Assembly: GCA_905479015.1 (NCBI GenBank)
Contig: CAJQKV010000035.1
Location: 62,001 to 126,000 of the forward strand
Reading direction: 5' to 3'
Length of the DNA stretch: 64,000 bases
From: an uncultured Cyclobacteriaceae bacterium
GTDB taxonomy: Bacteria; Bacteroidota; Bacteroidia; Cytophagales; Cyclobacteriaceae
Both the position numbers and the translations under genes were made by a program. Of the stretch, positions 1 to 64,000 are shown in pieces. Every line of letters begins with the position of its first letter. Position 1 is the stretch's first letter. The notes beneath the pieces are model-generated. The model ran no database searches, had not been told where the DNA came from, and worked only from the letters and a program-made list of their open reading frames with translations.

Positions 1-834
1 ATTGTTTCTGTTTTGGCCAATGTATTAAATGTTTTGCTGAATTACGCCTTTATCTATGGTCACTGGGGGTTTTCTGAAATGGGGCTCAATGGAGCAGGTT
101 ACGCTACTTTGATTTCTCGATGTGTTATGGTGATTTTAATGATGGTATTGACCCGAGATATGTGGCGTGGTTTAAGTGGATATTTTGATTTGAAAGTGAT
201 CAAGCGTTTGCTAAGAATTGGAGTACCTTCTGGTTTACAGTATGTATTTGAAATAGGGGCATTTTCAATGGCAGGAATTATGGCAGGTTGGATCAGCGCA
301 GCTGCTTTAGCAGCACATCAAATCGCTTTGAATATGGTTGCAGTAACTTATATGGCTGCATCGGGATTGGGCGCAGCTGCAGCTATTAGGATTGCAAATC
401 AAATGGGAAAAAAGGATCTAAAAAATTTAAAATTGGCAGGATTTTCATGCCTGGCCTTGGTAGCTGTTTTTATGTTTTTAGCGGCGATATTCATTATCAT
501 AGCAAGACATTGGTTGATTCAACTATATATTGATGACGAAGCGGTGCAAAAAATTGCCTTAGGGCTGTTGTTAATCGCGGCAGGCTTCCAAATATCGGAT
601 GGTTTACAAGCGGTGGGTTTAGGCATCTTAAGAGGTTTGACAGATGTTAAAGTACCCGCTTTTGTCACTTTTTTTGTCTATTGGATATGTGCCATTCCGG
701 CTAGTTATCTCTTGGCTTTTCATTTTGAGATGGGCCTTTCGGGTATTTGGTATGCCTTATCAGGGGCCTTGACTTTGGCCGCTTTGTTACATATTTTCAG
801 GTTTATTTATCTTACTAATCGGATTCAATTTTAA
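1..834 (+). CDS. MATE family efflux transporter, C-terminal part
   Basis: The reading frame is already open at base 1 and ends in TAA at 832-834, so this is the C-terminal part of a longer gene that begins outside the window. About 277 residues remain, with six or so hydrophobic segments, which matches the second half of a 12-helix MATE (multi-antimicrobial extrusion) exporter. The spacing of polar turns, the small-residue-rich helix with AALAAHQIALN, and the GLGAAAAIRIANQMG segment are typical of the second MATE repeat. Such proteins export cationic or organic compounds across the inner membrane, driven by Na+ or H+. The substrate cannot be read from the sequence. The fold assignment is fairly sure. 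Confidence 0.85.
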   Translation: MVSVLANVLNVLLNYAFIYGHWGFSEMGLNGAGYATLISRCVMVILMMVLTRDMWRGLSGYFDLKVIKRLLRIGVPSGLQYVFEIGAFSMAGIMAGWISAAALAAHQIALNMVAVTYMAASGLGAAAAIRIANQMGKKDLKNLKLAGFSCLALVAVFMFLAAIFIIIARHWLIQLYIDDEAVQKIALGLLLIAAGFQISDGLQAVGLGILRGLTDVKVPAFVTFFVYWICAIPASYLLAFHFEMGLSGIWYALSGALTLAALLHIFRFIYLTNRIQF

Positions 835-900
835 GGTAAAAAGGATTTTTTTTATCCAACTAAGAAAGTCACCTATTTACATTTTCAAACAGTTTTAAGC

Positions 901-908
901 TACTTTTG
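901..908 (+). promoter_or_regulatory. Bacteroidota -7 promoter element (TACTTTTG)
   Basis: TACTTTTG matches the Bacteroidota -7 consensus TAnnTTTG exactly and ends 15 bases before the ATG at 924. This would place transcription start near 913 and leave an 11-base leader. It therefore supports 924 rather than an upstream TTG at 906 as the start of the MFS gene. A -33 TTG is not evident. Confidence 0.5.
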
Positions 909-923
909 CCTCAAATTTATCCT

Positions 924-2129
924 ATGAAAAATCAAAAGGCTGCGCTAGGCTTTATTTTTATCACAGTCCTTATTGATGTGATTGGATTGGGAATTATCAT
1001 ACCGGTGATTCCCAAATTAATCATGGAGTTAAGCGGGGAAGATATCAGCCAAGCTTCTCGTTATGGGGGTTTATTGATGTTCATTTATGCATTTATGCAA
1101 TTCATCTTTGCTCCCATATTAGGAGGGCTGAGTGATCAATTTGGTCGGAGACCTATTCTCTTGATTTCTTTGTTCGGCTTAGGCTTAGATTATCTTTTGG
1201 TAGCTTTTTCAAGTACGCTTTGGTGGCTGTTTTTAGCTCGACTCATTGCAGGTATTGGGGGGGCTAGTTTCACGACTGCATCCGCCTACATAGCAGATAT
1301 TTCATTACCAGAAAAAAGAACGCAAAACTTTGGAATGCTCGGCGCAGCCTTTGGATTGGGATTTATTATTGGCCCCGTCATTGGAGGGATATTGGGAGAT
1401 ATTGGCTCTAGAATTCCTTTTTTTGCAGCTGCAGGGCTGGCTTTAGTTAATTGGTTGTATGGTTATTTTATCTTACCTGAATCCTTGTCTAAATCAAACA
1501 GGCGTTCTTTTAAATTATCTCGAGCAAATCCTTTTGGTACTTTTAATCAGCTCAAAAGACATCCTCTTATCATTGGGTTATCCGTCGCTTTATTCTTCAC
1601 CTACATCGCCCATCATGCCACACAATCAACTTGGGCCTATTTCACTATTGAACGATTTGGCTGGAGTGAAGCTGAAGTAGGATACTCATTAGGTTTTGTC
1701 GGCTTAATGATTGTTCTGGTTCAAGGTTTGATTATTCGTCATGCCGTTAAATTTATGGGTCAGATAAAAGCGGTATATGTTGGCCTTGGTTTCAATATGG
1801 TGGGCATGCTTTTGATTGCCTTCACTACGCAAGGATGGATGATTTATGCCGTAATGTTTCCCTATGCCCTCGGTGGCTTGGCTGGACCTACTATGCAAGC
1901 GATGATGAGCGCTAAGGTAACTTCAGACCAACAGGGGGAACTACAAGGAGGATTGACAAGCCTGATGAGTGTTACTTCCATAATAGGTCCTCTTCTAATG
2001 ACGACAGTTTTTGCTTTTTTTACCGCTGCCAATACGATTTTTTATTTTCCTGGAGCCCCATTCATTCTTGGCACTATTTTAAGTGGGTTGGGATTAATAT
2101 TTGCCTTCAAGACCCTCAAAGAAGCCTAA
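924..2129 (+). CDS. MFS exporter, TetA-like (DHA1) family
   Basis: Predicted 401-residue inner-membrane protein with 12 hydrophobic segments. It has the MFS motif A after the second helix (GGLSDQFGRRP) and a long glycine-rich stretch with FGLGFIIGPVIGG in helix 5, the motif C signature of drug:H+ antiporters. The overall pattern resembles the tetracycline-resistance TetA subgroup, although this subgroup contains many exporters with unknown substrates and resistance should not be assumed. The ATG at 924 is chosen over a TTG at 906 because a -7 promoter element ends at 908. It stands alone, between the MATE exporter and the sigma factor gene. Confidence 0.85.
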   Translation: MKNQKAALGFIFITVLIDVIGLGIIIPVIPKLIMELSGEDISQASRYGGLLMFIYAFMQFIFAPILGGLSDQFGRRPILLISLFGLGLDYLLVAFSSTLWWLFLARLIAGIGGASFTTASAYIADISLPEKRTQNFGMLGAAFGLGFIIGPVIGGILGDIGSRIPFFAAAGLALVNWLYGYFILPESLSKSNRRSFKLSRANPFGTFNQLKRHPLIIGLSVALFFTYIAHHATQSTWAYFTIERFGWSEAEVGYSLGFVGLMIVLVQGLIIRHAVKFMGQIKAVYVGLGFNMVGMLLIAFTTQGWMIYAVMFPYALGGLAGPTMQAMMSAKVTSDQQGELQGGLTSLMSVTSIIGPLLMTTVFAFFTAANTIFYFPGAPFILGTILSGLGLIFAFKTLKEA

Positions 2130-2589
2130 ATAGAAGCTCCCGAATCCATGAGATGATATTGGAAATCAAGTTTTTATCCTTCACTGAATTTTCATTAATG
2201 GCCTGTGGAAGCCCGTTTTTGAGAGGAAAAGAAAGGCGACAACGAAGCGTTTCGGATTGATTTGTAGATCACTCATCTCTCTATGGTTGGTATGCTCCAA
2301 CTTTTACCGGAGATGCATTAACCCATCCATTGTTCGGGAAAATTTTGAAATAAAAAGGGCATCTGTTGGTTTTTCCTATTGATTTTTTTGTATTTGCAAT
2401 TTATTTATTTCTTTTTGATTGAATTAGCACCCTGAAAAAGTTGAAAAGATCATTAATTTTGATTAAATTCGCCAACTTTGTTTGCAATTTTGGTTAAGTC
2501 TTTTGAAGCTTTGTGGCTCAGAACACTTGAACAAGACTTTTAAAAACCCAAAAAGCAAAACATTGAAAGTTTCATCTAATTAATCGTTA
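2130..2589. other. Intergenic region upstream of the primary sigma factor
   Basis: There is no convincing gene in these 460 bases. A 30-codon open stretch at 2261-2353 looks slightly protein-like but has no start codon and no recognisable relatives. The last 150 bases are AT-rich and probably hold the sigma-factor promoter: TAATTTTG at 2454-2461 fits the -7 consensus TAnnTTTG, and CAACTTTG at 2473-2480 and AAGCTTTG at 2506-2513 are one-mismatch alternatives, so which is used is uncertain. Confidence 0.4.
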
Positions 2590-3462
2590 ATGCGACAGCT
2601 AAAGATAACCCAATCAATAACCAATCGAAGAGAAAGTCATACCCTTGAGAAATATTTCACAGAGGTGAGCAATGTTTCCATGATTACCCCTGATGAGGAG
2701 GTTAATCTAGCTCAGAGAATTAGGGAAGGAGATCAATTGGCGTTGGAAAAATTGGTAAAGTCAAATTTAAGATTCGTAGTTTCTGTAGCCAAACAATACC
2801 AAAACAGGAGTTTACCTCTGAATGACTTGATCAATGAAGGGAATTTAGGATTAATTAAAGCAGCGAAAAAATTTGATGAGACCAAGGGTTTCAAATTTAT
2901 TTCATACGCGGTTTGGTGGATCAGGCAATCCATCATGCAGGCGCTGGCTGAGCAATCTAGAATTGTAAGACTTCCCATGAACAAGTCAGGGGCCATCAAC
3001 CAAATCAGAAGGGCCTATGCTGAGCTTGAACAAAAATATGAACGCGAACCGACGGAAGAAGAATTAGCGGATATTTTGGACATGAAGCCCAATGAAATAA
3101 GAAACACATTAGGTGCTGAGGTTAAGCAAACTTCTATGGATGCACCTTTTGGAGAGGAAGAGTCAGGCTCATTGTTGGATGTGTTGGAAAATCAAACCAC
3201 GAGACCCACCGATGGTCAGTTGGTTTTCAATGATTCACTGAAGGTGGAAACGTTGCGGGCCTTGTCGACACTTACGGCAAGAGAAAGAGAAGTTATCATG
3301 ATGAGTTTTGGCATTGCCTTAGACAATCCTTTTACTTTAGAGGAAATAGGTGATGCGATGGGGTTAACGAGAGAACGAGTAAGACAAATTCGTGAAAAGG
3401 CCCTGCAGAAATTGAGAGAACCGAGTAAAAACAGAAGGTTGAAAGAGTTCTGTGCTACCTAA
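2590..3462 (+). CDS. rpoD: Primary RNA polymerase sigma factor (sigma-70)
   Basis: A 290-residue housekeeping sigma factor that directs RNA polymerase to TTG/TAnnTTTG promoters. Region 1.2 is at about residues 15-50. Region 2 follows, with the core-binding and -10 recognition segment LINEGNLGLIKAAKKFD and the region 2.4 helix YAVWWIRQSIMQAL. Region 3 lies at about 135-205, and region 4 ends with the helix-turn-helix FTLEEIGDAMGLTRERVRQ near residues 250-270. It lacks region 1.1 and the large non-conserved insert of the E. coli protein, which is normal for Bacteroidota, whose primary sigma is of this length. It is monocistronic, followed immediately by a strong intrinsic terminator. Confidence 0.95.
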   Translation: MRQLKITQSITNRRESHTLEKYFTEVSNVSMITPDEEVNLAQRIREGDQLALEKLVKSNLRFVVSVAKQYQNRSLPLNDLINEGNLGLIKAAKKFDETKGFKFISYAVWWIRQSIMQALAEQSRIVRLPMNKSGAINQIRRAYAELEQKYEREPTEEELADILDMKPNEIRNTLGAEVKQTSMDAPFGEEESGSLLDVLENQTTRPTDGQLVFNDSLKVETLRALSTLTAREREVIMMSFGIALDNPFTLEEIGDAMGLTRERVRQIREKALQKLREPSKNRRLKEFCAT

Positions 3463-3480
3463 AATTTTAAAAGATAACAG

Positions 3481-3514
3481 AAAAAAGGCCTCGTTTAATG
3501 AGGCCTTTTTTTTT
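3481..3514 (+). terminator. Rho-independent terminator of the sigma factor gene
   Basis: The GGCCTC stem (3487-3492) pairs with GAGGCC (3500-3505) across a 7-base loop, preceded by six A and followed by nine T, so the stem can be lengthened by A-T pairs. It starts 19 bases after the sigma factor stop codon. Confidence 0.9.
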
Positions 3515-3609
3515 GATCTGAGGGCCTATTTTTATCCATATTAAATGGTTCATCGGGTAAGATTTTTGAAAAAAAAAAGATTATTAACCATCCTCAAATT
3601 GATTCAGCT

Positions 3610-3617
3610 TATTTTTG
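3610..3617 (+). promoter_or_regulatory. -7 promoter element (TATTTTTG) for the aminotransferase operon
   Basis: TATTTTTG matches TAnnTTTG exactly, 20 bases before the ATG at 3638, giving a predicted leader of about 16 bases. No clear -33 TTG is present at the expected distance. Confidence 0.5.
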
Positions 3618-3637
3618 TGACTTACTATTAAAATTAA

Positions 3638-4822
3638 ATGGATTTACTTTCAGAAAGAATTAAAGGCATGGTCGAGTCATCTACACTTGCCATGGCAGCC
3701 AAGGCCCGAGAGATGAAGCAGAAGGGCTTCGATGTGATTAGTTTGAGTCTCGGGGAACCAGATTTCAAAACACCTAAACATATTCAAGAAGGTGCAAAAA
3801 AGGCAATAGATGACGGGAAGTATTTTTCATATGCACCGGTCAATGGCTATTTGGATTTAAGAGAGGCGATCAGTGAGAAATTTAAAAAAGAAAATGAGCT
3901 TAATTATGCACCCGATCAAATTGTAGTTTCAAATGGTGCCAAACAATCTATAGCAAATTTGTTTTTGGCATTATTGGATCCAGGTGATGAAGTCATCATA
4001 TATACGCCTTATTGGGTGAGTTATTCGGCACTCGTCGAATTAGCTGAGGGCAAGTGTGTTCTTATTAAGGGGGATATCAAAGATGATTTCAAAGCCAATG
4101 CGGCTCAACTGAAAGCGGCCATAACAGATAAGACCAAAGCAGTTATTTTTTCATCACCCTGTAACCCTACCGGTTCGGTTTTTACCAGAGAAGACTTCGA
4201 AGCGATGGCCCAAGTTTTAAGTGCCCATCCCGAAATCATCGTAATTGCCGATGAGATCTATGAATTGATTAATTTTGCAGGTGCTCACGTGAGTATTGGA
4301 TCGTTGCCAGGTATGGAGGATCGTACCGTTACAGTGAATGGCTTTGCCAAAGGCTTCGCGATGACGGGATGGCGGGTAGGCTACATAGGTGCACCCCTCT
4401 GGTTGGCCAAGGCAGCGAACAAAATCCAAGGGCAAATCACATCCGCAAATTGCTCTATTGCTCAAAGGGCGGCTTTAACAGCCTTAACTTCTCCAAAAGA
4501 GGCGTCTAAAGCCATGGCGAATGCCTATTATCAACGACGTCAATTGGTCTATGATTTATTAAAAAATATACCAGGCGTTGAAGTAAACTTGCCACAAGGA
4601 GCGTTTTACTTTTTTCCAGATGTGAGCAGTTACTTTGGTAAGAAAGGAATCCGTGATGCGGCTGATCTTTGTATTTATTTATTAGAAGAATCGCACGTCT
4701 CTCTGGTTTCAGGAGAGGGTTTTGGCGAGCCGAATTGCCTGAGGTTATCCTATGCGGCTTCAGAAGAAGATTTAAAAATAGCTTTGGCTCGAATAACCAA
4801 AGCACTAGAAAAATTGGCCTGA
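3638..4822 (+). CDS. PLP-dependent aminotransferase class I (aspartate aminotransferase type)
   Basis: A 394-residue fold-type I aminotransferase of the I-gamma subgroup, close to aspartate aminotransferases that move an amino group between aspartate and 2-oxoglutarate. Visible signatures are SLGEPDF near the N-terminus (substrate-recognition segment), NPTG near residue 174 (the Asn that contacts the cofactor), ADEIYE (the Asp that pairs with the pyridine nitrogen), the PLP lysine K238 in FAKGFAMTGWR, and a C-terminal RLSYA with the carboxylate-binding Arg. Substrate could also be prephenate or an aromatic acid, as the subgroup is broad. It is followed after three bases by the heptose-kinase-like gene, so the two are probably cotranscribed. 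Confidence 0.9.
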   Translation: MDLLSERIKGMVESSTLAMAAKAREMKQKGFDVISLSLGEPDFKTPKHIQEGAKKAIDDGKYFSYAPVNGYLDLREAISEKFKKENELNYAPDQIVVSNGAKQSIANLFLALLDPGDEVIIYTPYWVSYSALVELAEGKCVLIKGDIKDDFKANAAQLKAAITDKTKAVIFSSPCNPTGSVFTREDFEAMAQVLSAHPEIIVIADEIYELINFAGAHVSIGSLPGMEDRTVTVNGFAKGFAMTGWRVGYIGAPLWLAKAANKIQGQITSANCSIAQRAALTALTSPKEASKAMANAYYQRRQLVYDLLKNIPGVEVNLPQGAFYFFPDVSSYFGKKGIRDAADLCIYLLEESHVSLVSGEGFGEPNCLRLSYAASEEDLKIALARITKALEKLA

Positions 4823-4825
4823 CCC

Positions 4826-5836
4826 ATGCTTGACCCTACGTTAGCAGATATTTTTACAGCCTTTAAAAAGCTAAAAGTTTTAGTGATTGGAGATGTGATG
4901 TTGGATGCCTACATATATGGAGCGGTTGAGAGAATTTCTCCTGAGGCTCCCGTACCTGTTTTGAATGTGAAATCTCGCGATCAACGATTGGGAGGAGCAG
5001 CTAATGTAGCATTAAATATTCAGTCCCTGGGCGCCATCCCTATTTTATGTTCGGTCATAGGGGAAGATGCGCCAGGGAATGAATTTTTAGGTTTAATGGC
5101 ATCCTCTGGGCTGCCAATCGAGGGAATTGTGAGCAGTACCCATAGACAGACTACTCGGAAAAACAGAGTCATTTCGGGAGGTCATCATCTACTCAGAATT
5201 GATGAGGAAGAGGATCATCCCTTAAATAAGAAAGATAAAAAGCTGCTCAAAACGTGCGTATTAGAAATCATAAAAGATTGCCATGCCATCATCATGGAAG
5301 ATTATGACAAGGGCTGTCTTGATCAAGGGCTGATCTCTGAGATAATGGAGGAGGCCCAAAGACTTAAGATTCCAGTCGCCGTAGATCCTAAAAAACGGAA
5401 TTTCTTACATTTCAAGGGTGCCAGCTTATTTAAGCCGAATCTAAAGGAATTAAATGAAGGCTTAAAAGTGAATATTGATCCTGCTCAGCAAAGTACCATA
5501 TATGAAGCGATTGGTCTTTTAGACAAGCAACTAGGCTGTCAAAATTATTTAATAACCCTATCAGAGCATGGTGTTTTTGCGAGCAAAGGCAAGCAATTTG
5601 TTGGTCATCCAGCTCATGTGAGATCGATTGCTGACGTCTCTGGTGCTGGAGATACGGTGATTTCTATAGCGGCATTAGGCCTTGCTCTTGATTTGCCCTT
5701 GGCATTTTGGTCTGAGTTGGCCAATTTGGGGGGAGGCATTGTTTGTGAGTACCCAGGCGTGGTTCCCATAGATGCCGAACAGCTTCTTGAGGAAGCCCTT
5801 GCTCAGCCACTATTTGAACCTTTTCTTAAGCCTTAA
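4826..5836 (+). CDS. rfaE1: PfkB family kinase, D-glycero-beta-D-manno-heptose-7-phosphate kinase type
   Basis: A 336-residue ribokinase/PfkB-fold kinase resembling the N-terminal domain of HldE (RfaE), which phosphorylates heptose-7-phosphate at C1 on the way to ADP-heptose for the LPS core. N-terminal [11 protein letters not shown] and RLGGAANVA are the sugar-binding signatures of the family, and SGAGDTV near residue 270 carries the catalytic Asp of the anion hole. The cytidylyltransferase domain present in E. coli HldE is absent, so that step would be a separate gene. It lies three bases after the aminotransferase and its 3' end overlaps the convergent hemE by 11 bases. Other PfkB substrates cannot be excluded. 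Confidence 0.8.
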
Positions 5837-6848
5837 AAGCTTTTACGGCTTCAATGAAAATTTTAACGTGATCTGGATGGGTATCTGGATAAACGCCATG
5901 ACCTAAATTGGCAATATGGGGATGGCCTTTAAACTTCTCGAGCATTTTCTTTGTTTCAAGTTCAATGGAGTCCCGATCACCATACAATACACAGGGGTCT
6001 AAATTGCCCTGCAATGTCTTGCCTTTAAGCAATACCCTGGCTTCATTGACGTCCATATTCCAATCTAAGCCGATGGTATTACAGGAGAGATTACTCATTT
6101 CTTTCAAGGCAAAATAGGCACCTTTGGCAAATACAGTGACCGGTACGTCAAGAATGGACTTTGAAATCTTTTCGATATAAGGCATAGAGAATTCTCTGTA
6201 TTGATCCGGTGAAAGTATACCTGCCCAAGAATCGAAAACTTGTATGAGATCAGCTCCTGCGAGTACTTGATTGTGCAGGTATTTAATGGTACTATCGGTA
6301 ATCATACTCAAGACGGTATGCGCTAATTTGGGTTCTTGGATGAGAAATTTCCGTGCATTGGAAAACGTTTTACTTCCCCCTCCTTCTATCATATAGCATA
6401 AAATGGTCCAGGGTGCCCCAGCAAAACCAATAAGAGGAACACGGCCATTGAGTTCTTTTTTAACCAGGCGAATAGCCTCGTAAACATAGTTAAGTTCTCC
6501 ACCTTCAACCTTATGTAATGATTTGATATCTGCTTCGGACTTTAAGGTTTTGGGAAAATGTGGGCCTTTTTTTTCGATCATCTCATAACTTAATCCCATG
6601 GCTTCGGGAATGACTAGAATATCTGAAAAAATAATAGCGGCATCTACGCCCAAGAGATCTACAGGTTGTAAGGTTACTTCTGCTGCCAATTCAGGAGTTT
6701 CAACTAATTCTTTAAATCCACTTAGTTTAGCTCGTACACTTCTGTATTCTGGCAGAATTCTCCCAGCCTGTCTCATGAGCCAAACAGGGGTTCTTTCTGT
6801 CAGTTCACCTTTTGCTGCCCTGATGAGCAGATCATTCTTTAATTGCAT
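5826..6848 (-). CDS. hemE: Uroporphyrinogen decarboxylase
   Basis: A 340-residue cytoplasmic enzyme that removes four acetate carboxyls from uroporphyrinogen III to give coproporphyrinogen III in haem synthesis. The N-terminal [16 protein letters not shown] is the family signature with the substrate-binding Arg residues. [14 protein letters not shown] carries the catalytic Asp. Further conserved blocks are [26 protein letters not shown], and the C-terminal [15 protein letters not shown]. Length is typical. It is a single gene read against its neighbours. The start at 6848 is fixed by the conserved N-terminus, and the promoter lies so close that the mRNA may be leaderless. Confidence 0.97.
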
Positions 6849-6852
6849 ATTG

Positions 6853-6882
6853 CAAAGATAATTGGGTAAGATTTTAACTCAA
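6853..6882 (-). promoter_or_regulatory. hemE promoter (TTG-N19-TATCTTTG)
   Basis: Reading on the minus strand, TTG at 6882-6880 is followed by 19 bases and TATCTTTG at 6860-6853, a full match to the Bacteroidota -33/-7 consensus. Only four bases separate the -7 element from the hemE ATG at 6848, which puts the predicted transcription start on or next to the A of the ATG. Confidence 0.7.
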
Positions 6883-6961
6883 TGAATTTGACTTGATGTT
6901 TTAGTATTTAATATGTAATCATGAACTGGTTTCAACTTTTATTTTGTAAAAATGTATTAAG

Positions 6962-7423
6962 CTATTCTATGATTGAGTTGAGTATGCCCAATGAGTTTCC
7001 TAAGAAATAAAATAGAGCACTTTCTATAGAGGCCCAAAGAAGTGCACTGAATAACATCCATTTGATGATTTCTTTTTTCTTGGCTCCGACGGCATTAAGG
7101 AGTAGCGCCCCAATGACCGGACTGAGTACGATGGGAGTGATAAAGGCTACCCCTTTGACACCTGAATACTTCCATATTTTAATAAATCTTCTAGTTCTTG
7201 GCGTAAATTTTTTATTCTTTTTTAGGCTAAAAAAGCGTTGGATAAAAATCTGAATAATATGGTTAAAGAAGGTGATGGAAAAAACGGTTGACATCATCCC
7301 TGCAGTAGTTAATAGGATAGTGGGGCCCATGCCGAGACCATATCCGATACCCAATGCAGGCCCTAAAAAGAAACGAATAGCACTTGAAGCATAAACGGTG
7401 AAGTAGGGTATGATCTCTGTCAT
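6962..7423 (-). CDS. Small integral membrane protein, possibly small multidrug export family
   Basis: A 153-residue protein with four hydrophobic segments. A basic loop (around residues 65-80, rich in Lys/Arg) separates the two halves. The second half has KGVAFITPIVLSPVIGALL, a proline/glycine-rich re-entrant-looking segment reminiscent of the PF06695 'small multidrug export' and DedA-like membrane proteins. That family name reflects homology and not a proven function. No enzyme motif is visible. It stands alone on the minus strand, divergent from the M42-type peptidase. The gene is likely real given its length and clean membrane topology, but its role is unknown. Confidence 0.65.
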   Translation of the reverse strand: MTEIIPYFTVYASSAIRFFLGPALGIGYGLGMGPTILLTTAGMMSTVFSITFFNHIIQIFIQRFFSLKKNKKFTPRTRRFIKIWKYSGVKGVAFITPIVLSPVIGALLLNAVGAKKKEIIKWMLFSALLWASIESALFYFLGNSLGILNSIIE

Positions 7424-7454
7424 TTCTGGAACATCAAACTGTTTTGACTATTTG

Positions 7455-7485
7455 TTTGTTTTTAAATTAGGCTAGTTCATCTTTG
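7455..7485 (+). promoter_or_regulatory. Promoter (TTTG-N19-CATCTTTG) of the M42-type peptidase gene
   Basis: TTTG at 7455-7458, 19 bases of spacing, and CATCTTTG at 7478-7485 (one mismatch to TAnnTTTG) form a good Bacteroidota promoter. The expected start near 7490 leaves a leader of about 19 bases before the TTG start codon at 7509 and supports that unusual start. Confidence 0.6.
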
Positions 7486-7508
7486 CTATCAAAAGTATCT
7501 TAAGAAAA

Positions 7509-8417
7509 TTGGAATTACTTGAAAATTTAATAAATGTTCATGCGCCATCCGGAGAAGAATTTCGGATGAAGGAATTTCTGTTGGATTATATCGCCACACA
7601 GAAGCATGGTTGGAAGGTGATGCCCGAGGTAGTGTATGGGTCTGAATTTCAGGATGTAGTTATGTTAGTTTTCGGTAAACCCAGAACGGCCATTTTTGCC
7701 CATGTAGATACGATTGGATTTACCGTCAGATATGCCAATCAACTGGTGCCAATTGGCGGACCTGAGGCCGAATTGGGATTTGAATTGACCGGAGAAGACA
7801 GCATAGGTCCTATTGATTGTAAGTTACTTGCTCAAGAGGGACGACTTTTCCATGATTTCCCCCGGGGTATTGATAGAGGAACTTCTTTGGTTTTTAAGTC
7901 AAATTTTAGGTTGACAGAAGAATATGTGCAGACCCCATATTTAGACAATCGCTTGGGGGTCTATAATGCCTTAAAAGTTGCTGAGCAATTGGAAGATGGC
8001 GTCATCGCCTTTACCACCTATGAGGAGCATGGCGGTGGGAGTGTACCCTTTGTTCTAAAATATTTAGAAGCGTGCTTTCAAATTAGAAATGCATTGGTAA
8101 GTGACATTACTTGGGTGACAGAGGGAGTTCAGCCAGGTAAAGGTGTGGTCATTTCTTTACGGGACCGCAATATTCCTCGAAAGGTATTTCTTGATAAATT
8201 ATTACAATTGGCCGCAGAAAGTGGCATCCCTTATCAACTTGAAGTAGAAGGTGGGGGTTCTAGTGACGGTAGGGAAATTCAAATGTCTCCATTTCCTATA
8301 GACTGGTGTTTTATTGGGGCACCTGAAGATCATGTTCACTCACCCGATGAACGTGTGCATCTCAAAGATATTGATGCCATGATTGAGATGTATAGTTACC
8401 TCATGAAAAATCTTTAA
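7509..8417 (+). CDS. M42/M20-type zinc aminopeptidase
   Basis: A 302-residue cytoplasmic metallopeptidase resembling the M42 (glutamyl aminopeptidase/cellulase M-like) group within the M20/M28/M42 clan. Metal and catalytic residues are visible in order: FAHVDTIGF (His ligand and adjacent Asp), PYLDNRLG (bridging Asp), TYEEHG (catalytic Glu and Glu ligand), VSDITW (Asp ligand) and the final HVHSPDERV (His ligand). It begins with TTG; the N-terminal ELLENLINVHAPSGEE is the conserved start of the family and a promoter ends 24 bases upstream. At 302 residues it is shorter than the usual 340-360. It precedes adk by 37 bases and may be cotranscribed with it. Confidence 0.8.
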   Translation: MELLENLINVHAPSGEEFRMKEFLLDYIATQKHGWKVMPEVVYGSEFQDVVMLVFGKPRTAIFAHVDTIGFTVRYANQLVPIGGPEAELGFELTGEDSIGPIDCKLLAQEGRLFHDFPRGIDRGTSLVFKSNFRLTEEYVQTPYLDNRLGVYNALKVAEQLEDGVIAFTTYEEHGGGSVPFVLKYLEACFQIRNALVSDITWVTEGVQPGKGVVISLRDRNIPRKVFLDKLLQLAAESGIPYQLEVEGGGSSDGREIQMSPFPIDWCFIGAPEDHVHSPDERVHLKDIDAMIEMYSYLMKNL

Positions 8418-8454
8418 GTTGACCAACTGATAATTTAATTAAACTATAATTAAA

Positions 8455-9030
8455 ATGTTAAACATTGTACTTTTCGGACCTCCTGGAGCAGGTAAAGGAA
8501 CCCAAAGTGAGCTGATTGTAAAGCAATACGGACTTTTGCATTTATCCACGGGAGATCTCTTTAGAAAACATCTGGGAGCAGGGACAGACTTGGGGAAATT
8601 GGCTCAAGGCTATATGGACCAAGGTAATTTAGTTCCGGATGCTGTGGTTATTAAAATGGTTGAAGATCGAATAGCTACAGAATCCACGGCCAAGGGTTTT
8701 ATTTTTGACGGATTTCCAAGAACGGTCCATCAGGCCCTGGCATTGGATCAAATGTTGTTAAAACATGATTTATTGATCACGGGGATGTTATCCCTTGAGG
8801 TGGAAGCTTCAGAACTGCGCATCCGTTTAAGAGAAAGAGGCAAGACTTCAGGGCGAAAAGATGACCAAGATGATATTAAAATTGAAAATAGGATCAAAGT
8901 ATATAACGAAGAAACCAAGCCAGTAGCCGATTACTACAAGCATCAAGATAAATATGTAAGTATTAAAGGAATGGGCTCAATTGCGGCTATATTTCAATTG
9001 ATTACGCATGAATTGGATGCATTTAAATAA
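8455..9030 (+). CDS. adk: Adenylate kinase
   Basis: A 191-residue short-form adenylate kinase that interconverts ATP + AMP and 2 ADP. The P-loop GPPGAGKGT is at residues 8-16. STGDLFR and GFPRT are the AMP-binding blocks. RGKTSGRKDD forms a short LID without the zinc-binding cysteines found in long forms. VYNEETKPVADYY is the conserved C-terminal helix. The length fits Bacteroidota enzymes. Six bases separate it from obgE, so the two form an operon. Confidence 0.97.
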   Translation: MLNIVLFGPPGAGKGTQSELIVKQYGLLHLSTGDLFRKHLGAGTDLGKLAQGYMDQGNLVPDAVVIKMVEDRIATESTAKGFIFDGFPRTVHQALALDQMLLKHDLLITGMLSLEVEASELRIRLRERGKTSGRKDDQDDIKIENRIKVYNEETKPVADYYKHQDKYVSIKGMGSIAAIFQLITHELDAFK

Positions 9031-9036
9031 AAAATC

Positions 9037-10020
9037 TTGGCTTCAAACTTCATAGACTATGTAAAATTTTTTGGTAAATCAGGTGCTGGGGGTGCGGGTT
9101 CTGTCCATTTTAGACGCGAAAAACATGTGCCGTTGGGTGGTCCTGACGGTGGAGATGGTGGACGCGGAGGCCACATTATTTTAAAAGGCAACAGCCAACA
9201 GTGGACGCTCTTGCATTTAAAATACAGGAAACACATAAGGGCAGACGGTGGTGGAAATGGAGGTGCTCAAAATAGCTTTGGGGCGAATGGAAGTGATATT
9301 ATTTTGGAGGTGCCCGTCGGTACGATCGCACGGGATGCTGAGACGGGAGAAAAATTATTAGAGATATTGGCTCATGGCGAAACAAAAATTTTGCTTAATG
9401 GAGGAAGAGGGGGACAAGGAAACTCGCATTATAAAACCGCGACAAACCAGGCACCAGCGTATGCGCAGCCGGGAGAAGAGGCCATTGAAAAGGCCGTAAT
9501 TCTTGAATTAAAGCTGTTGGCCGACGTGGGATTGGTCGGGTTTCCAAATGCAGGTAAATCTACTTTGCTCGCAGCTATGTCTGCGGCCAAGCCAGAAATA
9601 GCAGATTATCCTTTTACGACATTAACTCCCAATTTAGGTGTAGTGGCCTATCGCGAGGATCGGTCTTTTGTGATGGCCGATATCCCAGGAATCATTGAAG
9701 GAGCTGCAGAGGGCAAAGGATTAGGGACTCGATTTTTGCGGCATATTGAGCGCAATAGTATTTTGCTTTTTTTGGTGTCTGCAGATGCAGATGACATTCT
9801 GAAGGAGTATTCAATACTGCTCAAAGAATTGGAAAAACATAATCCAGAACTTTTAGATAAAGAAAGAGTTTTAGCAATTTCAAAGTCAGATTTGCTTGAT
9901 GATGAATTAAAAATTGAAATTACGGCAACGCTGACAACGGTGTCACATTTATATATTTCGAGTTGGACCGCTCAAGGTTTTGTGGCGTTAAAAGATGCCA
10001 TTTGGCGGTATCTAAATTAG
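9037..10020 (+). CDS. obgE: GTPase Obg/CgtA
   Basis: A 327-residue ribosome-associated GTPase that assists 50S assembly. The glycine-rich Obg domain occupies residues 1-158 (for example [12 protein letters not shown] and GGRGGQGN). It is followed by the G domain with GFPNAGKST (G1), TTLTPNLG (G2), DIPGIIEGA (G3) and ISKSD (G4, with Ser in place of the usual Asn). No C-terminal OCT domain is present, as in other Bacteroidota. It starts with TTG at 9037; the conserved N-terminus [11 protein letters not shown] follows directly and no ATG is available, so the rare start is probably genuine. It is coupled to adk. Confidence 0.95.
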
Positions 10021-10102
10021 ACATCTGTCATATTGTCATAATATTGCATTTTGGCAATAAAATTGTCTTACAAATGATCTAAGTACTTTCATTAATAGAT
10101 CT

Positions 10103-10675
10103 ATGACAAAGAAGAAAAAGAGCGCAGACAAAAAAGCGAAGACGGACAGTGAAAAGCTAGCTAAAGAAATAAACGAAGCAGTGGAGCCTACTATTGATTT
10201 GGAGGATTCAGAAGAGGATTCAGCTGCTGCTTCAGAAGAGATCGATTTAGTTGCAGAGGTAGCTGAATACAAGGACAAATATTTAAGATTATATTCTGAG
10301 TTTGAAAACTACAGGAGAAGGACTTCTAAAGAACGTCTTGAATTGATCAGTACTGCCAATAGTGGATTAATGGAGGCTTTTATTCCCATTGCGGATGATT
10401 TCGATAGGGCATTGAAAGCGGGAACGGAAGGCGCTGTTGAAGGCGTTGAATTGATTTTTAACAAATTTAAAAATACGCTTGAAAGCAAGGGGTTGAAAAA
10501 AATGGAAACGACTTCAGGAGATGATTTTGATGAGGATTTCCATGAGGCCATCACCCAAATACCCGCACCTGATAAAAGTTTAGCAGGTAAAATCATAGAC
10601 ATTGTCGAGCCTGGTTACTTTCTTGGTGAGAAAGTGATCCGTTTTGCCAAAGTTGTAACTGGATCTAAAGATTAA
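10103..10675 (+). CDS. grpE: Nucleotide exchange factor GrpE
   Basis: A 190-residue cochaperone that releases ADP from DnaK. The first 55 residues are charged and low in complexity (Lys-rich, then Glu/Asp/Ser-rich). A long coiled-coil helix follows (about 55-105, with YRRRTSKER), then the beta-domain with the family signature around [12 protein letters not shown] and [17 protein letters not shown] at the C-terminus. It is one base upstream of dnaJ, the usual grpE-dnaJ operon. No CIRCE element is visible in the 82 bases upstream. dnaK is not in this window. Confidence 0.95.
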
Positions 10676-10676
10676 G

Positions 10677-11798
10677 ATGAGCAAACGAGATTACTACGAA
10701 ATATTAGAAGTGAGCCGAAGTGCCACTCCAGATGAGATTAAAAAGTCTTATCGAAAAATTGCGATAAAATTTCATCCCGACAAAAATCCTGACGATAAGG
10801 CCTCTGAAGATAAGTTCAAAGAAGCGGCAGAAGCTTACGAGATCCTAGGCAATGATGAAAAAAGAAGTCGTTATGATCAATATGGTCATCAAGGTAACCG
10901 AGGTGCCGGAGGATTCTCTGGAGGATCCATGAATATGGAGGACATCTTTTCACAGTTCGGCGATGTATTTGGTGGTGGTGGTGGTAGCCCTTTCGAGAGT
11001 ATTTTTGGAGGGGGTGGCTCAAGAGGTGAACGTAGACGAAAAGGCACTAACTTAAGAATAAAGATCAAATTGACCCTTCAAGAAATTGCTGAGGGAGTAG
11101 AAAAAAAGATCAAAGTGAATAGGCTCATGGTAGATCCATCGACCACCTTTAAGTCTTGCCCTTCTTGTCAAGGAACCGGTCAAGTACGTAAAGTAATGAA
11201 TACGATGCTGGGACAGATGATGTCGAGTGCCACCTGTCCTTCGTGTGGAGGTGCAGGTGAACTAGTAGATAGCAAAGGGTCTGGAGCCGATAATTCAGGT
11301 ATGAACCGAACAGAAGAAGTCATTGCTATCAAAATTCCAGCGGGAGTTACCGATGGTATCCAATTATCGATGTCGGGTAAAGGGAATGAAGTGGCGGGAG
11401 GCGTAGCAGGTGATTTATTGATTGTCATTGAAGAAATTGAGGATGATCAGCTGAAGAGAGATGGGAATAATGTGATTTATGATCTTTATTTATCGTTCTT
11501 GGATGCCGCCTTGGGCTCATCGGTTGAAGTGCCCACCATAGACGGAAAAGTGAAAATTAAAATTGATTCGGGAACACAAAGTGGTAAAATTTTAAGATTA
11601 AAAGGAAAGGGAATTAAAGATATTGAGGGTTACCGTAGAGGAGATCAGTTGATACATCTCAATGTTTGGACGCCAAAAACTCTTTCGAAAGAAGAGCAGA
11701 GTATTTTAGAAAACCTTAAAGTCTCAAAAAACTTTATACCGGCCCCGTCAAAGAATGACAAAGGGTTCTATGAAAAAATGAAAGAATTTTTTGAATAA
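10677..11798 (+). CDS. dnaJ: Chaperone DnaJ with a single zinc-binding site
   Basis: A 373-residue Hsp40 that stimulates DnaK ATPase activity. It has the J domain (residues 1-70, with the HPD motif in FHPDKN), a Gly/Phe-rich linker with repeated Gly-Gly-Gly stretches (about 75-120), and C-terminal domains I and II. The zinc region holds only two CxxCxGxG repeats (CPSCQGTG and CPSCGGAG) where E. coli DnaJ has four, so only one zinc site can form. This reduced form occurs in other Bacteroidota and does not look like damage, since the flanking beta-strands are intact. It lies one base after grpE. Confidence 0.95.
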
Positions 11799-11828
11799 GG
11801 TATGTTGATTGTAATCGACCATTTTTGG

Positions 11829-12482
11829 TCATTGCTCGTCCTGAAGTATACCCTCAGTGATCAAAAGTTGTGCCGCCATATAGGTACTCATGATCCCTAT
11901 CCCTGCATAGGGAATATCCCAAACAAATTTATTAAGGGCCAATAAAGTGTCAGAGATAAGAAAGAGTAAGGTTCCTATTAAGACGTAGTAGTAACTTTTG
12001 GAAGCTGTGCGTCCTTGTCTGAGTCTGGCGATACCGGCCATGCCGATCAGACTGATGCCGTAGATGAAAACTGGGATCAGAAGTTCATCTGTCTTTGGAA
12101 GAAGTATGTAGAACAATAAAATACCGGAGAGGAGATAAGGGAGTAAAGGGAGGGCTTTAAATTTGATGGGTTCTTCGACCGACTTGAAAAACAATAAAAT
12201 GTAGCAAAGCTGAGCAATGAAAAACATCCCCACGCCCAATAAAAAATAAGCATCGGCTTGCATTAAGGCTAAATCACCTAACCAGGCAAACACCAATGAA
12301 ATCCAGAGCAGGATGGTTTTAAGGTTCACTTGCTTAATCTGAAATTGATAAACATAGTAGAGCAGGATAGGCATTAAAAAAGGCTTTGTAGCAGTTAATA
12401 CTTCTTGGTTATTGAATACAATGCCCAATAAATGAACCATGCCCACCAAGTAATAGAGCCATTTTAATAGTTTAGGAGTCAT
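11829..12482 (-). CDS. YhhN family membrane protein (lysoplasmalogenase-like)
   Basis: A 217-residue protein with about eight transmembrane helices. It carries YhhN/TMEM86 family signatures: ATKPFLMP near residue 30, FAWLGDLALM near residue 65 with the conserved Asp, FLLGVGMFFIAQLCYI, and a late FLISDTLLA with a second Asp. Animal TMEM86B hydrolyses the vinyl-ether bond of lysoplasmalogens and some bacterial members share this activity; bacterial function is otherwise unclear. The start overlaps the upstream MFS gene by four bases (ATGA), so it is the last gene of the prfB-MFS-yhhN operon. Confidence 0.8.
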   Translation of the reverse strand: MTPKLLKWLYYLVGMVHLLGIVFNNQEVLTATKPFLMPILLYYVYQFQIKQVNLKTILLWISLVFAWLGDLALMQADAYFLLGVGMFFIAQLCYILLFFKSVEEPIKFKALPLLPYLLSGILLFYILLPKTDELLIPVFIYGISLIGMAGIARLRQGRTASKSYYYVLIGTLLFLISDTLLALNKFVWDIPYAGIGIMSTYMAAQLLITEGILQDEQ

Positions 12483-13663
12483 CTTTTTTTAGTTAACACA
12501 ATAATAAAGGCAATAAATGAGAAGAATGCCGAAATCATAAATAGCCAAGGAAAACGTGTATTAAAACCTTGGTAGAAACTGCCCGATATAAGGGATCCCA
12601 TCCCAATACCTATTTCTAAAAAAATAAATAAAGTTGAAATGCCTCTACCTATACTTTTTTCAGGTGATAGGTCTATCGCCCAAGCAAATAAGGTGGGGGA
12701 ATTGAGGCCATAACCTATACCAAAAAGAAAGGCTCCCGCAAAATAAGTTGTTGCATCTGTGGCAAAGCCAATAATGATCATACTGATACATAAACACATT
12801 GTACTGTATCTTAAAATTAAAACACGACCAAAATGATCAGACAACTTACCGCCTAGGAATCTAACCAAAAGTGAGGAACCTGTAAAAAATGAGAAAAATA
12901 ATCCTTTATTTTGGATACCCAAAAAACCACTAAAATCAGGGGAAAGGGTGATTACGGTTCCAAAGGAAAAAGTCGTCAGCACCATAATCAATGACGGAGG
13001 AATGACCGCAGGTTCATATAAATCTGTTTTCCCTATTTTAAGAAGGGCAAGCTTGAAAGGCTCTTTGGTTTTAAGGGTCTCCTTCATGCCAAATAAAATC
13101 AGGACCGAACCAATCGAAAAGACGGAACTACAATAAAAAAGTGTATTGATATCGTAGACTAAAAATATCCATGAGCCGAGAATGGGAGCTGACGCCATAC
13201 CAATCGTACCAAACATACTTAGGATGCCTAGGGCTTCTCCCCGGCGCTTAGCAGGAATAATATCAGCGACATAGGCCGAGGTGCCGGTGGGCTTGAAGCC
13301 TGCACTGAAGCCATGTAACAATCGGATGCTCAGGAATCCAAAAACAGTTGAAGTTAGAGGGTAAATCAATGCGGCTAAACCACTGATGGAAGCTCCGATG
13401 AACATGACGGGAATTCTACCCCATTTATCAGTCAATTTGCCACTGAATGGGCGCGATACTGCCGCACTTAAGGTAAATAATGATACGACCAAGCCCAAAT
13501 ACTCCTGACCCTTTAAGCTGGCAAGGTAATCCGGTAACTCAGGTAAAATCATGGAGAAGGAACCAAAGAACAAAAAAGAACTGGCACATAACAGCCAAAA
13601 ATTCAGGGTATAAATTTTCGCCTTTGGGGTTATGGTAGTAGGATCAACATGATTATTAATCAT
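12479..13663 (-). CDS. MFS transporter (DHA1-type)
   Basis: A 394-residue 12-helix inner-membrane transporter. Motif A appears after helix 2 as [12 protein letters not shown], and a second copy in the C-terminal half reads [11 protein letters not shown]. The glycine-rich helix 5 ([18 protein letters not shown]) suggests an exporter of the drug:H+ antiporter type; substrate unknown. It overlaps prfB by eight bases upstream (the MFS ATG lies inside the last codons of prfB) and yhhN by four bases downstream, a strong sign of cotranscription with translational coupling. Confidence 0.85.
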
Positions 13664-14742
13664 TATTATCTCTTAAAAGAAAGGCCTTGATGTAATCATT
13701 AAGATCACCATCTAAAACGTTTTGCACGTCTGTGCGCTCATGTCCCGTTCGTGCATCTTTAATCAATTTATAAGGATGCAATACATAATTTCTTATTTGA
13801 GATCCAAAATCAATCTTCATTTTACCTGCTTCCACTTTATCACGTTCGGCATTTTTCTTCTCTACTTCAATCTGATAGAGTTGGGATTTAAGCATGGTCA
13901 TAGCACGCTCTTTATTGGCTAGCTGCGATCGATCGACCTGACAGACTACTACAATTCCAGAAGGCTTATGCGTTAGTTGAACCTTAGTCTCTACTTTATT
14001 AACGTTTTGTCCTCCGGCTCCTCCTGATCTTGAGGTATGCATTGCCACATCATTGGGATTGATTTCTATTTGAATACTGTCATCCACTACGGGATAGACA
14101 TAAACCGAGGCAAATGAGGTATGCCGCCTACCTCCGCTATCAAATGGAGAAATTCGGACGAGGCGATGCACGCCATTTTCAGATTTTAGAAAGCCATAGG
14201 CCAGTGCACCCTCAAATTCAAGGGTTACGGATTTGACTCCCGCCACATCACCCGCTTGAAAATCAACTTCTCTCACTTTGTACCCATTGGATTCGCCCCA
14301 CATGATGTACATGCGCATTAAGATCCCCGCCCAATCATTGCTTTCGGTCCCACCCGCACCAGGATTGATTTGTAACATGGCCGAAAGCTGATCTTCCTCT
14401 GAAGAGAGCATTTTTTTCAATTCAAGCGCTTCGGTTTGTTTTAACGCATGCCGAAAGGCTTCCTCTACTTCTGGTATAGTAGCTTCACCCATCTCCATGA
14501 ATTCAAATAGGGTTTCAGTATCCCCAAGGCTTTCTTCTAGTTTTTCATAACTTGAAGTCCAGGCCTTTTTCCCTTGAATGATTTTCATGGTTATTTCTGC
14601 TTCCTTGGGATCTACCCAAAATTCAGGTTGTGCAGAAACTAATTCTAATTCTTTGAGCTCTTTTTTCTTGGCATCGTAGTCAAAGAAACCTCCTCAAGGC
14701 CAATATGCGTGCCTTCAAGTCTTTTAATTGATCAGTTGTCAT
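13656..14742 (-). CDS. prfB: Peptide chain release factor 2, with programmed +1 frameshift
   Basis: RF2 ends translation at UGA and UAA. The gene starts with ATG at 14742-14740, encodes 20 codons ([10 protein letters not shown]... to ALRRFL), meets an in-frame UGA at 14682-14680, and continues in the +1 frame to 13656; the full product is 361 residues, close to E. coli RF2 (365). The downstream frame holds the catalytic GGQ in [15 protein letters not shown], the DPFSGG-like segment SPFDSGG, and the codon-recognition domain. An ATG at 14588 is internal; translation starting there would lose the N-terminal helices. It heads the prfB-MFS-yhhN operon. Confidence 0.95.
14679..14694 (-). promoter_or_regulatory. 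RF2 autoregulatory frameshift site
   Basis: On the minus strand AGGAGG (14694-14689) precedes TTT-CTT-TGA-C. The internal Shine-Dalgarno-like sequence sits three bases before the CTT slip codon (14685-14683), and UGA followed by C is a weak stop. This is the classical RF2 feedback arrangement: scarce RF2 lets the ribosome slip by +1 into the main frame. Confidence 0.93.
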
Positions 14743-15166
14743 CGGATCAAAAACTTTTTTTAGTGAAAAATTTATTAAGCTGCGAAGATAGATAAAACCT
14801 CGACGTAAAAGGAATTTATCTCTGATCGATTTGATTTAGAAACAGTGCGAAAGTATCTAAGAACCACTGTTAACTCGAGACGTATTTTCCTAAAAGGGAT
14901 TGATGCTAAATAGAATATTGATTATAGATATTTGGTTTTATTGGATTACTTGCTCCCTCTCATAATTTTTAGAAAAGCTATGAGTTAGCCATTATATCCC
15001 CCACTAAAAAGCTTATTTTTGCCAAATAACAAGGAATAAGTAAAACTCGTATTTTAAATTCTAAAAAAAAGGGATTATAAATTTAATCTCAAAAGATTAA
15101 ATCAAGTGATACAGTTAAAAAGTCTACTGAGTCTTCAACTTCTCAACTAAAAATAGTAATAGAACC
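14743..15166. other. Divergent intergenic region between prfB and the CotH/T9SS gene
   Basis: These 424 bases are AT-rich with no gene-like frame. For the plus-strand gene, TATTTTTG at 15014-15021 is an exact -7 element and would give a leader of about 140 bases before the GTG at 15167. For prfB, TATCTTCG on the minus strand at about 14787-14780 is a one-mismatch -7 candidate. No hairpin terminator or RNA gene is evident. Confidence 0.4.
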
Positions 15167-17893
15167 GTGTTTAAAAAATCGACCTTAATTCTCTTCTCCT
15201 TTTTTTTGCTCTTTAAGTTATCAGCTCAAAATCAGCCACGTTTAAATGAGATTATGGCAGGGCAAAATAATGTGTACTCTGACCTTTATGGAGATACTGG
15301 TGATTGGATAGAATTGTATAACCCTACTTCAGAGGATATCGATCTTGCAGGTTATTTTTTATCTGATGATTTGGATTCATTAACAAAATTTCAGTTTCCT
15401 AATGATGAGAGGGTAAGTACAATTCCAGCTTCTGGTTATTTAATAATTTGGGTAGACAATGATATTGATAAGTATGGTTTGCATGCATCATTCAAATTAG
15501 ATCAGGACGGAGAACAAGTTATTTTCAGTGATCCACAAGGTGAAGTGCTAGATATGAAAATATTTGAAAGCATGAAATCTAATGAGTCTTTATATCGAAT
15601 CATTGGTTCTGATTATTGGGCAGTAGCTCAAGTGCCGACTCCAAACTTACCCAATCTCCCAGTTTCGGAAGGTCTAGTATCATTCTCTAAAAATGGGGGA
15701 ATTTTCTCAGGTTTAATTGAAGTTGAAATTGCTGGTAATTCTGATGATGAGATCATTGGATATACCCTTGATGGAAGCAATCCTGATGAAAAAAGTGAAA
15801 GATATGTGGAGCGTATTCAGATAAATAAAAATACTATTTTAAAGGCAAGAATATTTAAGGAGGGCTATAATCCTGGACTTGTTGAGACTCAACTCTACCT
15901 AATAGATGTTACTCATGATTTACCTATTGTAAGTATTTCAACCAATCCTCAAAACTTATGGGATGATTATACGGGTATTTATGTTGCTGGGAAAAATGGG
16001 GAATCTGGTAATTGCCGATCCGATTCATTGAATTGGAATAGAGACTGGGAGCATAAATCCCACATTCAATATTTTGAGGCAAATGGAGATATTGGATTTG
16101 AGGATGAAATTGGTATTGAAATTTCTGGGCAATGTTCACGACAATTCCCACAGAAGTCTCTTAAGTTAAAATGGAGAGCAAGATTCGGTACCGATAGTTT
16201 GTATTATCAAGTTTTTTCCGATAAAGTGATAAATGTTTTCACGGATCTTTTATTAAGAAATTCTGGTAGTGAATTTGAGGAGACTATGTTTCATGATGCA
16301 TTAGTTCATCAATTAATAAAGGATCGTATGAAACTAGATCATCAAGCTTATGCACCTGTAGTGGTTTATATTAATGGGCAATATTGGGGGCTACAAAATT
16401 TAAGGGAAAGAATCAACGCTCATTATCTATCAACTAATAGGAATATAGATTCTGAAAACATCAATCTTATAGAAAATTATTATACCCCACAATTTGGCAA
16501 GAATGATGAATTTTTAGAACTAAAAACATATATCGAAACGAACGATCTTTCAAACTCTTTAAATTATCAATATGTTAGTCAATTAATTGACATTGAACAT
16601 TATATAAATTACTATATCACCCAGTTGTATTTGGGCAATTATGATTGGCCTCAATCAAACATAAGGTATTGGAATAAATCTCATGAGATTTCTTGGAACT
16701 GGATACTGGCTGATACGGATGCATCTATGACATTAGGGGGATTTGAAGCCTTTGATTTTGTTTCCCGAATGCTAGGAATGGATTATGATTACGTTAACTA
16801 CCAAAATCCAACAAAGCTTGAAGACAAACATGTCATTATTTTTAAAAGTCTTTGGTCTAATCAAGCATTTAGAAACGATTTTTCCGCTAAATATTTGACA
16901 CACATGAATACTACTTTTCATCCATCTCGAATGGTTCAATATATAGATAGTTTGGCAGATAAAATATCTCTTGAAATTTCAGATCACAAAGAAAGATGGG
17001 GTCAATCGGCAAGTGAATGGTATGAGCATGTAAATGACCTTAAGCAGTTTGCTGAAGTTAGATTCAATTATGAACTAGATAATTTTCAAAATGTAATGGA
17101 TAGTGAAACCAGACTTCAGGTCACTTTAGATCTAGACGAACTAGACCATGGATGGATTGAAGTCAATGGCATTTCGGTCAATGATGAAAACTCTTCTTTT
17201 ACTGGTACTTATCTAAGTGGCATAGTTCTCAAAATCAGCGCAAGAAGGAAGAATGGTTTTGTTTTCTCCCATTGGTCTGGAGATATTGCCAGTTATGAAA
17301 AAAACCTTAACCTTGTTTTAAATCAGAATTTACATATTGAGGCTCACTATATTCCTAATACTGCTCCCAATATTACTTCAGCTAACTTTAGTATTGAAGA
17401 GCATAGTCCCTACGGAACATTGATAGGTTATGTGGATGCTTTGGATACAGAGGATATACTTACTTACTCAATCCTAAATGGTAATGACCATAATGCATTT
17501 AGCTTGGACAGCATAACAGGAATATTAACAGTTTCAGATAGTGAGGCACTAAGTTATGAAATTCAGTCAGCATATACTTTAGAAATAGAAGTTTCAGATG
17601 GTTCCTTATCCACTATCGGCATATTCAATATATATTTAACGGATATTGTTGAGACCGCTATTTTGAACATTCAGATCAATGAAAATAACATTTATCCTAA
17701 CCCGGCACAGCATATCATTAATATAAAATATGCTGGATTAAAAGAAGTTTGGATATATTCTGTTTTGGGAGAGAAAGTACTGAGTTCAAAAGAACAAAAG
17801 ATAGATATCAGTCAATTGAAAAAAGGAATATATATCGTTAAAATAGAAGGTCCTTTGCTTGAGTCTGTCACCACTAAATTCATTAAGGAATAA
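15167..17893 (+). CDS. T9SS-secreted multidomain protein with lamin-tail and CotH kinase domains
   Basis: A 908-residue exported protein starting with GTG; the following LFSFFLLFKLSAQ is a signal peptide. Domains in order: lamin-tail domain (about 25-140, RLNEIMAG through SDPQGEVLD), a chitobiase C-terminal-like beta-sandwich (about 170-245, YTLDGSNPD), a CotH kinase domain (about 290-640, with RNSGSEFEETMFHD, INGQYWGLQNLRERI and WILADTDASM), an InlB/bacterial-repeat-like segment with FVFSHWSGD, a cadherin-like repeat (about 740-830) and a T9SS type A sorting domain (IYPNPAQHIINI ... KKGIYIVKIEG). CotH kinases phosphorylate surface proteins in spores; in Bacteroidota the lamin-tail/CotH combination is common and its role unknown. 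It is monocistronic. Confidence 0.9.
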   Translation: MFKKSTLILFSFFLLFKLSAQNQPRLNEIMAGQNNVYSDLYGDTGDWIELYNPTSEDIDLAGYFLSDDLDSLTKFQFPNDERVSTIPASGYLIIWVDNDIDKYGLHASFKLDQDGEQVIFSDPQGEVLDMKIFESMKSNESLYRIIGSDYWAVAQVPTPNLPNLPVSEGLVSFSKNGGIFSGLIEVEIAGNSDDEIIGYTLDGSNPDEKSERYVERIQINKNTILKARIFKEGYNPGLVETQLYLIDVTHDLPIVSISTNPQNLWDDYTGIYVAGKNGESGNCRSDSLNWNRDWEHKSHIQYFEANGDIGFEDEIGIEISGQCSRQFPQKSLKLKWRARFGTDSLYYQVFSDKVINVFTDLLLRNSGSEFEETMFHDALVHQLIKDRMKLDHQAYAPVVVYINGQYWGLQNLRERINAHYLSTNRNIDSENINLIENYYTPQFGKNDEFLELKTYIETNDLSNSLNYQYVSQLIDIEHYINYYITQLYLGNYDWPQSNIRYWNKSHEISWNWILADTDASMTLGGFEAFDFVSRMLGMDYDYVNYQNPTKLEDKHVIIFKSLWSNQAFRNDFSAKYLTHMNTTFHPSRMVQYIDSLADKISLEISDHKERWGQSASEWYEHVNDLKQFAEVRFNYELDNFQNVMDSETRLQVTLDLDELDHGWIEVNGISVNDENSSFTGTYLSGIVLKISARRKNGFVFSHWSGDIASYEKNLNLVLNQNLHIEAHYIPNTAPNITSANFSIEEHSPYGTLIGYVDALDTEDILTYSILNGNDHNAFSLDSITGILTVSDSEALSYEIQSAYTLEIEVSDGSLSTIGIFNIYLTDIVETAILNIQINENNIYPNPAQHIINIKYAGLKEVWIYSVLGEKVLSSKEQKIDISQLKKGIYIVKIEGPLLESVTTKFIKE

Positions 17894-18147
17894 AAGGCTA
17901 GATGAATTTAACTCCTTGATTTTTTTTAAAAAAAAGTCTACGCCTGGATGATTACCCTACTATTTATTGAATGGGTCATGAATCTCAGTGTTTTTTTAGT
18001 TGAAGCCTAATGAATCTTTAAAAATCACATCTTTATATTAACCCAATCTTTTATTGTAAATGATTGGCTCTGGTGAAAAGAATAAATCAAGAATTAAAAT
18101 TGGGCTTATTAGCGATTTTTTTTAGTATATAATGAGTATTATTCGAT

Positions 18148-19212
18148 TTAGACTTTATAAATCCATCCAAATTTATCTTCAATAACGCCAGATTTTATTT
18201 TATCCAAGGCGTCTAAAAATCCAAGAGAATATTTCCTGGATTTGACATCAGTTAATTCATAATCAATCCCATTATAGCCGATGATTTTGATGGGAGCCAC
18301 GGTGGCTGCAGTACCCACACCAAATGCTTCTTGTAATCGCCCTTGTTCGATGGATTGAATAATTTCAGCTACCGTAATGGGACGCTCTTCTACCTTCATG
18401 CCTTGATCTTTGGCGATGGTCAAGATACTGTCTCTCGTGATGCCATTTAGAATCGTATCCCCAATAGGGGCTGTAATGAGCGTATCATTAATTATGAACA
18501 TGAGGTTCATCGTACCCGATTCTTCAATATACTGATGCGAGACGCCATCGGTCCAAATCAATTGATCATAACCTTCTTTTTGAGCATCAAGCGCAGGTTT
18601 GAGGGCTGCGGCATAATTACCACCCGTTTTTGCAAACCCAGTTCCACCCAAGACGGCACGGGTATACTTAGTTTCAATTTTTACTTTTAGGGGTTGGGAA
18701 TAATATGCCCCAACAGGGCCTGTGATGATCATGAAAGTATAGTCGTCTGAAGGCCGTATGCCCACATAGGGATCCATGGCTATTTGAAAGGGTCTAATGT
18801 AGAGTGAGGTTCCGGGATGATTAGTTACCCAACCCGCATCAAGTTTCAGTAACTCAGTAATGCCGGTCATAAAGATAGACTCAGGAATACCGGGCATACA
18901 CATGCGGGCCGCACTCAATACCATGCGTTTTGCATTGTCTTGAGGTCTAAATACGACAATTTCCTTGTGTATATTTCTATATGCCTTTAAGCCTTCAAAA
19001 ATCGTAGACGCATAGTGCAAGGTTGTATTTGCTGGACTGATACTGATGTCTCCGTAAGGGATAATATTCACATCTTGCCAGGCACCATTTTTAAAGTCAC
19101 AACACAACATGTGGTCAGCGTAGACCTTTCCAAATATGGGACTGATTAAATCAGTAGTTGCTAATTTGGATTGAGTCGTTTGGGTAATAGAAACTTTTTG
19201 ATGGATGGACAT
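18148..19212 (-). CDS. ilvE: Branched-chain amino acid aminotransferase
   Basis: A 354-residue class IV (fold-type IV) PLP aminotransferase, long form, which makes Leu, Ile and Val from their 2-oxo acids. Family signatures are TLHYASTIFEGLKAYR in the N-terminal domain, IRPFQIAMDP, the PLP lysine in FAKTGGNYAAALK, YIEESGTMNLMF, and the late GTAATVAPI loop. It ends with the conserved Gly-Trp-Ile motif. It is the last of three closely spaced minus-strand genes, 14 bases after the adenosyltransferase gene, although the operon partners are functionally unrelated. Confidence 0.95.
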   Translation of the reverse strand: MSIHQKVSITQTTQSKLATTDLISPIFGKVYADHMLCCDFKNGAWQDVNIIPYGDISISPANTTLHYASTIFEGLKAYRNIHKEIVVFRPQDNAKRMVLSAARMCMPGIPESIFMTGITELLKLDAGWVTNHPGTSLYIRPFQIAMDPYVGIRPSDDYTFMIITGPVGAYYSQPLKVKIETKYTRAVLGGTGFAKTGGNYAAALKPALDAQKEGYDQLIWTDGVSHQYIEESGTMNLMFIINDTLITAPIGDTILNGITRDSILTIAKDQGMKVEERPITVAEIIQSIEQGRLQEAFGVGTAATVAPIKIIGYNGIDYELTDVKSRKYSLGFLDALDKIKSGVIEDKFGWIYKV

Positions 19213-19226
19213 ATCTGTTTTATTCT

Positions 19227-19784
19227 TTATTTATTACCTATCCAAGGGGTTTCGTCCAGATTTAGATCGTTGGATATTGTTCTAGCAAGGATAAAGAAAT
19301 AATCGGAAAGGCGATTGATAAATGAAGTGATATTTTCATCTATTTCTTTGTGAAGAGACCATTTGACGATGGTTCGTTCTGCTCTTCGGCATACGGTACG
19401 GCACACATGACAGGCAGAAACGGTTGCGTGACCTCCAGGTAATATGAAGGAAGTAAGTTCTGGTAAATCTTCTTCATATTTGTCGATCCATGTTTCAAGC
19501 TGTTCAATATGAGTTATTGATATTTCGGGTAACTTCATGCCTTTAAAGTCCGTTGCACAGGCAAGTATTGAACCTAAAGAAAAAAGATTTTCTTGGATCC
19601 AGATGAGTTGGCTCTTTTTCGAACTATTTATTCCAGATTGGTCTCGCAGCAAACCGACAAAGGCATTCAATTCATCCACATTCCCATAGGCTTCAATTTG
19701 CAGATCAGATTTGGCTACTTTTTCACCACCTAATAAGGAGGTCTTTCCATGATCACCAGTTTTTGTGTAAATTTTTAAAGCCAT
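19227..19784 (-). CDS. Cob(I)alamin adenosyltransferase, PduO type
   Basis: A 185-residue enzyme that transfers the adenosyl group of ATP to cob(I)alamin, giving the coenzyme for mutases and ribonucleotide reductase. N-terminal KIYTKTGDHGKTSLLGG is the ATP-binding signature, YGNVDELNAFVG follows, and the C-terminal part has the conserved CRTVCRRAERT arginine-rich helix and NRLSDYFFILAR. Length is typical of the PduO/MMAB family. It sits ten bases after the ABC ATPase gene and 14 before ilvE. No cobalamin riboswitch is visible upstream. Confidence 0.93.
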   Translation of the reverse strand: MALKIYTKTGDHGKTSLLGGEKVAKSDLQIEAYGNVDELNAFVGLLRDQSGINSSKKSQLIWIQENLFSLGSILACATDFKGMKLPEISITHIEQLETWIDKYEEDLPELTSFILPGGHATVSACHVCRTVCRRAERTIVKWSLHKEIDENITSFINRLSDYFFILARTISNDLNLDETPWIGNK

Positions 19785-19793
19785 AATTATAAA

Positions 19794-20504
19794 TTAAGTA
19801 AATTCAGCAGTAATGATTTCTTTATTTTTTTCGTCAGATTCTACAATGCCATCACGGAGCCTTACAATCCGATGTGCATACCTCGAGATGTCGTCCTCAT
19901 GGGTAACCATAACAATGGTATTTCCTTCAGCATGCAGTTTTTCAAAAAGACCCATAATTGAATAGGAAGTTTTAGAATCTAAATTACCTGTAGGCTCATC
20001 GGCGAGGATAATACTGGGATCATTTACCAAAGCCCTAGCGATGGCTACTCTTTGACGTTGCCCGCCGGAGAGTTCATTGGGTTTATGATAAGCCCGATCT
20101 CCCAATCCTACACCTTCCAATACCGCATAGGCCTTTGCTTCACGGTCCGACTTTGAATACCCTGCATAGACCAAGGGCAGGGCTACATTTTCAAGTGAGG
20201 AGGCTCTAGGTAAGAGATTGAAGGTTTGAAAAACAAAGCCAATTTCCTTATTTCTAATTTCTGCCAATTCGTTTTCTGTAAGATCACTGACATCTTGATC
20301 GTTGAGAATATATTGACCTGAGGAGGGCGTATCGAGACAACCAATGAGATTCATGAGTGTCGACTTCCCTGATCCCGAAGGACCCATAAAGGCGACATAT
20401 TCTCCCTTGTTGATGGTAATGGAAACGGTTTTGAGTGCATGAATGGTCTCGCTACCCATGATGTATTTTTTGGCAATTTCCGTAGTTTTAATTATTTCAG
20501 ACAT
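19794..20504 (-). CDS. ABC transporter ATP-binding protein, MacB/LolD type
   Basis: A 236-residue ABC ATPase. It has Walker [10 protein letters not shown] near residue 42, the Q-loop [10 protein letters not shown], the signature [15 protein letters not shown], Walker [12 protein letters not shown] and the switch His in VTHEDD. QTFNLLP and [10 protein letters not shown] are characteristic of the LolD/MacB/FtsE branch, which couples to four-helix permeases working in lipoprotein sorting or peptide/antibiotic export. The permease is not adjacent here, so the partner is unknown. It is the first gene of the three-gene minus-strand unit with the cobalamin adenosyltransferase and ilvE. Confidence 0.9.
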
Positions 20505-20608
20505 TTTACTTTTTGGGAATAAGATGATTAAATGAGCAACTGAGTTATTTTACGAGTAGGGTTTATTTTGGTTCGATTTATGTTTTCAATTAACTTTTAT
20601 TTTTGCTT

Positions 20609-21316
20609 TTAATACAATTTCACAACAGACTTTTTGAGGGTAATGTCTTTTTGTTCCATCAATTGATGAATTGCATGGGCAATATCGAGAGGTTGTGTCC
20701 ACTGGGTGAAATCTGCTGCGGGCATTTGTTGACGATTGATGGGGGTATCTATGGTGCCAGGTACGATAAGAGACGTGAAGACCTTATCTTCAGCGCTTGA
20801 TTCATTCAATGAATGGGTCAATTGTAATAGCAGGCTTTTTGAGAGGGTATAAGGCAGGATTTCCCTGCTAGAGCCTTCAAACAAAGGACGTGATCCAATC
20901 ATGAAAATATCACCACCACCTACTTCGCACATCCATTTATGAACGGGTTTGATGACATTGATGGCTGTGAAAAAATTCAATTTAATCATATGCTCAAAAT
21001 CACTCATTTTGGCATTGGACAAGTTGTTCATAGCAAATCCTCCCACCGTTAGAATAACTGCTTTGAGCTCGATTTTTTCGCTTTGAAGCTGATCAATAAG
21101 TTCCTGTGCTGCATTTTCATCGGTCAAATTTAACGGATAATATTTAGTGTTATTGCGGTTTATTGCGGTCTTACTCGGGGAAGTGGTTCCGAATACTTGA
21201 TATCCTGTTGATGAAAAGTAATCCGTCATAGGACTTCCTAAGCCACCTAAGGCACCGGTGATGAGCAAGGTTTTCAAAATTAAATTATTTAGATTACACA
21301 ATGAATTATGAGTCAA
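20609..21316 (-). CDS. SDR family NAD(P)-dependent oxidoreductase
   Basis: A short-chain dehydrogenase/reductase of about 222-235 residues. TGALGGLGSP near the N-terminus is the glycine-rich nucleotide-binding motif, and PYTLSKS contains the YxxxK catalytic pair preceded by a Ser (IGSRPL). Substrate unknown. The longest frame begins at 21316 and overlaps the divergent atl-like gene, but the TTG at 21277 gives MKTLLITGALGG, the normal SDR start, and a -7-like GATCTTTG on the minus strand lies just upstream of 21316; 21277 is therefore the more likely start. Confidence 0.85.
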   Translation of the reverse strand: MTHNSLCNLNNLILKTLLITGALGGLGSPMTDYFSSTGYQVFGTTSPSKTAINRNNTKYYPLNLTDENAAQELIDQLQSEKIELKAVILTVGGFAMNNLSNAKMSDFEHMIKLNFFTAINVIKPVHKWMCEVGGGDIFMIGSRPLFEGSSREILPYTLSKSLLLQLTHSLNESSAEDKVFTSLIVPGTIDTPINRQQMPAADFTQWTQPLDIAHAIHQLMEQKDITLKKSVVKLY

Positions 21317-21640
21317 AGATCGTCATTTTTTCAAGATGTTTATGAAGTCGTCATGTTAATTCCAAAGGGCAGAGTAACTTCTTACGGAGCGATAGGAAAA
21401 TATTTGGGTATGCCATCAAGTGCAAGAATGGTGGGATGGGCCATGAATGCGTCGCATACTTTGCCCAAAGTGCCGGCACATCGAGTGGTGAATCGAGTGG
21501 GCGTTCTAACGGGGAAGCATTTTTTTGAAACTCCCAGTCGCATGCAAGAATTATTAGAGGCAGAGCATATAAAGGTTGATAATGATCAAATTCAGCGCTT
21601 TGAAGATTTTTTTTGGGATCCAGTAAAAGAGCTACCTTGA
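21308..21640 (+). CDS. Alkyltransferase-like protein (ATL), MGMT family
   Basis: A 110-residue protein matching the C-terminal DNA-binding domain of O6-methylguanine-DNA methyltransferase. It has the Tyr (Y26) and Arg finger (R40 in SARMVGWAM) that flip the damaged base, but the active-site PCHRV is PAHRV here (A57 in place of the acceptor Cys). It therefore cannot accept the alkyl group and should act as an ATL protein, binding O6-alkylguanine and handing it to nucleotide excision repair (known for E. coli Atl, Thermus TTHA1564 and yeast Atl1). Its start overlaps the longest frame of the divergent SDR gene, and its end overlaps the convergent symporter by nine bases. Confidence 0.9.
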   Translation: MSQRSSFFQDVYEVVMLIPKGRVTSYGAIGKYLGMPSSARMVGWAMNASHTLPKVPAHRVVNRVGVLTGKHFFETPSRMQELLEAEHIKVDNDQIQRFEDFFWDPVKELP

Positions 21641-23074
21641 TTTCTTGCTGATCAGCCAAAGTCCTAGGAAAGTAAAGGCGCCGTTGAGCATGAGTAACTC
21701 AAAACCAAATTGATAGCCATTGAGCCATTCGCTTGAATACTTGCTCAGCAAGTAGCAAAAAACAGGGGCGAGTATACAAATGAGGGGAACCCACTGATCC
21801 TTAACAATGCGCTGAGTAAAAATACCAAAGGAAAATAAGCCCAATAAAGGCCCATAAGTATAACCTGCGACTGAAAAAATGGAATTGATCACACTTTGAT
21901 CATTTATTGCCTTGAAAAAAAGAATTACCACGATCAGTAGCAGAGAAAAACCAATGTGAACCATCAATTTAGTTTGCTTTTTTGATTCAAAATTGTGAGG
22001 CTTGAAATTCAAAAAATCTATACAAAAAGAAGTGGTCAATGCAGTGAGTGCCGAATCGGCACTGGAGTAAGCCGCTGCAGTAATACCGAGGAGAAAGGCA
22101 ATGCCAGCAATTGAGGAAAAATGTTCTATGGCTAAGTAAGGAAATAGATTATCAGTTCCTGGAGGGACTACGATGCCCTTAAGTTCTACAAACTGATACA
22201 ACAAGACCCCAAGTACCATAAAAAGTAAATTGACGGGGATCAGACTGAGACTCATCCAATAGATGTTTTTTTGAGATTCTTTTAAATTCCTACAGGTCAA
22301 GTTTTTTTGCATCATGTCTTGATCGAGTCCGGTCATGACCACTGCAATAAAGGCACCAGAAAAGAATTGTTTGAAAAAATTACGACTGTGTTGCCAGTCC
22401 CAATTGAAAATTGTGCTCTTACTGTCGTTATAAACTTGAGAAGTCAAGGTAGACCAAGACCAGTTGAGATCTTCTTTAATGAAATAGATACTCATCAGAA
22501 CTGAAATAAGCATAAAGGTAGTCTGCAAGGTATCTGTCCAAACAATTGTTTTAATGCCGCCTCTAAAGGTATAAAGCCAAATTAACAGGACGGCGGATAC
22601 TACGGCAACCCAAAACGGCAATTCATAACTATCGAAAATAGCAAGTTGAAGTACACTCGCCACAAGAAAAAGTCTAAAGGAAGCCCCAATGACTCGGCTC
22701 AATAAAAAGAAAAAGGCGCCAGACTTGTAAGACCAAAACCCTAAACGTTGATCAAGATAGGTGTATATCGAAATGAGGTTATGCTTGTAGTAAAGGGGTA
22801 ATAATATTTGAGCAATGATGGCATATCCCACGAGATACCCCAGAACCATTTGAAAATAATAAAAATTACTATTACCGACCTCACCAGGTACCGAAATAAA
22901 GGTAACCCCCGAAAGAGAGGCACCAATCATCCCGAAAGCGACCAGATACCAAGGAGATTGTCGATTGCCATCGTAGAAGGAATGAGCCGTATTATTTTTG
23001 GAGGTGAACCATGAAATAGCAATTAATAAAATAAAATAGCCACCAATAATGAGCAATATTAATAAAGGATCCAT
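21632..23074 (-). CDS. Sodium:solute symporter (SSS family)
   Basis: A membrane protein of 480 residues (if started at the ATG at 23074; a frame beginning at 23101 adds nine residues) with 13 hydrophobic segments. SGVTFISVPGEVG in the first helices and the GITAAAYSSADSALTAL segment in helix 8, which carries the Na+-binding Ser/Thr residues, identify the SSS/SSF family. Substrates include sugars, amino acids, sialic acid or carboxylates; none can be chosen from sequence. The ATG at 23074 is preferred because DPLLILLIIGGYF begins the first helix directly. It is divergent from clpS. Confidence 0.88.
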   Translation of the reverse strand: MDPLLILLIIGGYFILLIAISWFTSKNNTAHSFYDGNRQSPWYLVAFGMIGASLSGVTFISVPGEVGNSNFYYFQMVLGYLVGYAIIAQILLPLYYKHNLISIYTYLDQRLGFWSYKSGAFFFLLSRVIGASFRLFLVASVLQLAIFDSYELPFWVAVVSAVLLIWLYTFRGGIKTIVWTDTLQTTFMLISVLMSIYFIKEDLNWSWSTLTSQVYNDSKSTIFNWDWQHSRNFFKQFFSGAFIAVVMTGLDQDMMQKNLTCRNLKESQKNIYWMSLSLIPVNLLFMVLGVLLYQFVELKGIVVPPGTDNLFPYLAIEHFSSIAGIAFLLGITAAAYSSADSALTALTTSFCIDFLNFKPHNFESKKQTKLMVHIGFSLLLIVVILFFKAINDQSVINSIFSVAGYTYGPLLGLFSFGIFTQRIVKDQWVPLICILAPVFCYLLSKYSSEWLNGYQFGFELLMLNGAFTFLGLWLISKKSR

Positions 23075-23095
23075 TCTTTTAATAAGTTGAGATAG

Positions 23096-23124
23096 TTGCA
23101 AAATAATAGTTATTGATAACTTTG
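23096..23124 (+). promoter_or_regulatory. clpS-recR promoter (TTG-N18-TAACTTTG)
   Basis: TTG at 23096-23098 and TAACTTTG at 23117-23124 are separated by 18 bases and match the Bacteroidota consensus. The predicted start near 23129 leaves a leader of about 12 bases before the clpS ATG. Confidence 0.65.
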
Positions 23125-23140
23125 CATCAAATTATTATCA

Positions 23141-23428
23141 ATGAACATGAATTTCGAGCCGGAAGTTGAAGAACTGGTTGAGGTAGCATTGGATATTGAT
23201 CAAGAGAAGGAAAGAGGTCTTATTGTTTATAATGATGACTACAATACTTTTGATCATGTGACCTCAACGCTGATAAAAGTATGCAAACATCGCCCTATTC
23301 AGGCAGAACAATGCACTTATATCATTCATTATAAGGGGAAATGTCTTGTGAAAAAAGGCAGCTACGAAATATTAAAACCCATGCGAGAAGCCCTATCTGA
23401 AGCCGGGATTAAAGCCGTTATTGAATAA
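23141..23428 (+). CDS. clpS: ATP-dependent Clp protease adaptor ClpS
   Basis: A 95-residue N-end-rule adaptor that delivers substrates with bulky N-terminal residues to ClpA/ClpC-ClpP. The core YNDDYNTFDHVTSTLIKVC contains the NDD/NT substrate-pocket signature and the following helix. EQCTYIIHYKGKCLVKKG is the conserved ClpS middle segment, in which many ClpS proteins have H rather than Y at the metal site. The unusually acidic N-terminal 25 residues are the extension that enters the Clp pore. recR starts directly after the stop codon. Confidence 0.92.
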   Translation: MNMNFEPEVEELVEVALDIDQEKERGLIVYNDDYNTFDHVTSTLIKVCKHRPIQAEQCTYIIHYKGKCLVKKGSYEILKPMREALSEAGIKAVIE

Positions 23429-24040
23429 ATGGAATTTTCTTCAAAACTAGTTGAGCAAGCCGTTGAGGAAATCTCAAAATTACCAGGCATAGGAAAGAAA
23501 ACAGCTTTGCGATTGGCTTTGCATCTATTGAAGCAGCCAGAAGATCAGACCTTACTGTTGACCCAAAAATTAAAAGAACTGCGGGAGGACATCAAATATT
23601 GTCAAACCTGCCACATCATAAGTGATACCCAAGATTGTACTTGCAAGACCATGTCCATAAATCCAGCACTGATTTGTGTGGTAGAAGAAACACCTGACGT
23701 ATTGGCGATTCGTAATACAGGCCAATACAATGGGATGTTTCATGTTTTAGGAGGTCGAATTTCTCCCATTGATGGAATTGGACCAGATGAATTGATGATC
23801 ACAAGTTTAGTCAATCGAATCAAACTAAGTGATGGAGAAATAAAGGAAGTTATTCTGGCACTTAGCGGTACTTTGGAGGGTGATACGACTGCTTTTTATT
23901 TAACCAAGCAATTAGAGGAGTTGAACGTTGAAGTAACCTCGATAACGAGAGGAATTCCTGTGGGAGGTGAGCTTGAATATGCCGATGAGGTCACTTTGGG
24001 CAGGAGTATTATTACTCGAAGTAAAGTAAATACAGATTAA
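23429..24040 (+). CDS. recR: Recombination mediator RecR
   Basis: A 203-residue protein that with RecO and RecF loads RecA on gapped DNA. It has the N-terminal helix-hairpin-helix ([17 protein letters not shown]), a four-Cys zinc finger ([16 protein letters not shown], about residues 57-72), and a TOPRIM domain beginning with [13 protein letters not shown] and containing [18 protein letters not shown], followed by the C-terminal Walker-B-like block [14 protein letters not shown]. Length is typical. The ATG follows the clpS TAA with no gap, so translation is likely coupled. Confidence 0.97.
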
Positions 24041-24225
24041 TTTCGTTTGTTATTGATGCCATCCCAGAGCGAATAGAAAATAAGGAGAAGGATACCCGCT
24101 ATCAAAATAGGAAAAATCCAATTGGTTTTCCCCTCTCTAAAACCAGCCATAAATCTTATGCTTGCTAGCGCAGCAGCGGCCAAGCCTAAAAGTACACCTA
24201 GACCCTTTCGAACAATTGGATTCAT
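24037..24225 (-). CDS. Small two-helix membrane protein
   Basis: A 62-residue predicted membrane protein with two hydrophobic helices (about residues 7-25 and 36-53) joined by a short basic/polar turn containing GFREGKTNW, ending in a charged tail. No family was recognised. It overlaps the 3' end of recR by four bases on the opposite strand. A clean two-helix profile and plausible codon use support a real gene, but it could be spurious. Confidence 0.5.
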
Positions 24226-24424
24226 TTTTTATGCGTTCATGAACGAGTTATATTTTTCACTAAATATTCTTTCAGATAAATCTTGTTCAAGATGTTAGTA
24301 AAATATATGTAAAATTGATAAACATTTCATTATTTTCAATTTTTATTTAATTGTAGAAACCAATTTAATTTTTTTTTAGCTAAATTGATTATTATTAAAA
24401 TTTTTTAACCTAAAACAATAACTT
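24226..24424. other. AT-rich regulatory region upstream of the rhodopsin gene, with a 12-bp palindrome
   Basis: This divergent region contains a perfect palindrome CGTTCATGAACG at 24234-24245, next to the start of the small membrane protein gene and 180 bases from the rhodopsin start. The 100 bases before the rhodopsin ATG are more than 80% A+T. A strict TAnnTTTG promoter is not visible. The palindrome could be an operator for either gene; this is inference only. Confidence 0.35.
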
Positions 24425-25147
24425 ATGAATTTCACACTTAACGCTATTTTGCAGTCTGGAGACTACGTTGGGTTTACCTTTTTTATTGGTAGCATGGCCA
24501 TGCTTGCCGCTACTGTATTCTTCTTTCTCGAGATGGGGAATGTTCAAGGTAAATGGAGAACGTCTATGTTGATCTCAGGATTGATTACCTTCATTGCAGC
24601 AGTGCATTACTTTTATATGAGAGATTTTTGGGCAGAGACAGGTACTTCTCCCACTGAATTTAGATACATTGATTGGATTTTAACAGTACCCTTAATGTGT
24701 GTTGAATTTTATCTTATTTTAAAGGCCTTTGGAGCCAAGATGGATCTTTTGTGGAAAATGATTGTTTATTCGCTTTGGATGCTTATTTTCGGATATCTAG
24801 GAGAGACGGTATATAGAGATTCTAGTGCGATCTGGGGTGCTATATCTACCTTAGGTTACGTGGGTATTTTCTATGAAGTATGGTTTGGATCTGCCAAAAA
24901 GCTTTCACAAGGATCAAATGATCCCCATTTGCAGAAAGCATTTAACACTTTAGCATGGTTCATATTAGTTGGATGGGCTATTTATCCAATTGGATACATG
25001 GCGATACCAGGTGGATTATTAAGTGGAGTATTACCTTTAGAGTCTCTAGACATTATCTATAATATTGGAGATGCAATAAATAAAATTGGTTTTGGATTAG
25101 TGATTTATTCATTGGCCATCAGCAGCGGTAAAAAAGCAGAAGCTTAA
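24425..25147 (+). CDS. Proteorhodopsin, outward proton pump, green-type
   Basis: A 240-residue seven-helix retinal protein of the inner membrane. Functional residues by alignment to proteorhodopsin (PR) and Gloeobacter rhodopsin: H61 (PR His75), R80, counterion D83 with T87 and E94 (the D-T-E motif of a proton pump with its own cytoplasmic donor), M91 at PR position 105 (non-Gln, expected green absorption), D216 and the retinal Schiff-base lysine K220 in GDAINKIGFG. G138 in IWGAISTLG aligns with Gly178 of Gloeobacter rhodopsin, the fenestration residue that permits a carotenoid antenna, where many PRs have a bulky residue. The retinal-forming blh gene follows on the same strand. Confidence 0.97.
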   Translation: MNFTLNAILQSGDYVGFTFFIGSMAMLAATVFFFLEMGNVQGKWRTSMLISGLITFIAAVHYFYMRDFWAETGTSPTEFRYIDWILTVPLMCVEFYLILKAFGAKMDLLWKMIVYSLWMLIFGYLGETVYRDSSAIWGAISTLGYVGIFYEVWFGSAKKLSQGSNDPHLQKAFNTLAWFILVGWAIYPIGYMAIPGGLLSGVLPLESLDIIYNIGDAINKIGFGLVIYSLAISSGKKAEA

Positions 25148-25163
25148 TACCATAAAATTAGTT

Positions 25164-25194
25164 AAAAGAGGGTATTTTAATGCCCTCTTTTTTT
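25164..25194 (+). terminator. Intrinsic terminator/attenuator between rhodopsin and blh
   Basis: AAAAGAGGG (25164-25172) pairs perfectly with CCCTCTTTT (25183-25191) over a 10-base loop, and T continues to 25194, directly before the blh ATG at 25195. It would stop much of the transcription leaving the rhodopsin gene; leaky read-through would supply blh at a lower level. No separate blh promoter is visible in the 47-base gap. Confidence 0.8.
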
Positions 25195-26100
25195 ATGACT
25201 AAATATTTACAATACGGATTTGCTTTGGTTGTGGGATCACTTTATTTGGTGTTTATCCCTGAAGATGATGTGACAAATATAATGGCACTGACGGCCATTT
25301 TGTTTTTTGGCGTCCCTCATGGGGCCATTGATCATAAAATTCACCTTAAATTCTCAAAAAAAAGCAACATTAAAAAATTCATTTTGATATATATCTTGGT
25401 GGGTTTGGGCTTTTTGTTGTGGTGGGTGTTGATGCCACTGAAAGCGTTATTGATCTTTATCATTTTGTCGGCCTATCATTTTGGACAAGAATTGATTGAA
25501 GACATTGCAGAAACCCCGAAAGACCCTATTCTTAATTTAAGTTGGGGATTGATCGTATTAGTAAGTCCAATCATTTTGAAATTTAATGAACTACTACCTA
25601 CCCTAAATTTCATTGGTTCACAATCGATATCAAGGATACCGAAGGATATCCAAGTAATTACCGTTTTAGTCATTCACCTACTGGGCTATGTTTATATAGC
25701 TTATCTACTTGTTAAAGGAGTAATTCGTAAAGTTGCGGTCATTCGCTTGATTCTTTTTTCTATTTACTTATTACTGAGTTATCTTATGCTTCCCTTTATT
25801 GTCGCTTTTGCACTTTATTTTGTTTTATTTCATTCAATCAATGCAATGCGACACCAATTTTTTTGGATGAAAGATCGTACGACTGATTATACATTCGCTT
25901 CTTTCTTAAAAGACCTAAGCCCTTTTACTTTACTGACCATTGTGGGAATGTCCGGTTTGATTTATTATTTAGATCCTGCTGACTGGTCTGTGTTTTTTAC
26001 CTATTTTTTCGTCTTTATTTCCTTATTGACCTTACCGCATGCCATCCTGTTTGATGAGCTGTATTTATCCAAGAATACCGCAAAGTATCCCAAAGATTAA
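25195..26100 (+). CDS. blh: Beta-carotene 15,15'-dioxygenase, Brp/Blh family
   Basis: A 301-residue polytopic membrane enzyme that cleaves beta-carotene to two molecules of retinal for the adjacent rhodopsin. Family His motifs proposed to bind iron are visible: PHGAIDHKIHL near the N-terminus, SAYHFGQEL and the later LFHSINAMRHQ, plus a C-terminal LPHAILFDELY. Eight or so hydrophobic segments are present. An upstream ATG at 25180 lies in the loop of the terminator hairpin and would add five residues; 25195, just past the T-run, is preferred. Carotenoid synthesis genes are not in this window. Confidence 0.93.
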   Translation: MTKYLQYGFALVVGSLYLVFIPEDDVTNIMALTAILFFGVPHGAIDHKIHLKFSKKSNIKKFILIYILVGLGFLLWWVLMPLKALLIFIILSAYHFGQELIEDIAETPKDPILNLSWGLIVLVSPIILKFNELLPTLNFIGSQSISRIPKDIQVITVLVIHLLGYVYIAYLLVKGVIRKVAVIRLILFSIYLLLSYLMLPFIVAFALYFVLFHSINAMRHQFFWMKDRTTDYTFASFLKDLSPFTLLTIVGMSGLIYYLDPADWSVFFTYFFVFISLLTLPHAILFDELYLSKNTAKYPKD

Positions 26101-26149
26101 ATCTGTTTTCATTTAGGTATTTATTGTTCTTCCTCTTCAATTTTTAGGG

Positions 26150-27028
26150 TTAGCTCAACTCCTCATCAAATTTATTATGAATCATTAGGATGAGTAGGCC
26201 AAATACGATGGCACCGATAATGAGCCCTATGTTTAGCAATCCGGTTACTGAGAAGGATAATCGAATCAAGATGGTAGAAATGATAAACCCAGAATTACGG
26301 ATGACCTTGTGGAATTTATCCGTGTAGTAAAATGAGGCCAGTAATAAAATCACGTCTACTACGATCAATAGTGTGAAAAATTCATCAAAAAATATGTTAT
26401 TGATATCTTTAAAGGAAGTTTTAATCATCGCATCAAGATTAAAAAGAGTAAACGTCCAATTTGAAAGACTGTAAGTGGCAATGATGACGAGTATAGGAAC
26501 TAAACTGGCAGCGATGACTTTCTTCAATGTTATAAAACCATCGATATTGCTGGTGATTACTTTTTGAGTTTCCGAGTGCTTAGGCTTACTTTGCTTATAA
26601 AAAAGGTAGAGTAGGTAGAACATGACTACCGAGGCAATAATATCGAAAGTAAATTGAAGGTCATTTTTAATTTCAAACCAATTGGTAGAGAGTTTTAATT
26701 CTGATAAGTCTTTGAACAATCGTCTGATAACGATGAGTGTTATGATCTCATATTGTTTGCCAATATAAGTAGTTATGGATCTTGGTAAATAGTAGATGAC
26801 CAGGTAGACTTCATACAATAAAATAAATGAAAAAGGGGTATAGATGGCGGCGATGGGACTGTCAAAAAGGCTAGATTCTAAGTGAATTAATTTGAGTTGA
26901 ACCAATAAAATCAGTAGGAGATGTATGACAAAGCTTGCAATGGCGATGCTCAGAATAATTTTCTCACTTCTTTTTTTAGTGGTCTCGGAAAGTAAGTAAC
27001 GAAATATATTTTGGATGTTATTTTTCAC
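26150..27028 (-). CDS. Multi-pass membrane protein of unknown function
   Basis: A 292-residue protein with about seven hydrophobic helices. The N-terminal 22 residues are polar and basic (KKRSEK), followed by a helix pair at about 25-80. A long amphipathic stretch around 90-120 contains several Arg and Lys, and a further four helices lie between 125 and 285. The layout recalls Bacteroidota membrane proteins annotated only as hypothetical. No catalytic, channel or nucleotide-binding motif was recognised. It faces blh convergently with a gap of 49 bases. Confidence 0.7.
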   Translation of the reverse strand: MKNNIQNIFRYLLSETTKKRSEKIILSIAIASFVIHLLLILLVQLKLIHLESSLFDSPIAAIYTPFSFILLYEVYLVIYYLPRSITTYIGKQYEIITLIVIRRLFKDLSELKLSTNWFEIKNDLQFTFDIIASVVMFYLLYLFYKQSKPKHSETQKVITSNIDGFITLKKVIAASLVPILVIIATYSLSNWTFTLFNLDAMIKTSFKDINNIFFDEFFTLLIVVDVILLLASFYYTDKFHKVIRNSGFIISTILIRLSFSVTGLLNIGLIIGAIVFGLLILMIHNKFDEELS

Positions 27029-27424
27029 GTTTTGAATTTTACAGATTGTAGGTAAGTTGTTTCGAAAGCCAAAAACGTCGCCTACTAATTAAACTCAATT
27101 AATATACCAAATAATTCAATAAAATCCAAATTAATTAGGTCAAAATATAGTTTGTGAATATTAATAAAGGCTGGAGTGGGTTGAGTTTAATCAAGGTAGT
27201 TATTCCCTTTTTTAAAGGGCTGAAGATTCACCCTGTAGGGTAATCATTCCTATTGAATAATGGTATTTTACAGGTTATTACGGATAATTTTAGAGGATTA
27301 GTGACAAAAGACCTTACTTCGCGCAGTTGCTTTTCATAAATGGTGAATTTGGAAGGTCGAGATTATAGAACTAACTTTTTTTTATAATCGTTAATGAGTT
27401 ACCTATTTCAAGGACCTTTCTTTT
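27029..27424. other. Divergent intergenic region with two adjacent short inverted repeats
   Basis: This 396-base AT-rich stretch holds no gene-like frame. Two small perfect inverted repeats lie close together: CCCTTT-TTT-AAAGGG at 27205-27219 and ACCCT-GT-AGGGT at 27230-27241. They could be hairpins or operator sites. No strict TAnnTTTG promoter is apparent for either flanking gene. Confidence 0.35.
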
Positions 27425-28213
27425 ATGATTAATTTCAATGTTATTCCTAATCCCGAATCCAATATTTGGATCGTCTTCATTCATGGGGCGGGAGGGAGTA
27501 TCCGAACTTGGAAACGTCAAGTGGAAGCTTTGCAGCAACACGCTAAATTATTACTGTTGGATTTACGGGATCATGGGGCATCTGAGCCCATCAACCCCTC
27601 ACCGAGTCAATATGATTTCGAATTAATATCTAATGATATTAAAGAAGTAATGGATCATTTAGAGATAGCAAAGGCACATTTCATTACGCTTTCTTTGGGG
27701 AGTGTATTGATTCAAGATTTATCAATGCGTTATCCCACTTATATTGGGAAAGTAGTGATGGCAGGAGGAGTCTTCAATGCTAATATCATTTTAAAATGTT
27801 TCATTCAAGCTGCAAAGACATTAAATAGGATCTTACCCTATGCTATGATGTATCGTTTGTGCTCCTATATACTCATGCCGCGAAAAAGAAATCAAAATTC
27901 AAGAAAAATATATCAACGTGAAGCGCAGAAGTTGACCAGAGAGGCTTATATGCGCTGGGTTTCCCTTTCTAAATATTTTATAAAATTATTGAAGCGCTTT
28001 TTTAAGACCAAAAGTTCTTTTGAGAACCTGATCATCATGGGAGGACAAGATTATGTATTTCTAAGCGGTGCTCGGAAGTATGCAAGGAATCAACCTAAAT
28101 CAACTTTTATTGTCATTCCTGCTGTGGGTCATATTTGTAATATTGATGGTAGAAATGTGTTTAATAACCATGTTATTCAGTTTTTTTTTGATAATCAATC
28201 AGCGGGAAAATAG
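27425..28213 (+). CDS. Alpha/beta hydrolase
   Basis: A 262-residue cytoplasmic alpha/beta-hydrolase-fold protein. FIHGAGGS near residue 19 supplies the oxyanion hole. The nucleophile elbow reads ITLSLGS near residue 89, where the first Gly of the usual G-x-S-x-G is replaced by Thr. The acid is probably the Asp in MGGQDYVF and the His that of PAVGHICN. A basic, Arg/Lys-rich cap region lies around residues 130-200. Substrate unknown. It is monocistronic, divergent from the membrane protein gene and convergent with the M14 peptidase. Confidence 0.8.
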   Translation: MINFNVIPNPESNIWIVFIHGAGGSIRTWKRQVEALQQHAKLLLLDLRDHGASEPINPSPSQYDFELISNDIKEVMDHLEIAKAHFITLSLGSVLIQDLSMRYPTYIGKVVMAGGVFNANIILKCFIQAAKTLNRILPYAMMYRLCSYILMPRKRNQNSRKIYQREAQKLTREAYMRWVSLSKYFIKLLKRFFKTKSSFENLIIMGGQDYVFLSGARKYARNQPKSTFIVIPAVGHICNIDGRNVFNNHVIQFFFDNQSAGK

Positions 28214-28289
28214 TTCAAGAAATAAAAGGATTTGAACGCAAGCATGTTCAGTTACCTTCAACACATAGATCATATTTTTGATTTATGTA

Positions 28290-31031
28290 TTACTCTTTTT
28301 CGGATGCTATGGACTGAGGATTGGACCAAAATGAGGTATTAATGGGGTGTGCTTTTGCGACATTTTGATTGAATAATAATGCGTTAAATAGGATTCGGAA
28401 AGTCCCCATAGGTTGACCGCGCCATTGTGGCTGAAATCCTAAAAGGATCACATGGCCTGCACCATGGTGCACATCCAAGGCAGCAGCATAATCATTCATG
28501 TATTCGCTTCCGAGTAAATAACCTGATGCTAGGGGAGACCCTTTGGGTTGGTATTTGGCCAATGCCTCACCTTCAAATCCCTTTAAGGTATTAAATACAG
28601 GGCTGTTAGAGACAAAAACATGTGCGTTTTTTGGCATGCCAGCCATGACAGGATGGGTATTATTAATGGAAACGTGCATGAGAGATCCTCCTGTAAAAAA
28701 ATCCTTGCGCTTCAATTGAGCTACTTTATTTTCAACGGGGAGGAAAAGTTTTTCAATGGCAAAATTACTGCTTTGATTCATGCAAACCAGGGTGCCTCCT
28801 TGAGATACGAATTGGTCTAAATTTCTTATGCCTTGTGCACCCAATCCACCTTCGTACCTAGGGGGTACTTGTCCCTTTGGGTATCCATCTTCGATAGTAT
28901 GGGGTCTTTCTGAAGCCATGAGAATGACGTCAAAGCGATCTTGAAGATGGCCTGCAATGAAATCTTCATTACGAAGGCTGGTATAATTTGTTCCAAATTG
29001 GTCTAAAATCCAACGGGTCCATCCCATATCCATACTTGCTCGCCAAGGTCTGTATAATCCAATTTTTGGCTTGAGGGATACGCCGTTACCTGCAGTGGTC
29101 ATTAAACCATTCACAGCATAATCATTGATCCATTGATTGATTTGAGTTTTGGAAGCTCCTGAGATGAGGTATTTATTTTCAGCATATTTGACGTTGAGTT
29201 GTTGCTCCCATGCTTCATTCATGATCCTGAATATATTGTTCTCTTTCGGATCTAAGAGTAAATGAGGACCGCTTCCTTTGAGTATACCGGGTAAGGGATG
29301 GATACCTGCGGCGACATTATTGGTATTAAATCCTGCGCCTGGGGCAAAGTCAACTTTGCTTACATCTTCCTTACTCGTCATCCGCCAATCTACCGCTTCG
29401 CCCTGAACATCTACAAGGGCGGATCTCACCTCTTCGGTTAACGGGCTTGCTGCGGCTATCACATTGAGCTCAAATTGAAAGGGTAGGGTCCATCCAGCGG
29501 CATCATAGGGTTGCTCCGGGGGTCCACCTGGATACTCTCGAAGATCAGGATAGCTTTGTATTTCTAAAATTTGTCTGGCCAATTCACCGAATTCTTGATC
29601 CATCGGAATGACCCAAGTACCTTTTGGGTAGCTGATATTATTGAAAGTAACTTGTGCCTTGAGTTGCGTAATACGAATTCCATTAAAAGCCAATCTTTTG
29701 AGCAGTTCGACGGGTCTTGCGGGGTCAGTTTGCTTTTGGGGAATAAAATAGGCAAAAGGGGGTTCTTTTTTGTATTTTTCAATGGTTTGTTTACCTGCTT
29801 GAAACTTATTGAATAAAAGCACTTCTGAATATTTTGCGGCATAATCTAATACCGCTATGGATGCCGTTTGCATATAAGTAACGGCATCAGACAAACGCCA
29901 CCAGCCCCCTTTCCAAGGACTTGAATAAAGGGACTCCAAACGAAATCCTTTTCGATCGGTCGGAAAATCTTTTAGGGTATAAAAATAAGGGGTGGCATAT
30001 CGGTAAAGTGCCGTTTCGGTCCAATAGGCTGGAATGTTTTGTAAGACGGGCAAATAATCAATATAACCAGGGTACCAAGCATCAAAACCTTTGCCCATGT
30101 GTACGGCACCTGCTAAGCCCTGTGTTTCCAATTCTTGGGCGATGGCCATACCTATCATATTTACTTCTCTGGCGACCAAAGGAGGGGTTCGTGTGGCAAC
30201 GGGTTCTGCGAAGGGGGGAAGCCATATACGTGTAGGAAAAGGAGAAGATTGATGATGAACATGAATGATATTGGGCTCCCATTCGCGCCAAATCCGCGTA
30301 ATGTTGCGGGATTCAATCATATTGACCATGTAAGCATCCCTATTGTTGTCATGACCTATGTATTTTTGATAAAGCCAAGGTATGGGAGCGGCTTCATAAG
30401 GCGTACCCACATGTTCCTTATACCAGTTGACGACGATGTCTTGGCCATCAGGATTGAGTGAAGGCCACAGTAACAGGATGACATTGTCCAAGATATCTTT
30501 CACCTTTTTATCTTCAGTATGCGTCAATAAATAATGTGCCAGGGAGAGGGTGTGCTGGGCACCTGCGACTTCGGTAGCATGAAGACCTCCATCGATATGG
30601 ACAATAGGTTTGCCTTCTTGAGCCAAAGCTTTGGCCTGTGCTACTGACAATTTTTCAGGGTGGGCTAATAATTGTGAGATTTCCTTATACCTTTTGATAT
30701 TGGCTAGGTTTTCTTTTGAAGAAATCACGGCATAATACCAAGAGCGATCTTCTGAAGTTTTTCCGGCGTATTGCAGTTCAATAAGATCAGAAGAGGCTTC
30801 AAGTTTTTGAAAATAATCAAGGGACTCTTCATAACTGGCCAATTTAAAATCGGCACCTACTTTAAAACCTAAGATAGATTCTGGTGAAGGAATCGAACTA
30901 TTTTGTGCTTGAATAGGAACATTGGTGATCAGTAAAGCACTAATAGTTAGGATTATTAAGGTCAAGCCTTTGGAGCAAACCCGCTGCAGTTGGGATGAAA
31001 TTTTCATGAGTAGGGTAAAAAGATGTTTCAT
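28290..31031 (-). CDS. M14 family zinc carboxypeptidase, large exported form
   Basis: A 913-residue exported peptidase. A signal peptide ends near residue 42 (ITNVPIQAQ). The M14 domain has the zinc ligands of HxxE type in GGLHATEVAG (about residue 152), the substrate-binding WPSLNPDG, HDNNRDAY, and the third ligand in IIHVHHQ. The catalytic Glu is probably that of YWTETALYRY. The remaining 500 residues include beta-rich segments and a class I glutamine-amidotransferase-like flavodoxin fold with VILMASERPH and GGTLVCMNQS. Such long M14 proteins are frequent in Bacteroidota and probably digest peptides in the periplasm. It has its own -7 element upstream. Confidence 0.88.
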   Translation of the reverse strand: MKHLFTLLMKISSQLQRVCSKGLTLIILTISALLITNVPIQAQNSSIPSPESILGFKVGADFKLASYEESLDYFQKLEASSDLIELQYAGKTSEDRSWYYAVISSKENLANIKRYKEISQLLAHPEKLSVAQAKALAQEGKPIVHIDGGLHATEVAGAQHTLSLAHYLLTHTEDKKVKDILDNVILLLWPSLNPDGQDIVVNWYKEHVGTPYEAAPIPWLYQKYIGHDNNRDAYMVNMIESRNITRIWREWEPNIIHVHHQSSPFPTRIWLPPFAEPVATRTPPLVAREVNMIGMAIAQELETQGLAGAVHMGKGFDAWYPGYIDYLPVLQNIPAYWTETALYRYATPYFYTLKDFPTDRKGFRLESLYSSPWKGGWWRLSDAVTYMQTASIAVLDYAAKYSEVLLFNKFQAGKQTIEKYKKEPPFAYFIPQKQTDPARPVELLKRLAFNGIRITQLKAQVTFNNISYPKGTWVIPMDQEFGELARQILEIQSYPDLREYPGGPPEQPYDAAGWTLPFQFELNVIAAASPLTEEVRSALVDVQGEAVDWRMTSKEDVSKVDFAPGAGFNTNNVAAGIHPLPGILKGSGPHLLLDPKENNIFRIMNEAWEQQLNVKYAENKYLISGASKTQINQWINDYAVNGLMTTAGNGVSLKPKIGLYRPWRASMDMGWTRWILDQFGTNYTSLRNEDFIAGHLQDRFDVILMASERPHTIEDGYPKGQVPPRYEGGLGAQGIRNLDQFVSQGGTLVCMNQSSNFAIEKLFLPVENKVAQLKRKDFFTGGSLMHVSINNTHPVMAGMPKNAHVFVSNSPVFNTLKGFEGEALAKYQPKGSPLASGYLLGSEYMNDYAAALDVHHGAGHVILLGFQPQWRGQPMGTFRILFNALLFNQNVAKAHPINTSFWSNPQSIASEKE

Positions 31032-31075
31032 ATTTAAGCGATTTCATTGGATAGAAAATATCAGGGACCAACCCT

Positions 31076-31083
31076 CAAAGTTA
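31076..31083 (-). promoter_or_regulatory. -7 element (TAACTTTG) of the M14 peptidase gene
   Basis: TAACTTTG on the minus strand matches TAnnTTTG, about 45 bases before the ATG at 31031, so the leader would be about 40 bases. No TTG is seen at the expected -33 distance. Confidence 0.45.
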
Positions 31084-31138
31084 ATGCGTGTCCAAAAGAG
31101 GAGATCGGCCAACCTTTAAATAAGACTATAATTTAATG

Positions 31139-32110
31139 TTATCTGGCTATAAAACCCGGATGTATACCTGAGGATAAATCAAAATAATCTCCCACAGCGC
31201 CTACTACCGCATCTGATCTACCCAAGTTTAATTGGGTTCTTAGGGCATAAAGCGCATTAATTCCAGTACAATGGGCACCGATTATTTTTTTTAAACCGAA
31301 GGCTTTCAATTTTTCTCCGGTCCATTTCAAATGCGCATCATTGGCGGTCACCAGATGAAATCCCCCTATGGCGGCATATAACTTGGCTTCATTAATATGC
31401 GCTTTTATATATTCAAGGGTATTGATGATGCCGGCATGCCCACATCCAGAAATCAAAACCATACCCTTGGCTGTGTTTATGGCCATGGATTGATCTTCTG
31501 GGATACGGTCTTCTATGGGTCCATTTGGGGTTTCAATTTGACTATTTCCTGACCAATTTCGCTCATCGTGCAGTCGAGGGATAGGCCCCGTGACCCACAC
31601 ACCTGGGAACAATGCTTCCTGTTGTTTGTGTATAATGAAAATTACCCCATCTGATTCTAAGCGATCTTTCAATATGAGCATGTCATTTTCAGCATTGACT
31701 CTTTTGCTAAAAATACCTTCAGCGACATGAATTCTAGAGAGGGCTTTCGGATTTTTTTGTTTCAAATGATTTCTTAAAGTCAACAACCCCCCCGTATGAT
31801 CACTGTGATTATGACTCAGGAAAACATCTTCCACATCCGATAAATCTATATTTAAATCAAGGGCATTTTGAAGGACAGTTTTGGGTTTATTTCCGGTATC
31901 GAACAATATTTTATGGCCATCGACTTCAATGAGTGCTGCATAACCCCATTCTCCGATTCCTTTATCGGCCAACATAGTAGATAAGGTCGTTATTTTTACG
32001 GTGTTCACTTGATCTGATTTTGACTGATCAAACCGAGGGGTTATAACTGTAGCGGCCTTGACATAGACATTTATTACAAAAATAAGGGCCATTGATTTTA
32101 AAAAGCGCAT
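31139..32110 (-). CDS. Exported metallo-beta-lactamase fold hydrolase
   Basis: A 323-residue protein with an N-terminal signal peptide (about residues 1-20) and an MBL fold. The metal motif reads FLSHNHSDHTGG near residue 98, preceded by ILFDTGN. Further ligands are in ISGCGHAGI and the C-terminal IGGFHLV and GAHCTG. The pattern resembles the subgroup annotated as methanopterin-type dihydropterin synthases, which also includes lactonases and phosphodiesterase-like enzymes; an exported location makes a cofactor-synthesis role unlikely. It lies 107 bases upstream of the M14 gene on the same strand. Confidence 0.82.
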   Translation of the reverse strand: MRFLKSMALIFVINVYVKAATVITPRFDQSKSDQVNTVKITTLSTMLADKGIGEWGYAALIEVDGHKILFDTGNKPKTVLQNALDLNIDLSDVEDVFLSHNHSDHTGGLLTLRNHLKQKNPKALSRIHVAEGIFSKRVNAENDMLILKDRLESDGVIFIIHKQQEALFPGVWVTGPIPRLHDERNWSGNSQIETPNGPIEDRIPEDQSMAINTAKGMVLISGCGHAGIINTLEYIKAHINEAKLYAAIGGFHLVTANDAHLKWTGEKLKAFGLKKIIGAHCTGINALYALRTQLNLGRSDAVVGAVGDYFDLSSGIHPGFIAR

Positions 32111-32149
32111 AGATTAAATCTCATATTTTCATAGATTTTATTAGAATAA

Positions 32150-32185
32150 CTAAACCCACAGGCTACTGAGAACCCATGGGTTTAG
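32150..32185 (-). terminator. Possible terminator hairpin downstream of the small membrane protein
   Basis: CTAAACCCA (32150-32158) pairs perfectly with TGGGTTTAG (32177-32185) around an 18-base loop. On the minus strand it lies 27 bases after the stop codon of the upstream gene and is followed by a T-rich but interrupted stretch, so termination may be weak. Confidence 0.45.
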
Positions 32186-32211
32186 CTTTTAATAAAGAAA
32201 CAGGGTTAATT

Positions 32212-32622
32212 TTATTTTAGCTTATCTAAAGTCCAACCTATAGCCCCGCCAGCCAAAAGGCCAAAAGCGGCAGAGATGAGTGTATCACTCATCATTAGAG
32301 AGACATCATAAAACTTGAATAGAAATAAATTATTCATGTTTGCAACCAGCCAAATGCCCCCACTGAACCAGATGCCGTTCAGCGCACCACTTTTCAGCGT
32401 GTTGAAATTCATTTTATCAAAACTGTAGGTCATCAAGATCGCTTGCGCAAGACCTACACCCATTCCCACTAGGAAGTTTTGGTCCGATTCTGAATTCATT
32501 GACTCTGGATACGTCGCAATCATTTCGGTCATTAAATCTTGATAAAACAGCATATAGGCTATCATGCCAGATACCATTGAGGCCACAAATCCAGCTAAAG
32601 TGGCAAGAATTAATTTTTTCAT
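32212..32622 (-). CDS. Small membrane protein, four helices
   Basis: A 136-residue protein with four hydrophobic helices: residues 3-25 (LATLAGFVASMVSGMIAYML), about 50-68, 80-98 and 110-130. The Gly/Ala-rich first and last helices resemble small DUF1761- or DUF2177-like membrane proteins. No function can be inferred. It stands alone on the minus strand, divergent from the glycan-utilisation locus, and is followed by a possible terminator hairpin. Confidence 0.65.
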   Translation of the reverse strand: MKKLILATLAGFVASMVSGMIAYMLFYQDLMTEMIATYPESMNSESDQNFLVGMGVGLAQAILMTYSFDKMNFNTLKSGALNGIWFSGGIWLVANMNNLFLFKFYDVSLMMSDTLISAAFGLLAGGAIGWTLDKLK

Positions 32623-33004
32623 TTTGTAGTTATTTAGTTGTGTGTTTTATAATATTCGAAATAGAACTCCTTTTCTAAATCAGAAAATAAAGCAAATTCA
32701 TTTGTTGATAAAGTTAACCATAATATTTAAATATTATAACAGCTCTAATTTTCAACTTTTTGACAACAAAAATGGTTTGTTAAACTAATGTCATTACCTG
32801 AATCAATAAAACCGGATCCAATTATTTTTTTTACCTTTATGTTGGATACTAATGACCCATAGATGACCTTTATATGTTCGAACATATGAATCACGTTTAT
32901 TTTAAAATGAATCATCTTTCATTAAAGTAGGCCTAATTTATTGAAGTGGACACATGGGGCTTTGTCCTATGGATCATTGAGTATAAAACTTATAAACATA
33001 GATA
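32623..33004. other. Divergent regulatory region upstream of the ROK kinase
   Basis: These 382 bases contain no gene-like frame. Their main feature is the 16-bp palindrome at 32872-32887. On the plus strand TATGTTCG (32873-32880), inside that palindrome, is a one-mismatch -7 element for the downstream ROK gene, which would give a leader of about 115 bases. Nothing else is evident. Confidence 0.45.
32872..32887. promoter_or_regulatory. Palindromic operator candidate for the GntR regulator (site 1)
   Basis: A perfect 16-bp palindrome ATATGTTCGAACATAT. Its core TATGTT-CG-AACATA differs only in the central two bases from the site at 38017-38030, which lies upstream of the gntR-family gene and of the DUF5004-SusC operon. 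Its half-sites, GT and AC around a central dyad, fit the operator pattern of HutC-type GntR proteins. It overlaps a possible -7 element. Confidence 0.65.
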
Positions 33005-33940
33005 ATGTATTCGGTTGGCATAGATTTGGGAGGCACCAGTGCTCAGGTGGTTGTAATCAATAAGGGTGAAATTTTATTTCAAACTTCAATTGTGGTTCGA
33101 GATAGCTCAAGTGTGCAATATATACTTGATGATTTGTCGAGTTGCATTCATGAATTTTTTGTAGGCCATTCTGAGCATGTGAGTTCTATTGGCATTGCAT
33201 TCCCTTCTATTGTAGATGCCTACAATAATAAAATTTTGTCTCGCTATGTTAAGTATCCGGATGCAATGGACTTTGATTTGGAAAAGTGGGTCAAAATGAA
33301 ATTTGGAGCAACTTTATTTCTAGAAAATGATGCCCGAGCAGCCTTAATTGGGGAGTATCATTTTGGGAGGGCCAAGGGCTATCATAATAACTGTATGTTG
33401 ACATTAGGCACGGGCATAGGTAGTGCCGTTATGTTGGAAGGTAAGCTTTTAAGAGGATCAAATCATCTAGCCGGTAACTTATTGGGCCATACGATTATTC
33501 AATACGAGGGAGGCAAATGTAATTGTAACGGAGTGGGATGTGCCGAAAGTGAAGGTTCTGGTTGGTGGCTAAACAATAAATTCCATGAGATAAATCGTGG
33601 GGATTTATGTAGTCAGGGTTTCAAGGCGCTGCTGGCGTCCGAAAACGTCCGCTTACCTGTCTTTCAAAATATCTTGGCTCAGTTAATTAAAGTATATAAG
33701 ACCACAATGATTAATGCAGTCCATTGTTATGATCCTGAACTCATTGTTTTGGGTGGTGGGATTGCTGAAGGAGTAAGTGCCTACATCCCTGAATTTCAAG
33801 CAGCGATAGATGAACATTGTTGGACACCTTCAGGAGCAGTTAAAATAATGAAATCTGCATTGGGGAGCTACGCAGGGGCTATTGGGGCTGCTTGTTTGGA
33901 CCGAACCACATCTAGAAGAACCCCTTCCAATGCAAGCTAA
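33005..33940 (+). CDS. ROK family sugar kinase
   Basis: A 311-residue cytoplasmic sugar kinase of the ROK family, without a DNA-binding domain. It has the phosphate-binding DLGGTSA near residue 8, the catalytic LENDARAA near residue 105, the second phosphate loop TLGTGIGSA near 137 and the zinc-binding GH...GGKCNCNGVGCAES near 162-180. A late LGGGIAEG is the adenosine segment. Substrates in the family are glucose, mannose, fructose or N-acetyl sugars; with mannose-6-phosphate isomerase and a GH92 alpha-mannosidase in the same locus, a mannokinase role is the best inference. It heads a unit with lgt and a propeller lipoprotein; lgt begins 11 bases before its stop. Confidence 0.9.
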   Translation: MYSVGIDLGGTSAQVVVINKGEILFQTSIVVRDSSSVQYILDDLSSCIHEFFVGHSEHVSSIGIAFPSIVDAYNNKILSRYVKYPDAMDFDLEKWVKMKFGATLFLENDARAALIGEYHFGRAKGYHNNCMLTLGTGIGSAVMLEGKLLRGSNHLAGNLLGHTIIQYEGGKCNCNGVGCAESEGSGWWLNNKFHEINRGDLCSQGFKALLASENVRLPVFQNILAQLIKVYKTTMINAVHCYDPELIVLGGGIAEGVSAYIPEFQAAIDEHCWTPSGAVKIMKSALGSYAGAIGAACLDRTTSRRTPSNAS

Positions 33941-35024
33941 CTTTATAGGTGTTATTCTGATAGACTTTGATCCGGTACTCTACAAATGGGATCACTTGTC
34001 ATTGACCATTTATGGAGTTCTATTTGCTGCTGGGTTTGCCATTAGTCGTTATGTGGTAAAATATATGTTCTTACGGGAAGGATGTTGGCGTATCGAGGCA
34101 GATATGCTACTTGTTTATATGATTGTAGGCACTGCCATTGGGGCCCGTTTGGGACATGTCATTTTTTATGAGCCTCATCTGTTAAACAGCTTCACTTCGG
34201 CTTTGATGATGTGGAAGGGAGGATTGTCGAGTCATGGGACTTCTATCGGTATTTTGGTAGCGGTTGCCCTATATACGTATCACTGGGATTTTACTCAGAG
34301 AACATTTATTCGTACTGAAAGAGAAGGTTACAGTTATCTTCAATATATCGATCGGATGGTTATAGTGGTAGCATTGGGGGGTTGTTTTATTAGAGTGGGC
34401 AACTTTGTAAATGCAGAATCATTGGGAAAGCCTTCGTCAAATTTTTTCGGTGTAATACATAGTTGGCCACTTGAGCGTGATATTTTATCACATGTGGGGT
34501 CTATAGACGAGATGGAGGTAAGCCTTGGTAGGAGTGACAGTTTAGTGCTTCTTTTTCATTTTAATAATAGAGTAAGGGATTCAAGGGTAGTAGCGGGTTA
34601 TCGTCAAAATGTTATTGAAAACAGGCTTCAAGTTCTGGCAAGAAATAAAGGAAACAATTATGGGGCATACGCCCCTATTATTATGAAAAAGCATCTGGAC
34701 CATTTTGATTTAAGTACGGCGGTTAAAGGAATTCCTCGACATCCGGTGCAATTATATGAGGCCCTTGTTTATTTAATTTTATTTTTATCTTTAATTCTTT
34801 TGTGGTATCAATCCCATTCAACGTTATCGATTGGTAGAATCTTTGGTATTTTTTTAGTGGTGTTGTTTGGGAGTAGAGTGTTATTAGAGTTTTTTAAAGA
34901 AGAAACTTCTATGTTTAATTTTTCTTGGCTAAATATGGGCCAAATGTTAAGTATTCCTTTTCTTTTGTTAGGTATTTATCTCTGTTATGAGACATCGAAA
35001 TCTCACAATGATCATGAAATATAA
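33930..35024 (+). CDS. lgt: Prolipoprotein diacylglyceryl transferase (Lgt)
   Basis: A 364-residue integral membrane enzyme that adds diacylglycerol to the lipobox Cys of prolipoproteins. Conserved blocks are WKGGLSSHGTSIGI (His region), GGCFIRVGNFVNAE (the Lgt signature with Arg and Asn) and RHPVQLYEA. A soluble insert of about 80 residues between signature and RHP block is the Bacteroidota-type extension. The ATG at 33930 is preferred over 33882, as the shorter form starts just before the first helix. It is placed between a sugar kinase and a lipoprotein gene and overlaps both; whether the genome carries a second lgt cannot be seen. Confidence 0.92.
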   Translation: MQANFIGVILIDFDPVLYKWDHLSLTIYGVLFAAGFAISRYVVKYMFLREGCWRIEADMLLVYMIVGTAIGARLGHVIFYEPHLLNSFTSALMMWKGGLSSHGTSIGILVAVALYTYHWDFTQRTFIRTEREGYSYLQYIDRMVIVVALGGCFIRVGNFVNAESLGKPSSNFFGVIHSWPLERDILSHVGSIDEMEVSLGRSDSLVLLFHFNNRVRDSRVVAGYRQNVIENRLQVLARNKGNNYGAYAPIIMKKHLDHFDLSTAVKGIPRHPVQLYEALVYLILFLSLILLWYQSHSTLSIGRIFGIFLVVLFGSRVLLEFFKEETSMFNFSWLNMGQMLSIPFLLLGIYLCYETSKSHNDHEI

Positions 35025-37191
35025 AATTTTTAATATATTCTTTTTTCTCACCATATTGCTCGGCTTTTCCTGTCGCCAGCAAAATGATTATTTTCAAATT
35101 GAAGTTCTTGATAGTGTTACAAAAAGAGGCATCCCGATCGCTAAAATATCTAATATTAATGGGATCACTTATTACAGCGATAGCTATGGAAATATTGCTT
35201 ATAATGAGCAAGAGGCCATGGGCCGAGATCTTTATTTTTTGGTAGCGGCAGAAGGTTATAAAATCCCCAAAGATGACACGGGTAGACAGAGTGTAGTATT
35301 AACACCAAATAAAGGTAAAAAAGCGATTATTTTCATGGAAAGAATTCAGCCGGCCGAGCGTCTGTATCGGATGACGGGAATGGGCATCTATCGCGATACT
35401 GAATTACTTGGATTAAAAGTACCCTCTTTTGCAACATACTGGGATCGTGGACAAGTATTAGGTCAAGATTCAAATTTAGGGAGTATTTATAAAAATAAAA
35501 TTTTTTTCATTTGGGGTGATACTTTCTTACCGAAAAGCTATCATGGAAATTTTTCGGTTGCTGGTGGTACTATCCCGCTCCCAACTGAATCTGGAATTGA
35601 TCCTGATGTGGGATTTGAGATAGATTATTTTATCGACCAAAACAATCAGACCAAAAAAATGATCCATCTTGTGGGCCCCGGATATATTTGGTTTGATTGG
35701 ATAATGGTGGTAAAAGATCAAAAAAATCAAGAGGTCTTGGCTGCGAAATACGCTAGGGTTAATGCGTTATTTGGGAATTATGAAAGAGGAATTGCTGTTT
35801 TCAATGATCAAAAAGAGGAATTTGAAAAAAGGACAGAGATTTCAGAATGGCTGACGGCTCCCCATCTTACTCAGCATCCGCTTCTGACTAAATCGGGAAA
35901 CGATTCTTACTTTTATTTGACTTCACAATTTAATTTTTCGAGAGTGCAACCCTCACTTACGCATATTGAAGACCCCAATCAGTATGAATACTTTACATGT
36001 CTAGTCCCTGGCAGTCATTGGGCTGAACGCAAATTAGAAAGGAAAAATGGTCAACTGGTTTATGGCTGGAAGCAAAATACAGATGCAATTGATGAGCAAA
36101 AGCAGAAAATATTAATAGAAGAAGGGCTCATGAAACCTGAAGAGGGTTGGTTGCAACTGATGGATGTAGCGACAGGTCAACCCATAACATCTTTCAGAGG
36201 CTCAGTTTTTTGGAATGAATTTCGTCAAAAATGGATTTTGATATCCGGTGCCCAAACCATTTGGTATAGTGAGGCTGATACGCCGTTGGGCCCTTGGCAC
36301 TATGCTGTAAAAGTGGCTGATCATCATAATTATTTTTATAACCCCCATCAACATCCCTATTTAGACAAAGAAAATGGACGGTTTATCTATTTTGAGGGAA
36401 CTTATACCAAGTTTATAGGACCAGACCCTCTAGTGCCTCGCTATGATTATAATCAAGTGATGTATCGATTAGACCTATCAGATGACCGATTGAGATTACC
36501 TGCTCCAATCTATGAGCTAGATGGAGCGTTGAAAATGGGACATGAGCTCTTGCCAGAGGATTGGGAATCTATTTCTCGGGTTGCTTTTTATGCCCTTGCA
36601 CCCGAGCAAGCCGCACCTGATCAGATAAAAATTTTTGATCCTAAAACGGGCTTGGCAGTTTTTGCTGGTGAAACCCCTTATGAATCGTTGATTTCGGCGT
36701 ATGAGGGGAGCTGGGAGATTCAGATTGATTATGCCTCATTTGAAAATTTCTTTCAAGTAGTTATTTCAAGTGATCAGGGGAAGATTGAGGTGAAGGCAAA
36801 AAAACTAAAATTTGAGATTTCAAAGGAGCGCCTTGTCGGAGATAGTATTTATTTTTCATTGAGGCATGAGGGGGTGAAATTTCATTTGCAAGGTAAGGTC
36901 ATCGCTGGAGAGATTATGGGCACCTGGCGACAAGAAGGGTTTGATTTAGGAGGTAAATGGAGTGGAGATCAGTTGAACAATTATGGCTGGTGGCCCAAGT
37001 ACAATGGTCGATTGATCAAACTTTATGAAGCAAGTAATGTTAAAACTGGAGACAAAATGTATCAAACAGAAGCCGATGAGGTACTCCAAGGTTGGAAGCG
37101 TTCCAAAGATCCAATTTGTCTGGTTTGGAAAAACCCATTTGAGTATCTTATTGCAGATCCTCAGGCGCGCCCAATGGCTACTATTAATTAG
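35014..37191 (+). CDS. Large lipoprotein with predicted beta-propeller (GH43/DUF4185-like)
   Basis: A 725-residue putative surface lipoprotein; signal peptide TILLGFSC with the acylated Cys near residue 20. After a carboxypeptidase-regulatory-like beta-domain (about 25-110) comes a predicted five-bladed propeller (about 115-520). It contains FFIWGDTFLP and IWYSEADTPLGPWHY, elements seen in GH43-like and DUF4185/DUF5005 proteins. The last 180 residues are beta-rich with GTWRQEGF, like lipocalin-type barrels. Catalytic residues cannot be assigned. The ATG at 35014 overlaps the lgt stop; a frame beginning at 34987 is also open. Its end overlaps the gntR-family gene by eight bases on the opposite strand. 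Confidence 0.8.
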   Translation: MKYKIFNIFFFLTILLGFSCRQQNDYFQIEVLDSVTKRGIPIAKISNINGITYYSDSYGNIAYNEQEAMGRDLYFLVAAEGYKIPKDDTGRQSVVLTPNKGKKAIIFMERIQPAERLYRMTGMGIYRDTELLGLKVPSFATYWDRGQVLGQDSNLGSIYKNKIFFIWGDTFLPKSYHGNFSVAGGTIPLPTESGIDPDVGFEIDYFIDQNNQTKKMIHLVGPGYIWFDWIMVVKDQKNQEVLAAKYARVNALFGNYERGIAVFNDQKEEFEKRTEISEWLTAPHLTQHPLLTKSGNDSYFYLTSQFNFSRVQPSLTHIEDPNQYEYFTCLVPGSHWAERKLERKNGQLVYGWKQNTDAIDEQKQKILIEEGLMKPEEGWLQLMDVATGQPITSFRGSVFWNEFRQKWILISGAQTIWYSEADTPLGPWHYAVKVADHHNYFYNPHQHPYLDKENGRFIYFEGTYTKFIGPDPLVPRYDYNQVMYRLDLSDDRLRLPAPIYELDGALKMGHELLPEDWESISRVAFYALAPEQAAPDQIKIFDPKTGLAVFAGETPYESLISAYEGSWEIQIDYASFENFFQVVISSDQGKIEVKAKKLKFEISKERLVGDSIYFSLRHEGVKFHLQGKVIAGEIMGTWRQEGFDLGGKWSGDQLNNYGWWPKYNGRLIKLYEASNVKTGDKMYQTEADEVLQGWKRSKDPICLVWKNPFEYLIADPQARPMATIN

Positions 37192-37939
37192 GTCTTTTAA
37201 TGGTAATTTCATATTTGAAATCGCTTGCTAAATAATAGCAAAAATTGTATTCTAGGATTCTATTGGCAACATCGGAAACCAAACGTTTTCTGAAAAGGAT
37301 AGGATCATTATTTTTGATACGAAGTTTTTGTGCCAATTCGTTGGTAGCCAAAATAGCGCTAATTTCTTCTTTAGAATTGGCGGGAACAGTTTGGTGTTCT
37401 TTTTCTAAAATATCGTAAAGATGTAAAGTAAAATCTTCCGAGCCCGTCAACCCAATTCTGGGATGGAAATAGGAGACGAACAGCACCATAGGTTTGTTTT
37501 TTAAACCTCTCAATCGAACGAGTTTTAAAATTTTTGAACCCTTTTCAATGTCAAGTTGATTAGAAATGTCCGCGTTTGATACGATCCAACTGACTTCAAT
37601 TTCATGGTTTAAAAAGTCAAGACCTCTGGTATGCATTTCTTGACTAAAGCTGTACCAATTCTCTAATCCAGTACTCATTAATGAGGGGGCTACTTTTGTT
37701 CCAACTCCTTTGGTCCTAATAAGGAGATTTTCATGAACCAACTTATTAGTGGCTTGTCGAATGGTATTCCTTGAGATGCCTAAAATTTTCGAGAGGTAAA
37801 CTTCTTTCGGAAGAAGTTTACCCTCCTTAAACTCTTTTTGAGAAATTAATTCTCGTATTAATTCTTCGACTTGTTTGTGCAACGGAATATTGCTTTTTGG
37901 ATCGACTGTAAGTTGCTCAATTGCTTTTTTTTTATTCAT
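37184..37939 (-). CDS. GntR family transcriptional regulator with UTRA domain (HutC type)
   Basis: A 251-residue DNA-binding regulator. The N-terminal winged helix (residues about 16-82) has IPLHKQVEELIRELI, ILGISRNTIRQATNKL (recognition helix) and the wing GVGTKVAPS. The C-terminal UTRA ligand-binding domain (about 95-245) ends with KYEITIKRP, typical of the HutC subfamily, which binds sugar phosphates or similar effectors. It is the only local regulator of the glycan locus. Two matching palindromes near its gene are probable operators: one 78 bases upstream on its own strand side, one before the ROK kinase gene. It lies between two plus-strand units and converges with the first. Confidence 0.93.
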   Translation of the reverse strand: MNKKKAIEQLTVDPKSNIPLHKQVEELIRELISQKEFKEGKLLPKEVYLSKILGISRNTIRQATNKLVHENLLIRTKGVGTKVAPSLMSTGLENWYSFSQEMHTRGLDFLNHEIEVSWIVSNADISNQLDIEKGSKILKLVRLRGLKNKPMVLFVSYFHPRIGLTGSEDFTLHLYDILEKEHQTVPANSKEEISAILATNELAQKLRIKNNDPILFRKRLVSDVANRILEYNFCYYLASDFKYEITIKRPN

Positions 37940-37993
37940 ACCAAAATTGGATGGTTCTAAATTACAAGTCTAATAACTATTGTAAAATAATGT

Positions 37994-38024
37994 TTTGTTT
38001 ATTGTTTTTAAATTACTATGTTTA
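37994..38024 (+). promoter_or_regulatory. Promoter of the large glycan-utilisation operon
   Basis: TTTG at 37994-37997, a 19-base spacer, and TATGTTTA at 38017-38024 (one mismatch to TAnnTTTG) form a Bacteroidota promoter. The -7 element is the left half of the palindrome at 38017-38030, so bound regulator would block RNA polymerase directly. The predicted start is close to 38029. Confidence 0.65.
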
Positions 38025-38030
38025 AACATA
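38017..38030. promoter_or_regulatory. Palindromic operator candidate for the GntR regulator (site 2)
   Basis: A perfect 14-bp palindrome TATGTTTAAACATA, sharing TATGTT-AACATA with site 1 at 32872-32887. GTTTAAAC at its centre fits the HutC-subfamily consensus GT-N-TA-N-AC exactly. It covers the -7 element of the operon promoter and lies 78 bases from the gntR start, allowing autoregulation too. Confidence 0.7.
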
Positions 38031-38497
38031 TGAAAGTCACTCAAATTAGCTATGTGATTAAAAAAACATCCCTAGTATGTCTGGTGATTGGGCTTTTTCT
38101 GATGTGTGAAAGTCCAATATTTATACCAGAGGGTGCTTTTCAAGAAGTTACGGTAAATATGTCTGGGTCATGGAAAATTACCTCCGCGTATCGTAATGGG
38201 ATAGAAATATCGGACAAGTTTGATTTTAGTGGCTTTGGATTGAAATTGGATTTTGACAATTCAGAAGCGACCACTTACCAAATTGAAACTAAGCAAGTGC
38301 CATTTCCCGTAATCTCAGATGGTAATTGGAAATACAATGATCCGGTTTATCCAACTCAAATGCTTTTGTTGAGTACCCTCGACACAGCCATTATTGAGTT
38401 TGTAGCGTCACCCATTTCAGGTTTTAATGAAATGAGAATTAAATTTCAATTGGGCTGTTCGGACAATGTATATATCTATGATCTTGAACTGCAATGA
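38030..38497 (+). CDS. DUF5004-like lipoprotein, first gene of the Sus operon
   Basis: An exported protein of about 150 residues with the signal segment SLVCLVIGLFLMC and a possible acylated Cys. The mature part, with GSWKITSAYRNGIEIS, DFSGFGLKLDF, WKYNDPVYPTQM and a late GCSDNVYIYDLEL, resembles DUF5004 proteins that sit beside SusC/SusD in Bacteroidota. Three starts are possible: ATG 38018 (inside the operator), ATG 38030 (at the predicted transcription start, leaderless) and GTG 38054, which gives a compact signal peptide MIKKTSLVCL and a leader of about 24 bases. The stop overlaps the next gene by four bases. The function is probably glycan binding on the cell surface. Confidence 0.72.
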   Translation: MKVTQISYVIKKTSLVCLVIGLFLMCESPIFIPEGAFQEVTVNMSGSWKITSAYRNGIEISDKFDFSGFGLKLDFDNSEATTYQIETKQVPFPVISDGNWKYNDPVYPTQMLLLSTLDTAIIEFVASPISGFNEMRIKFQLGCSDNVYIYDLELQ

Positions 38498-39468
38498 AAA
38501 ATTTTAAAGGACATAGATTTGAATGGAATCCCTATCGCGCTATGGCAGTATTTTTTGTCTGTATGCTGCTCATCTTTTCTATGTGTATGACCATCTTGCA
38601 GATTGATCAGCCATCTGTAGTCAACGCGGGGGAAGCGTTTGAAATCACCATGCAGGTGGAGGTTTCAAAAGACGATGATTCAGGAAATCCTTTTTTCTTA
38701 GTGGTTGGTTTTTTAGCTCCAAGATCTTGGAGTACGGCTACGAATACATCGGTTAGGTTCGAGAGTAGTGTTGGAAATTCAAGCATGCGACTTACGACCA
38801 ATGATGAGATAGATGAAAATACGAAATTACCCTGGAATACTGCATTTTTAAGAAGATTTGGAATTGGTGATAATTATGGTGAGGTCGAATGGGTCACTTT
38901 TATAGCTGATGAAGCTTTTGCTGCAGCTGCAGGGGCTACTGGAACGGTTTATATCACAGCATTACCAGGCGAGGACAACATGATTGTTCAATTGGCATAT
39001 GGGATCAGTAATCAAACTTGGGGTTTGGGTGATGACAATTTTGATCTTGTTTTTACAGATTGTATGGAGGTGATCAACGGGAAGGGCTATCCAAGTAATT
39101 TATGTGGTCCCAAGCCCAGACAGCTGGTTGAGCAAGCGACCTTCACTATGGATGATTTGATTACTATCGTTTTTGATGCCAAGGAGGGGGATGATTTTAT
39201 GCTTGGTGCAAGTTATGTCGATTTATGCGCCAAAGCATATTCTGGGGATCAGGTTTATGAGATTTGTAATCATGAAGATGTAGCTGCGTTGAATTATATG
39301 GGGGATGACGTTTGGGAAATAACGTTTTGGCCGAGAAGTTATTTTGATATTCCTGAAGATCAGGATATTGATTTTATGGAAGTTACTTTTACCAATGACA
39401 ATGGTAATCTAGTTGTGACCAATATAGATGGTTCAGCTTTTATTATTGCCCCAAAATGTTTTGATTAA
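38494..39468 (+). CDS. DUF4961-like surface lipoprotein
   Basis: A 324-residue protein with a hydrophobic signal segment (about residues 16-32) that ends in SMC and probably becomes a lipoprotein. The mature part begins with QIDQPSVVNAGEAFEI, a predicted Ig-like beta-sandwich, and continues through VVGFLAPRSWST, WGLGDDNFDL and a C-terminal domain rich in Asp. This layout matches DUF4961 proteins, which usually occur with a DUF5004 partner just before SusC. Function unknown; probably an outer-surface accessory protein. ATGA overlaps with the previous gene, and the stop shares an A with the start of SusC (TAATG). Confidence 0.72.
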   Translation: MKNFKGHRFEWNPYRAMAVFFVCMLLIFSMCMTILQIDQPSVVNAGEAFEITMQVEVSKDDDSGNPFFLVVGFLAPRSWSTATNTSVRFESSVGNSSMRLTTNDEIDENTKLPWNTAFLRRFGIGDNYGEVEWVTFIADEAFAAAAGATGTVYITALPGEDNMIVQLAYGISNQTWGLGDDNFDLVFTDCMEVINGKGYPSNLCGPKPRQLVEQATFTMDDLITIVFDAKEGDDFMLGASYVDLCAKAYSGDQVYEICNHEDVAALNYMGDDVWEITFWPRSYFDIPEDQDIDFMEVTFTNDNGNLVVTNIDGSAFIIAPKCFD

Positions 39469-42400
39469 TGGGATTAGGGCCGAGAACCATGAACGTATCA
39501 TTTAAATTATCTCTTTTTGGAGCGATTATTTTATTGAGTAATGGTTTGATATGGGCCCAAGAGCGTGTCGTTTCGGGAACTGTTTTTGATGAAAATCAAG
39601 AAGGCTTACCTGGGGTAAACATTATTCTAAAGGGGACTACCATTGGGACCATTTCAGATTATAACGGTTCTTATACTGTAAATATGCCCGAAGAAGGTGC
39701 AGTACTCGTAATGTCTGCCATTGGGTATACCATTCAAGAAATTACCATCGGTGCGAGGGCTGTTATCGATGTGACAATGACTGTAAATGTTGAGGAATTA
39801 GAAGAAGTAATAGTGATCGGTTATGGTACCCGGGCCAAACGCGATCTTACAGGATCTGTAGCCACGGTAAGCCAAAAGGAGCTCTCTGCAATCCCTGTTA
39901 TCTCTGCTGATTTGGCCTTACAAGGTAGGACGGCTGGGGTTACAGTTACACAAAATTCTGGGGCGCCGGGTGCGGCTACATCTATAAAAATACGGGGGAC
40001 GAGTTCGATCTCGGCAGGAAATGAACCCTTATATGTGATTGATGGGGTGCCTATTTTGAGTAGTGTTCAAGATATAACAACGGGATCTTCTAAAGGGGAT
40101 CAAATGAATCCATTATCGACAATAAACCCCAATGATATCGTTTCTATGGAAGTATTGAAAGATGCTTCAGCAGCTGCTATTTATGGTGCTCGGGGGGCAA
40201 ATGGAGTGATCATCATAACCACAAAGAGAGGAAAATTGGGGGCTCCCAAATTGGAACTCGCAACGTATCAAGGTTGGCAGGAAGTGCGTGATCCCTATGA
40301 ATTGTTAAATGCAACGCAATTTGCTCATTTCGTTAATGAATCTTCTTTTAATGGAGGTTTAGGACGTATTTATTCTAATCCTAGCTCCTTTGGAGAAGGT
40401 ACTGATTGGCAAGATGCTATTTTTCAACGTGCGGCTGTTTCTAGTTATGATATGACTTTGACAGGTGGTTCGGAGAAAGTGACCTATGGAGCTTCAGGTA
40501 GTTACTTTCAGCAAGAAGGCATCATCGTTGGGAGTGACTTTAAACGATATTCAACTCGTATCAACGTAGACGCCCAAATTACCAGAAAATTAAAATTTCA
40601 AAATACACTTTTGGCTAGTCATGTACGAAGTATGAAAGTAATGACTGACGACAATTCTGCGTTTGATGGCGGTTCAATAACCGCTGCCCTATCATTTAAT
40701 CCTATGCTGCCAATTAAATTTGAAAATGGTAATTACGTGGATAAGAATTATCAAGTATCCGATGAGGGAGCAATTATTCTCGCGGACAGTAAGCTTCAAC
40801 CCCTTAATGGAAATGCCAATCCACTTCTCAAAAACTTGGAGTCGCCCAGTGAAGATCGCTTGTCAAGAATCGTGGAAAACATGTCAGTCACGCTTCAAGT
40901 TTCAGAAAACTTGATGGCTAAGGTAAGCCTTGGAGTGGATTTCTCAACCAGTCGTGAGGATCAATTTACGCCTTCGTTATCACGTTCTGGAGGAGATGCC
41001 TTTGGATCGTCAGGAACCAATTCTAATTTGACCAGACTCAATGAAAATACACTTAGCTATAGTAACAAGTTCGGAATACACGATCTAGATGCAGTGATTG
41101 GATACACTGCCCAAAAGTCGGAGCTTTCAAGAATGACCACTAATGCTATACGATTTGACAATGAGATGTTGGGTTATTATGATTTAAGTTTGGGGGGAGG
41201 TGTTTCCTTGAACAGCAATCAATCTGAATATACTTTTTTAAGCTTTTTGGGAAGAGTCAACTATATTTTGATGGATAAATATCTTTTCACGATTACTGCG
41301 CGGCGCGATGGATCGAGTAAATTTGGCGCTAATGAAAAATGGGGATTTTTCCCATCGGGATCTTTGGCATGGCGAATCAGCGACGAAAACTTTATCCAAG
41401 CGCTTCATTTTTTTGATGATTTCAAGTTAAGGATAGGGTATGGGGTGGTGGGCAATGAATCCATTGGACCTTACACCTCCTTATCCCCTTTGATTAACAA
41501 TGTGACCTCTTTTAGTGAATCTTTGGCTTTTGGTTATGAGCCTTTCTTTCTATCTAATGCTGACTTAAAATGGGAATCAACCTCCCAGTTGAACATTGGA
41601 TTGGATCTTTCTTTTTTTGACGCAAGAGTCAACATTACCACCGATGTTTATAGCAAACGAACTACAGACTTATTACTTACCACTTTGGTGCCATTATATA
41701 CTGGTTTTGGTAGCGTTTTAGGCAATTTAGGAGACCTGAAAAATGAAGGATTTGAGTTTTCTGTTACTTCTAATAATTTAGTAAAAAAATTTAAGTGGAA
41801 TACATCCTTTAACTTTTCAGCCAATAAAAATACCATTTTGAGTCTTGGTGATAGAGATTCCATACCTAATTCGGCAGGTCCTTTTACCAATGAAAGTTGG
41901 GCTATTTTGGTAGAAGGTCAGGAAGTTGGGACATTTTATGGTTATGAATTTGATGGGATTGTCCAGTTGGATGATAATTTGGATGCGATTCCAAAATTTG
42001 TTGGCGAGACGCTGCAACCCGGAAATCGTTATTATCGCGATTTGAATAATGACGGAATCATTTCGGCGGATAAGGATCGAACTTTTATTGGACGTGCACA
42101 ACCTCAATTTACGGTGGGTCTTGATAACAATTTCTCTTATGAGGGTTGGTCCTTGAGCTTGTTTTTTCAGGGAGTAGTGGGCAATGATATCATGAACTTT
42201 AACAAGTTTCTGACGGAACGACAAACACCAAATAACAATATTTCGTTGGAATATTATGCCAATCGCTGGACTCCTACAAATCCAAGTAATATTTATCCAA
42301 AAGTGACAACAACGGCCCCTAGTCAGCATGTTTCTTCTGCCCAGGTTGAATCAGGTTCTTACTTGAGGTTAAGAAGCGTAAGTTTGGGCTATGATTTCCC

Positions 42401-42599
42401 TACGATAATTTTAGAATCATTAAAAATATCTTCCGGAAGAATCTATATAACAGGTAAAAATTTATGGACCTTAACAAATTATTCGGGCTATGATCCAGAG
42501 GTCAGTCACTTTGGTCAATCGGCCACAGATTTTGGTGCAGATTTGGGTGGTTATCCCAACTCTAAAATGCTTTTAGTAGGTTTAAATTTAGGATTTTGA
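39468..42599 (+). CDS. SusC/RagA family TonB-dependent outer membrane transporter
   Basis: A 1043-residue outer-membrane glycan importer. The signal peptide is within the first 30 residues (an ATG at 39489 is an alternative start that trims seven residues). Next is a carboxypeptidase-D regulatory-like domain (about 33-115, RVVSGTVFDENQEGLPG), then the plug domain beginning with VIGYGTRAKRDLTGSV and containing PLYVIDGVPI and AAAIYGARGANGVIIITTK, then a 22-strand beta-barrel ending in an aromatic-type C-terminus (LVGLNLGF). It pairs with the SusD-like gene that follows, overlapping by one base. Energy comes from TonB-ExbBD. Confidence 0.96.
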   Translation: MGLGPRTMNVSFKLSLFGAIILLSNGLIWAQERVVSGTVFDENQEGLPGVNIILKGTTIGTISDYNGSYTVNMPEEGAVLVMSAIGYTIQEITIGARAVIDVTMTVNVEELEEVIVIGYGTRAKRDLTGSVATVSQKELSAIPVISADLALQGRTAGVTVTQNSGAPGAATSIKIRGTSSISAGNEPLYVIDGVPILSSVQDITTGSSKGDQMNPLSTINPNDIVSMEVLKDASAAAIYGARGANGVIIITTKRGKLGAPKLELATYQGWQEVRDPYELLNATQFAHFVNESSFNGGLGRIYSNPSSFGEGTDWQDAIFQRAAVSSYDMTLTGGSEKVTYGASGSYFQQEGIIVGSDFKRYSTRINVDAQITRKLKFQNTLLASHVRSMKVMTDDNSAFDGGSITAALSFNPMLPIKFENGNYVDKNYQVSDEGAIILADSKLQPLNGNANPLLKNLESPSEDRLSRIVENMSVTLQVSENLMAKVSLGVDFSTSREDQFTPSLSRSGGDAFGSSGTNSNLTRLNENTLSYSNKFGIHDLDAVIGYTAQKSELSRMTTNAIRFDNEMLGYYDLSLGGGVSLNSNQSEYTFLSFLGRVNYILMDKYLFTITARRDGSSKFGANEKWGFFPSGSLAWRISDENFIQALHFFDDFKLRIGYGVVGNESIGPYTSLSPLINNVTSFSESLAFGYEPFFLSNADLKWESTSQLNIGLDLSFFDARVNITTDVYSKRTTDLLLTTLVPLYTGFGSVLGNLGDLKNEGFEFSVTSNNLVKKFKWNTSFNFSANKNTILSLGDRDSIPNSAGPFTNESWAILVEGQEVGTFYGYEFDGIVQLDDNLDAIPKFVGETLQPGNRYYRDLNNDGIISADKDRTFIGRAQPQFTVGLDNNFSYEGWSLSLFFQGVVGNDIMNFNKFLTERQTPNNNISLEYYANRWTPTNPSNIYPKVTTTAPSQHVSSAQVESGSYLRLRSVSLGYDFPTIILESLKISSGRIYITGKNLWTLTNYSGYDPEVSHFGQSATDFGADLGGYPNSKMLLVGLNLGF

Positions 42600-44080
42600 T
42601 GGATCAGAAAGATTTAAATATAACTTTTAAACAGGGATTAAGATGGATAGGATGGTCATTTTTGATGGTTTTATTCTCAACCTGTCAGGATTCATTAGAG
42701 GAGGTTCCGAAGGCGTTTTTGACCCCTCAAAACTTTTATGAAACCGCTGAGGATGCATTGCTTGCAGTCAATGCTTCTTATGATCATATGGCGAGTGGGA
42801 CCAGTAATCGTGATTTTGGTGGAGTATATTTTAATAACTATTGGGTCGTTCAGGCGCTGGCTTCGGATGAAGGATATGCCTCAGGAGCCAATAATCCGCA
42901 ATATTCATTGCCTTTGACGGATTTTACCTGGGATGCTAATAATGGCTACTTAGAGGATGTGTGGGAAGACCTTTACAAGACCATCAATGTAACTAATATT
43001 GCGCTCCAACAAATACCAATTATAGAAATGGATGAAGACCTAAAAAATAGATTTTTGGGAGAATGTCATTTTATTAGAGGGCTGATGTATTTTGAATTGG
43101 TAAGGATGTTTGGAGATGTTCCGTTATCACTCGAACCAACTGTTGATTTATCTACCATATCTATCAGTAGGACTCCTGTTGCTAACGTTTATGCCCAAAT
43201 AATTATTGATTTGGAGCTTGCGCGCGATCAGTTGCCATGGGCATATTCGGGTGTAGATATGGGAAGGGCAACCAGAGGAGCAGCGGGAGGCTATTTAACT
43301 AAGGTATATTTGACCCTTGGGGAATGGCAAAATGCGATTGATGAGGCAAATGATATCATTCAATCAGGAGTGCACGAGTTGATGCCCAATTTTGGTGATA
43401 TTTTTAAAATTGAAAATAGCAACAATAGTGAGCTTTTGTTTAGTGTCAATTTTACACTTAATAACGATGCTATTTGGGAAACAAGCCAATTCAATGTACG
43501 GGTCTTGCCAGTAGAATTAAATAAAAATTCTTTATCTTGGGAGTTACCCACTCAATATCTCTATGATTTGTTTGATCCTTCAGACCTCAGAAGAGACGTT
43601 ACCTTCAAAGTGGAATGGACCGATAGCAGTATTGGTGAAACGTATACATTTGATCCACATATTTTTAAATATTGGGATGAAGCCGCTGAGCCCAATGCAA
43701 GTAGCTCGAGTAGTGATTTTTTCAATCTTCGTTATGCAGATCTTTTATTGATGAAGGCTGAGGCGCTGAATGAACTTTCAGGTCCGACCAATGAAGCATT
43801 TGAGTTGATCGATCAGGTTCGATCAAGGGCAGGACTTGATGATCTCGATATTACTTTGAATAAAGAGGCGTTTAGAGAAGCTATTCTTTTGGAAAGGACA
43901 AAAGAATTCGTGTTTGAAGGTCACCGGTGGTTCGATCTGGTGCGTACTGGTAAACTGAAAGAAAAAGTATTACTTGCAAAACCTAGCGTAATCGTAGACA
44001 TGAGCAGGCATATATTATTTCCAATTCCGCAACGGGAAATAAATGTTAATCCTAACCTCGTTCAAAATCCAGGCTACTGA
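42599..44080 (+). CDS. SusD/RagB family glycan-binding lipoprotein
   Basis: A 493-residue surface lipoprotein that forms the lid of the SusC pore. The signal sequence ends in VLFSTC, with acylated Cys near residue 30, followed by the family N-terminus SLEEVPKAFLTPQNFYET. Tetratricopeptide-like helices follow, with GECHFIRGLMYFELVRMFGD typical of SusD, and the C-terminal LLERTKEFVFEGHRWFDLVRTG and PIPQREINVNPNLVQNPGY. The ATG at 42599 overlaps the SusC stop by one base (TGATG); a TTG one codon earlier is also possible. It works with the preceding SusC. Confidence 0.95.
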   Translation: MDQKDLNITFKQGLRWIGWSFLMVLFSTCQDSLEEVPKAFLTPQNFYETAEDALLAVNASYDHMASGTSNRDFGGVYFNNYWVVQALASDEGYASGANNPQYSLPLTDFTWDANNGYLEDVWEDLYKTINVTNIALQQIPIIEMDEDLKNRFLGECHFIRGLMYFELVRMFGDVPLSLEPTVDLSTISISRTPVANVYAQIIIDLELARDQLPWAYSGVDMGRATRGAAGGYLTKVYLTLGEWQNAIDEANDIIQSGVHELMPNFGDIFKIENSNNSELLFSVNFTLNNDAIWETSQFNVRVLPVELNKNSLSWELPTQYLYDLFDPSDLRRDVTFKVEWTDSSIGETYTFDPHIFKYWDEAAEPNASSSSSDFFNLRYADLLLMKAEALNELSGPTNEAFELIDQVRSRAGLDDLDITLNKEAFREAILLERTKEFVFEGHRWFDLVRTGKLKEKVLLAKPSVIVDMSRHILFPIPQREINVNPNLVQNPGY

Positions 44081-46860
44081 TGAGAACTATATTCATATTT
44101 TGTTTCAGTTGGATGTCTCTTTGCTTTACTTATGGGCAACTGGATTCGTTATGGGTTGAGCCAACCTCGCTGCCTGTTACTACATTTAATTATTTGCATC
44201 CCGATGAATTACTCATAGGAAAGTTTGCTGGGACATGGGTAACTCAAGCTTCAGGAGCACCAGGGAGTGATTATTCTATAAGAGTTCGTGGTTCGGGTAG
44301 TGTTTTTGGGGGAGCTGAGCCGCTTTATGTAATCAATGGGATTCCACACTATAATACAGCTAATAATTCAGACCACATATATGGTTCTGGAGTAGATTTT
44401 TTATCATTAATTGACCCTAGCAATATCAAAGAAGTCAAGGTTTTGAGCAATGTAGTTGCAACAGCACAATATGGTTCTAGGGGGGCTAATGGGGTGATTT
44501 TAATTGAAACTAAGGACGGAGCCAATGAACCGTTTAGTATGGATATCCAGACCTTTACCGGTTATCAAAATACCTATAAACTGCCCACATTACTTGATGG
44601 GGGGGGATTTGCTGCATACCAAAATGACGTTGGAGCCAATGAAGGTAATGATCCGATTTATACAAATCCAAGTAATTTTGGAAAAGGGTCTGATTGGCAG
44701 CAGCAATTGTATAGTGAAGCTGCCTTAATTCAAAATTACAGAATCAATCTTAACGTTTCTAATAACAATACCTCTTTCTCAATGTTGGGATCTTACTTGA
44801 ATCAATCAGGCATTGTTAATCACTCAGGACTTAAGCGTTACAATTTACAAGCGCGACTGGCAAGTCAGCCTAATGATCGGTTGTCTTTTAGTTCTAGTAT
44901 GGTACTGGCGCGATCTGAAAGTAATTCGGTTTTGACGGATGATCCGGATGGTTTTGGTGTGGTTACAGGTGCATACTTGTTTTCACCCTTGTTAGGTTCT
45001 TCAGATATTTTAAACTATCAGGTCGATAATGATGGATTACCCATGAATGGTAATGAAGGAAGGTCTTTAAATTTATTATCATCGCACACGGTTTTGAATC
45101 CGATTGCCTTAAGTCAATATGCCAGTTCTTTTTCAACCATTTCAAGGTTGTTTTGGTCATCTCGTATTTCATATGATATTACTGATCGACTTAGTTTTTA
45201 CAGTCAATTGGGAGTTGACGGGATATTTAATGAAGATTTTTCATATTTCGGGTCCGTACTACAGCCTGAACTATCAGTGGGAGGAATTGGAATGAATGCC
45301 AAGCAGCAATCTTTTAATTGGTTCAATCAATCTTATTTATCTTATCAGGTTACCCATGGTTCAAATGTCCTAAAGGCAAAAATAGGGACAGAGATACAGG
45401 GTACTTTGGTTGAACTATTGAGTGGACAGTCGAGGGGGTTTGATAATGAAAAATTGGGGTATTACGCCCTAGGAAGTGGAGCCACTAAAACCATAGGTTC
45501 AAGTTTGGATGAGGTCCAATCGTTTGCAGCTATGGCGAATTTAGATTACAATTTAAGAAGTACTTATGATATTAATTTAATTCTAAGGACCGATGCGAGT
45601 TCGAGATTCGGAGGAGATTTTGTTTTTTTACCTGCCCTTGGATTTAATATGGATTTAAAGGCTGCGGGGGTTCTTTCGGGAGCAGATTGGATATCTGGAG
45701 CCAACTTGTACGCAGGTGCGGGACGCGTGGGAAATCAACAAATACCCTCTTATTTGCGGTTCAGTCAGTTGGATCAAAGCGTATTCTATCTAGGAAACAC
45801 AGAACTAAAATCCTTTGTACCCACTCGCATAGCCAGCGATCAATTACAAATGGAGATCTCCAATCAATTTGACTTAGGGGGAGACTTCGTAGTCAGAAAT
45901 GGATTTATGGGTTCACTTGAATATTATAATCGAACAACGACCAATGCTTTTATTGAAATGCCAATGCCTTACTACAATGGTGTTGCTAGTTTAGTTACTA
46001 ATTCTGGAGTCATCAGAAATGCAGGAATTGAGATGACCGCAGGATTCAAAAATCAAGTGGGAAAATTTGATTGGAATGTCAATGCCAACATTGCATTTAA
46101 TTCAGGAAAAGTAATTTCTGAAGGAAGCTCGCAAATTTTGTATGGAACTGGTGTTTATGGGATGAATGATTGGTTGATTTTTGATGAGGGGGAGGCTATT
46201 GGAGCTATATATGGGTTTGAAATTAATGGTATGGTTACAACAGCAGGTGCGGATATAGCGACACTTGATGGCGAAGTAGCCAAGGCAGGTACGATTTCTT
46301 ATAAAGATCAAAATGAAGATGGTTTGATTGATCATAGTGATCGAGTTGTATTGGGTTCCGTCACTCCAGACTTGATATATGGCTTTTCGACGAATATAAG
46401 CCGCTATGGATTTGATTTATCACTTTTATTTCAAGGGGTAGCCGGAAATGAAATTGTCAATTTTAACAAGGTCATATTGAATAATATAAATGGAACAGGA
46501 AATATATCTGAGGAGGCCTATGAAAATATGTGGAGCGCTACAAATCAACAAGGTGATCTACCCATTTCGACACCAAACGATGGTAAAATTGTAGATCAAA
46601 GTTTGGTGGAAAATGGTTCATATCTAAGGTTAAAGTATTTCTCAATTGGGTACAATCTACCCAAAATTCTATTAGAAAAAATTAAGGTTCAGGGCATTAA
46701 TATTTTCATCTCTGGTAATAATATTTTTACTCTTACCAAATACTCTGGCATGAATCCTGATGTGAGTTTATTCAATTCTGAGGCTCAAAATATGGGTGCT
46801 GACTTTGGGGGGTATCCAAGTTCAAAATTATGGTCGATTGGATTTAAAATAGGTTTATAA
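44080..46860 (+). CDS. Second SusC-like transporter, lacking the N-terminal regulatory domain
   Basis: A 926-residue TonB-dependent outer-membrane protein with signal peptide WMSLCFTYGQ. About 30 residues after cleavage the plug region begins (LLIGKFAGTWVTQASGAPGS, matching the LQGRTAGVTVTQNSGAPGA segment of the first SusC), with PLYVINGIPH and TAQYGSRGANGVILIETK. The carboxypeptidase-regulatory-like domain and the first part of the plug (GYG...RDLTG segment) are missing, so it is over 100 residues shorter than its neighbour. The rest is a SusC barrel ending in WSIGFKIGL. It starts at a TGATG overlap with the first susD. It may transport less efficiently or use an atypical TonB box. Confidence 0.9.
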   Translation: MRTIFIFCFSWMSLCFTYGQLDSLWVEPTSLPVTTFNYLHPDELLIGKFAGTWVTQASGAPGSDYSIRVRGSGSVFGGAEPLYVINGIPHYNTANNSDHIYGSGVDFLSLIDPSNIKEVKVLSNVVATAQYGSRGANGVILIETKDGANEPFSMDIQTFTGYQNTYKLPTLLDGGGFAAYQNDVGANEGNDPIYTNPSNFGKGSDWQQQLYSEAALIQNYRINLNVSNNNTSFSMLGSYLNQSGIVNHSGLKRYNLQARLASQPNDRLSFSSSMVLARSESNSVLTDDPDGFGVVTGAYLFSPLLGSSDILNYQVDNDGLPMNGNEGRSLNLLSSHTVLNPIALSQYASSFSTISRLFWSSRISYDITDRLSFYSQLGVDGIFNEDFSYFGSVLQPELSVGGIGMNAKQQSFNWFNQSYLSYQVTHGSNVLKAKIGTEIQGTLVELLSGQSRGFDNEKLGYYALGSGATKTIGSSLDEVQSFAAMANLDYNLRSTYDINLILRTDASSRFGGDFVFLPALGFNMDLKAAGVLSGADWISGANLYAGAGRVGNQQIPSYLRFSQLDQSVFYLGNTELKSFVPTRIASDQLQMEISNQFDLGGDFVVRNGFMGSLEYYNRTTTNAFIEMPMPYYNGVASLVTNSGVIRNAGIEMTAGFKNQVGKFDWNVNANIAFNSGKVISEGSSQILYGTGVYGMNDWLIFDEGEAIGAIYGFEINGMVTTAGADIATLDGEVAKAGTISYKDQNEDGLIDHSDRVVLGSVTPDLIYGFSTNISRYGFDLSLLFQGVAGNEIVNFNKVILNNINGTGNISEEAYENMWSATNQQGDLPISTPNDGKIVDQSLVENGSYLRLKYFSIGYNLPKILLEKIKVQGINIFISGNNIFTLTKYSGMNPDVSLFNSEAQNMGADFGGYPSSKLWSIGFKIGL

Positions 46861-48261
46861 ATGCGTTCATTAGCTTATTTAATAGTTTTTTTATTAATCT
46901 GTATAACAGGTTGCAAAGATTTTTTGCAAGAGGAAAATTTGTCCTATTTGGATGAAATTGATTTTTATAAAACTTCTGAGGATGCAGAAAATGCGCTCAA
47001 TGCAATTTATAATCTCTTGGATGATCAAGGTGCTTACGGGGCTTCCTACTGGAGAGTAAAAGGTCTGGCGTCAGATGAAGGTTTGTATGAGGGTAACTTT
47101 TCAGACATTGCGACGCTGGCAAATGCTTCATATGGATCCAGTAATTCAGAAATTAAAAATGTTTGGAGTAGCTTCTACGCTGTCATCTATGTTTCCAATA
47201 TTGTGATTGAAAAAGTCCCGAGCATAGAAATGGATTCTGCTAGAAAAGTCGTGGTTCTGGCGGAAGCTAAATTTTTTCGTGGATTAGCCTATATGGAACT
47301 ACAGCGTCTCTTCAATAAGGTGCCCTTGATGCTTGATGCTCCCTTTTCCGATTCTGAGACGTATCTCATGCCCCAGTCGAACAAGGCGTCTATACAGCAA
47401 CAGGTAGTCACCGACTTGGAGCATGCGGTGACTTCGCTACCGCTTTCAAGTGCTTGGGGTCGACCCAATAGTTATGCAGCAGCTGCATTGTTATCGCGTA
47501 TGTATTTTCTGAATCAAGATTATGCTCAAGCCAAAGAATGGGCTATGTTGGTAATCAATTCTACTGCATATTCTTTGGAGTCAGATGTCAATTCTCTATT
47601 TAAAAACCTAAATGATGTTAATAATGAAACCATTTTTGCGATCACACGAAGCGCCAACAATTTGGGTAATATTAATGAAGATTTATTGCCTCCATCTTTG
47701 GGTGGGTCAGGAAATTATACAATCCCATCCTCTTTTTTAACTAATTTTGATACACTAGATCGTCGATTAGAAGTTTTCTTGACAGAAGAAGATGACAGAT
47801 ATTATGTAACCAAATTCTGGGATGAGATCAATGAATCTGATGGAGGGACTACCTCTGTAGACTTTCCAATCATACGTTTTGCTGATATTTTGCTGATGTA
47901 TGCAGAATGTGAGAATGAGATCAATAATGGACCAACAGCCGAGGCCTATTCAGCAGTCAATCTGGTACGCGCAAGAGCTCGACAAGCCCTTGTAAATGAG
48001 GTGTTAGAAGTTAGGGATATCTTACCCGATTTGATGGGATTGAATTATGATACGTTTGTAGAAGCATTGCATCATGAACGAAAAATAGAATTTTTATGGG
48101 AAGGACTTAGATGGGCTGATTTGGTAAAAAAAGAGGGACTCATTGATGCTGTTTCTGAAGCAAAGCCAACTGCAGTTCCTTCAGCTCGAAATTATTATTT
48201 TCCTATTCCTATATTCGAGATGGAATTGCATCCGGATTGGTCACAAAATGCAGGTTATTAA
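46861..48261 (+). CDS. Second SusD/RagB family lipoprotein
   Basis: A 466-residue surface lipoprotein: signal LIVFLLICITGC with acylated Cys near residue 19, then KDFLQEENLSYLDEIDFYKT. The SusD helical repeats include AEAKFFRGLAYMELQRLFN, and the C-terminal block reads HHERKIEFLWEGLRWADLVK followed by FPIPIFEMELHPDWSQNAGY. It begins directly after the stop codon of the second SusC, its presumed partner. It shares the family layout with the first SusD but is clearly diverged, so the two pairs probably recognise different glycan parts. Confidence 0.95.
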   Translation: MRSLAYLIVFLLICITGCKDFLQEENLSYLDEIDFYKTSEDAENALNAIYNLLDDQGAYGASYWRVKGLASDEGLYEGNFSDIATLANASYGSSNSEIKNVWSSFYAVIYVSNIVIEKVPSIEMDSARKVVVLAEAKFFRGLAYMELQRLFNKVPLMLDAPFSDSETYLMPQSNKASIQQQVVTDLEHAVTSLPLSSAWGRPNSYAAAALLSRMYFLNQDYAQAKEWAMLVINSTAYSLESDVNSLFKNLNDVNNETIFAITRSANNLGNINEDLLPPSLGGSGNYTIPSSFLTNFDTLDRRLEVFLTEEDDRYYVTKFWDEINESDGGTTSVDFPIIRFADILLMYAECENEINNGPTAEAYSAVNLVRARARQALVNEVLEVRDILPDLMGLNYDTFVEALHHERKIEFLWEGLRWADLVKKEGLIDAVSEAKPTAVPSARNYYFPIPIFEMELHPDWSQNAGY

Positions 48262-48269
48262 ATTATTTC

Positions 48270-50018
48270 GTGACAAATAGATACAAATCAAATTATGATA
48301 AATCTCCGGTCGTTGTAATAGATGAGCGAGAGGTAATTATTTCTGGGTGGGATCGTATTATTTCAAAAATAAAAGAGGGTCAATCTCAAAAAATAGTAAT
48401 CGAGTGTTACCATGGGGTAGCTGTGAGCCTAATTATTTCGAAATTGAAATCGTACTTCTCCAAGGGTATTATATTCAGTACTGAAAGAGGATTTCGAAAA
48501 GAGACATTGATGAATGAATTCTTAGAGCCATTTTTAACTGAAGATAGAATTTTTGGGCGAATGAACGATTTGAACTTGGAGGTTTATTTCGATGCTTCGG
48601 AACTCAATAAAATGAGAAAGGAGTGGCATCAGGCCAAGGGCGTGAAAATAGCAATAGGAGTGGGGGCCTCACTTTTGTGCCTCGATCCAGATCTATTTAT
48701 TTATGCGGATATGCCGCGGTGGGAAATTCAAAAGAAATTCAGGAAGGGTATTTTAGGGAATGTTGGTTCGAGCAATGTAGGTGAGGATTTTTTTCGCTTG
48801 TATAAAAGGGCTTATTTCTGTGATTGGAGAGCTTGTGATAGAATGAAGCAAGGGACTTTTTCCGCGTGGGATTTTATTCTAGATACGACCCTTGATGAAA
48901 AGCCAAAACTGTTACCTATCAAGAATTTGGTGATGGGATTGGAAAAATGCGTCCAACAGCCGTTTCGCTTGGTGCCATTTTTTGATCCAGGCCCTTGGGG
49001 TGGGCAATGGATGAAGGAGGTTTGTGATCTTGATCGTTCAGTGAGCAATTATGCTTGGTGTTTTGATTGTGTTCCTGAGGAAAATAGTTTGCTTTTAAAA
49101 TTTGGAACTGAGTATATAGAAATACCGGCTATAAATTTGGTTTTTTTCCAATCAGAAAAACTTTTGGGAACTCACGTTGTCAATCAATTCGGCAAGGAAT
49201 TTCCGATACGGTTTGATTTTTTGGACACGATGGGCGGTGGCAATTTGAGCCTACAGGTACATCCTCTAACTGGGTATATCAAAAAACATTTCGGTATTGA
49301 CTATACCCAAGATGAAAGTTATTACTTTCTTGATGCCGGCGAAGATGCTCATGTTTATCTGGGGTTACGTGATGGCATAGACCCTACCACAATGATGGCG
49401 GATTTGGAAACTGCTCAAAAAGGGAAAATGGTATTTCCTGCAGATAAATATGTAAATAAGTTTAGCGTTAAAAAGCATGATCATATTCTGATACCAGCAG
49501 GAACCATTCATTGTTCAGGTAAAAATTCAATGGTTTTGGAGATCAGTGCGACGCCTTATATTTTCACATTTAAGTTGTGGGATTGGGGAAGACTTGGTCT
49601 TGATGGTTTGCCTCGACCGATTCATCTGGACCATGGAAGAGAAGCGATCCAATGGGACCGAAATACGCATTTTGCTGAAAACGAATTAATCAATGCTATT
49701 GAGATTATCAATGAATCTGATGAGGTTAAGGAAGAGCGTACGGGCTTACATGCGTTAGAGTTTATCGAAACTCGAAGACATTGGTTTTCAACGAAAGTAT
49801 CACACCATACCGAGGGAAATTTGAATGTATTAAATTTAATTCAAGGAAGCTGTGCATTGGTAGAAAGTCCAACACAGTCATTTGAACCTTTTGAAGTTCA
49901 TTTTGCAGAAACTTTCATCATACCGGCTGCCGTGGGCCCCTATGTGATCTCTCCTAGTGGGGATGCCATAGGAAGCCGATGTGCTACTATTAAGGCGTAT
50001 ATAAGAAATAATATCTAA
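48270..50018 (+). CDS. Class I mannose-6-phosphate isomerase with N-terminal kinase-like domain
   Basis: A 582-residue cytoplasmic enzyme. The C-terminal part (about 240-580) is a type I phosphomannose isomerase cupin, interconverting mannose-6-phosphate and fructose-6-phosphate; zinc ligands are visible in NLSLQVHP, DESYYFL and IPAGTIHCSG. The N-terminal 200 residues resemble a nucleoside/uridine-kinase fold (YADMPRWEIQKKFRK, DWRACDRMK) but show no Walker A motif, so kinase activity is doubtful. FFDPGPWGGQWMK joins the two. The GTG at 48270 is eight bases after the second susD stop and is preferred over an upstream TTG at 48237. It fits the mannose theme of the locus. Confidence 0.88.
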   Translation: MTNRYKSNYDKSPVVVIDEREVIISGWDRIISKIKEGQSQKIVIECYHGVAVSLIISKLKSYFSKGIIFSTERGFRKETLMNEFLEPFLTEDRIFGRMNDLNLEVYFDASELNKMRKEWHQAKGVKIAIGVGASLLCLDPDLFIYADMPRWEIQKKFRKGILGNVGSSNVGEDFFRLYKRAYFCDWRACDRMKQGTFSAWDFILDTTLDEKPKLLPIKNLVMGLEKCVQQPFRLVPFFDPGPWGGQWMKEVCDLDRSVSNYAWCFDCVPEENSLLLKFGTEYIEIPAINLVFFQSEKLLGTHVVNQFGKEFPIRFDFLDTMGGGNLSLQVHPLTGYIKKHFGIDYTQDESYYFLDAGEDAHVYLGLRDGIDPTTMMADLETAQKGKMVFPADKYVNKFSVKKHDHILIPAGTIHCSGKNSMVLEISATPYIFTFKLWDWGRLGLDGLPRPIHLDHGREAIQWDRNTHFAENELINAIEIINESDEVKEERTGLHALEFIETRRHWFSTKVSHHTEGNLNVLNLIQGSCALVESPTQSFEPFEVHFAETFIIPAAVGPYVISPSGDAIGSRCATIKAYIRNNI

Positions 50019-50021
50019 ATC

Positions 50022-51374
50022 ATGAATGAGCTATCTAAAGTAAAATACACCTATCTTATTTGTGCAGTGGCTGCCTTTGGTGGTTTATTGTTTGGTTATG
50101 ACACTGCAGTCATAGCGGGGGCTATTGGATACTTGCAAGTAAAATTTGAACTAAGTCCAATGCTCACAGGTTGGGCCGCCTCAAGTGCCATTTGGGGATG
50201 CGTATTTGGCGCCCTTTTTTCCGGTGCCCTTAGTGATAAATACGGTCGTAAAAAAGTCTTATTATTATCAGGACTATTATTCACGCTATCGGCTCTGGGT
50301 TCGGCAGTTCCGGACAACTTGACACAATTTGTGATGGCAAGATTTATAGGTGGACTTGGCGTGGGTTCGGCCTCCATGTTATCTCCATTATATATCTCTG
50401 AAATTGCACCTGCTAAAATTCGAGGAATGCTGGTTACCCTTTATCAATTGGCAATCGTGTTTGGTATCAACATCATTTATATCGTCAATTATTTAATAGC
50501 CAATACGCATGATCAGGTATGGAACGTTCAATTGGGATGGCGATATATGTTGGGATCTGAGGGAATTCCTGCAATTTTATTTTTTATACTTCTTTTCTTC
50601 GTTCCAGAGAGTCCGCGATGGTTGGTAAAAGAGAATAGATCTGATGAGGCCCTTAAAATTTTAAATAAAATTAATGGACCAGAGGAAACCCATCAAATTT
50701 TGAAAGAAATTAAAGAAGCTGTTAATGAGGAAAAGGGTAGTTTTTTAGATCTATTTAAGCCGGGGATTCGAAAGGCGATGGTAGTGGGATCCGTTTTGGC
50801 ACTCTTTTCACAAGTTACGGGAATAAATGCCATAATATATTATGCTCCTGAAATTTTCAAACAAGTTGGATTTGGATCTGAATCCGCACTTTTCCAAACC
50901 ATGATCATTGGTTTCGTCAATATGCTTTTTACTCTCGTGGCAATACGATTCATAGATTATTGGGGTCGCAGAACTTTATTGATATGGGGGATATCCGGCA
51001 TGGTGTCTTGTCTTTTGGGAATGGGCATGTTTTTTTATTTTGAAATCACGAGTGGCTCGCTATTATTGTTATTCATTTTGGGTTTCATCGCCAGTTTTGC
51101 CAGTTCTTTAGGTCCTATTCCTTGGGTTTTGATTTCTGAAATTTTCCCTACAAAAACAAGAGGAACAGCCATGTCGTTTAGTATTGTCATCTTATGGCTG
51201 GGGGTTGTTTTAATTACTCAATTTTTCCCTGTTTTACTTTCCTTATTTGGAGGAGCCTTTACCTTTTGGATTTTCATGATTAATGCCTTGATTTTGTTGA
51301 TATTTACTTTAATATTTATCCCAGAGACGAAGCAAAAAACATTAGAAGAAATTCAAGAAATATGGAAATCATGA
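50022..51374 (+). CDS. MFS sugar porter family transporter
   Basis: A 450-residue 12-helix inner-membrane sugar:H+ symporter of the XylE/GLUT type. Diagnostic motifs are GGLLFGYDTAVIAGA (helix 1), SDKYGRKK and DYWGRR in the loops after helices 2 and 8, PESPRWLV after helix 6, QVTGINAIIYYAPEIF in helix 7 with the sugar-binding Gln, GPIPWVLISEIFPTKTRG in helix 10, and PETKQKTLEEI at the C-terminus. It probably brings mannose or another released hexose from the periplasm to the ROK kinase. It starts three bases after the isomerase gene and overlaps the GH92 gene by four bases (ATGA). Confidence 0.94.
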   Translation: MNELSKVKYTYLICAVAAFGGLLFGYDTAVIAGAIGYLQVKFELSPMLTGWAASSAIWGCVFGALFSGALSDKYGRKKVLLLSGLLFTLSALGSAVPDNLTQFVMARFIGGLGVGSASMLSPLYISEIAPAKIRGMLVTLYQLAIVFGINIIYIVNYLIANTHDQVWNVQLGWRYMLGSEGIPAILFFILLFFVPESPRWLVKENRSDEALKILNKINGPEETHQILKEIKEAVNEEKGSFLDLFKPGIRKAMVVGSVLALFSQVTGINAIIYYAPEIFKQVGFGSESALFQTMIIGFVNMLFTLVAIRFIDYWGRRTLLIWGISGMVSCLLGMGMFFYFEITSGSLLLLFILGFIASFASSLGPIPWVLISEIFPTKTRGTAMSFSIVILWLGVVLITQFFPVLLSLFGGAFTFWIFMINALILLIFTLIFIPETKQKTLEEIQEIWKS

Positions 51375-54175
51375 CAAATGCTTTGAAGTTCAACTTAGTA
51401 ATCCTCTATTTTTTCTTTTTTTTAGGGGGCGTATTTGCTGGGCCTAAAAATATTGCGCCTAAAGCCAAGGTCACCTCATCGAGTAATCTTAATGATTATT
51501 TTAATGCCAAAAATGCAATTGATGGGGTTATAAGAATCGCAGATAAAGGCGAATGGGCCTGTGAAGGGAATGGTACTTTTTGGGGGTTTATTAGGTATCC
51601 TTGGATTCAGCTCGATTGGGATACACTTCAAAATATTGATAAAATTATTTTATATGATCGTGCTTCTTTGGATATACATACGGCTGGAGGTCGTTTAAAG
51701 TTCAGTGATGGGTCGGTCATATCAGTGAATGCGTTACCCAATAATGGCGCTGCAAAAGTTGTTACTTTTGAGAGTAAGAAGGTCGATTGGGTTCGTTTTG
51801 AGGTTATCGATGGCATAGGTCTAGCATTGGGGTTATCAGAAATTGAAGTGTTTCCATCATCTAAAAGTTATGAGGATCTTATTTCATGGGTGAATCCGTT
51901 TGTAGAAACATCGCGAGGGAGGTATTTTTATTTTACGCCCGGCGCCTTGCCTTTTGGGATGGTAGCTACTGCACCTATCACGCGTAATAAAAACCAATAT
52001 GGGGGTGGTTACAATTATAATTCAATGGAGATATTGGGCTTTAGTCCCATACATGGTTGGATGATGTCGGGCATTCAATTGATGCCCACCACGGGAACTA
52101 TTGATCCTACTTTGGGAGAAGCCCATTGGAAATCAAGTTTTAGTCATGATGATGAATTGGCACATCCAGGTTATCAAAGGGTGTATTTAGAAGATTATGA
52201 TACTTGGGTAGAATTTACAGGAACAACTAGAGCTAGTATTTTTAGAATGACTTATACTCAGTCGGATCAAGCTTCTATTCTGACCAATTTAGGGGGCTAT
52301 TTGGGTAGCACGACGATGTCTGGAGCAGCAGCCAAAGTAGTAGACGATACCAAAATCGAGGGCTCCTTTGATTCTGGTGGAAGACTCTGGGGTGGGCCTA
52401 CAAAAGTGAAAGTATTTTTTGTAATGGAATTCAGTAAGCCTTTCGAATCTGTAAGCGGCTGGAATGAACGTGGCAATCAAAAAAATAGTTCTCAAATCTA
52501 TGGGTCTAAACAGATGACCCGTCGTGACTCAATGGATTATGGGGTAGTTGTGCAAAGTTATTGGGATGCCCCAACTGCTGGGCTTACCGCTAATTATCAG
52601 GTCGCGGCGGGAGATCAAATTTTGGTAAAAATGGCTATTTCTTATACGAGCATAGAAAATGCTTGGGAGAACCTTAATACAGAACTCGATCATTGGGATT
52701 TTGATTTGGTCCAAAAAAATGCTGAGCATGAATGGAATCAAATATTACAACGGATAGAGGTAAAAGGTGGGAGCGATCAGCAACAGATTAAATTCTATAC
52801 GGATCTATGGCATGTTTTATTGGGGCGTAAGATCATCAATGATGTGAAGGGAACCTATCCGGACTATACCCAAGGAGAGAAGGATTGGAAATTTACAAAA
52901 GCCGATTTGAAGATAAAAATGCTTCCTATGAACAAATCAGGAAAGTCTTTGTTCAACATGTACAATTCAGATGCTCTTTGGTTGACTCATTGGAATCTTA
53001 ATATTCTATGGGGGCTCGCTTGGCCAGAAATTCTTGATGATTTTTCTGCATCTCTCATTCAATATGCCAAAAACGGTGGATTACTTCCTCGAGGCCCCAA
53101 TGCAGGTGGATATTCCTATATTATGACGGGAAATCCTGCGACCAGTCTACTGGTGAGTACCTATCAAAAGGGACTTATGACCAAAACATCTCCTAAAGTT
53201 GCCTTTGATATAATGAATAAAAACCATAGGCCTGGAGGAATGATGGGCGATACCCCTGAGGAATTGCAATTCTATATTGATTATGGCTATTGTCCAGGGA
53301 ATGCGGGTAAAACGCTAGAATGGTCGTTTCAGGATTGGTCGCTCGCGCAAATGGCCAAAAAAATGGGAAAACTTAAAGATTACAATTATTTCAATAACCG
53401 TGCTAAAACTTGGACCACTCTTTTTAGATCAGGAGAGCATTTAATATTTCCAAAAGATGAGAATGGAAAATGGTTGCACGATGATCCTTTGAGTATGTCG
53501 GGTTGGGTAGAGTCCAATTCTTGGCAAGGATCTTGGCAAGTTTCTCATGACATACCGACGCTATCACGACTTATGGGAGGTAATGATACCATAGCATCAA
53601 AGCTTGATTATGCTTTTGAAAAATCTAAGGATGATGATTTTGTATTTGGTTATGGAAATGGATATGTAAGCTATGCCAACCAGCCGGGATGCTCTAATGC
53701 CCATGTTTTTAATTATATAGGGAAACCTTGGATGACTCAATTTTGGGTACGTGAGGTCAATGAGCGGGCCTATGGCGATATAACACCCGAAAGCGGTTAT
53801 GGGGGCCATGATGAAGATGAGGGACAAATGGGAGGTGTAAGTGCTTTGATGTCTATGGGGCTCTTTAGTTTAAGAGGAAATAATTCGACCGCACCAATTT
53901 ATGAATTGACCAGCCCTGTGTTTGATGAGGTCATCATTCATTTGAACACGGACTATTATAGGGGCGAGACGTTTAAAATTGTTACGGAAAATAATGGGGT
54001 TGAGAATAAATACATTCAATCGGTTCATCTAAATGGCATTGCTTTGAATAAAATTTGGTTTTATCACAGTGAGTTTCAAAAAGGAGGGGAGTTGCGCTTA
54101 AAACTAGGTAGTGAACCCAATTTTAATTTAGGCTCAAATCCGAGTGATGCTCCCTATACCAATGAGCCCAAATGA
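51371..54175 (+). CDS. GH92 family alpha-mannosidase with N-terminal discoidin-type module
   Basis: A 934-residue exported exo-alpha-mannosidase. A signal peptide (FFFFLGGVFAG) is followed by an F5/8-type carbohydrate-binding module (about 28-165, NIAPKAKVTSSSN through LGLSEIEVF) and the GH92 unit, starting VNPFVETSRGRYFYFTPGALPFG. Likely catalytic parts are E650 in TLEWSFQDW (proposed general acid) and the acidic cluster HDEDEGQMG around D814-D816 (proposed base). GH92 enzymes invert alpha-mannosidic bonds with Ca2+. The sequence is a divergent GH92, so another alpha-linked sugar is possible. The ATG at 51371 overlaps the MFS stop. Confidence 0.9.
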   Translation: MTNALKFNLVILYFFFFLGGVFAGPKNIAPKAKVTSSSNLNDYFNAKNAIDGVIRIADKGEWACEGNGTFWGFIRYPWIQLDWDTLQNIDKIILYDRASLDIHTAGGRLKFSDGSVISVNALPNNGAAKVVTFESKKVDWVRFEVIDGIGLALGLSEIEVFPSSKSYEDLISWVNPFVETSRGRYFYFTPGALPFGMVATAPITRNKNQYGGGYNYNSMEILGFSPIHGWMMSGIQLMPTTGTIDPTLGEAHWKSSFSHDDELAHPGYQRVYLEDYDTWVEFTGTTRASIFRMTYTQSDQASILTNLGGYLGSTTMSGAAAKVVDDTKIEGSFDSGGRLWGGPTKVKVFFVMEFSKPFESVSGWNERGNQKNSSQIYGSKQMTRRDSMDYGVVVQSYWDAPTAGLTANYQVAAGDQILVKMAISYTSIENAWENLNTELDHWDFDLVQKNAEHEWNQILQRIEVKGGSDQQQIKFYTDLWHVLLGRKIINDVKGTYPDYTQGEKDWKFTKADLKIKMLPMNKSGKSLFNMYNSDALWLTHWNLNILWGLAWPEILDDFSASLIQYAKNGGLLPRGPNAGGYSYIMTGNPATSLLVSTYQKGLMTKTSPKVAFDIMNKNHRPGGMMGDTPEELQFYIDYGYCPGNAGKTLEWSFQDWSLAQMAKKMGKLKDYNYFNNRAKTWTTLFRSGEHLIFPKDENGKWLHDDPLSMSGWVESNSWQGSWQVSHDIPTLSRLMGGNDTIASKLDYAFEKSKDDDFVFGYGNGYVSYANQPGCSNAHVFNYIGKPWMTQFWVREVNERAYGDITPESGYGGHDEDEGQMGGVSALMSMGLFSLRGNNSTAPIYELTSPVFDEVIIHLNTDYYRGETFKIVTENNGVENKYIQSVHLNGIALNKIWFYHSEFQKGGELRLKLGSEPNFNLGSNPSDAPYTNEPK

Positions 54176-54263
54176 TTCATTCGAGAAATAGCGTCATGAG
54201 AATAGATTGATTTTTTATTATGGAAAAGGGCCTAATTTTTTTAAGCGTTAATAGGGAATTTAA

Positions 54264-55595
54264 ATGGGATTAAATTCAATGGGAAGTTTTATCAAACTGA
54301 GTATTGCGTGTATTAGTTTATTTTTTACCGCGTTGGCTTACGGTCAGTGGGGGCCGAGTTATACGCCGGTAAGGGTCATCGTATCTGCAGACCATTCTGA
54401 TTGGAATTATCGACTAGGAGAATCGGTAATATTTAGTGTATCAGTTTATAAAAATGGAAATCCAATCGAGGCTAAGGTACAATACGAAATTATGCCAGAA
54501 AAGATGGATCCTATTGATGCGGGTATTCTCTATCTTGAAAACGGGAGGGCACAACTTAAGCCCCAGCAGATGAAGACACCAGGTTATCTTAGATGTAAGG
54601 TTACCGTTGATTCCGAGGGAAAATTTTATGAAGGCATGGCTACCGTGGCTTTTGCAAATGATCAAATAATGCCTACAACTACGATGCCTGATGATTTTGA
54701 GAAATTCTGGGAGCAAACGCTTTTGCAAAACAAGGATATACCGCTTAATGCTAAAATGACCAAGATCGAAGCATTGAGTGATGAAAAATTGGATGTCTAT
54801 CAGGTTAAGTTTCAAAATTTTAGACTGGGAAGCTATATTTATGGTGTGTTGTCGGTCCCCAGAGGGGGTAAAAAATTTCCCGCATTGATCAAGGTCCCAG
54901 GAGCAGGGGTTTGGCCTCACTTTATGATTCAAGATGCGGATGCACTTAAGGGATTGATTGTTTTGGACATTCGAATTCATGGAATCCCTATGGTTATGAA
55001 TGATCACAATGAGATCTATGGAGAATTATGGAATGCAGCTTTGAATGATTATTGGGCATTTAATTTGGACAATAAAGAGCTGTATTATTACCGAAGGGTC
55101 TATGCGGGGTGTGTAAAGGCGATTGATTTTATCTATAGCTTACCACAATTTGATCAGGAACATTTAGGTGTCAGTGGAGGCAGTCAAGGAGGTGCGTTGG
55201 CCATTGTCACAGCGGCATTGGACGAACGAGTGGATTATTTAGTTTCCTACTATCCTGCGCTTTGCGACTTAACAGGATATCTCAATGGCCGGGCGGGAGG
55301 ATGGCCTCATTTATTTGACAAAAATAATTCCCCATTTCACGCTAAGGAAGATAAAATTGAGACTTCTAAGTATTATGATGTCGTAAATTTTGCGAGAATA
55401 TTAAAAGTACCAGGCTATTATTGTTGGGGGTATAATGATCAAAGTTGCCCTCCTACCTCTATTCAAAGCATGTATAATGTAATCAAGGCACCTAAGGAAT
55501 TGGGTATTATGAAGGATGCTGGGCATTACATTTACCCTGAACAAAAAGCGGTAACCGACGAATGGATATTTCAAAACTTGAGTGGTATAAAATAA
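54264..55595 (+). CDS. CE7-like acetyl esterase (AXE1 family)
   Basis: A 443-residue exported esterase. Signal peptide SLFFTALAYG, an N-terminal Ig-like beta-domain (about 35-140) and a C-terminal alpha/beta hydrolase. The nucleophile is the Ser of VSGGSQGGALA, the acid probably the Asp of WGYNDQSCPPTS, and the base the His of AGHYIYPEQ. The CE7 RGQG motif after the oxyanion strand is replaced by DIRIHG. Probably removes O-acetyl groups from the glycan. An ATG at 54279 would start closer to the signal peptide. There is an 88-base gap before it, the largest in the operon, and a 34-base overlap with the next gene. Confidence 0.8.
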   Translation: MGLNSMGSFIKLSIACISLFFTALAYGQWGPSYTPVRVIVSADHSDWNYRLGESVIFSVSVYKNGNPIEAKVQYEIMPEKMDPIDAGILYLENGRAQLKPQQMKTPGYLRCKVTVDSEGKFYEGMATVAFANDQIMPTTTMPDDFEKFWEQTLLQNKDIPLNAKMTKIEALSDEKLDVYQVKFQNFRLGSYIYGVLSVPRGGKKFPALIKVPGAGVWPHFMIQDADALKGLIVLDIRIHGIPMVMNDHNEIYGELWNAALNDYWAFNLDNKELYYYRRVYAGCVKAIDFIYSLPQFDQEHLGVSGGSQGGALAIVTAALDERVDYLVSYYPALCDLTGYLNGRAGGWPHLFDKNNSPFHAKEDKIETSKYYDVVNFARILKVPGYYCWGYNDQSCPPTSIQSMYNVIKAPKELGIMKDAGHYIYPEQKAVTDEWIFQNLSGIK

Positions 55596-58500
55596 TACTT
55601 TTGTTGAGTAGTTTTTGGTTTCATGATTGTTCTCAAAAACAGCAGCCTATTCATGCGCTTTCAAGTCATCATACGGGCGTGTTATTTAATAATCAAATTG
55701 ATCTGGATACGGACTTTTCGATTATCGATTACATGTATTTTTTTAATGGGGCAGGTACGGCCTTGGGTGACTTTAATAACGATGGTCTCGAAGATTTGTT
55801 TTTTACGGGTAACAGAGTGTCAAATGCACTTTATCAAAATACGGGAAATTTTAAGTTTCAAGACGTGACCAAAGAGGCAGGGTTAAGCACGAGTTCATGG
55901 TGTACGGGAGCATTAGTTGAAGATTTTAATCAAGATGGATGGTTGGATCTATATCTATCTGTCGCAGGAGAAAAAAATACTGAAATGCGAAAGAATCTGC
56001 TCTATATAAATAATAAGGACATGACTTTTACCGAATCGGCCGCTCTATATGGTCTTGATTTTGAGGATTATTCTACCCATGCGGCTGTATTGGATTATGA
56101 CTTGGATGGTGATTTGGATGTATATTTATTGAATCATACCAATCAATTTAATGACGTAAATGACCCCATTCCAAGAAAACTAGATGGTAGCGCTGCCAAT
56201 ACAGATCGATTGTTAAGATGTGACTGGATAGATTCTTTGGATCATCCAGTATATGTTGATGTCTCAACACAGGCGGGAATTGAAGTAGAGGGTTTTGGAT
56301 TAGGCGTTGGTGTTTCCGATTTTAATCTTGATGGATGGCCAGATTTGTACATTTCTAATGATTTTATATCCAATGATATTCTCTATATGAATCAGGGAAA
56401 TGGAACCTTTGTCAATGAAATTAATAAGGCCCTGAAGCATCAATCTTTTAATGGCATGGGTAATGATGTGGCAGATTTTAACAACGATGAATTGCCAGAT
56501 ATTCTAGTGGCCGATATGTTGCCCAAAACTAGAAAATCCAGGGTGATGATGGCAAATAATTTGAATACTTATTTGCAATCTGCTGCAGCTTCCATGGGTT
56601 ATGAATTACAATATCCTAGAAACACGTTACAGCTCAATCAGGGAGCTGCCGACCGCGGGAGCACCTTTAGTGAATTGGGGCAATTTGCTGGAATAAGCAG
56701 TACGGATTGGAGTTGGGCCCCTTTGTTTGTCGATTTGAATTTGGATGGTTTTAAGGATGTTTTTATTAGCAATGGCTACTTGAAGGATATTACCAATCAA
56801 GATTTTATAGCCTATCGAAAAAATCGAATAACCTTCAGCTCGCAAAAAAAGATTGACAGTCTTTATCTCGCCCTAATGAAGGAGCTATCAGCGGTGGAGG
56901 TTAATAATCTGATTTTTTGGAATCAGAAGGATTCAACTTTTCAAGAATCTGGAATAGAGACTTTTGTAGGAGTTTCTTCGGGCGCTGCCTATGGAGACCT
57001 CGATTTGGATGGAGATCTTGATTTGGTGACCAATAATTCCAATGCAAAAGCAAGTATTTTTGAAAATCGTATTTCCGGAAATTCAATCAGTATAAAATTG
57101 AAAGGTCCCGAATACAATCATAGAGGGATAGGGAGTGTAATTACTGCTTACGTTGATACACAAGTCCAGAAATTTGAATATTACCTCAGTAGAGGTTATA
57201 TGTCAACAGTAGGGGAAACCATGATCATTGGGTTGGGTGCGGGTAAGCTTGCAGATTCCTTGCGGGTGGATTGGTATGATAACACCACCTCATGGCAGTA
57301 TGGGTTGCAATCGGGGAGAATCTATGAGATCAGGCATGATGAAAGTATGCCTAGAAAAAGAGACTTAGAGGAGGAAGATCTTCTTTTTGTAGAAGCTCAA
57401 CCCATCAGGGTAGCACATCAAGAATTAGATTACAATGATTTTGATAGCCATCCCTTGCTTCCTTGGAAATATTCCAATACGGGACCTGGGCTAGCCATGT
57501 CTAGTAGAGATGATTTTGGTCGTATACTTTTTTATATGACCGGGTCACAAGGATTCAACGGTAATTTTTTTGATTTTTTTGGAAGAAATGATGAAAGCGT
57601 CAGAGCAAGGGCTTTTGTAGAAGAAACAGATGCTATTTTTTTTGATTGCGATAATGATGGAGATGAGGATCTTTATGTCCTCTCTGGTGGGATCGAGAAT
57701 TTGAATAGAGAAGGAGCTTATCAAGATGAACTCTTAATTAATGATAACGGAACTTTCACAAGTTCTACGGATCGCATCGAACAAACTAAAGATCCAGGCT
57801 CCAAAATTTTGACCATTGATTTTGATCGGGATGGAGATCTTGATTTGTTCAGAACAGGTCAAACTGATGTAAAGGCCTACGGCAGGCCAACAAATAGTTG
57901 GCTTTATCGTAATGATAAAGGTATTTTTAGTTCAGTAGTAGGTCCTAATTTTGATGACTTGAAATCTTTGGGCATGGTGACCGATGTGGAAGTAGTAGAT
58001 ATGAACCATGATGATTGGCCTGATATAGTAGTGGTAGGGGAATGGATGGAAGTCACGATTCTGTATAATAACCTGGGTAAGGGATTTAAGAAAAGGAGTA
58101 TAACGGGATCAAGTGGTATTTGGAGAAGTTTGGCTACGGGCGATTTTGATAATGATGGGGATATTGACTTAGTTGTAGGGAATTTGGGGTTAAATACAGG
58201 ATTGAATGTTTCGCAAGCGTATCCTATGGATCTTCTAGGCTATTGTCTGGGAAGTGATGCTCATTGTCTCGGTATTCCGACTGCTTTTTTCGCATTAGGG
58301 GAGGGCAAGTTCGAGAGTTTCCCCCTTTACGGCAGGTCGATTATGCTAAAAGCATTGAAAAATCTACAAACTGCTTGTCCTTCTTATCAGACCTACGCCC
58401 ATTTCACGACCCAAGATTTGATGGAATTAGAACAGGACAAAATCCTATATCAAACGCAAATTCAAACCTTAAACTCGAGTTATTTTGAAAATAAAGGCTC

Positions 58501-58849
58501 AGGTAATTTCATAACCAAGCCTCTTCCCAAAGCATTTCAATGGTCAAGTGTCGAGGCCCTGCTTGTTTTTGATTTTGATGATGACGGTTATTTAGATCTG
58601 ATGGCGGCCGGCAATAATTCAGGCATGAATGTAGCTATAGGTGATTTGAATGCGTCTAAAGGAATTTTAGCTTTGGGGACCGGAAGAGGTGATTTTAAAA
58701 CCATGTCCACTCATTTATTGGAAAATTTTCTTTCAGGCGAAGTCAGAACCATAAAAAAGGTGATGGTTGGAGAGGTACCCTACTTTCTTGCTGCCTCTAA
58801 TAATGGTAATTTGAATATATTTAAAATTAATCCCTTATATAAATGGTGA
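55562..58849 (+). CDS. FG-GAP/VCBS repeat lipoprotein with ASPIC/UnbV domain
   Basis: A 1095-residue exported protein, CRTAC1-like. The signal region IILLLSSFWFHDCS has a possible acylated Cys. At least a dozen calcium-binding-type repeats of the form D-x-(N/D)-x-D-G-x-x-D occur (for example DFNNDGLEDLFF, DYDLDGDLDVYL, DLNLDGFKDVFI, DFDNDGDIDLVV, DFDDDGYLDLMA), folding as an integrin-like propeller in two sets. Between them an ASPIC/UnbV domain (about 510-595) includes NHRGIGSVI and SRGYMSTVGE. Function unknown; similar lipoproteins occur in many Bacteroidota glycan loci and may bind glycan or protein. It starts 34 bases before the preceding stop and overlaps the next gene by seven. Confidence 0.88.
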   Translation: MDISKLEWYKIILLLSSFWFHDCSQKQQPIHALSSHHTGVLFNNQIDLDTDFSIIDYMYFFNGAGTALGDFNNDGLEDLFFTGNRVSNALYQNTGNFKFQDVTKEAGLSTSSWCTGALVEDFNQDGWLDLYLSVAGEKNTEMRKNLLYINNKDMTFTESAALYGLDFEDYSTHAAVLDYDLDGDLDVYLLNHTNQFNDVNDPIPRKLDGSAANTDRLLRCDWIDSLDHPVYVDVSTQAGIEVEGFGLGVGVSDFNLDGWPDLYISNDFISNDILYMNQGNGTFVNEINKALKHQSFNGMGNDVADFNNDELPDILVADMLPKTRKSRVMMANNLNTYLQSAAASMGYELQYPRNTLQLNQGAADRGSTFSELGQFAGISSTDWSWAPLFVDLNLDGFKDVFISNGYLKDITNQDFIAYRKNRITFSSQKKIDSLYLALMKELSAVEVNNLIFWNQKDSTFQESGIETFVGVSSGAAYGDLDLDGDLDLVTNNSNAKASIFENRISGNSISIKLKGPEYNHRGIGSVITAYVDTQVQKFEYYLSRGYMSTVGETMIIGLGAGKLADSLRVDWYDNTTSWQYGLQSGRIYEIRHDESMPRKRDLEEEDLLFVEAQPIRVAHQELDYNDFDSHPLLPWKYSNTGPGLAMSSRDDFGRILFYMTGSQGFNGNFFDFFGRNDESVRARAFVEETDAIFFDCDNDGDEDLYVLSGGIENLNREGAYQDELLINDNGTFTSSTDRIEQTKDPGSKILTIDFDRDGDLDLFRTGQTDVKAYGRPTNSWLYRNDKGIFSSVVGPNFDDLKSLGMVTDVEVVDMNHDDWPDIVVVGEWMEVTILYNNLGKGFKKRSITGSSGIWRSLATGDFDNDGDIDLVVGNLGLNTGLNVSQAYPMDLLGYCLGSDAHCLGIPTAFFALGEGKFESFPLYGRSIMLKALKNLQTACPSYQTYAHFTTQDLMELEQDKILYQTQIQTLNSSYFENKGSGNFITKPLPKAFQWSSVEALLVFDFDDDGYLDLMAAGNNSGMNVAIGDLNASKGILALGTGRGDFKTMSTHLLENFLSGEVRTIKKVMVGEVPYFLAASNNGNLNIFKINPLYKW

Positions 58850-60819
58850 AACGATCAGTCATTTTGGTATTTCTATGGGTGCTTTTATCGCCTACTGGCA
58901 CATTTGGGGTCGCGATGCCTAAAATTTTCAGTAATCATATGGTATTACAAAGAGATCAGCCCATAACCCTATGGGGTTGGGGTGATCCTTTGGAGTTAAT
59001 ATCGATCCATTTAGGTCCATTGATGGAGCAAGTTAAGGTAGGTAAAAATGGAAAATGGATACTTGATTTGGCTCCAATGTCAGCGGGTGGACCCTATGTT
59101 TTGATAGTAAAAGGTAGAGAAAGCGAGTTAATTTTTGAGAATATTTTAATTGGGGATCTATGGATTTGCTCCGGACAATCAAATATGGAGTGGACCAATG
59201 ATCAGTTTCACTATCAAGAGACTGACACAACTTTTTTGAAGACCAACATAAGGTTATTTAAAGTATCTATTGATATGGATTATTTACCTCAAGAAGACCT
59301 CAAGGGAGGAACATGGCAATTGTTAGATGAGGAGACTATGGGTAATTTTTCTGCTGTAAGCTATTATTTTGGAAAAAATCTATCGTCCGAAATAGACGTT
59401 CCGATAGGCTTAATTAATGTCAGTTTAGGATCGAGTTCAATTGAGGCATGGATGTCGAATGATGCATTGGTAAAGTTTCCTCAATTTAAAGAGGAGGTGA
59501 ATACAATAGTATCTAATAACAAATCATTTGAGGAGCTCAGGATTGATTTTGAAAAGGGCAAAGAAAAATGGTCCAAAAAACATTATTTGAAGGACATAGG
59601 GCTCGACCTACAGTGGTTTGCAAAAAAATTGGATGACAGTGATTGGCCGGAGATGAAAGTTTCAGGATTTTGGGAAGAATTAGATACCACTTTAGTAGAT
59701 CATGACGGTGCTGTCTGGTTTCGAAAGACTTTTGATCTTCCTGAAGGATATGATCGCCCAAGATTCAGCATCCAATTGAATCAAATAGATGATTATGACG
59801 TGGTCTGGGTTAATGGTAAAAAAATAGGAGAAACGTATGGGCGCCATAATTTTCGAAATTATAGTGTGGAAACCAATCTATTACAGCCAAAGGACAATGT
59901 GATCGCAGTCAGAGTTTTTGATATAGGTGGAAATGGGGGCTTTTCTACCAGCGCTTTTTGGGGTAACCCAATAATTTGGGGAGACTGGAAGTACAAAAAG
60001 GGTACGGCTATTGATGCCGATAACTTTAAAGCTCCGTTGACAGCCAATGCGAGCCCTTTTTCATCCCCAGGGGTTCTATACAATGGCAATATTGCCCCAC
60101 TTACCAAGCTTAAAATAAAAGGGATATTTTGGTATCAAGGGGAAAGTAATGTGGATCGGGCTCATGAATATCAATCTCTTTTCCCTGAAATGATTGTCGA
60201 TTGGAGAGGTCATTTTGGAGATGTTGAGTTGCCTTTTTTATATGTACAACTGCCCAACTATTTGACAGAAGCTTCCGAACCCGTGGATCAATCTTGGTCC
60301 GAAATGCGAATGGCGCAGGACCAGGCATTGAAGTTGTTGCATGTAGGAAGAGTGGTCACCATTGACATCGGAGATGCTGACGACATTCATCCCAAGAATA
60401 AGGTAGAAGTTGGGCGAAGATCAGCAATAGTGGCCTTAAATCTCACCTATGGTAGACACTTTATCTTATCACCTATTTATAAAAGTCATCGCGTTGAGGA
60501 CCATCGTATATTCGTGAGTATCGATCAGGCAGTGGAAGATCTAGTGGTTAGAGACAAATATGGTTACATTCGTGGATTTGCAATTGCCGGTGCGGATCAA
60601 AAATTTTATTGGGCTAAGGCTACTATTTCAAATGGCGAGATAGAGGTATTTTGTGAGGAAGTAGAGAAGCCCGTAGCTATTAGGTATGCATGGTCGTCAA
60701 ATCCTGGGACTTTAAATCTTTTTAATAAAGAGGGGTGGCCATTAGCTCCTTTCAAAACAGATAATTGGAAGGGAATCACAGAGGGCAATAGGTATCACTC
60801 TAAAGATGCTCGATTTTGA
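58843..60819 (+). CDS. Sialate O-acetylesterase-type esterase
   Basis: A 658-residue exported SGNH-type esterase. The signal peptide (VFLWVLLSPTGTFG) precedes the beta-domain with FSNHMVLQRDQPITLWGW, the nucleophile Ser of ICSGQSNMEW (about residue 114), a galactose-binding-like insert (about 240-375, VWFRKTFDLP), GIFWYQGESNVD, and the late DIGDADDIHPKNKVEVG with the catalytic Asp and His. Such enzymes remove O-acetyl groups from sialic acid or other sugars; in this locus deacetylation of mannose residues is more likely than of sialic acid. ATGGTGA overlaps the previous stop by seven bases; its own stop overlaps the next start. Confidence 0.92.
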   Translation: MVKRSVILVFLWVLLSPTGTFGVAMPKIFSNHMVLQRDQPITLWGWGDPLELISIHLGPLMEQVKVGKNGKWILDLAPMSAGGPYVLIVKGRESELIFENILIGDLWICSGQSNMEWTNDQFHYQETDTTFLKTNIRLFKVSIDMDYLPQEDLKGGTWQLLDEETMGNFSAVSYYFGKNLSSEIDVPIGLINVSLGSSSIEAWMSNDALVKFPQFKEEVNTIVSNNKSFEELRIDFEKGKEKWSKKHYLKDIGLDLQWFAKKLDDSDWPEMKVSGFWEELDTTLVDHDGAVWFRKTFDLPEGYDRPRFSIQLNQIDDYDVVWVNGKKIGETYGRHNFRNYSVETNLLQPKDNVIAVRVFDIGGNGGFSTSAFWGNPIIWGDWKYKKGTAIDADNFKAPLTANASPFSSPGVLYNGNIAPLTKLKIKGIFWYQGESNVDRAHEYQSLFPEMIVDWRGHFGDVELPFLYVQLPNYLTEASEPVDQSWSEMRMAQDQALKLLHVGRVVTIDIGDADDIHPKNKVEVGRRSAIVALNLTYGRHFILSPIYKSHRVEDHRIFVSIDQAVEDLVVRDKYGYIRGFAIAGADQKFYWAKATISNGEIEVFCEEVEKPVAIRYAWSSNPGTLNLFNKEGWPLAPFKTDNWKGITEGNRYHSKDARF

Positions 60820-62045
60820 AAAATATCATTATTTTTATTTTTGCTTTTCTCTTAATGTCATGTGAAGATGAGCCACCGATTTTTACCATTTCACAAGATA
60901 AAAATTTAATAGATACGGGTATTTATGATTCGGATTCGGTCAACATTTCGAATCAAGAGGATGTCATAAATGAACTTGAAGATATCCTAGAGGTAGGAAC
61001 GATGTCTACAATGATTCGAGACGAATTAATTCTTGAATCCGTGTCTTGCACCGACATTCTTGTGTCCAGTACATGTTGGGAGGATGTAAAAACCTCAAAA
61101 AATTGTAAATGGGATCAAATCTTTACACGTTATGAAAATGGATGGACAGGTGCCGATGCTACTTATTCCGTGCCTTTACCTGATGGGCGTGTGCTGTGGA
61201 TGTTTGGGGACACATTTATCGGTACAGTAAATGTAGACCGGACTAGGAATCAAACAAAAATGATCAATAATACTTTTGTTTTAACAGGTGAAAATGAATT
61301 CATCACCCTTTTCGGGGGTACTAGGGCTAATCCTAAGGCGTTAATTGTACCCAATGAAACAGATGATTGGTATTGGCCTTTTGATGCTACGATCTATAAT
61401 GGGGAATTACATATGTTACTGGCTCATATGCAACGTGTGGGAGAAGGCATGTGGGGATTTGCCTATAAGCAAGTAGACTTGGCTATTTTTTCTTTACCTG
61501 ATTTAACACTTAAATCGCTTACTATGAAAATACCCTCGCCTGAAATTTCTTATGGGTCGACGTTGATGGAAGATACAGACTACACCTATATCTACGGAAT
61601 AACTACCGTTGGTTATAATAAATATGCCCATGTTGCTCGTGCTCCTGGTGGTGATTTACGTGCAGTTTGGGAATTTTATAACGGGTCAGAATGGGTTTCA
61701 GAACCTTCAACGTATCGAATACATGATGGGGTTTCGGATCAATTCAGTGTTTTTAAAAAGAACGATAAATATTACTTATTAACTCACCAGATTATATTTG
61801 GGAAGGAGATACAGTTATTTGAATCTGATTTCCCAATGGGTCCTTGGCACAGTAAAAAAACAGTATATTGTACACCTGAGACAGATGGTGATGTATTTAC
61901 TTATAATGCATTCGTGCATCCAGAATTATCAACCAATGATGAATTAATTATCTCTTATAATATTAATAGTTTTGATTTTTGGTCTCTTTTTGACAATGCG
62001 GATTTATATCGCCCAAAGTTCATCAAGGTCGAAAATTGGCAATAA
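60816..62045 (+). CDS. DUF5005-like propeller lipoprotein (first of tandem pair)
   Basis: A 409-residue lipoprotein starting with TTG (four-base overlap TTGA with the upstream stop); signal IFAFLLMSC with acylated Cys at about residue 16. After a 60-residue acidic linker the predicted five-bladed propeller begins with YENGWTGADATYSVPLPDG and WMFGDTFIG, and ends in NDELIISYN and DLYRPKFIKVE, as in DUF5005/GH43-like proteins. Cys residues in the linker (SCTD, STCWED, KNCKWD) may form disulphides. The DUF has no assigned reaction. It shares core motifs and ends with the next gene and appears to be its paralogue. Confidence 0.78.
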   Translation: MKNIIIFIFAFLLMSCEDEPPIFTISQDKNLIDTGIYDSDSVNISNQEDVINELEDILEVGTMSTMIRDELILESVSCTDILVSSTCWEDVKTSKNCKWDQIFTRYENGWTGADATYSVPLPDGRVLWMFGDTFIGTVNVDRTRNQTKMINNTFVLTGENEFITLFGGTRANPKALIVPNETDDWYWPFDATIYNGELHMLLAHMQRVGEGMWGFAYKQVDLAIFSLPDLTLKSLTMKIPSPEISYGSTLMEDTDYTYIYGITTVGYNKYAHVARAPGGDLRAVWEFYNGSEWVSEPSTYRIHDGVSDQFSVFKKNDKYYLLTHQIIFGKEIQLFESDFPMGPWHSKKTVYCTPETDGDVFTYNAFVHPELSTNDELIISYNINSFDFWSLFDNADLYRPKFIKVENWQ

Positions 62046-62080
62046 ATGAACCTATTTGATGAGAATTTTTTATTAAAATT

Positions 62081-63286
62081 ATGAGGATTATAGCTATTTC
62101 AGTTCCAAAAAATGGAATAGGATTATTATTTATAATAGGATTATTGAGCGCTTGTGGTCCGCGGTCAAAGGAAATAGTCAAAACGGATTTGAATATTTCC
62201 TACTCCGTCGAATCGGCACCTGAATGGACCCAATTATTTTATAGAAAGGATGGTTGGTTTGGTGCAGATGGAATTTTCACCATTCCTCTTACAGGTAGAG
62301 ATCGGCAGGGTAATTTGGGAAATGATTCTACGTTAATATTCTTTAGTGACACCTATATTGGCAAAGTTGTTGAAAATAAACCTGATCAAAGTTCTGTAAT
62401 GGTAAATAATTCAGTCGCTTATTTGAAAGGAAATCAACCCATAGCGGATAGCCTTGATTTTTTCATTTATCGCAGTTCAACTGGTCAGCCAAGTGCCCTT
62501 TTTGTTCCAAGTAATGAGCATGCTTCCGAGGATGATTTTTTTTGGTTGGGGGATGGTTTCGTCAATCAAGAATTGTCCAATACTCTTTATGTATTTGCTT
62601 ATCATATTGAGCGTACTGGAGAAAATGTATATGATTTTGTTGAACCCAACGTCTCACTTATGGCAATGGGGAATCGATCAAGTCCACCATATGTGGATCA
62701 ACGTCAATTGACTACTCCATTGCATGTCAAAATTGATAGTCTTGGGGAAGGAAATTTGGGTTCGGGTATTCTGGTAAATACCACATGGGCCGGCGCACCA
62801 AATCCGGATGGTTATATATATGTCTATGGCTGTATTGGTGCAAAAAAAAGTTTGGTTGTCGCCCGAGTAAAACCTAAGGACTTCGAAAATTTCAAGGAAT
62901 GGCGTTATTGGAATGGAGAACAATGGGATGTGCGGTCGGAGACTATGCAGCAAGTTGTTGATGCGGCCTCTAATGAACTTAGTGTCACGCCGCTACCAGA
63001 CGGTAGGTTTGTCCTTATTTTTCAGGTATTGGGATTATCTGATAAAATAGGCATGCGGATTGGAGCATCACCCGTGGGGCCTTTTTCCGAAATTCACGAA
63101 ATCTATGAAACACCTGAAATGAAAAATGGACTCTGGTGTTATAACGCAAAAGCACATTTTAATTTGTCCGCCCCCAATGAACTTTTAATCAGTTATAACA
63201 CCATCACTCCAAATTTTTGGATTGATATTAAAGAAGATGCCCATATTTATAGACCTAGGTTCATTAAAATAAAATTTGATCTTTAA
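62081..63286 (+). CDS. DUF5005-like propeller lipoprotein (second of tandem pair)
   Basis: A 401-residue lipoprotein: signal FIIGLLSAC with acylated Cys near residue 25. The propeller starts with YRKDGWFGADGIFTIPL and IFFSDTYIG, where the upstream paralogue has WMFGDTFIG, so the Gly-Asp of that motif is Ser-Asp here. It ends with NELLISYN and IYRPRFIKIKF, matching its neighbour. The pair probably arose by duplication. Reaction unknown; a glycan-active enzyme or binding protein is inferred from fold and place. It is 35 bases after the first copy and four before the sulfatase. Confidence 0.75.
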   Translation: MRIIAISVPKNGIGLLFIIGLLSACGPRSKEIVKTDLNISYSVESAPEWTQLFYRKDGWFGADGIFTIPLTGRDRQGNLGNDSTLIFFSDTYIGKVVENKPDQSSVMVNNSVAYLKGNQPIADSLDFFIYRSSTGQPSALFVPSNEHASEDDFFWLGDGFVNQELSNTLYVFAYHIERTGENVYDFVEPNVSLMAMGNRSSPPYVDQRQLTTPLHVKIDSLGEGNLGSGILVNTTWAGAPNPDGYIYVYGCIGAKKSLVVARVKPKDFENFKEWRYWNGEQWDVRSETMQQVVDAASNELSVTPLPDGRFVLIFQVLGLSDKIGMRIGASPVGPFSEIHEIYETPEMKNGLWCYNAKAHFNLSAPNELLISYNTITPNFWIDIKEDAHIYRPRFIKIKFDL

Positions 63287-63290
63287 CTCA

Positions 63291-64000
63291 ATGAAGTATT
63301 TTGTCTACTTAAGTATCGTTTTTTTCTTCAGTCAATGTAAACCTACTGAAGTCACAACCGGACCAAACCAGACCCCTAATATCATCTTCATTTTAGCAGA
63401 TGATCTCGGCTATGGGGATGTTGAAATCTTAAATAAACAGTCAAAAATTCCCACTCCTCATCTCAATAAGCTGTCCCAACAGGGTATGATTTTTACCCAG
63501 GCCCATGCGCCTTCGGCGGTATGTACACCTACCCGGTATAGTGTGTTAACCGGTAATTACAGCTGGAGGTCACCTAAAAAGTCAGGAGTGGCGTGGTTGT
63601 GGGATCCCCCTTTAATTCATAAGGGGGATTATACTTTAGGAGAAATGCTTCAAAGTAAGGGCTATCATACCGCATGTATCGGTAAATGGCATTTAGGGTG
63701 GCATTGGCCAACCATGGAGGGTCATTCACCTCAAGCGGATGGGAGAAATATTGATTATGAGCAAGCCATCACTGGAGGTCCTACCGAACTCGGGTTTAAT
63801 TATTATTTTGGGGATGACGTACCGAGTTTTCCACCACACGCCTTTATTGAAAATGATAAAGTGACGGTATTACCTACAGAATGGTGGGAAGCGGGCAAAG
63901 CAGGTGCCCCAGGGGCAATGGTACCTGGCTGGCGTTATGAAGATTTATTACCGACAATTTCTGAAAAGGCCATTAAGTATGTAGCAGATCGTACTATTAA
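63291..64000 (+). CDS. Sulfatase (arylsulfatase type), N-terminal part
   Basis: The open frame runs without a stop from ATG 63291 to the window edge (236 codons seen; a complete enzyme is about 480-550). Signal VFFFSQC suggests a lipoprotein. The metal-binding IIFILADDLGYGD and the formylglycine motif CTPTR (Cys78, C-x-P-x-R) with SVLTG are present, followed by TACIGKWHLG. Cys78 must be oxidised to formylglycine by a maturase encoded elsewhere. It would hydrolyse sulfate esters on the glycan, giving the best hint that the substrate is sulfated. It is the last visible gene of the operon, which continues beyond the window. Confidence 0.93.
   Translation, partial: MKYFVYLSIVFFFSQCKPTEVTTGPNQTPNIIFILADDLGYGDVEILNKQSKIPTPHLNKLSQQGMIFTQAHAPSAVCTPTRYSVLTGNYSWRSPKKSGVAWLWDPPLIHKGDYTLGEMLQSKGYHTACIGKWHLGWHWPTMEGHSPQADGRNIDYEQAITGGPTELGFNYYFGDDVPSFPPHAFIENDKVTVLPTEWWEAGKAGAPGAMVPGWRYEDLLPTISEKAIKYVADRTI

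Follow-up and report, generated by a model that had tools for sequence, protein, structure and literature searches.

A terminator-like hairpin between the rhodopsin and blh genes of a Cyclobacteriaceae bacterium, probably the leaky terminator of the rhodopsin gene

The rhodopsin-blh locus and its intergenic hairpin

The window, by which we mean the whole analyzed stretch of 64,000 nucleotides, contains a proteorhodopsin-type rhodopsin gene that is followed on the same strand by blh, the gene for a retinal-forming dioxygenase. The features of the locus are:

24425..25147, + strand: proteorhodopsin-type rhodopsin gene, 240 aa (Pfam PF01036, E 2.1e-44)
25148..25163, + strand: spacer of 16 nt between the rhodopsin stop codon and the stem, read from the sequence, its letters poorly conserved
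25164..25191, + strand: hairpin with arms 25164-25172 and 25183-25191 (fold -14.6 kcal/mol, z -5.4)
25180..25182, + strand: alternative in-frame start ATG of blh inside the hairpin, opening the longest blh ORF (ATG in 6/10 and GTG in 4/10 genus loci)
25188..25194, + strand: run of seven T, the first four of which are also paired in the stem
25195..26100, + strand: blh, Brp/Blh-type beta-carotene 15,15'-dioxygenase, with its likely start at ATG 25195 (PF15461, E 1.2e-42; TIGR03753 above cut-off)

The rhodopsin gene is the single match of its family in the window's genome. The stem begins 16 nt past the rhodopsin TAA (25145-25147), and the perfect 9-bp Watson-Crick stem that had been proposed for the gap between this stop codon and the blh ATG is indeed present, as the left arm AAAAGAGGG (25164-25172) is complementary to the right arm CCCTCTTTT (25183-25191). 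In the RNA fold, three further pairs (U-G, A-U and U-A) lengthen the stem to 12 pairs that enclose a 4-nt loop, and its stability was equalled by none of 200 shuffled sequences. The original prediction further described the stem as being followed by seven T. The run of seven T exists, but four of its residues belong to the 3' arm and only three extend beyond the 9-bp stem. The element can thus be described either as 9 bp plus three T or as a 5-bp GAGGG/CCCTC core plus seven T.

The hairpin combines the two hallmarks of an intrinsic terminator, namely a stable, GC-cored stem (-14.6 kcal/mol, with 96% of the stem cells paired in the genus) and a T-tract directly after the stem, with the reservation that four of the seven T can also pair. 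Its placement between two co-directional genes (24425-25147 and 25195-26100, both on the + strand) is that of an operon attenuator. A conserved alternative pairing, as expected for an attenuator or a start-codon switch, was not found for the outer stem over the ATG, which was the only such pairing examined. In the window fold, this outer stem (UUAGUUA/UGACUAA) pairs over part of ATG 25195, and inspection by eye indicated that its partner strand is not kept in relatives; a conserved switch that masks the start codon was consequently rejected. A described leader-RNA family was rejected as well, as the two Rfam matches scored 24.2 and 20.2 bits against gathering scores of 58.7 and 45.

The + strand of the 64-kb window contains two perfect 9-bp stems in contact with six or more T, and 20 shuffled versions of the window contain none. 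Among 48 gene ends scored in the window, two were terminator-like, i.e., the hairpin after the rhodopsin gene and a site at 3482-3510. The latter is the sole other strong terminator-like hairpin found on the + strand and is located directly 3' of an rpoD-like sigma-70 gene (2590-3462). A consensus terminator scan did not report the rhodopsin-blh hairpin, presumably owing to the loop limit of the scan and the number of T.

The start codon of blh

ATG 25195-25197 abuts the end of the T-run, where the start of blh had been predicted. The longest blh ORF begins at ATG 25180 instead, so that the start is inferred by us rather than read from the frame. ATG 25195 is likely the true start, because the DNA downstream of it is nearly identical in the genus alignment and because the early codons are invariant at silent sites: in nine loci, 7 of the first 8 informative codons show no silent change, versus 66 of 189 overall (p 0.003). 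The conservation of ATG 25180 is not telling, since this codon sits in the stem and pairing accounts for it equally well.

Conservation within the genus

Ten genus loci from nine genomes were aligned, i.e., the window and nine others; two of the ten loci come from one MAG. The tenth genus genome (G006, 81% complete) gave no match to blh or rhodopsin. The hairpin, the seven T and the ATG are all kept in 10/10 loci, and the stem begins 16-19 nt past the rhodopsin stop in each of them, with poor conservation of the spacer letters. Across nine distinct rows, 96% of the stem cells are paired, 7 of 11 pairs are invariant, and the inner pair at columns 26-37 is G-U in four, G-C in three and A-U in two rows. 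Covariation in this alignment did not exceed the shuffle control (217/500 shuffles reach the score), and the hairpin is outscored by one slid version of the structure (0.141 vs 0.126), which counts against the terminator reading presented below.

Several irregularities were encountered among the aligned and related loci. The MAG with two loci carries near-identical rhodopsin-blh copies, L003 (CAJJBF010000001.1) and L002 (CAJJBF010000016.1); the rhodopsin frame of L003 is broken into fragments and the contig of L002 ends inside the rhodopsin gene. This duplication may result from strain mixture or assembly. In one genus member (L010/L015), an in-frame TAG makes blh 12 nt shorter at its 3' end than in the other members. 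A further locus, L021 (G114:C106), encodes a rhodopsin about 85% identical to that of the window, but a Blh only about 42% identical over residues 46-295; this pair of genes may have been reassorted.

Terminator-like sites at rhodopsin 3' ends

Of 196 genomes of the family, 69 contain a rhodopsin match, as do 61 of 395 genomes of the phylum. For each locus, the 87 nt past the stop codon were scored with one and the same scanner on a simplified scale of our own, with parameters modeled on TransTerm-like programs. The survey counted 139 rhodopsin rows (141 minus the two L003 fragments), truncated rhodopsins included and seven full-length rhodopsin places as well as fragmentary matches left out. 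The model used for crtY was seeded with a single protein, a lycopene cyclase according to Pfam, and control gene ends were drawn from the window and 80 further stretches.

In the retinal context, defined by a same-strand blh or crtY as the next gene, 40/60 rhodopsins are followed by a terminator-like site (31/51 outside the window's genus), with the reservation, valid for all classes and control ends given here, that gene calls are naive ORFs and that assignments may be wrong in places. The sites are found after 14/22 rhodopsins with blh next and after 26/38 with crtY next on the same strand. They are equally seen where the neighbor lies on the opposite strand (30/41), where other same-strand genes follow nearby (16/24) or far away (9/12), and where no neighbor was seen (2/2). 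Stems of -8 or better are present in 18/22 loci with blh next and in 33/38 with crtY next, and thus outnumber those that pass the terminator scan. In another family of the phylum (f24; L081, L082, L086, L097 and L175), blh is a convergent neighbor, and a terminator-like hairpin follows the rhodopsin gene in 5/5 cases.

Control ends gave lower values. Same-strand gaps were terminator-like in 25/148 cases at lengths of 13-130 nt, in 11/78 cases when longer and in 2/200 cases when shorter or overlapping, and convergent ends were so in 23/248 cases. Such sites are nearly absent from the ends of the retinal genes themselves (0/32 for crtY ends before blh and 1/51 for blh ends), and dinucleotide-shuffled flanks of the retinal context scored in 7/1200 cases. 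High values were obtained for two gene families of presumably abundant expression, which had been chosen for this reason: groEL of the same family was terminator-like in 30/30 loci (the best-placed 30, with a match in 58/60 genomes) and cold-shock genes in 20/29 scored loci (of the best-placed 30, with a match in 40/41 genomes).

Terminator-like sites follow rhodopsin genes in same-strand and opposite-strand contexts alike; therefore, the hairpin is associated with the rhodopsin gene irrespective of the neighbor. The idea of a special control element for blh is not borne out by these numbers, given 30/41 rhodopsins with opposite-strand neighbors versus 40/60 in the retinal context and 30/30 for groEL. 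The comparison of gaps at related proteorhodopsin-blh loci, which had been suggested as a check, turned out favorably within the genus (10/10 keep the hairpin), but not outside of it, where only 5/13 loci of the family and phylum with blh directly next pass the scan. Among the 22 rows in which blh is the immediate neighbor, 9 belong to the window's genus, which supplies 9 of the 14 positives, and this dependence has to be held against the terminator reading.

Transcription into blh

A scan for TTG plus TANNTTTG across 24800-25210 yielded one match versus 0.95 expected. This match lies at 25065-25094, upstream of the hairpin, and its position is shared by 4/10 genus loci. A sigma-70-type scan of 18000-33000 yielded 44 sites versus 50.4 expected, one of them at 25036-25063 inside the rhodopsin gene. 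A hidden blh promoter at either site was rejected: the first match is at chance level, and since both are upstream of the hairpin, transcripts from either would still have to cross it. The earlier statement that no separate blh promoter is visible therefore holds, but carries little weight: promoter scans are a weak test here, because the region upstream of the rhodopsin gene also gives nothing above chance (one TTG/TANNTTTG match versus 0.71 expected).

The predicted dependence of blh on read-through can be retained in a restricted form. The position of the hairpin leaves read-through as the only route for transcripts begun upstream of 25164, and the remaining bypass is a transcription start located no more than 22 nt ahead of the blh ATG. 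An RNA-seq study of Dokdonia PRO95 describes blh as “expressed weakly but detectably” (PMC3587595); this strain belongs to another lineage, whose gene arrangement may differ. Its weak blh expression is in line with a low demand for Blh.

A probable leaky terminator of the rhodopsin gene

Most likely, the hairpin is an intrinsic terminator that belongs to the rhodopsin gene, of the type seen at groEL ends, and not a device specific for blh. We infer that it terminates transcription in vivo, that it is leaky and that most blh mRNA arises by read-through, and we regard this joint reading as probable. Most polymerases leaving the rhodopsin gene would be released in the T-run, where it borders the blh start codon, and the resulting opsin mRNA would be monocistronic and carry the hairpin at its 3' end. 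The minority that passes the hairpin would produce a rhodopsin-blh mRNA, from which Blh, needed only catalytically, would be made in smaller amounts than opsin. In this longer RNA, only 3 nt separate the stem from ATG 25195, and this proximity would be expected to lower the translation of Blh further. Because no transcript begun upstream of 25164 can reach blh without crossing the hairpin, Blh should stay below opsin if read-through is partial; such an excess of opsin mRNA over blh mRNA is the most economical reading of the arrangement.

Some observations speak against this terminator. In addition to the uneven distribution of positives and the lack of covariation mentioned above, four of the seven T are able to pair and 20/60 loci of the retinal context are not terminator-like by the scan. 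No description of a terminator between rhodopsin and blh was recognized in the open-access literature among the matches listed.

Opsin without retinal does not pump, and the balance of opsin and retinal bears on the efficiency of light-driven pumps. The survey suggests that, in this phylum, an intrinsic terminator is common at the end of rhodopsin genes, including those with retinal genes next on the same strand. Terminators before retinal genes predict strongly graded expression inside rhodopsin operons.

Alternative explanations

A variant of the leaky terminator would place it in the shadow of the ribosome that finishes the rhodopsin gene: opsin translation would block folding of the hairpin and admit polymerase to the retinal genes, and retinal synthesis would be tied to opsin translation. 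We consider this unlikely for the hairpin studied here. A related effect is known from E. coli, where termination at tR2 is almost fully repressed near a stop codon and reaches its maximum only at distances above about 27-30 nt in the series reported in PMC4824070, a repression ascribed there to the last ribosome. At 17-18 nt, termination efficiencies of about 0.12 and about 0.8 are given for two series of that report (PMC4824070). The genus spacers (16-19 nt in 10/10 loci) lie at about this distance.

Spacers were compared in 138 rows of at least 200 aa, the set also used for the tree, with slightly different de-duplication than in the survey (59 retinal-context rows, 40 of them terminator-like). 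Where a hairpin follows a retinal-context rhodopsin (46 cases), the median from stop codon to stem is 10 nt (41/46 at 20 nt or below), a set that drops 13/59 retinal-context rows without a hairpin at the energy threshold, among them the window and six genus loci, so that the locus discussed here stands outside of it. The median is 25 nt in 61 other rhodopsins (at most 20 nt in 16/61), 24 nt in 30 groEL genes (8/30) and 22 nt in 15 same-strand control gaps (4/15). T-runs are also shorter in retinal contexts (median 5 vs 6, p 0.002, with ancestry ignored). As raw counts, the spacer and T-run contrasts both reach significance. However, 19 terminator-like convergent control ends, whose spacers may be shifted by naive gene ends, have a median of 18 nt (at most 20 nt in 14/19), with no difference to the retinal spacers (p 0.90). 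Moreover, nearly all retinal-context loci come from one family, and the four from elsewhere have a median spacer of 26 nt. On the tree, the retinal context changes nine times; the paired test has four supported independent pairs and reaches significance neither for the spacer nor for the T-run. The spacer signal is gone after clustering at 75 or 85% identity; for the T-run, clustering leaves p 0.11 at 75% and 0.007 at 85% in all loci, and 0.37 and 0.05, respectively, within the family. Short operon gaps by themselves could compress the spacer.

Compared with other rhodopsins, the hairpin of retinal operons lies nearer to the stop codon, at a distance that a terminating ribosome could reach, in a manner that is confounded with ancestry and resembles convergent gene ends. 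That opsin translation gates the entry of polymerase into the family's retinal genes via the distance of terminator and stop codon is, on these comparisons, quite improbable. If it were true, a self-balancing ratio of pigment to protein would arise from one ordinary terminator and its distance from the stop codon.

In a second alternative, the hairpin would act mainly as a 3'-end stabilizer or processing boundary, similar to that of the puf operon: transcription would continue past it, and the dicistronic RNA would be cut, with its rhodopsin part outliving its blh part. The excess of stable stems (18/22 and 33/38) over passes of the terminator scan in retinal contexts is consistent with such a role, as are some retinal-context loci with a strong stem and a poor T-tail (e.g., L106, L110, L111, L113 and L134). 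A pure stabilizer would not need the T7 run, which is invariant in 10/10 genus loci, and we give this explanation only a small chance.

The same T7 run is pertinent to the possibility that transcription of blh starts separately, within the hairpin or immediately past it, and that the terminator merely insulates the two genes. A tail of this strength could mean near-complete termination, with blh mRNA coming from elsewhere, and a leaderless or very short-leader blh mRNA begun inside the hairpin is possible; the unusual silent-site conservation of the start region would suit such a transcript. The promoter scan, in which the single TTG/TANNTTTG match was at chance level and upstream of the hairpin, argues against it, albeit as a weak test that gives nothing above chance before the rhodopsin gene either. 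On balance, an own start of blh seems rather unlikely to us.

A chance palindrome without function, for which the AT-rich sequence with its common T-runs might be invoked, is extremely unlikely in view of the window shuffles without a comparable site, the retention of the hairpin in 10/10 genus loci and the enrichment of such sites at rhodopsin ends.

Comparison with known systems

The hairpin, in our preferred reading the leaky terminator of the rhodopsin gene, resembles intrinsic (Rho-independent) terminators such as those of groEL in the same family in its GC-cored stem, its T-tract and its location tens of nt past a stop codon. What sets it apart from ordinary terminators of this type is the co-directional and functionally linked gene whose start abuts the T-tract. 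In the puf operon of purple bacteria, an intercistronic hairpin between photosystem genes favors the proximal product via differential mRNA decay. The likeness to the window lies in the hairpin, whereas the T7 tail of the window would point to termination rather than decay. A further parallel is the hairpin between arsC and arsD in the ars1 operon of Bacillus sp. CDB3, which is likewise situated between co-directional genes and was suggested to reduce expression of the operon as a whole (PMC4562236). For ars1, that study reports both a short transcript and a hairpin effect (PMC4562236), whereas for the rhodopsin-blh hairpin both are predictions.

The window's genome has no PF05834 lycopene cyclase above cut-off and two close PF18916 lycopene-cyclase matches (G000:C7:171827-172492). 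Its beta-carotene may therefore come from another type of cyclase than the crtY of relatives' rhodopsin operons. Further counterparts are the rhodopsin-crtY-blh and rhodopsin-blh loci elsewhere in the family, which carry a hairpin at the same place (terminator-like in 26/38 with crtY next); in the window's genus, by contrast, blh itself follows and begins directly at the T-run.
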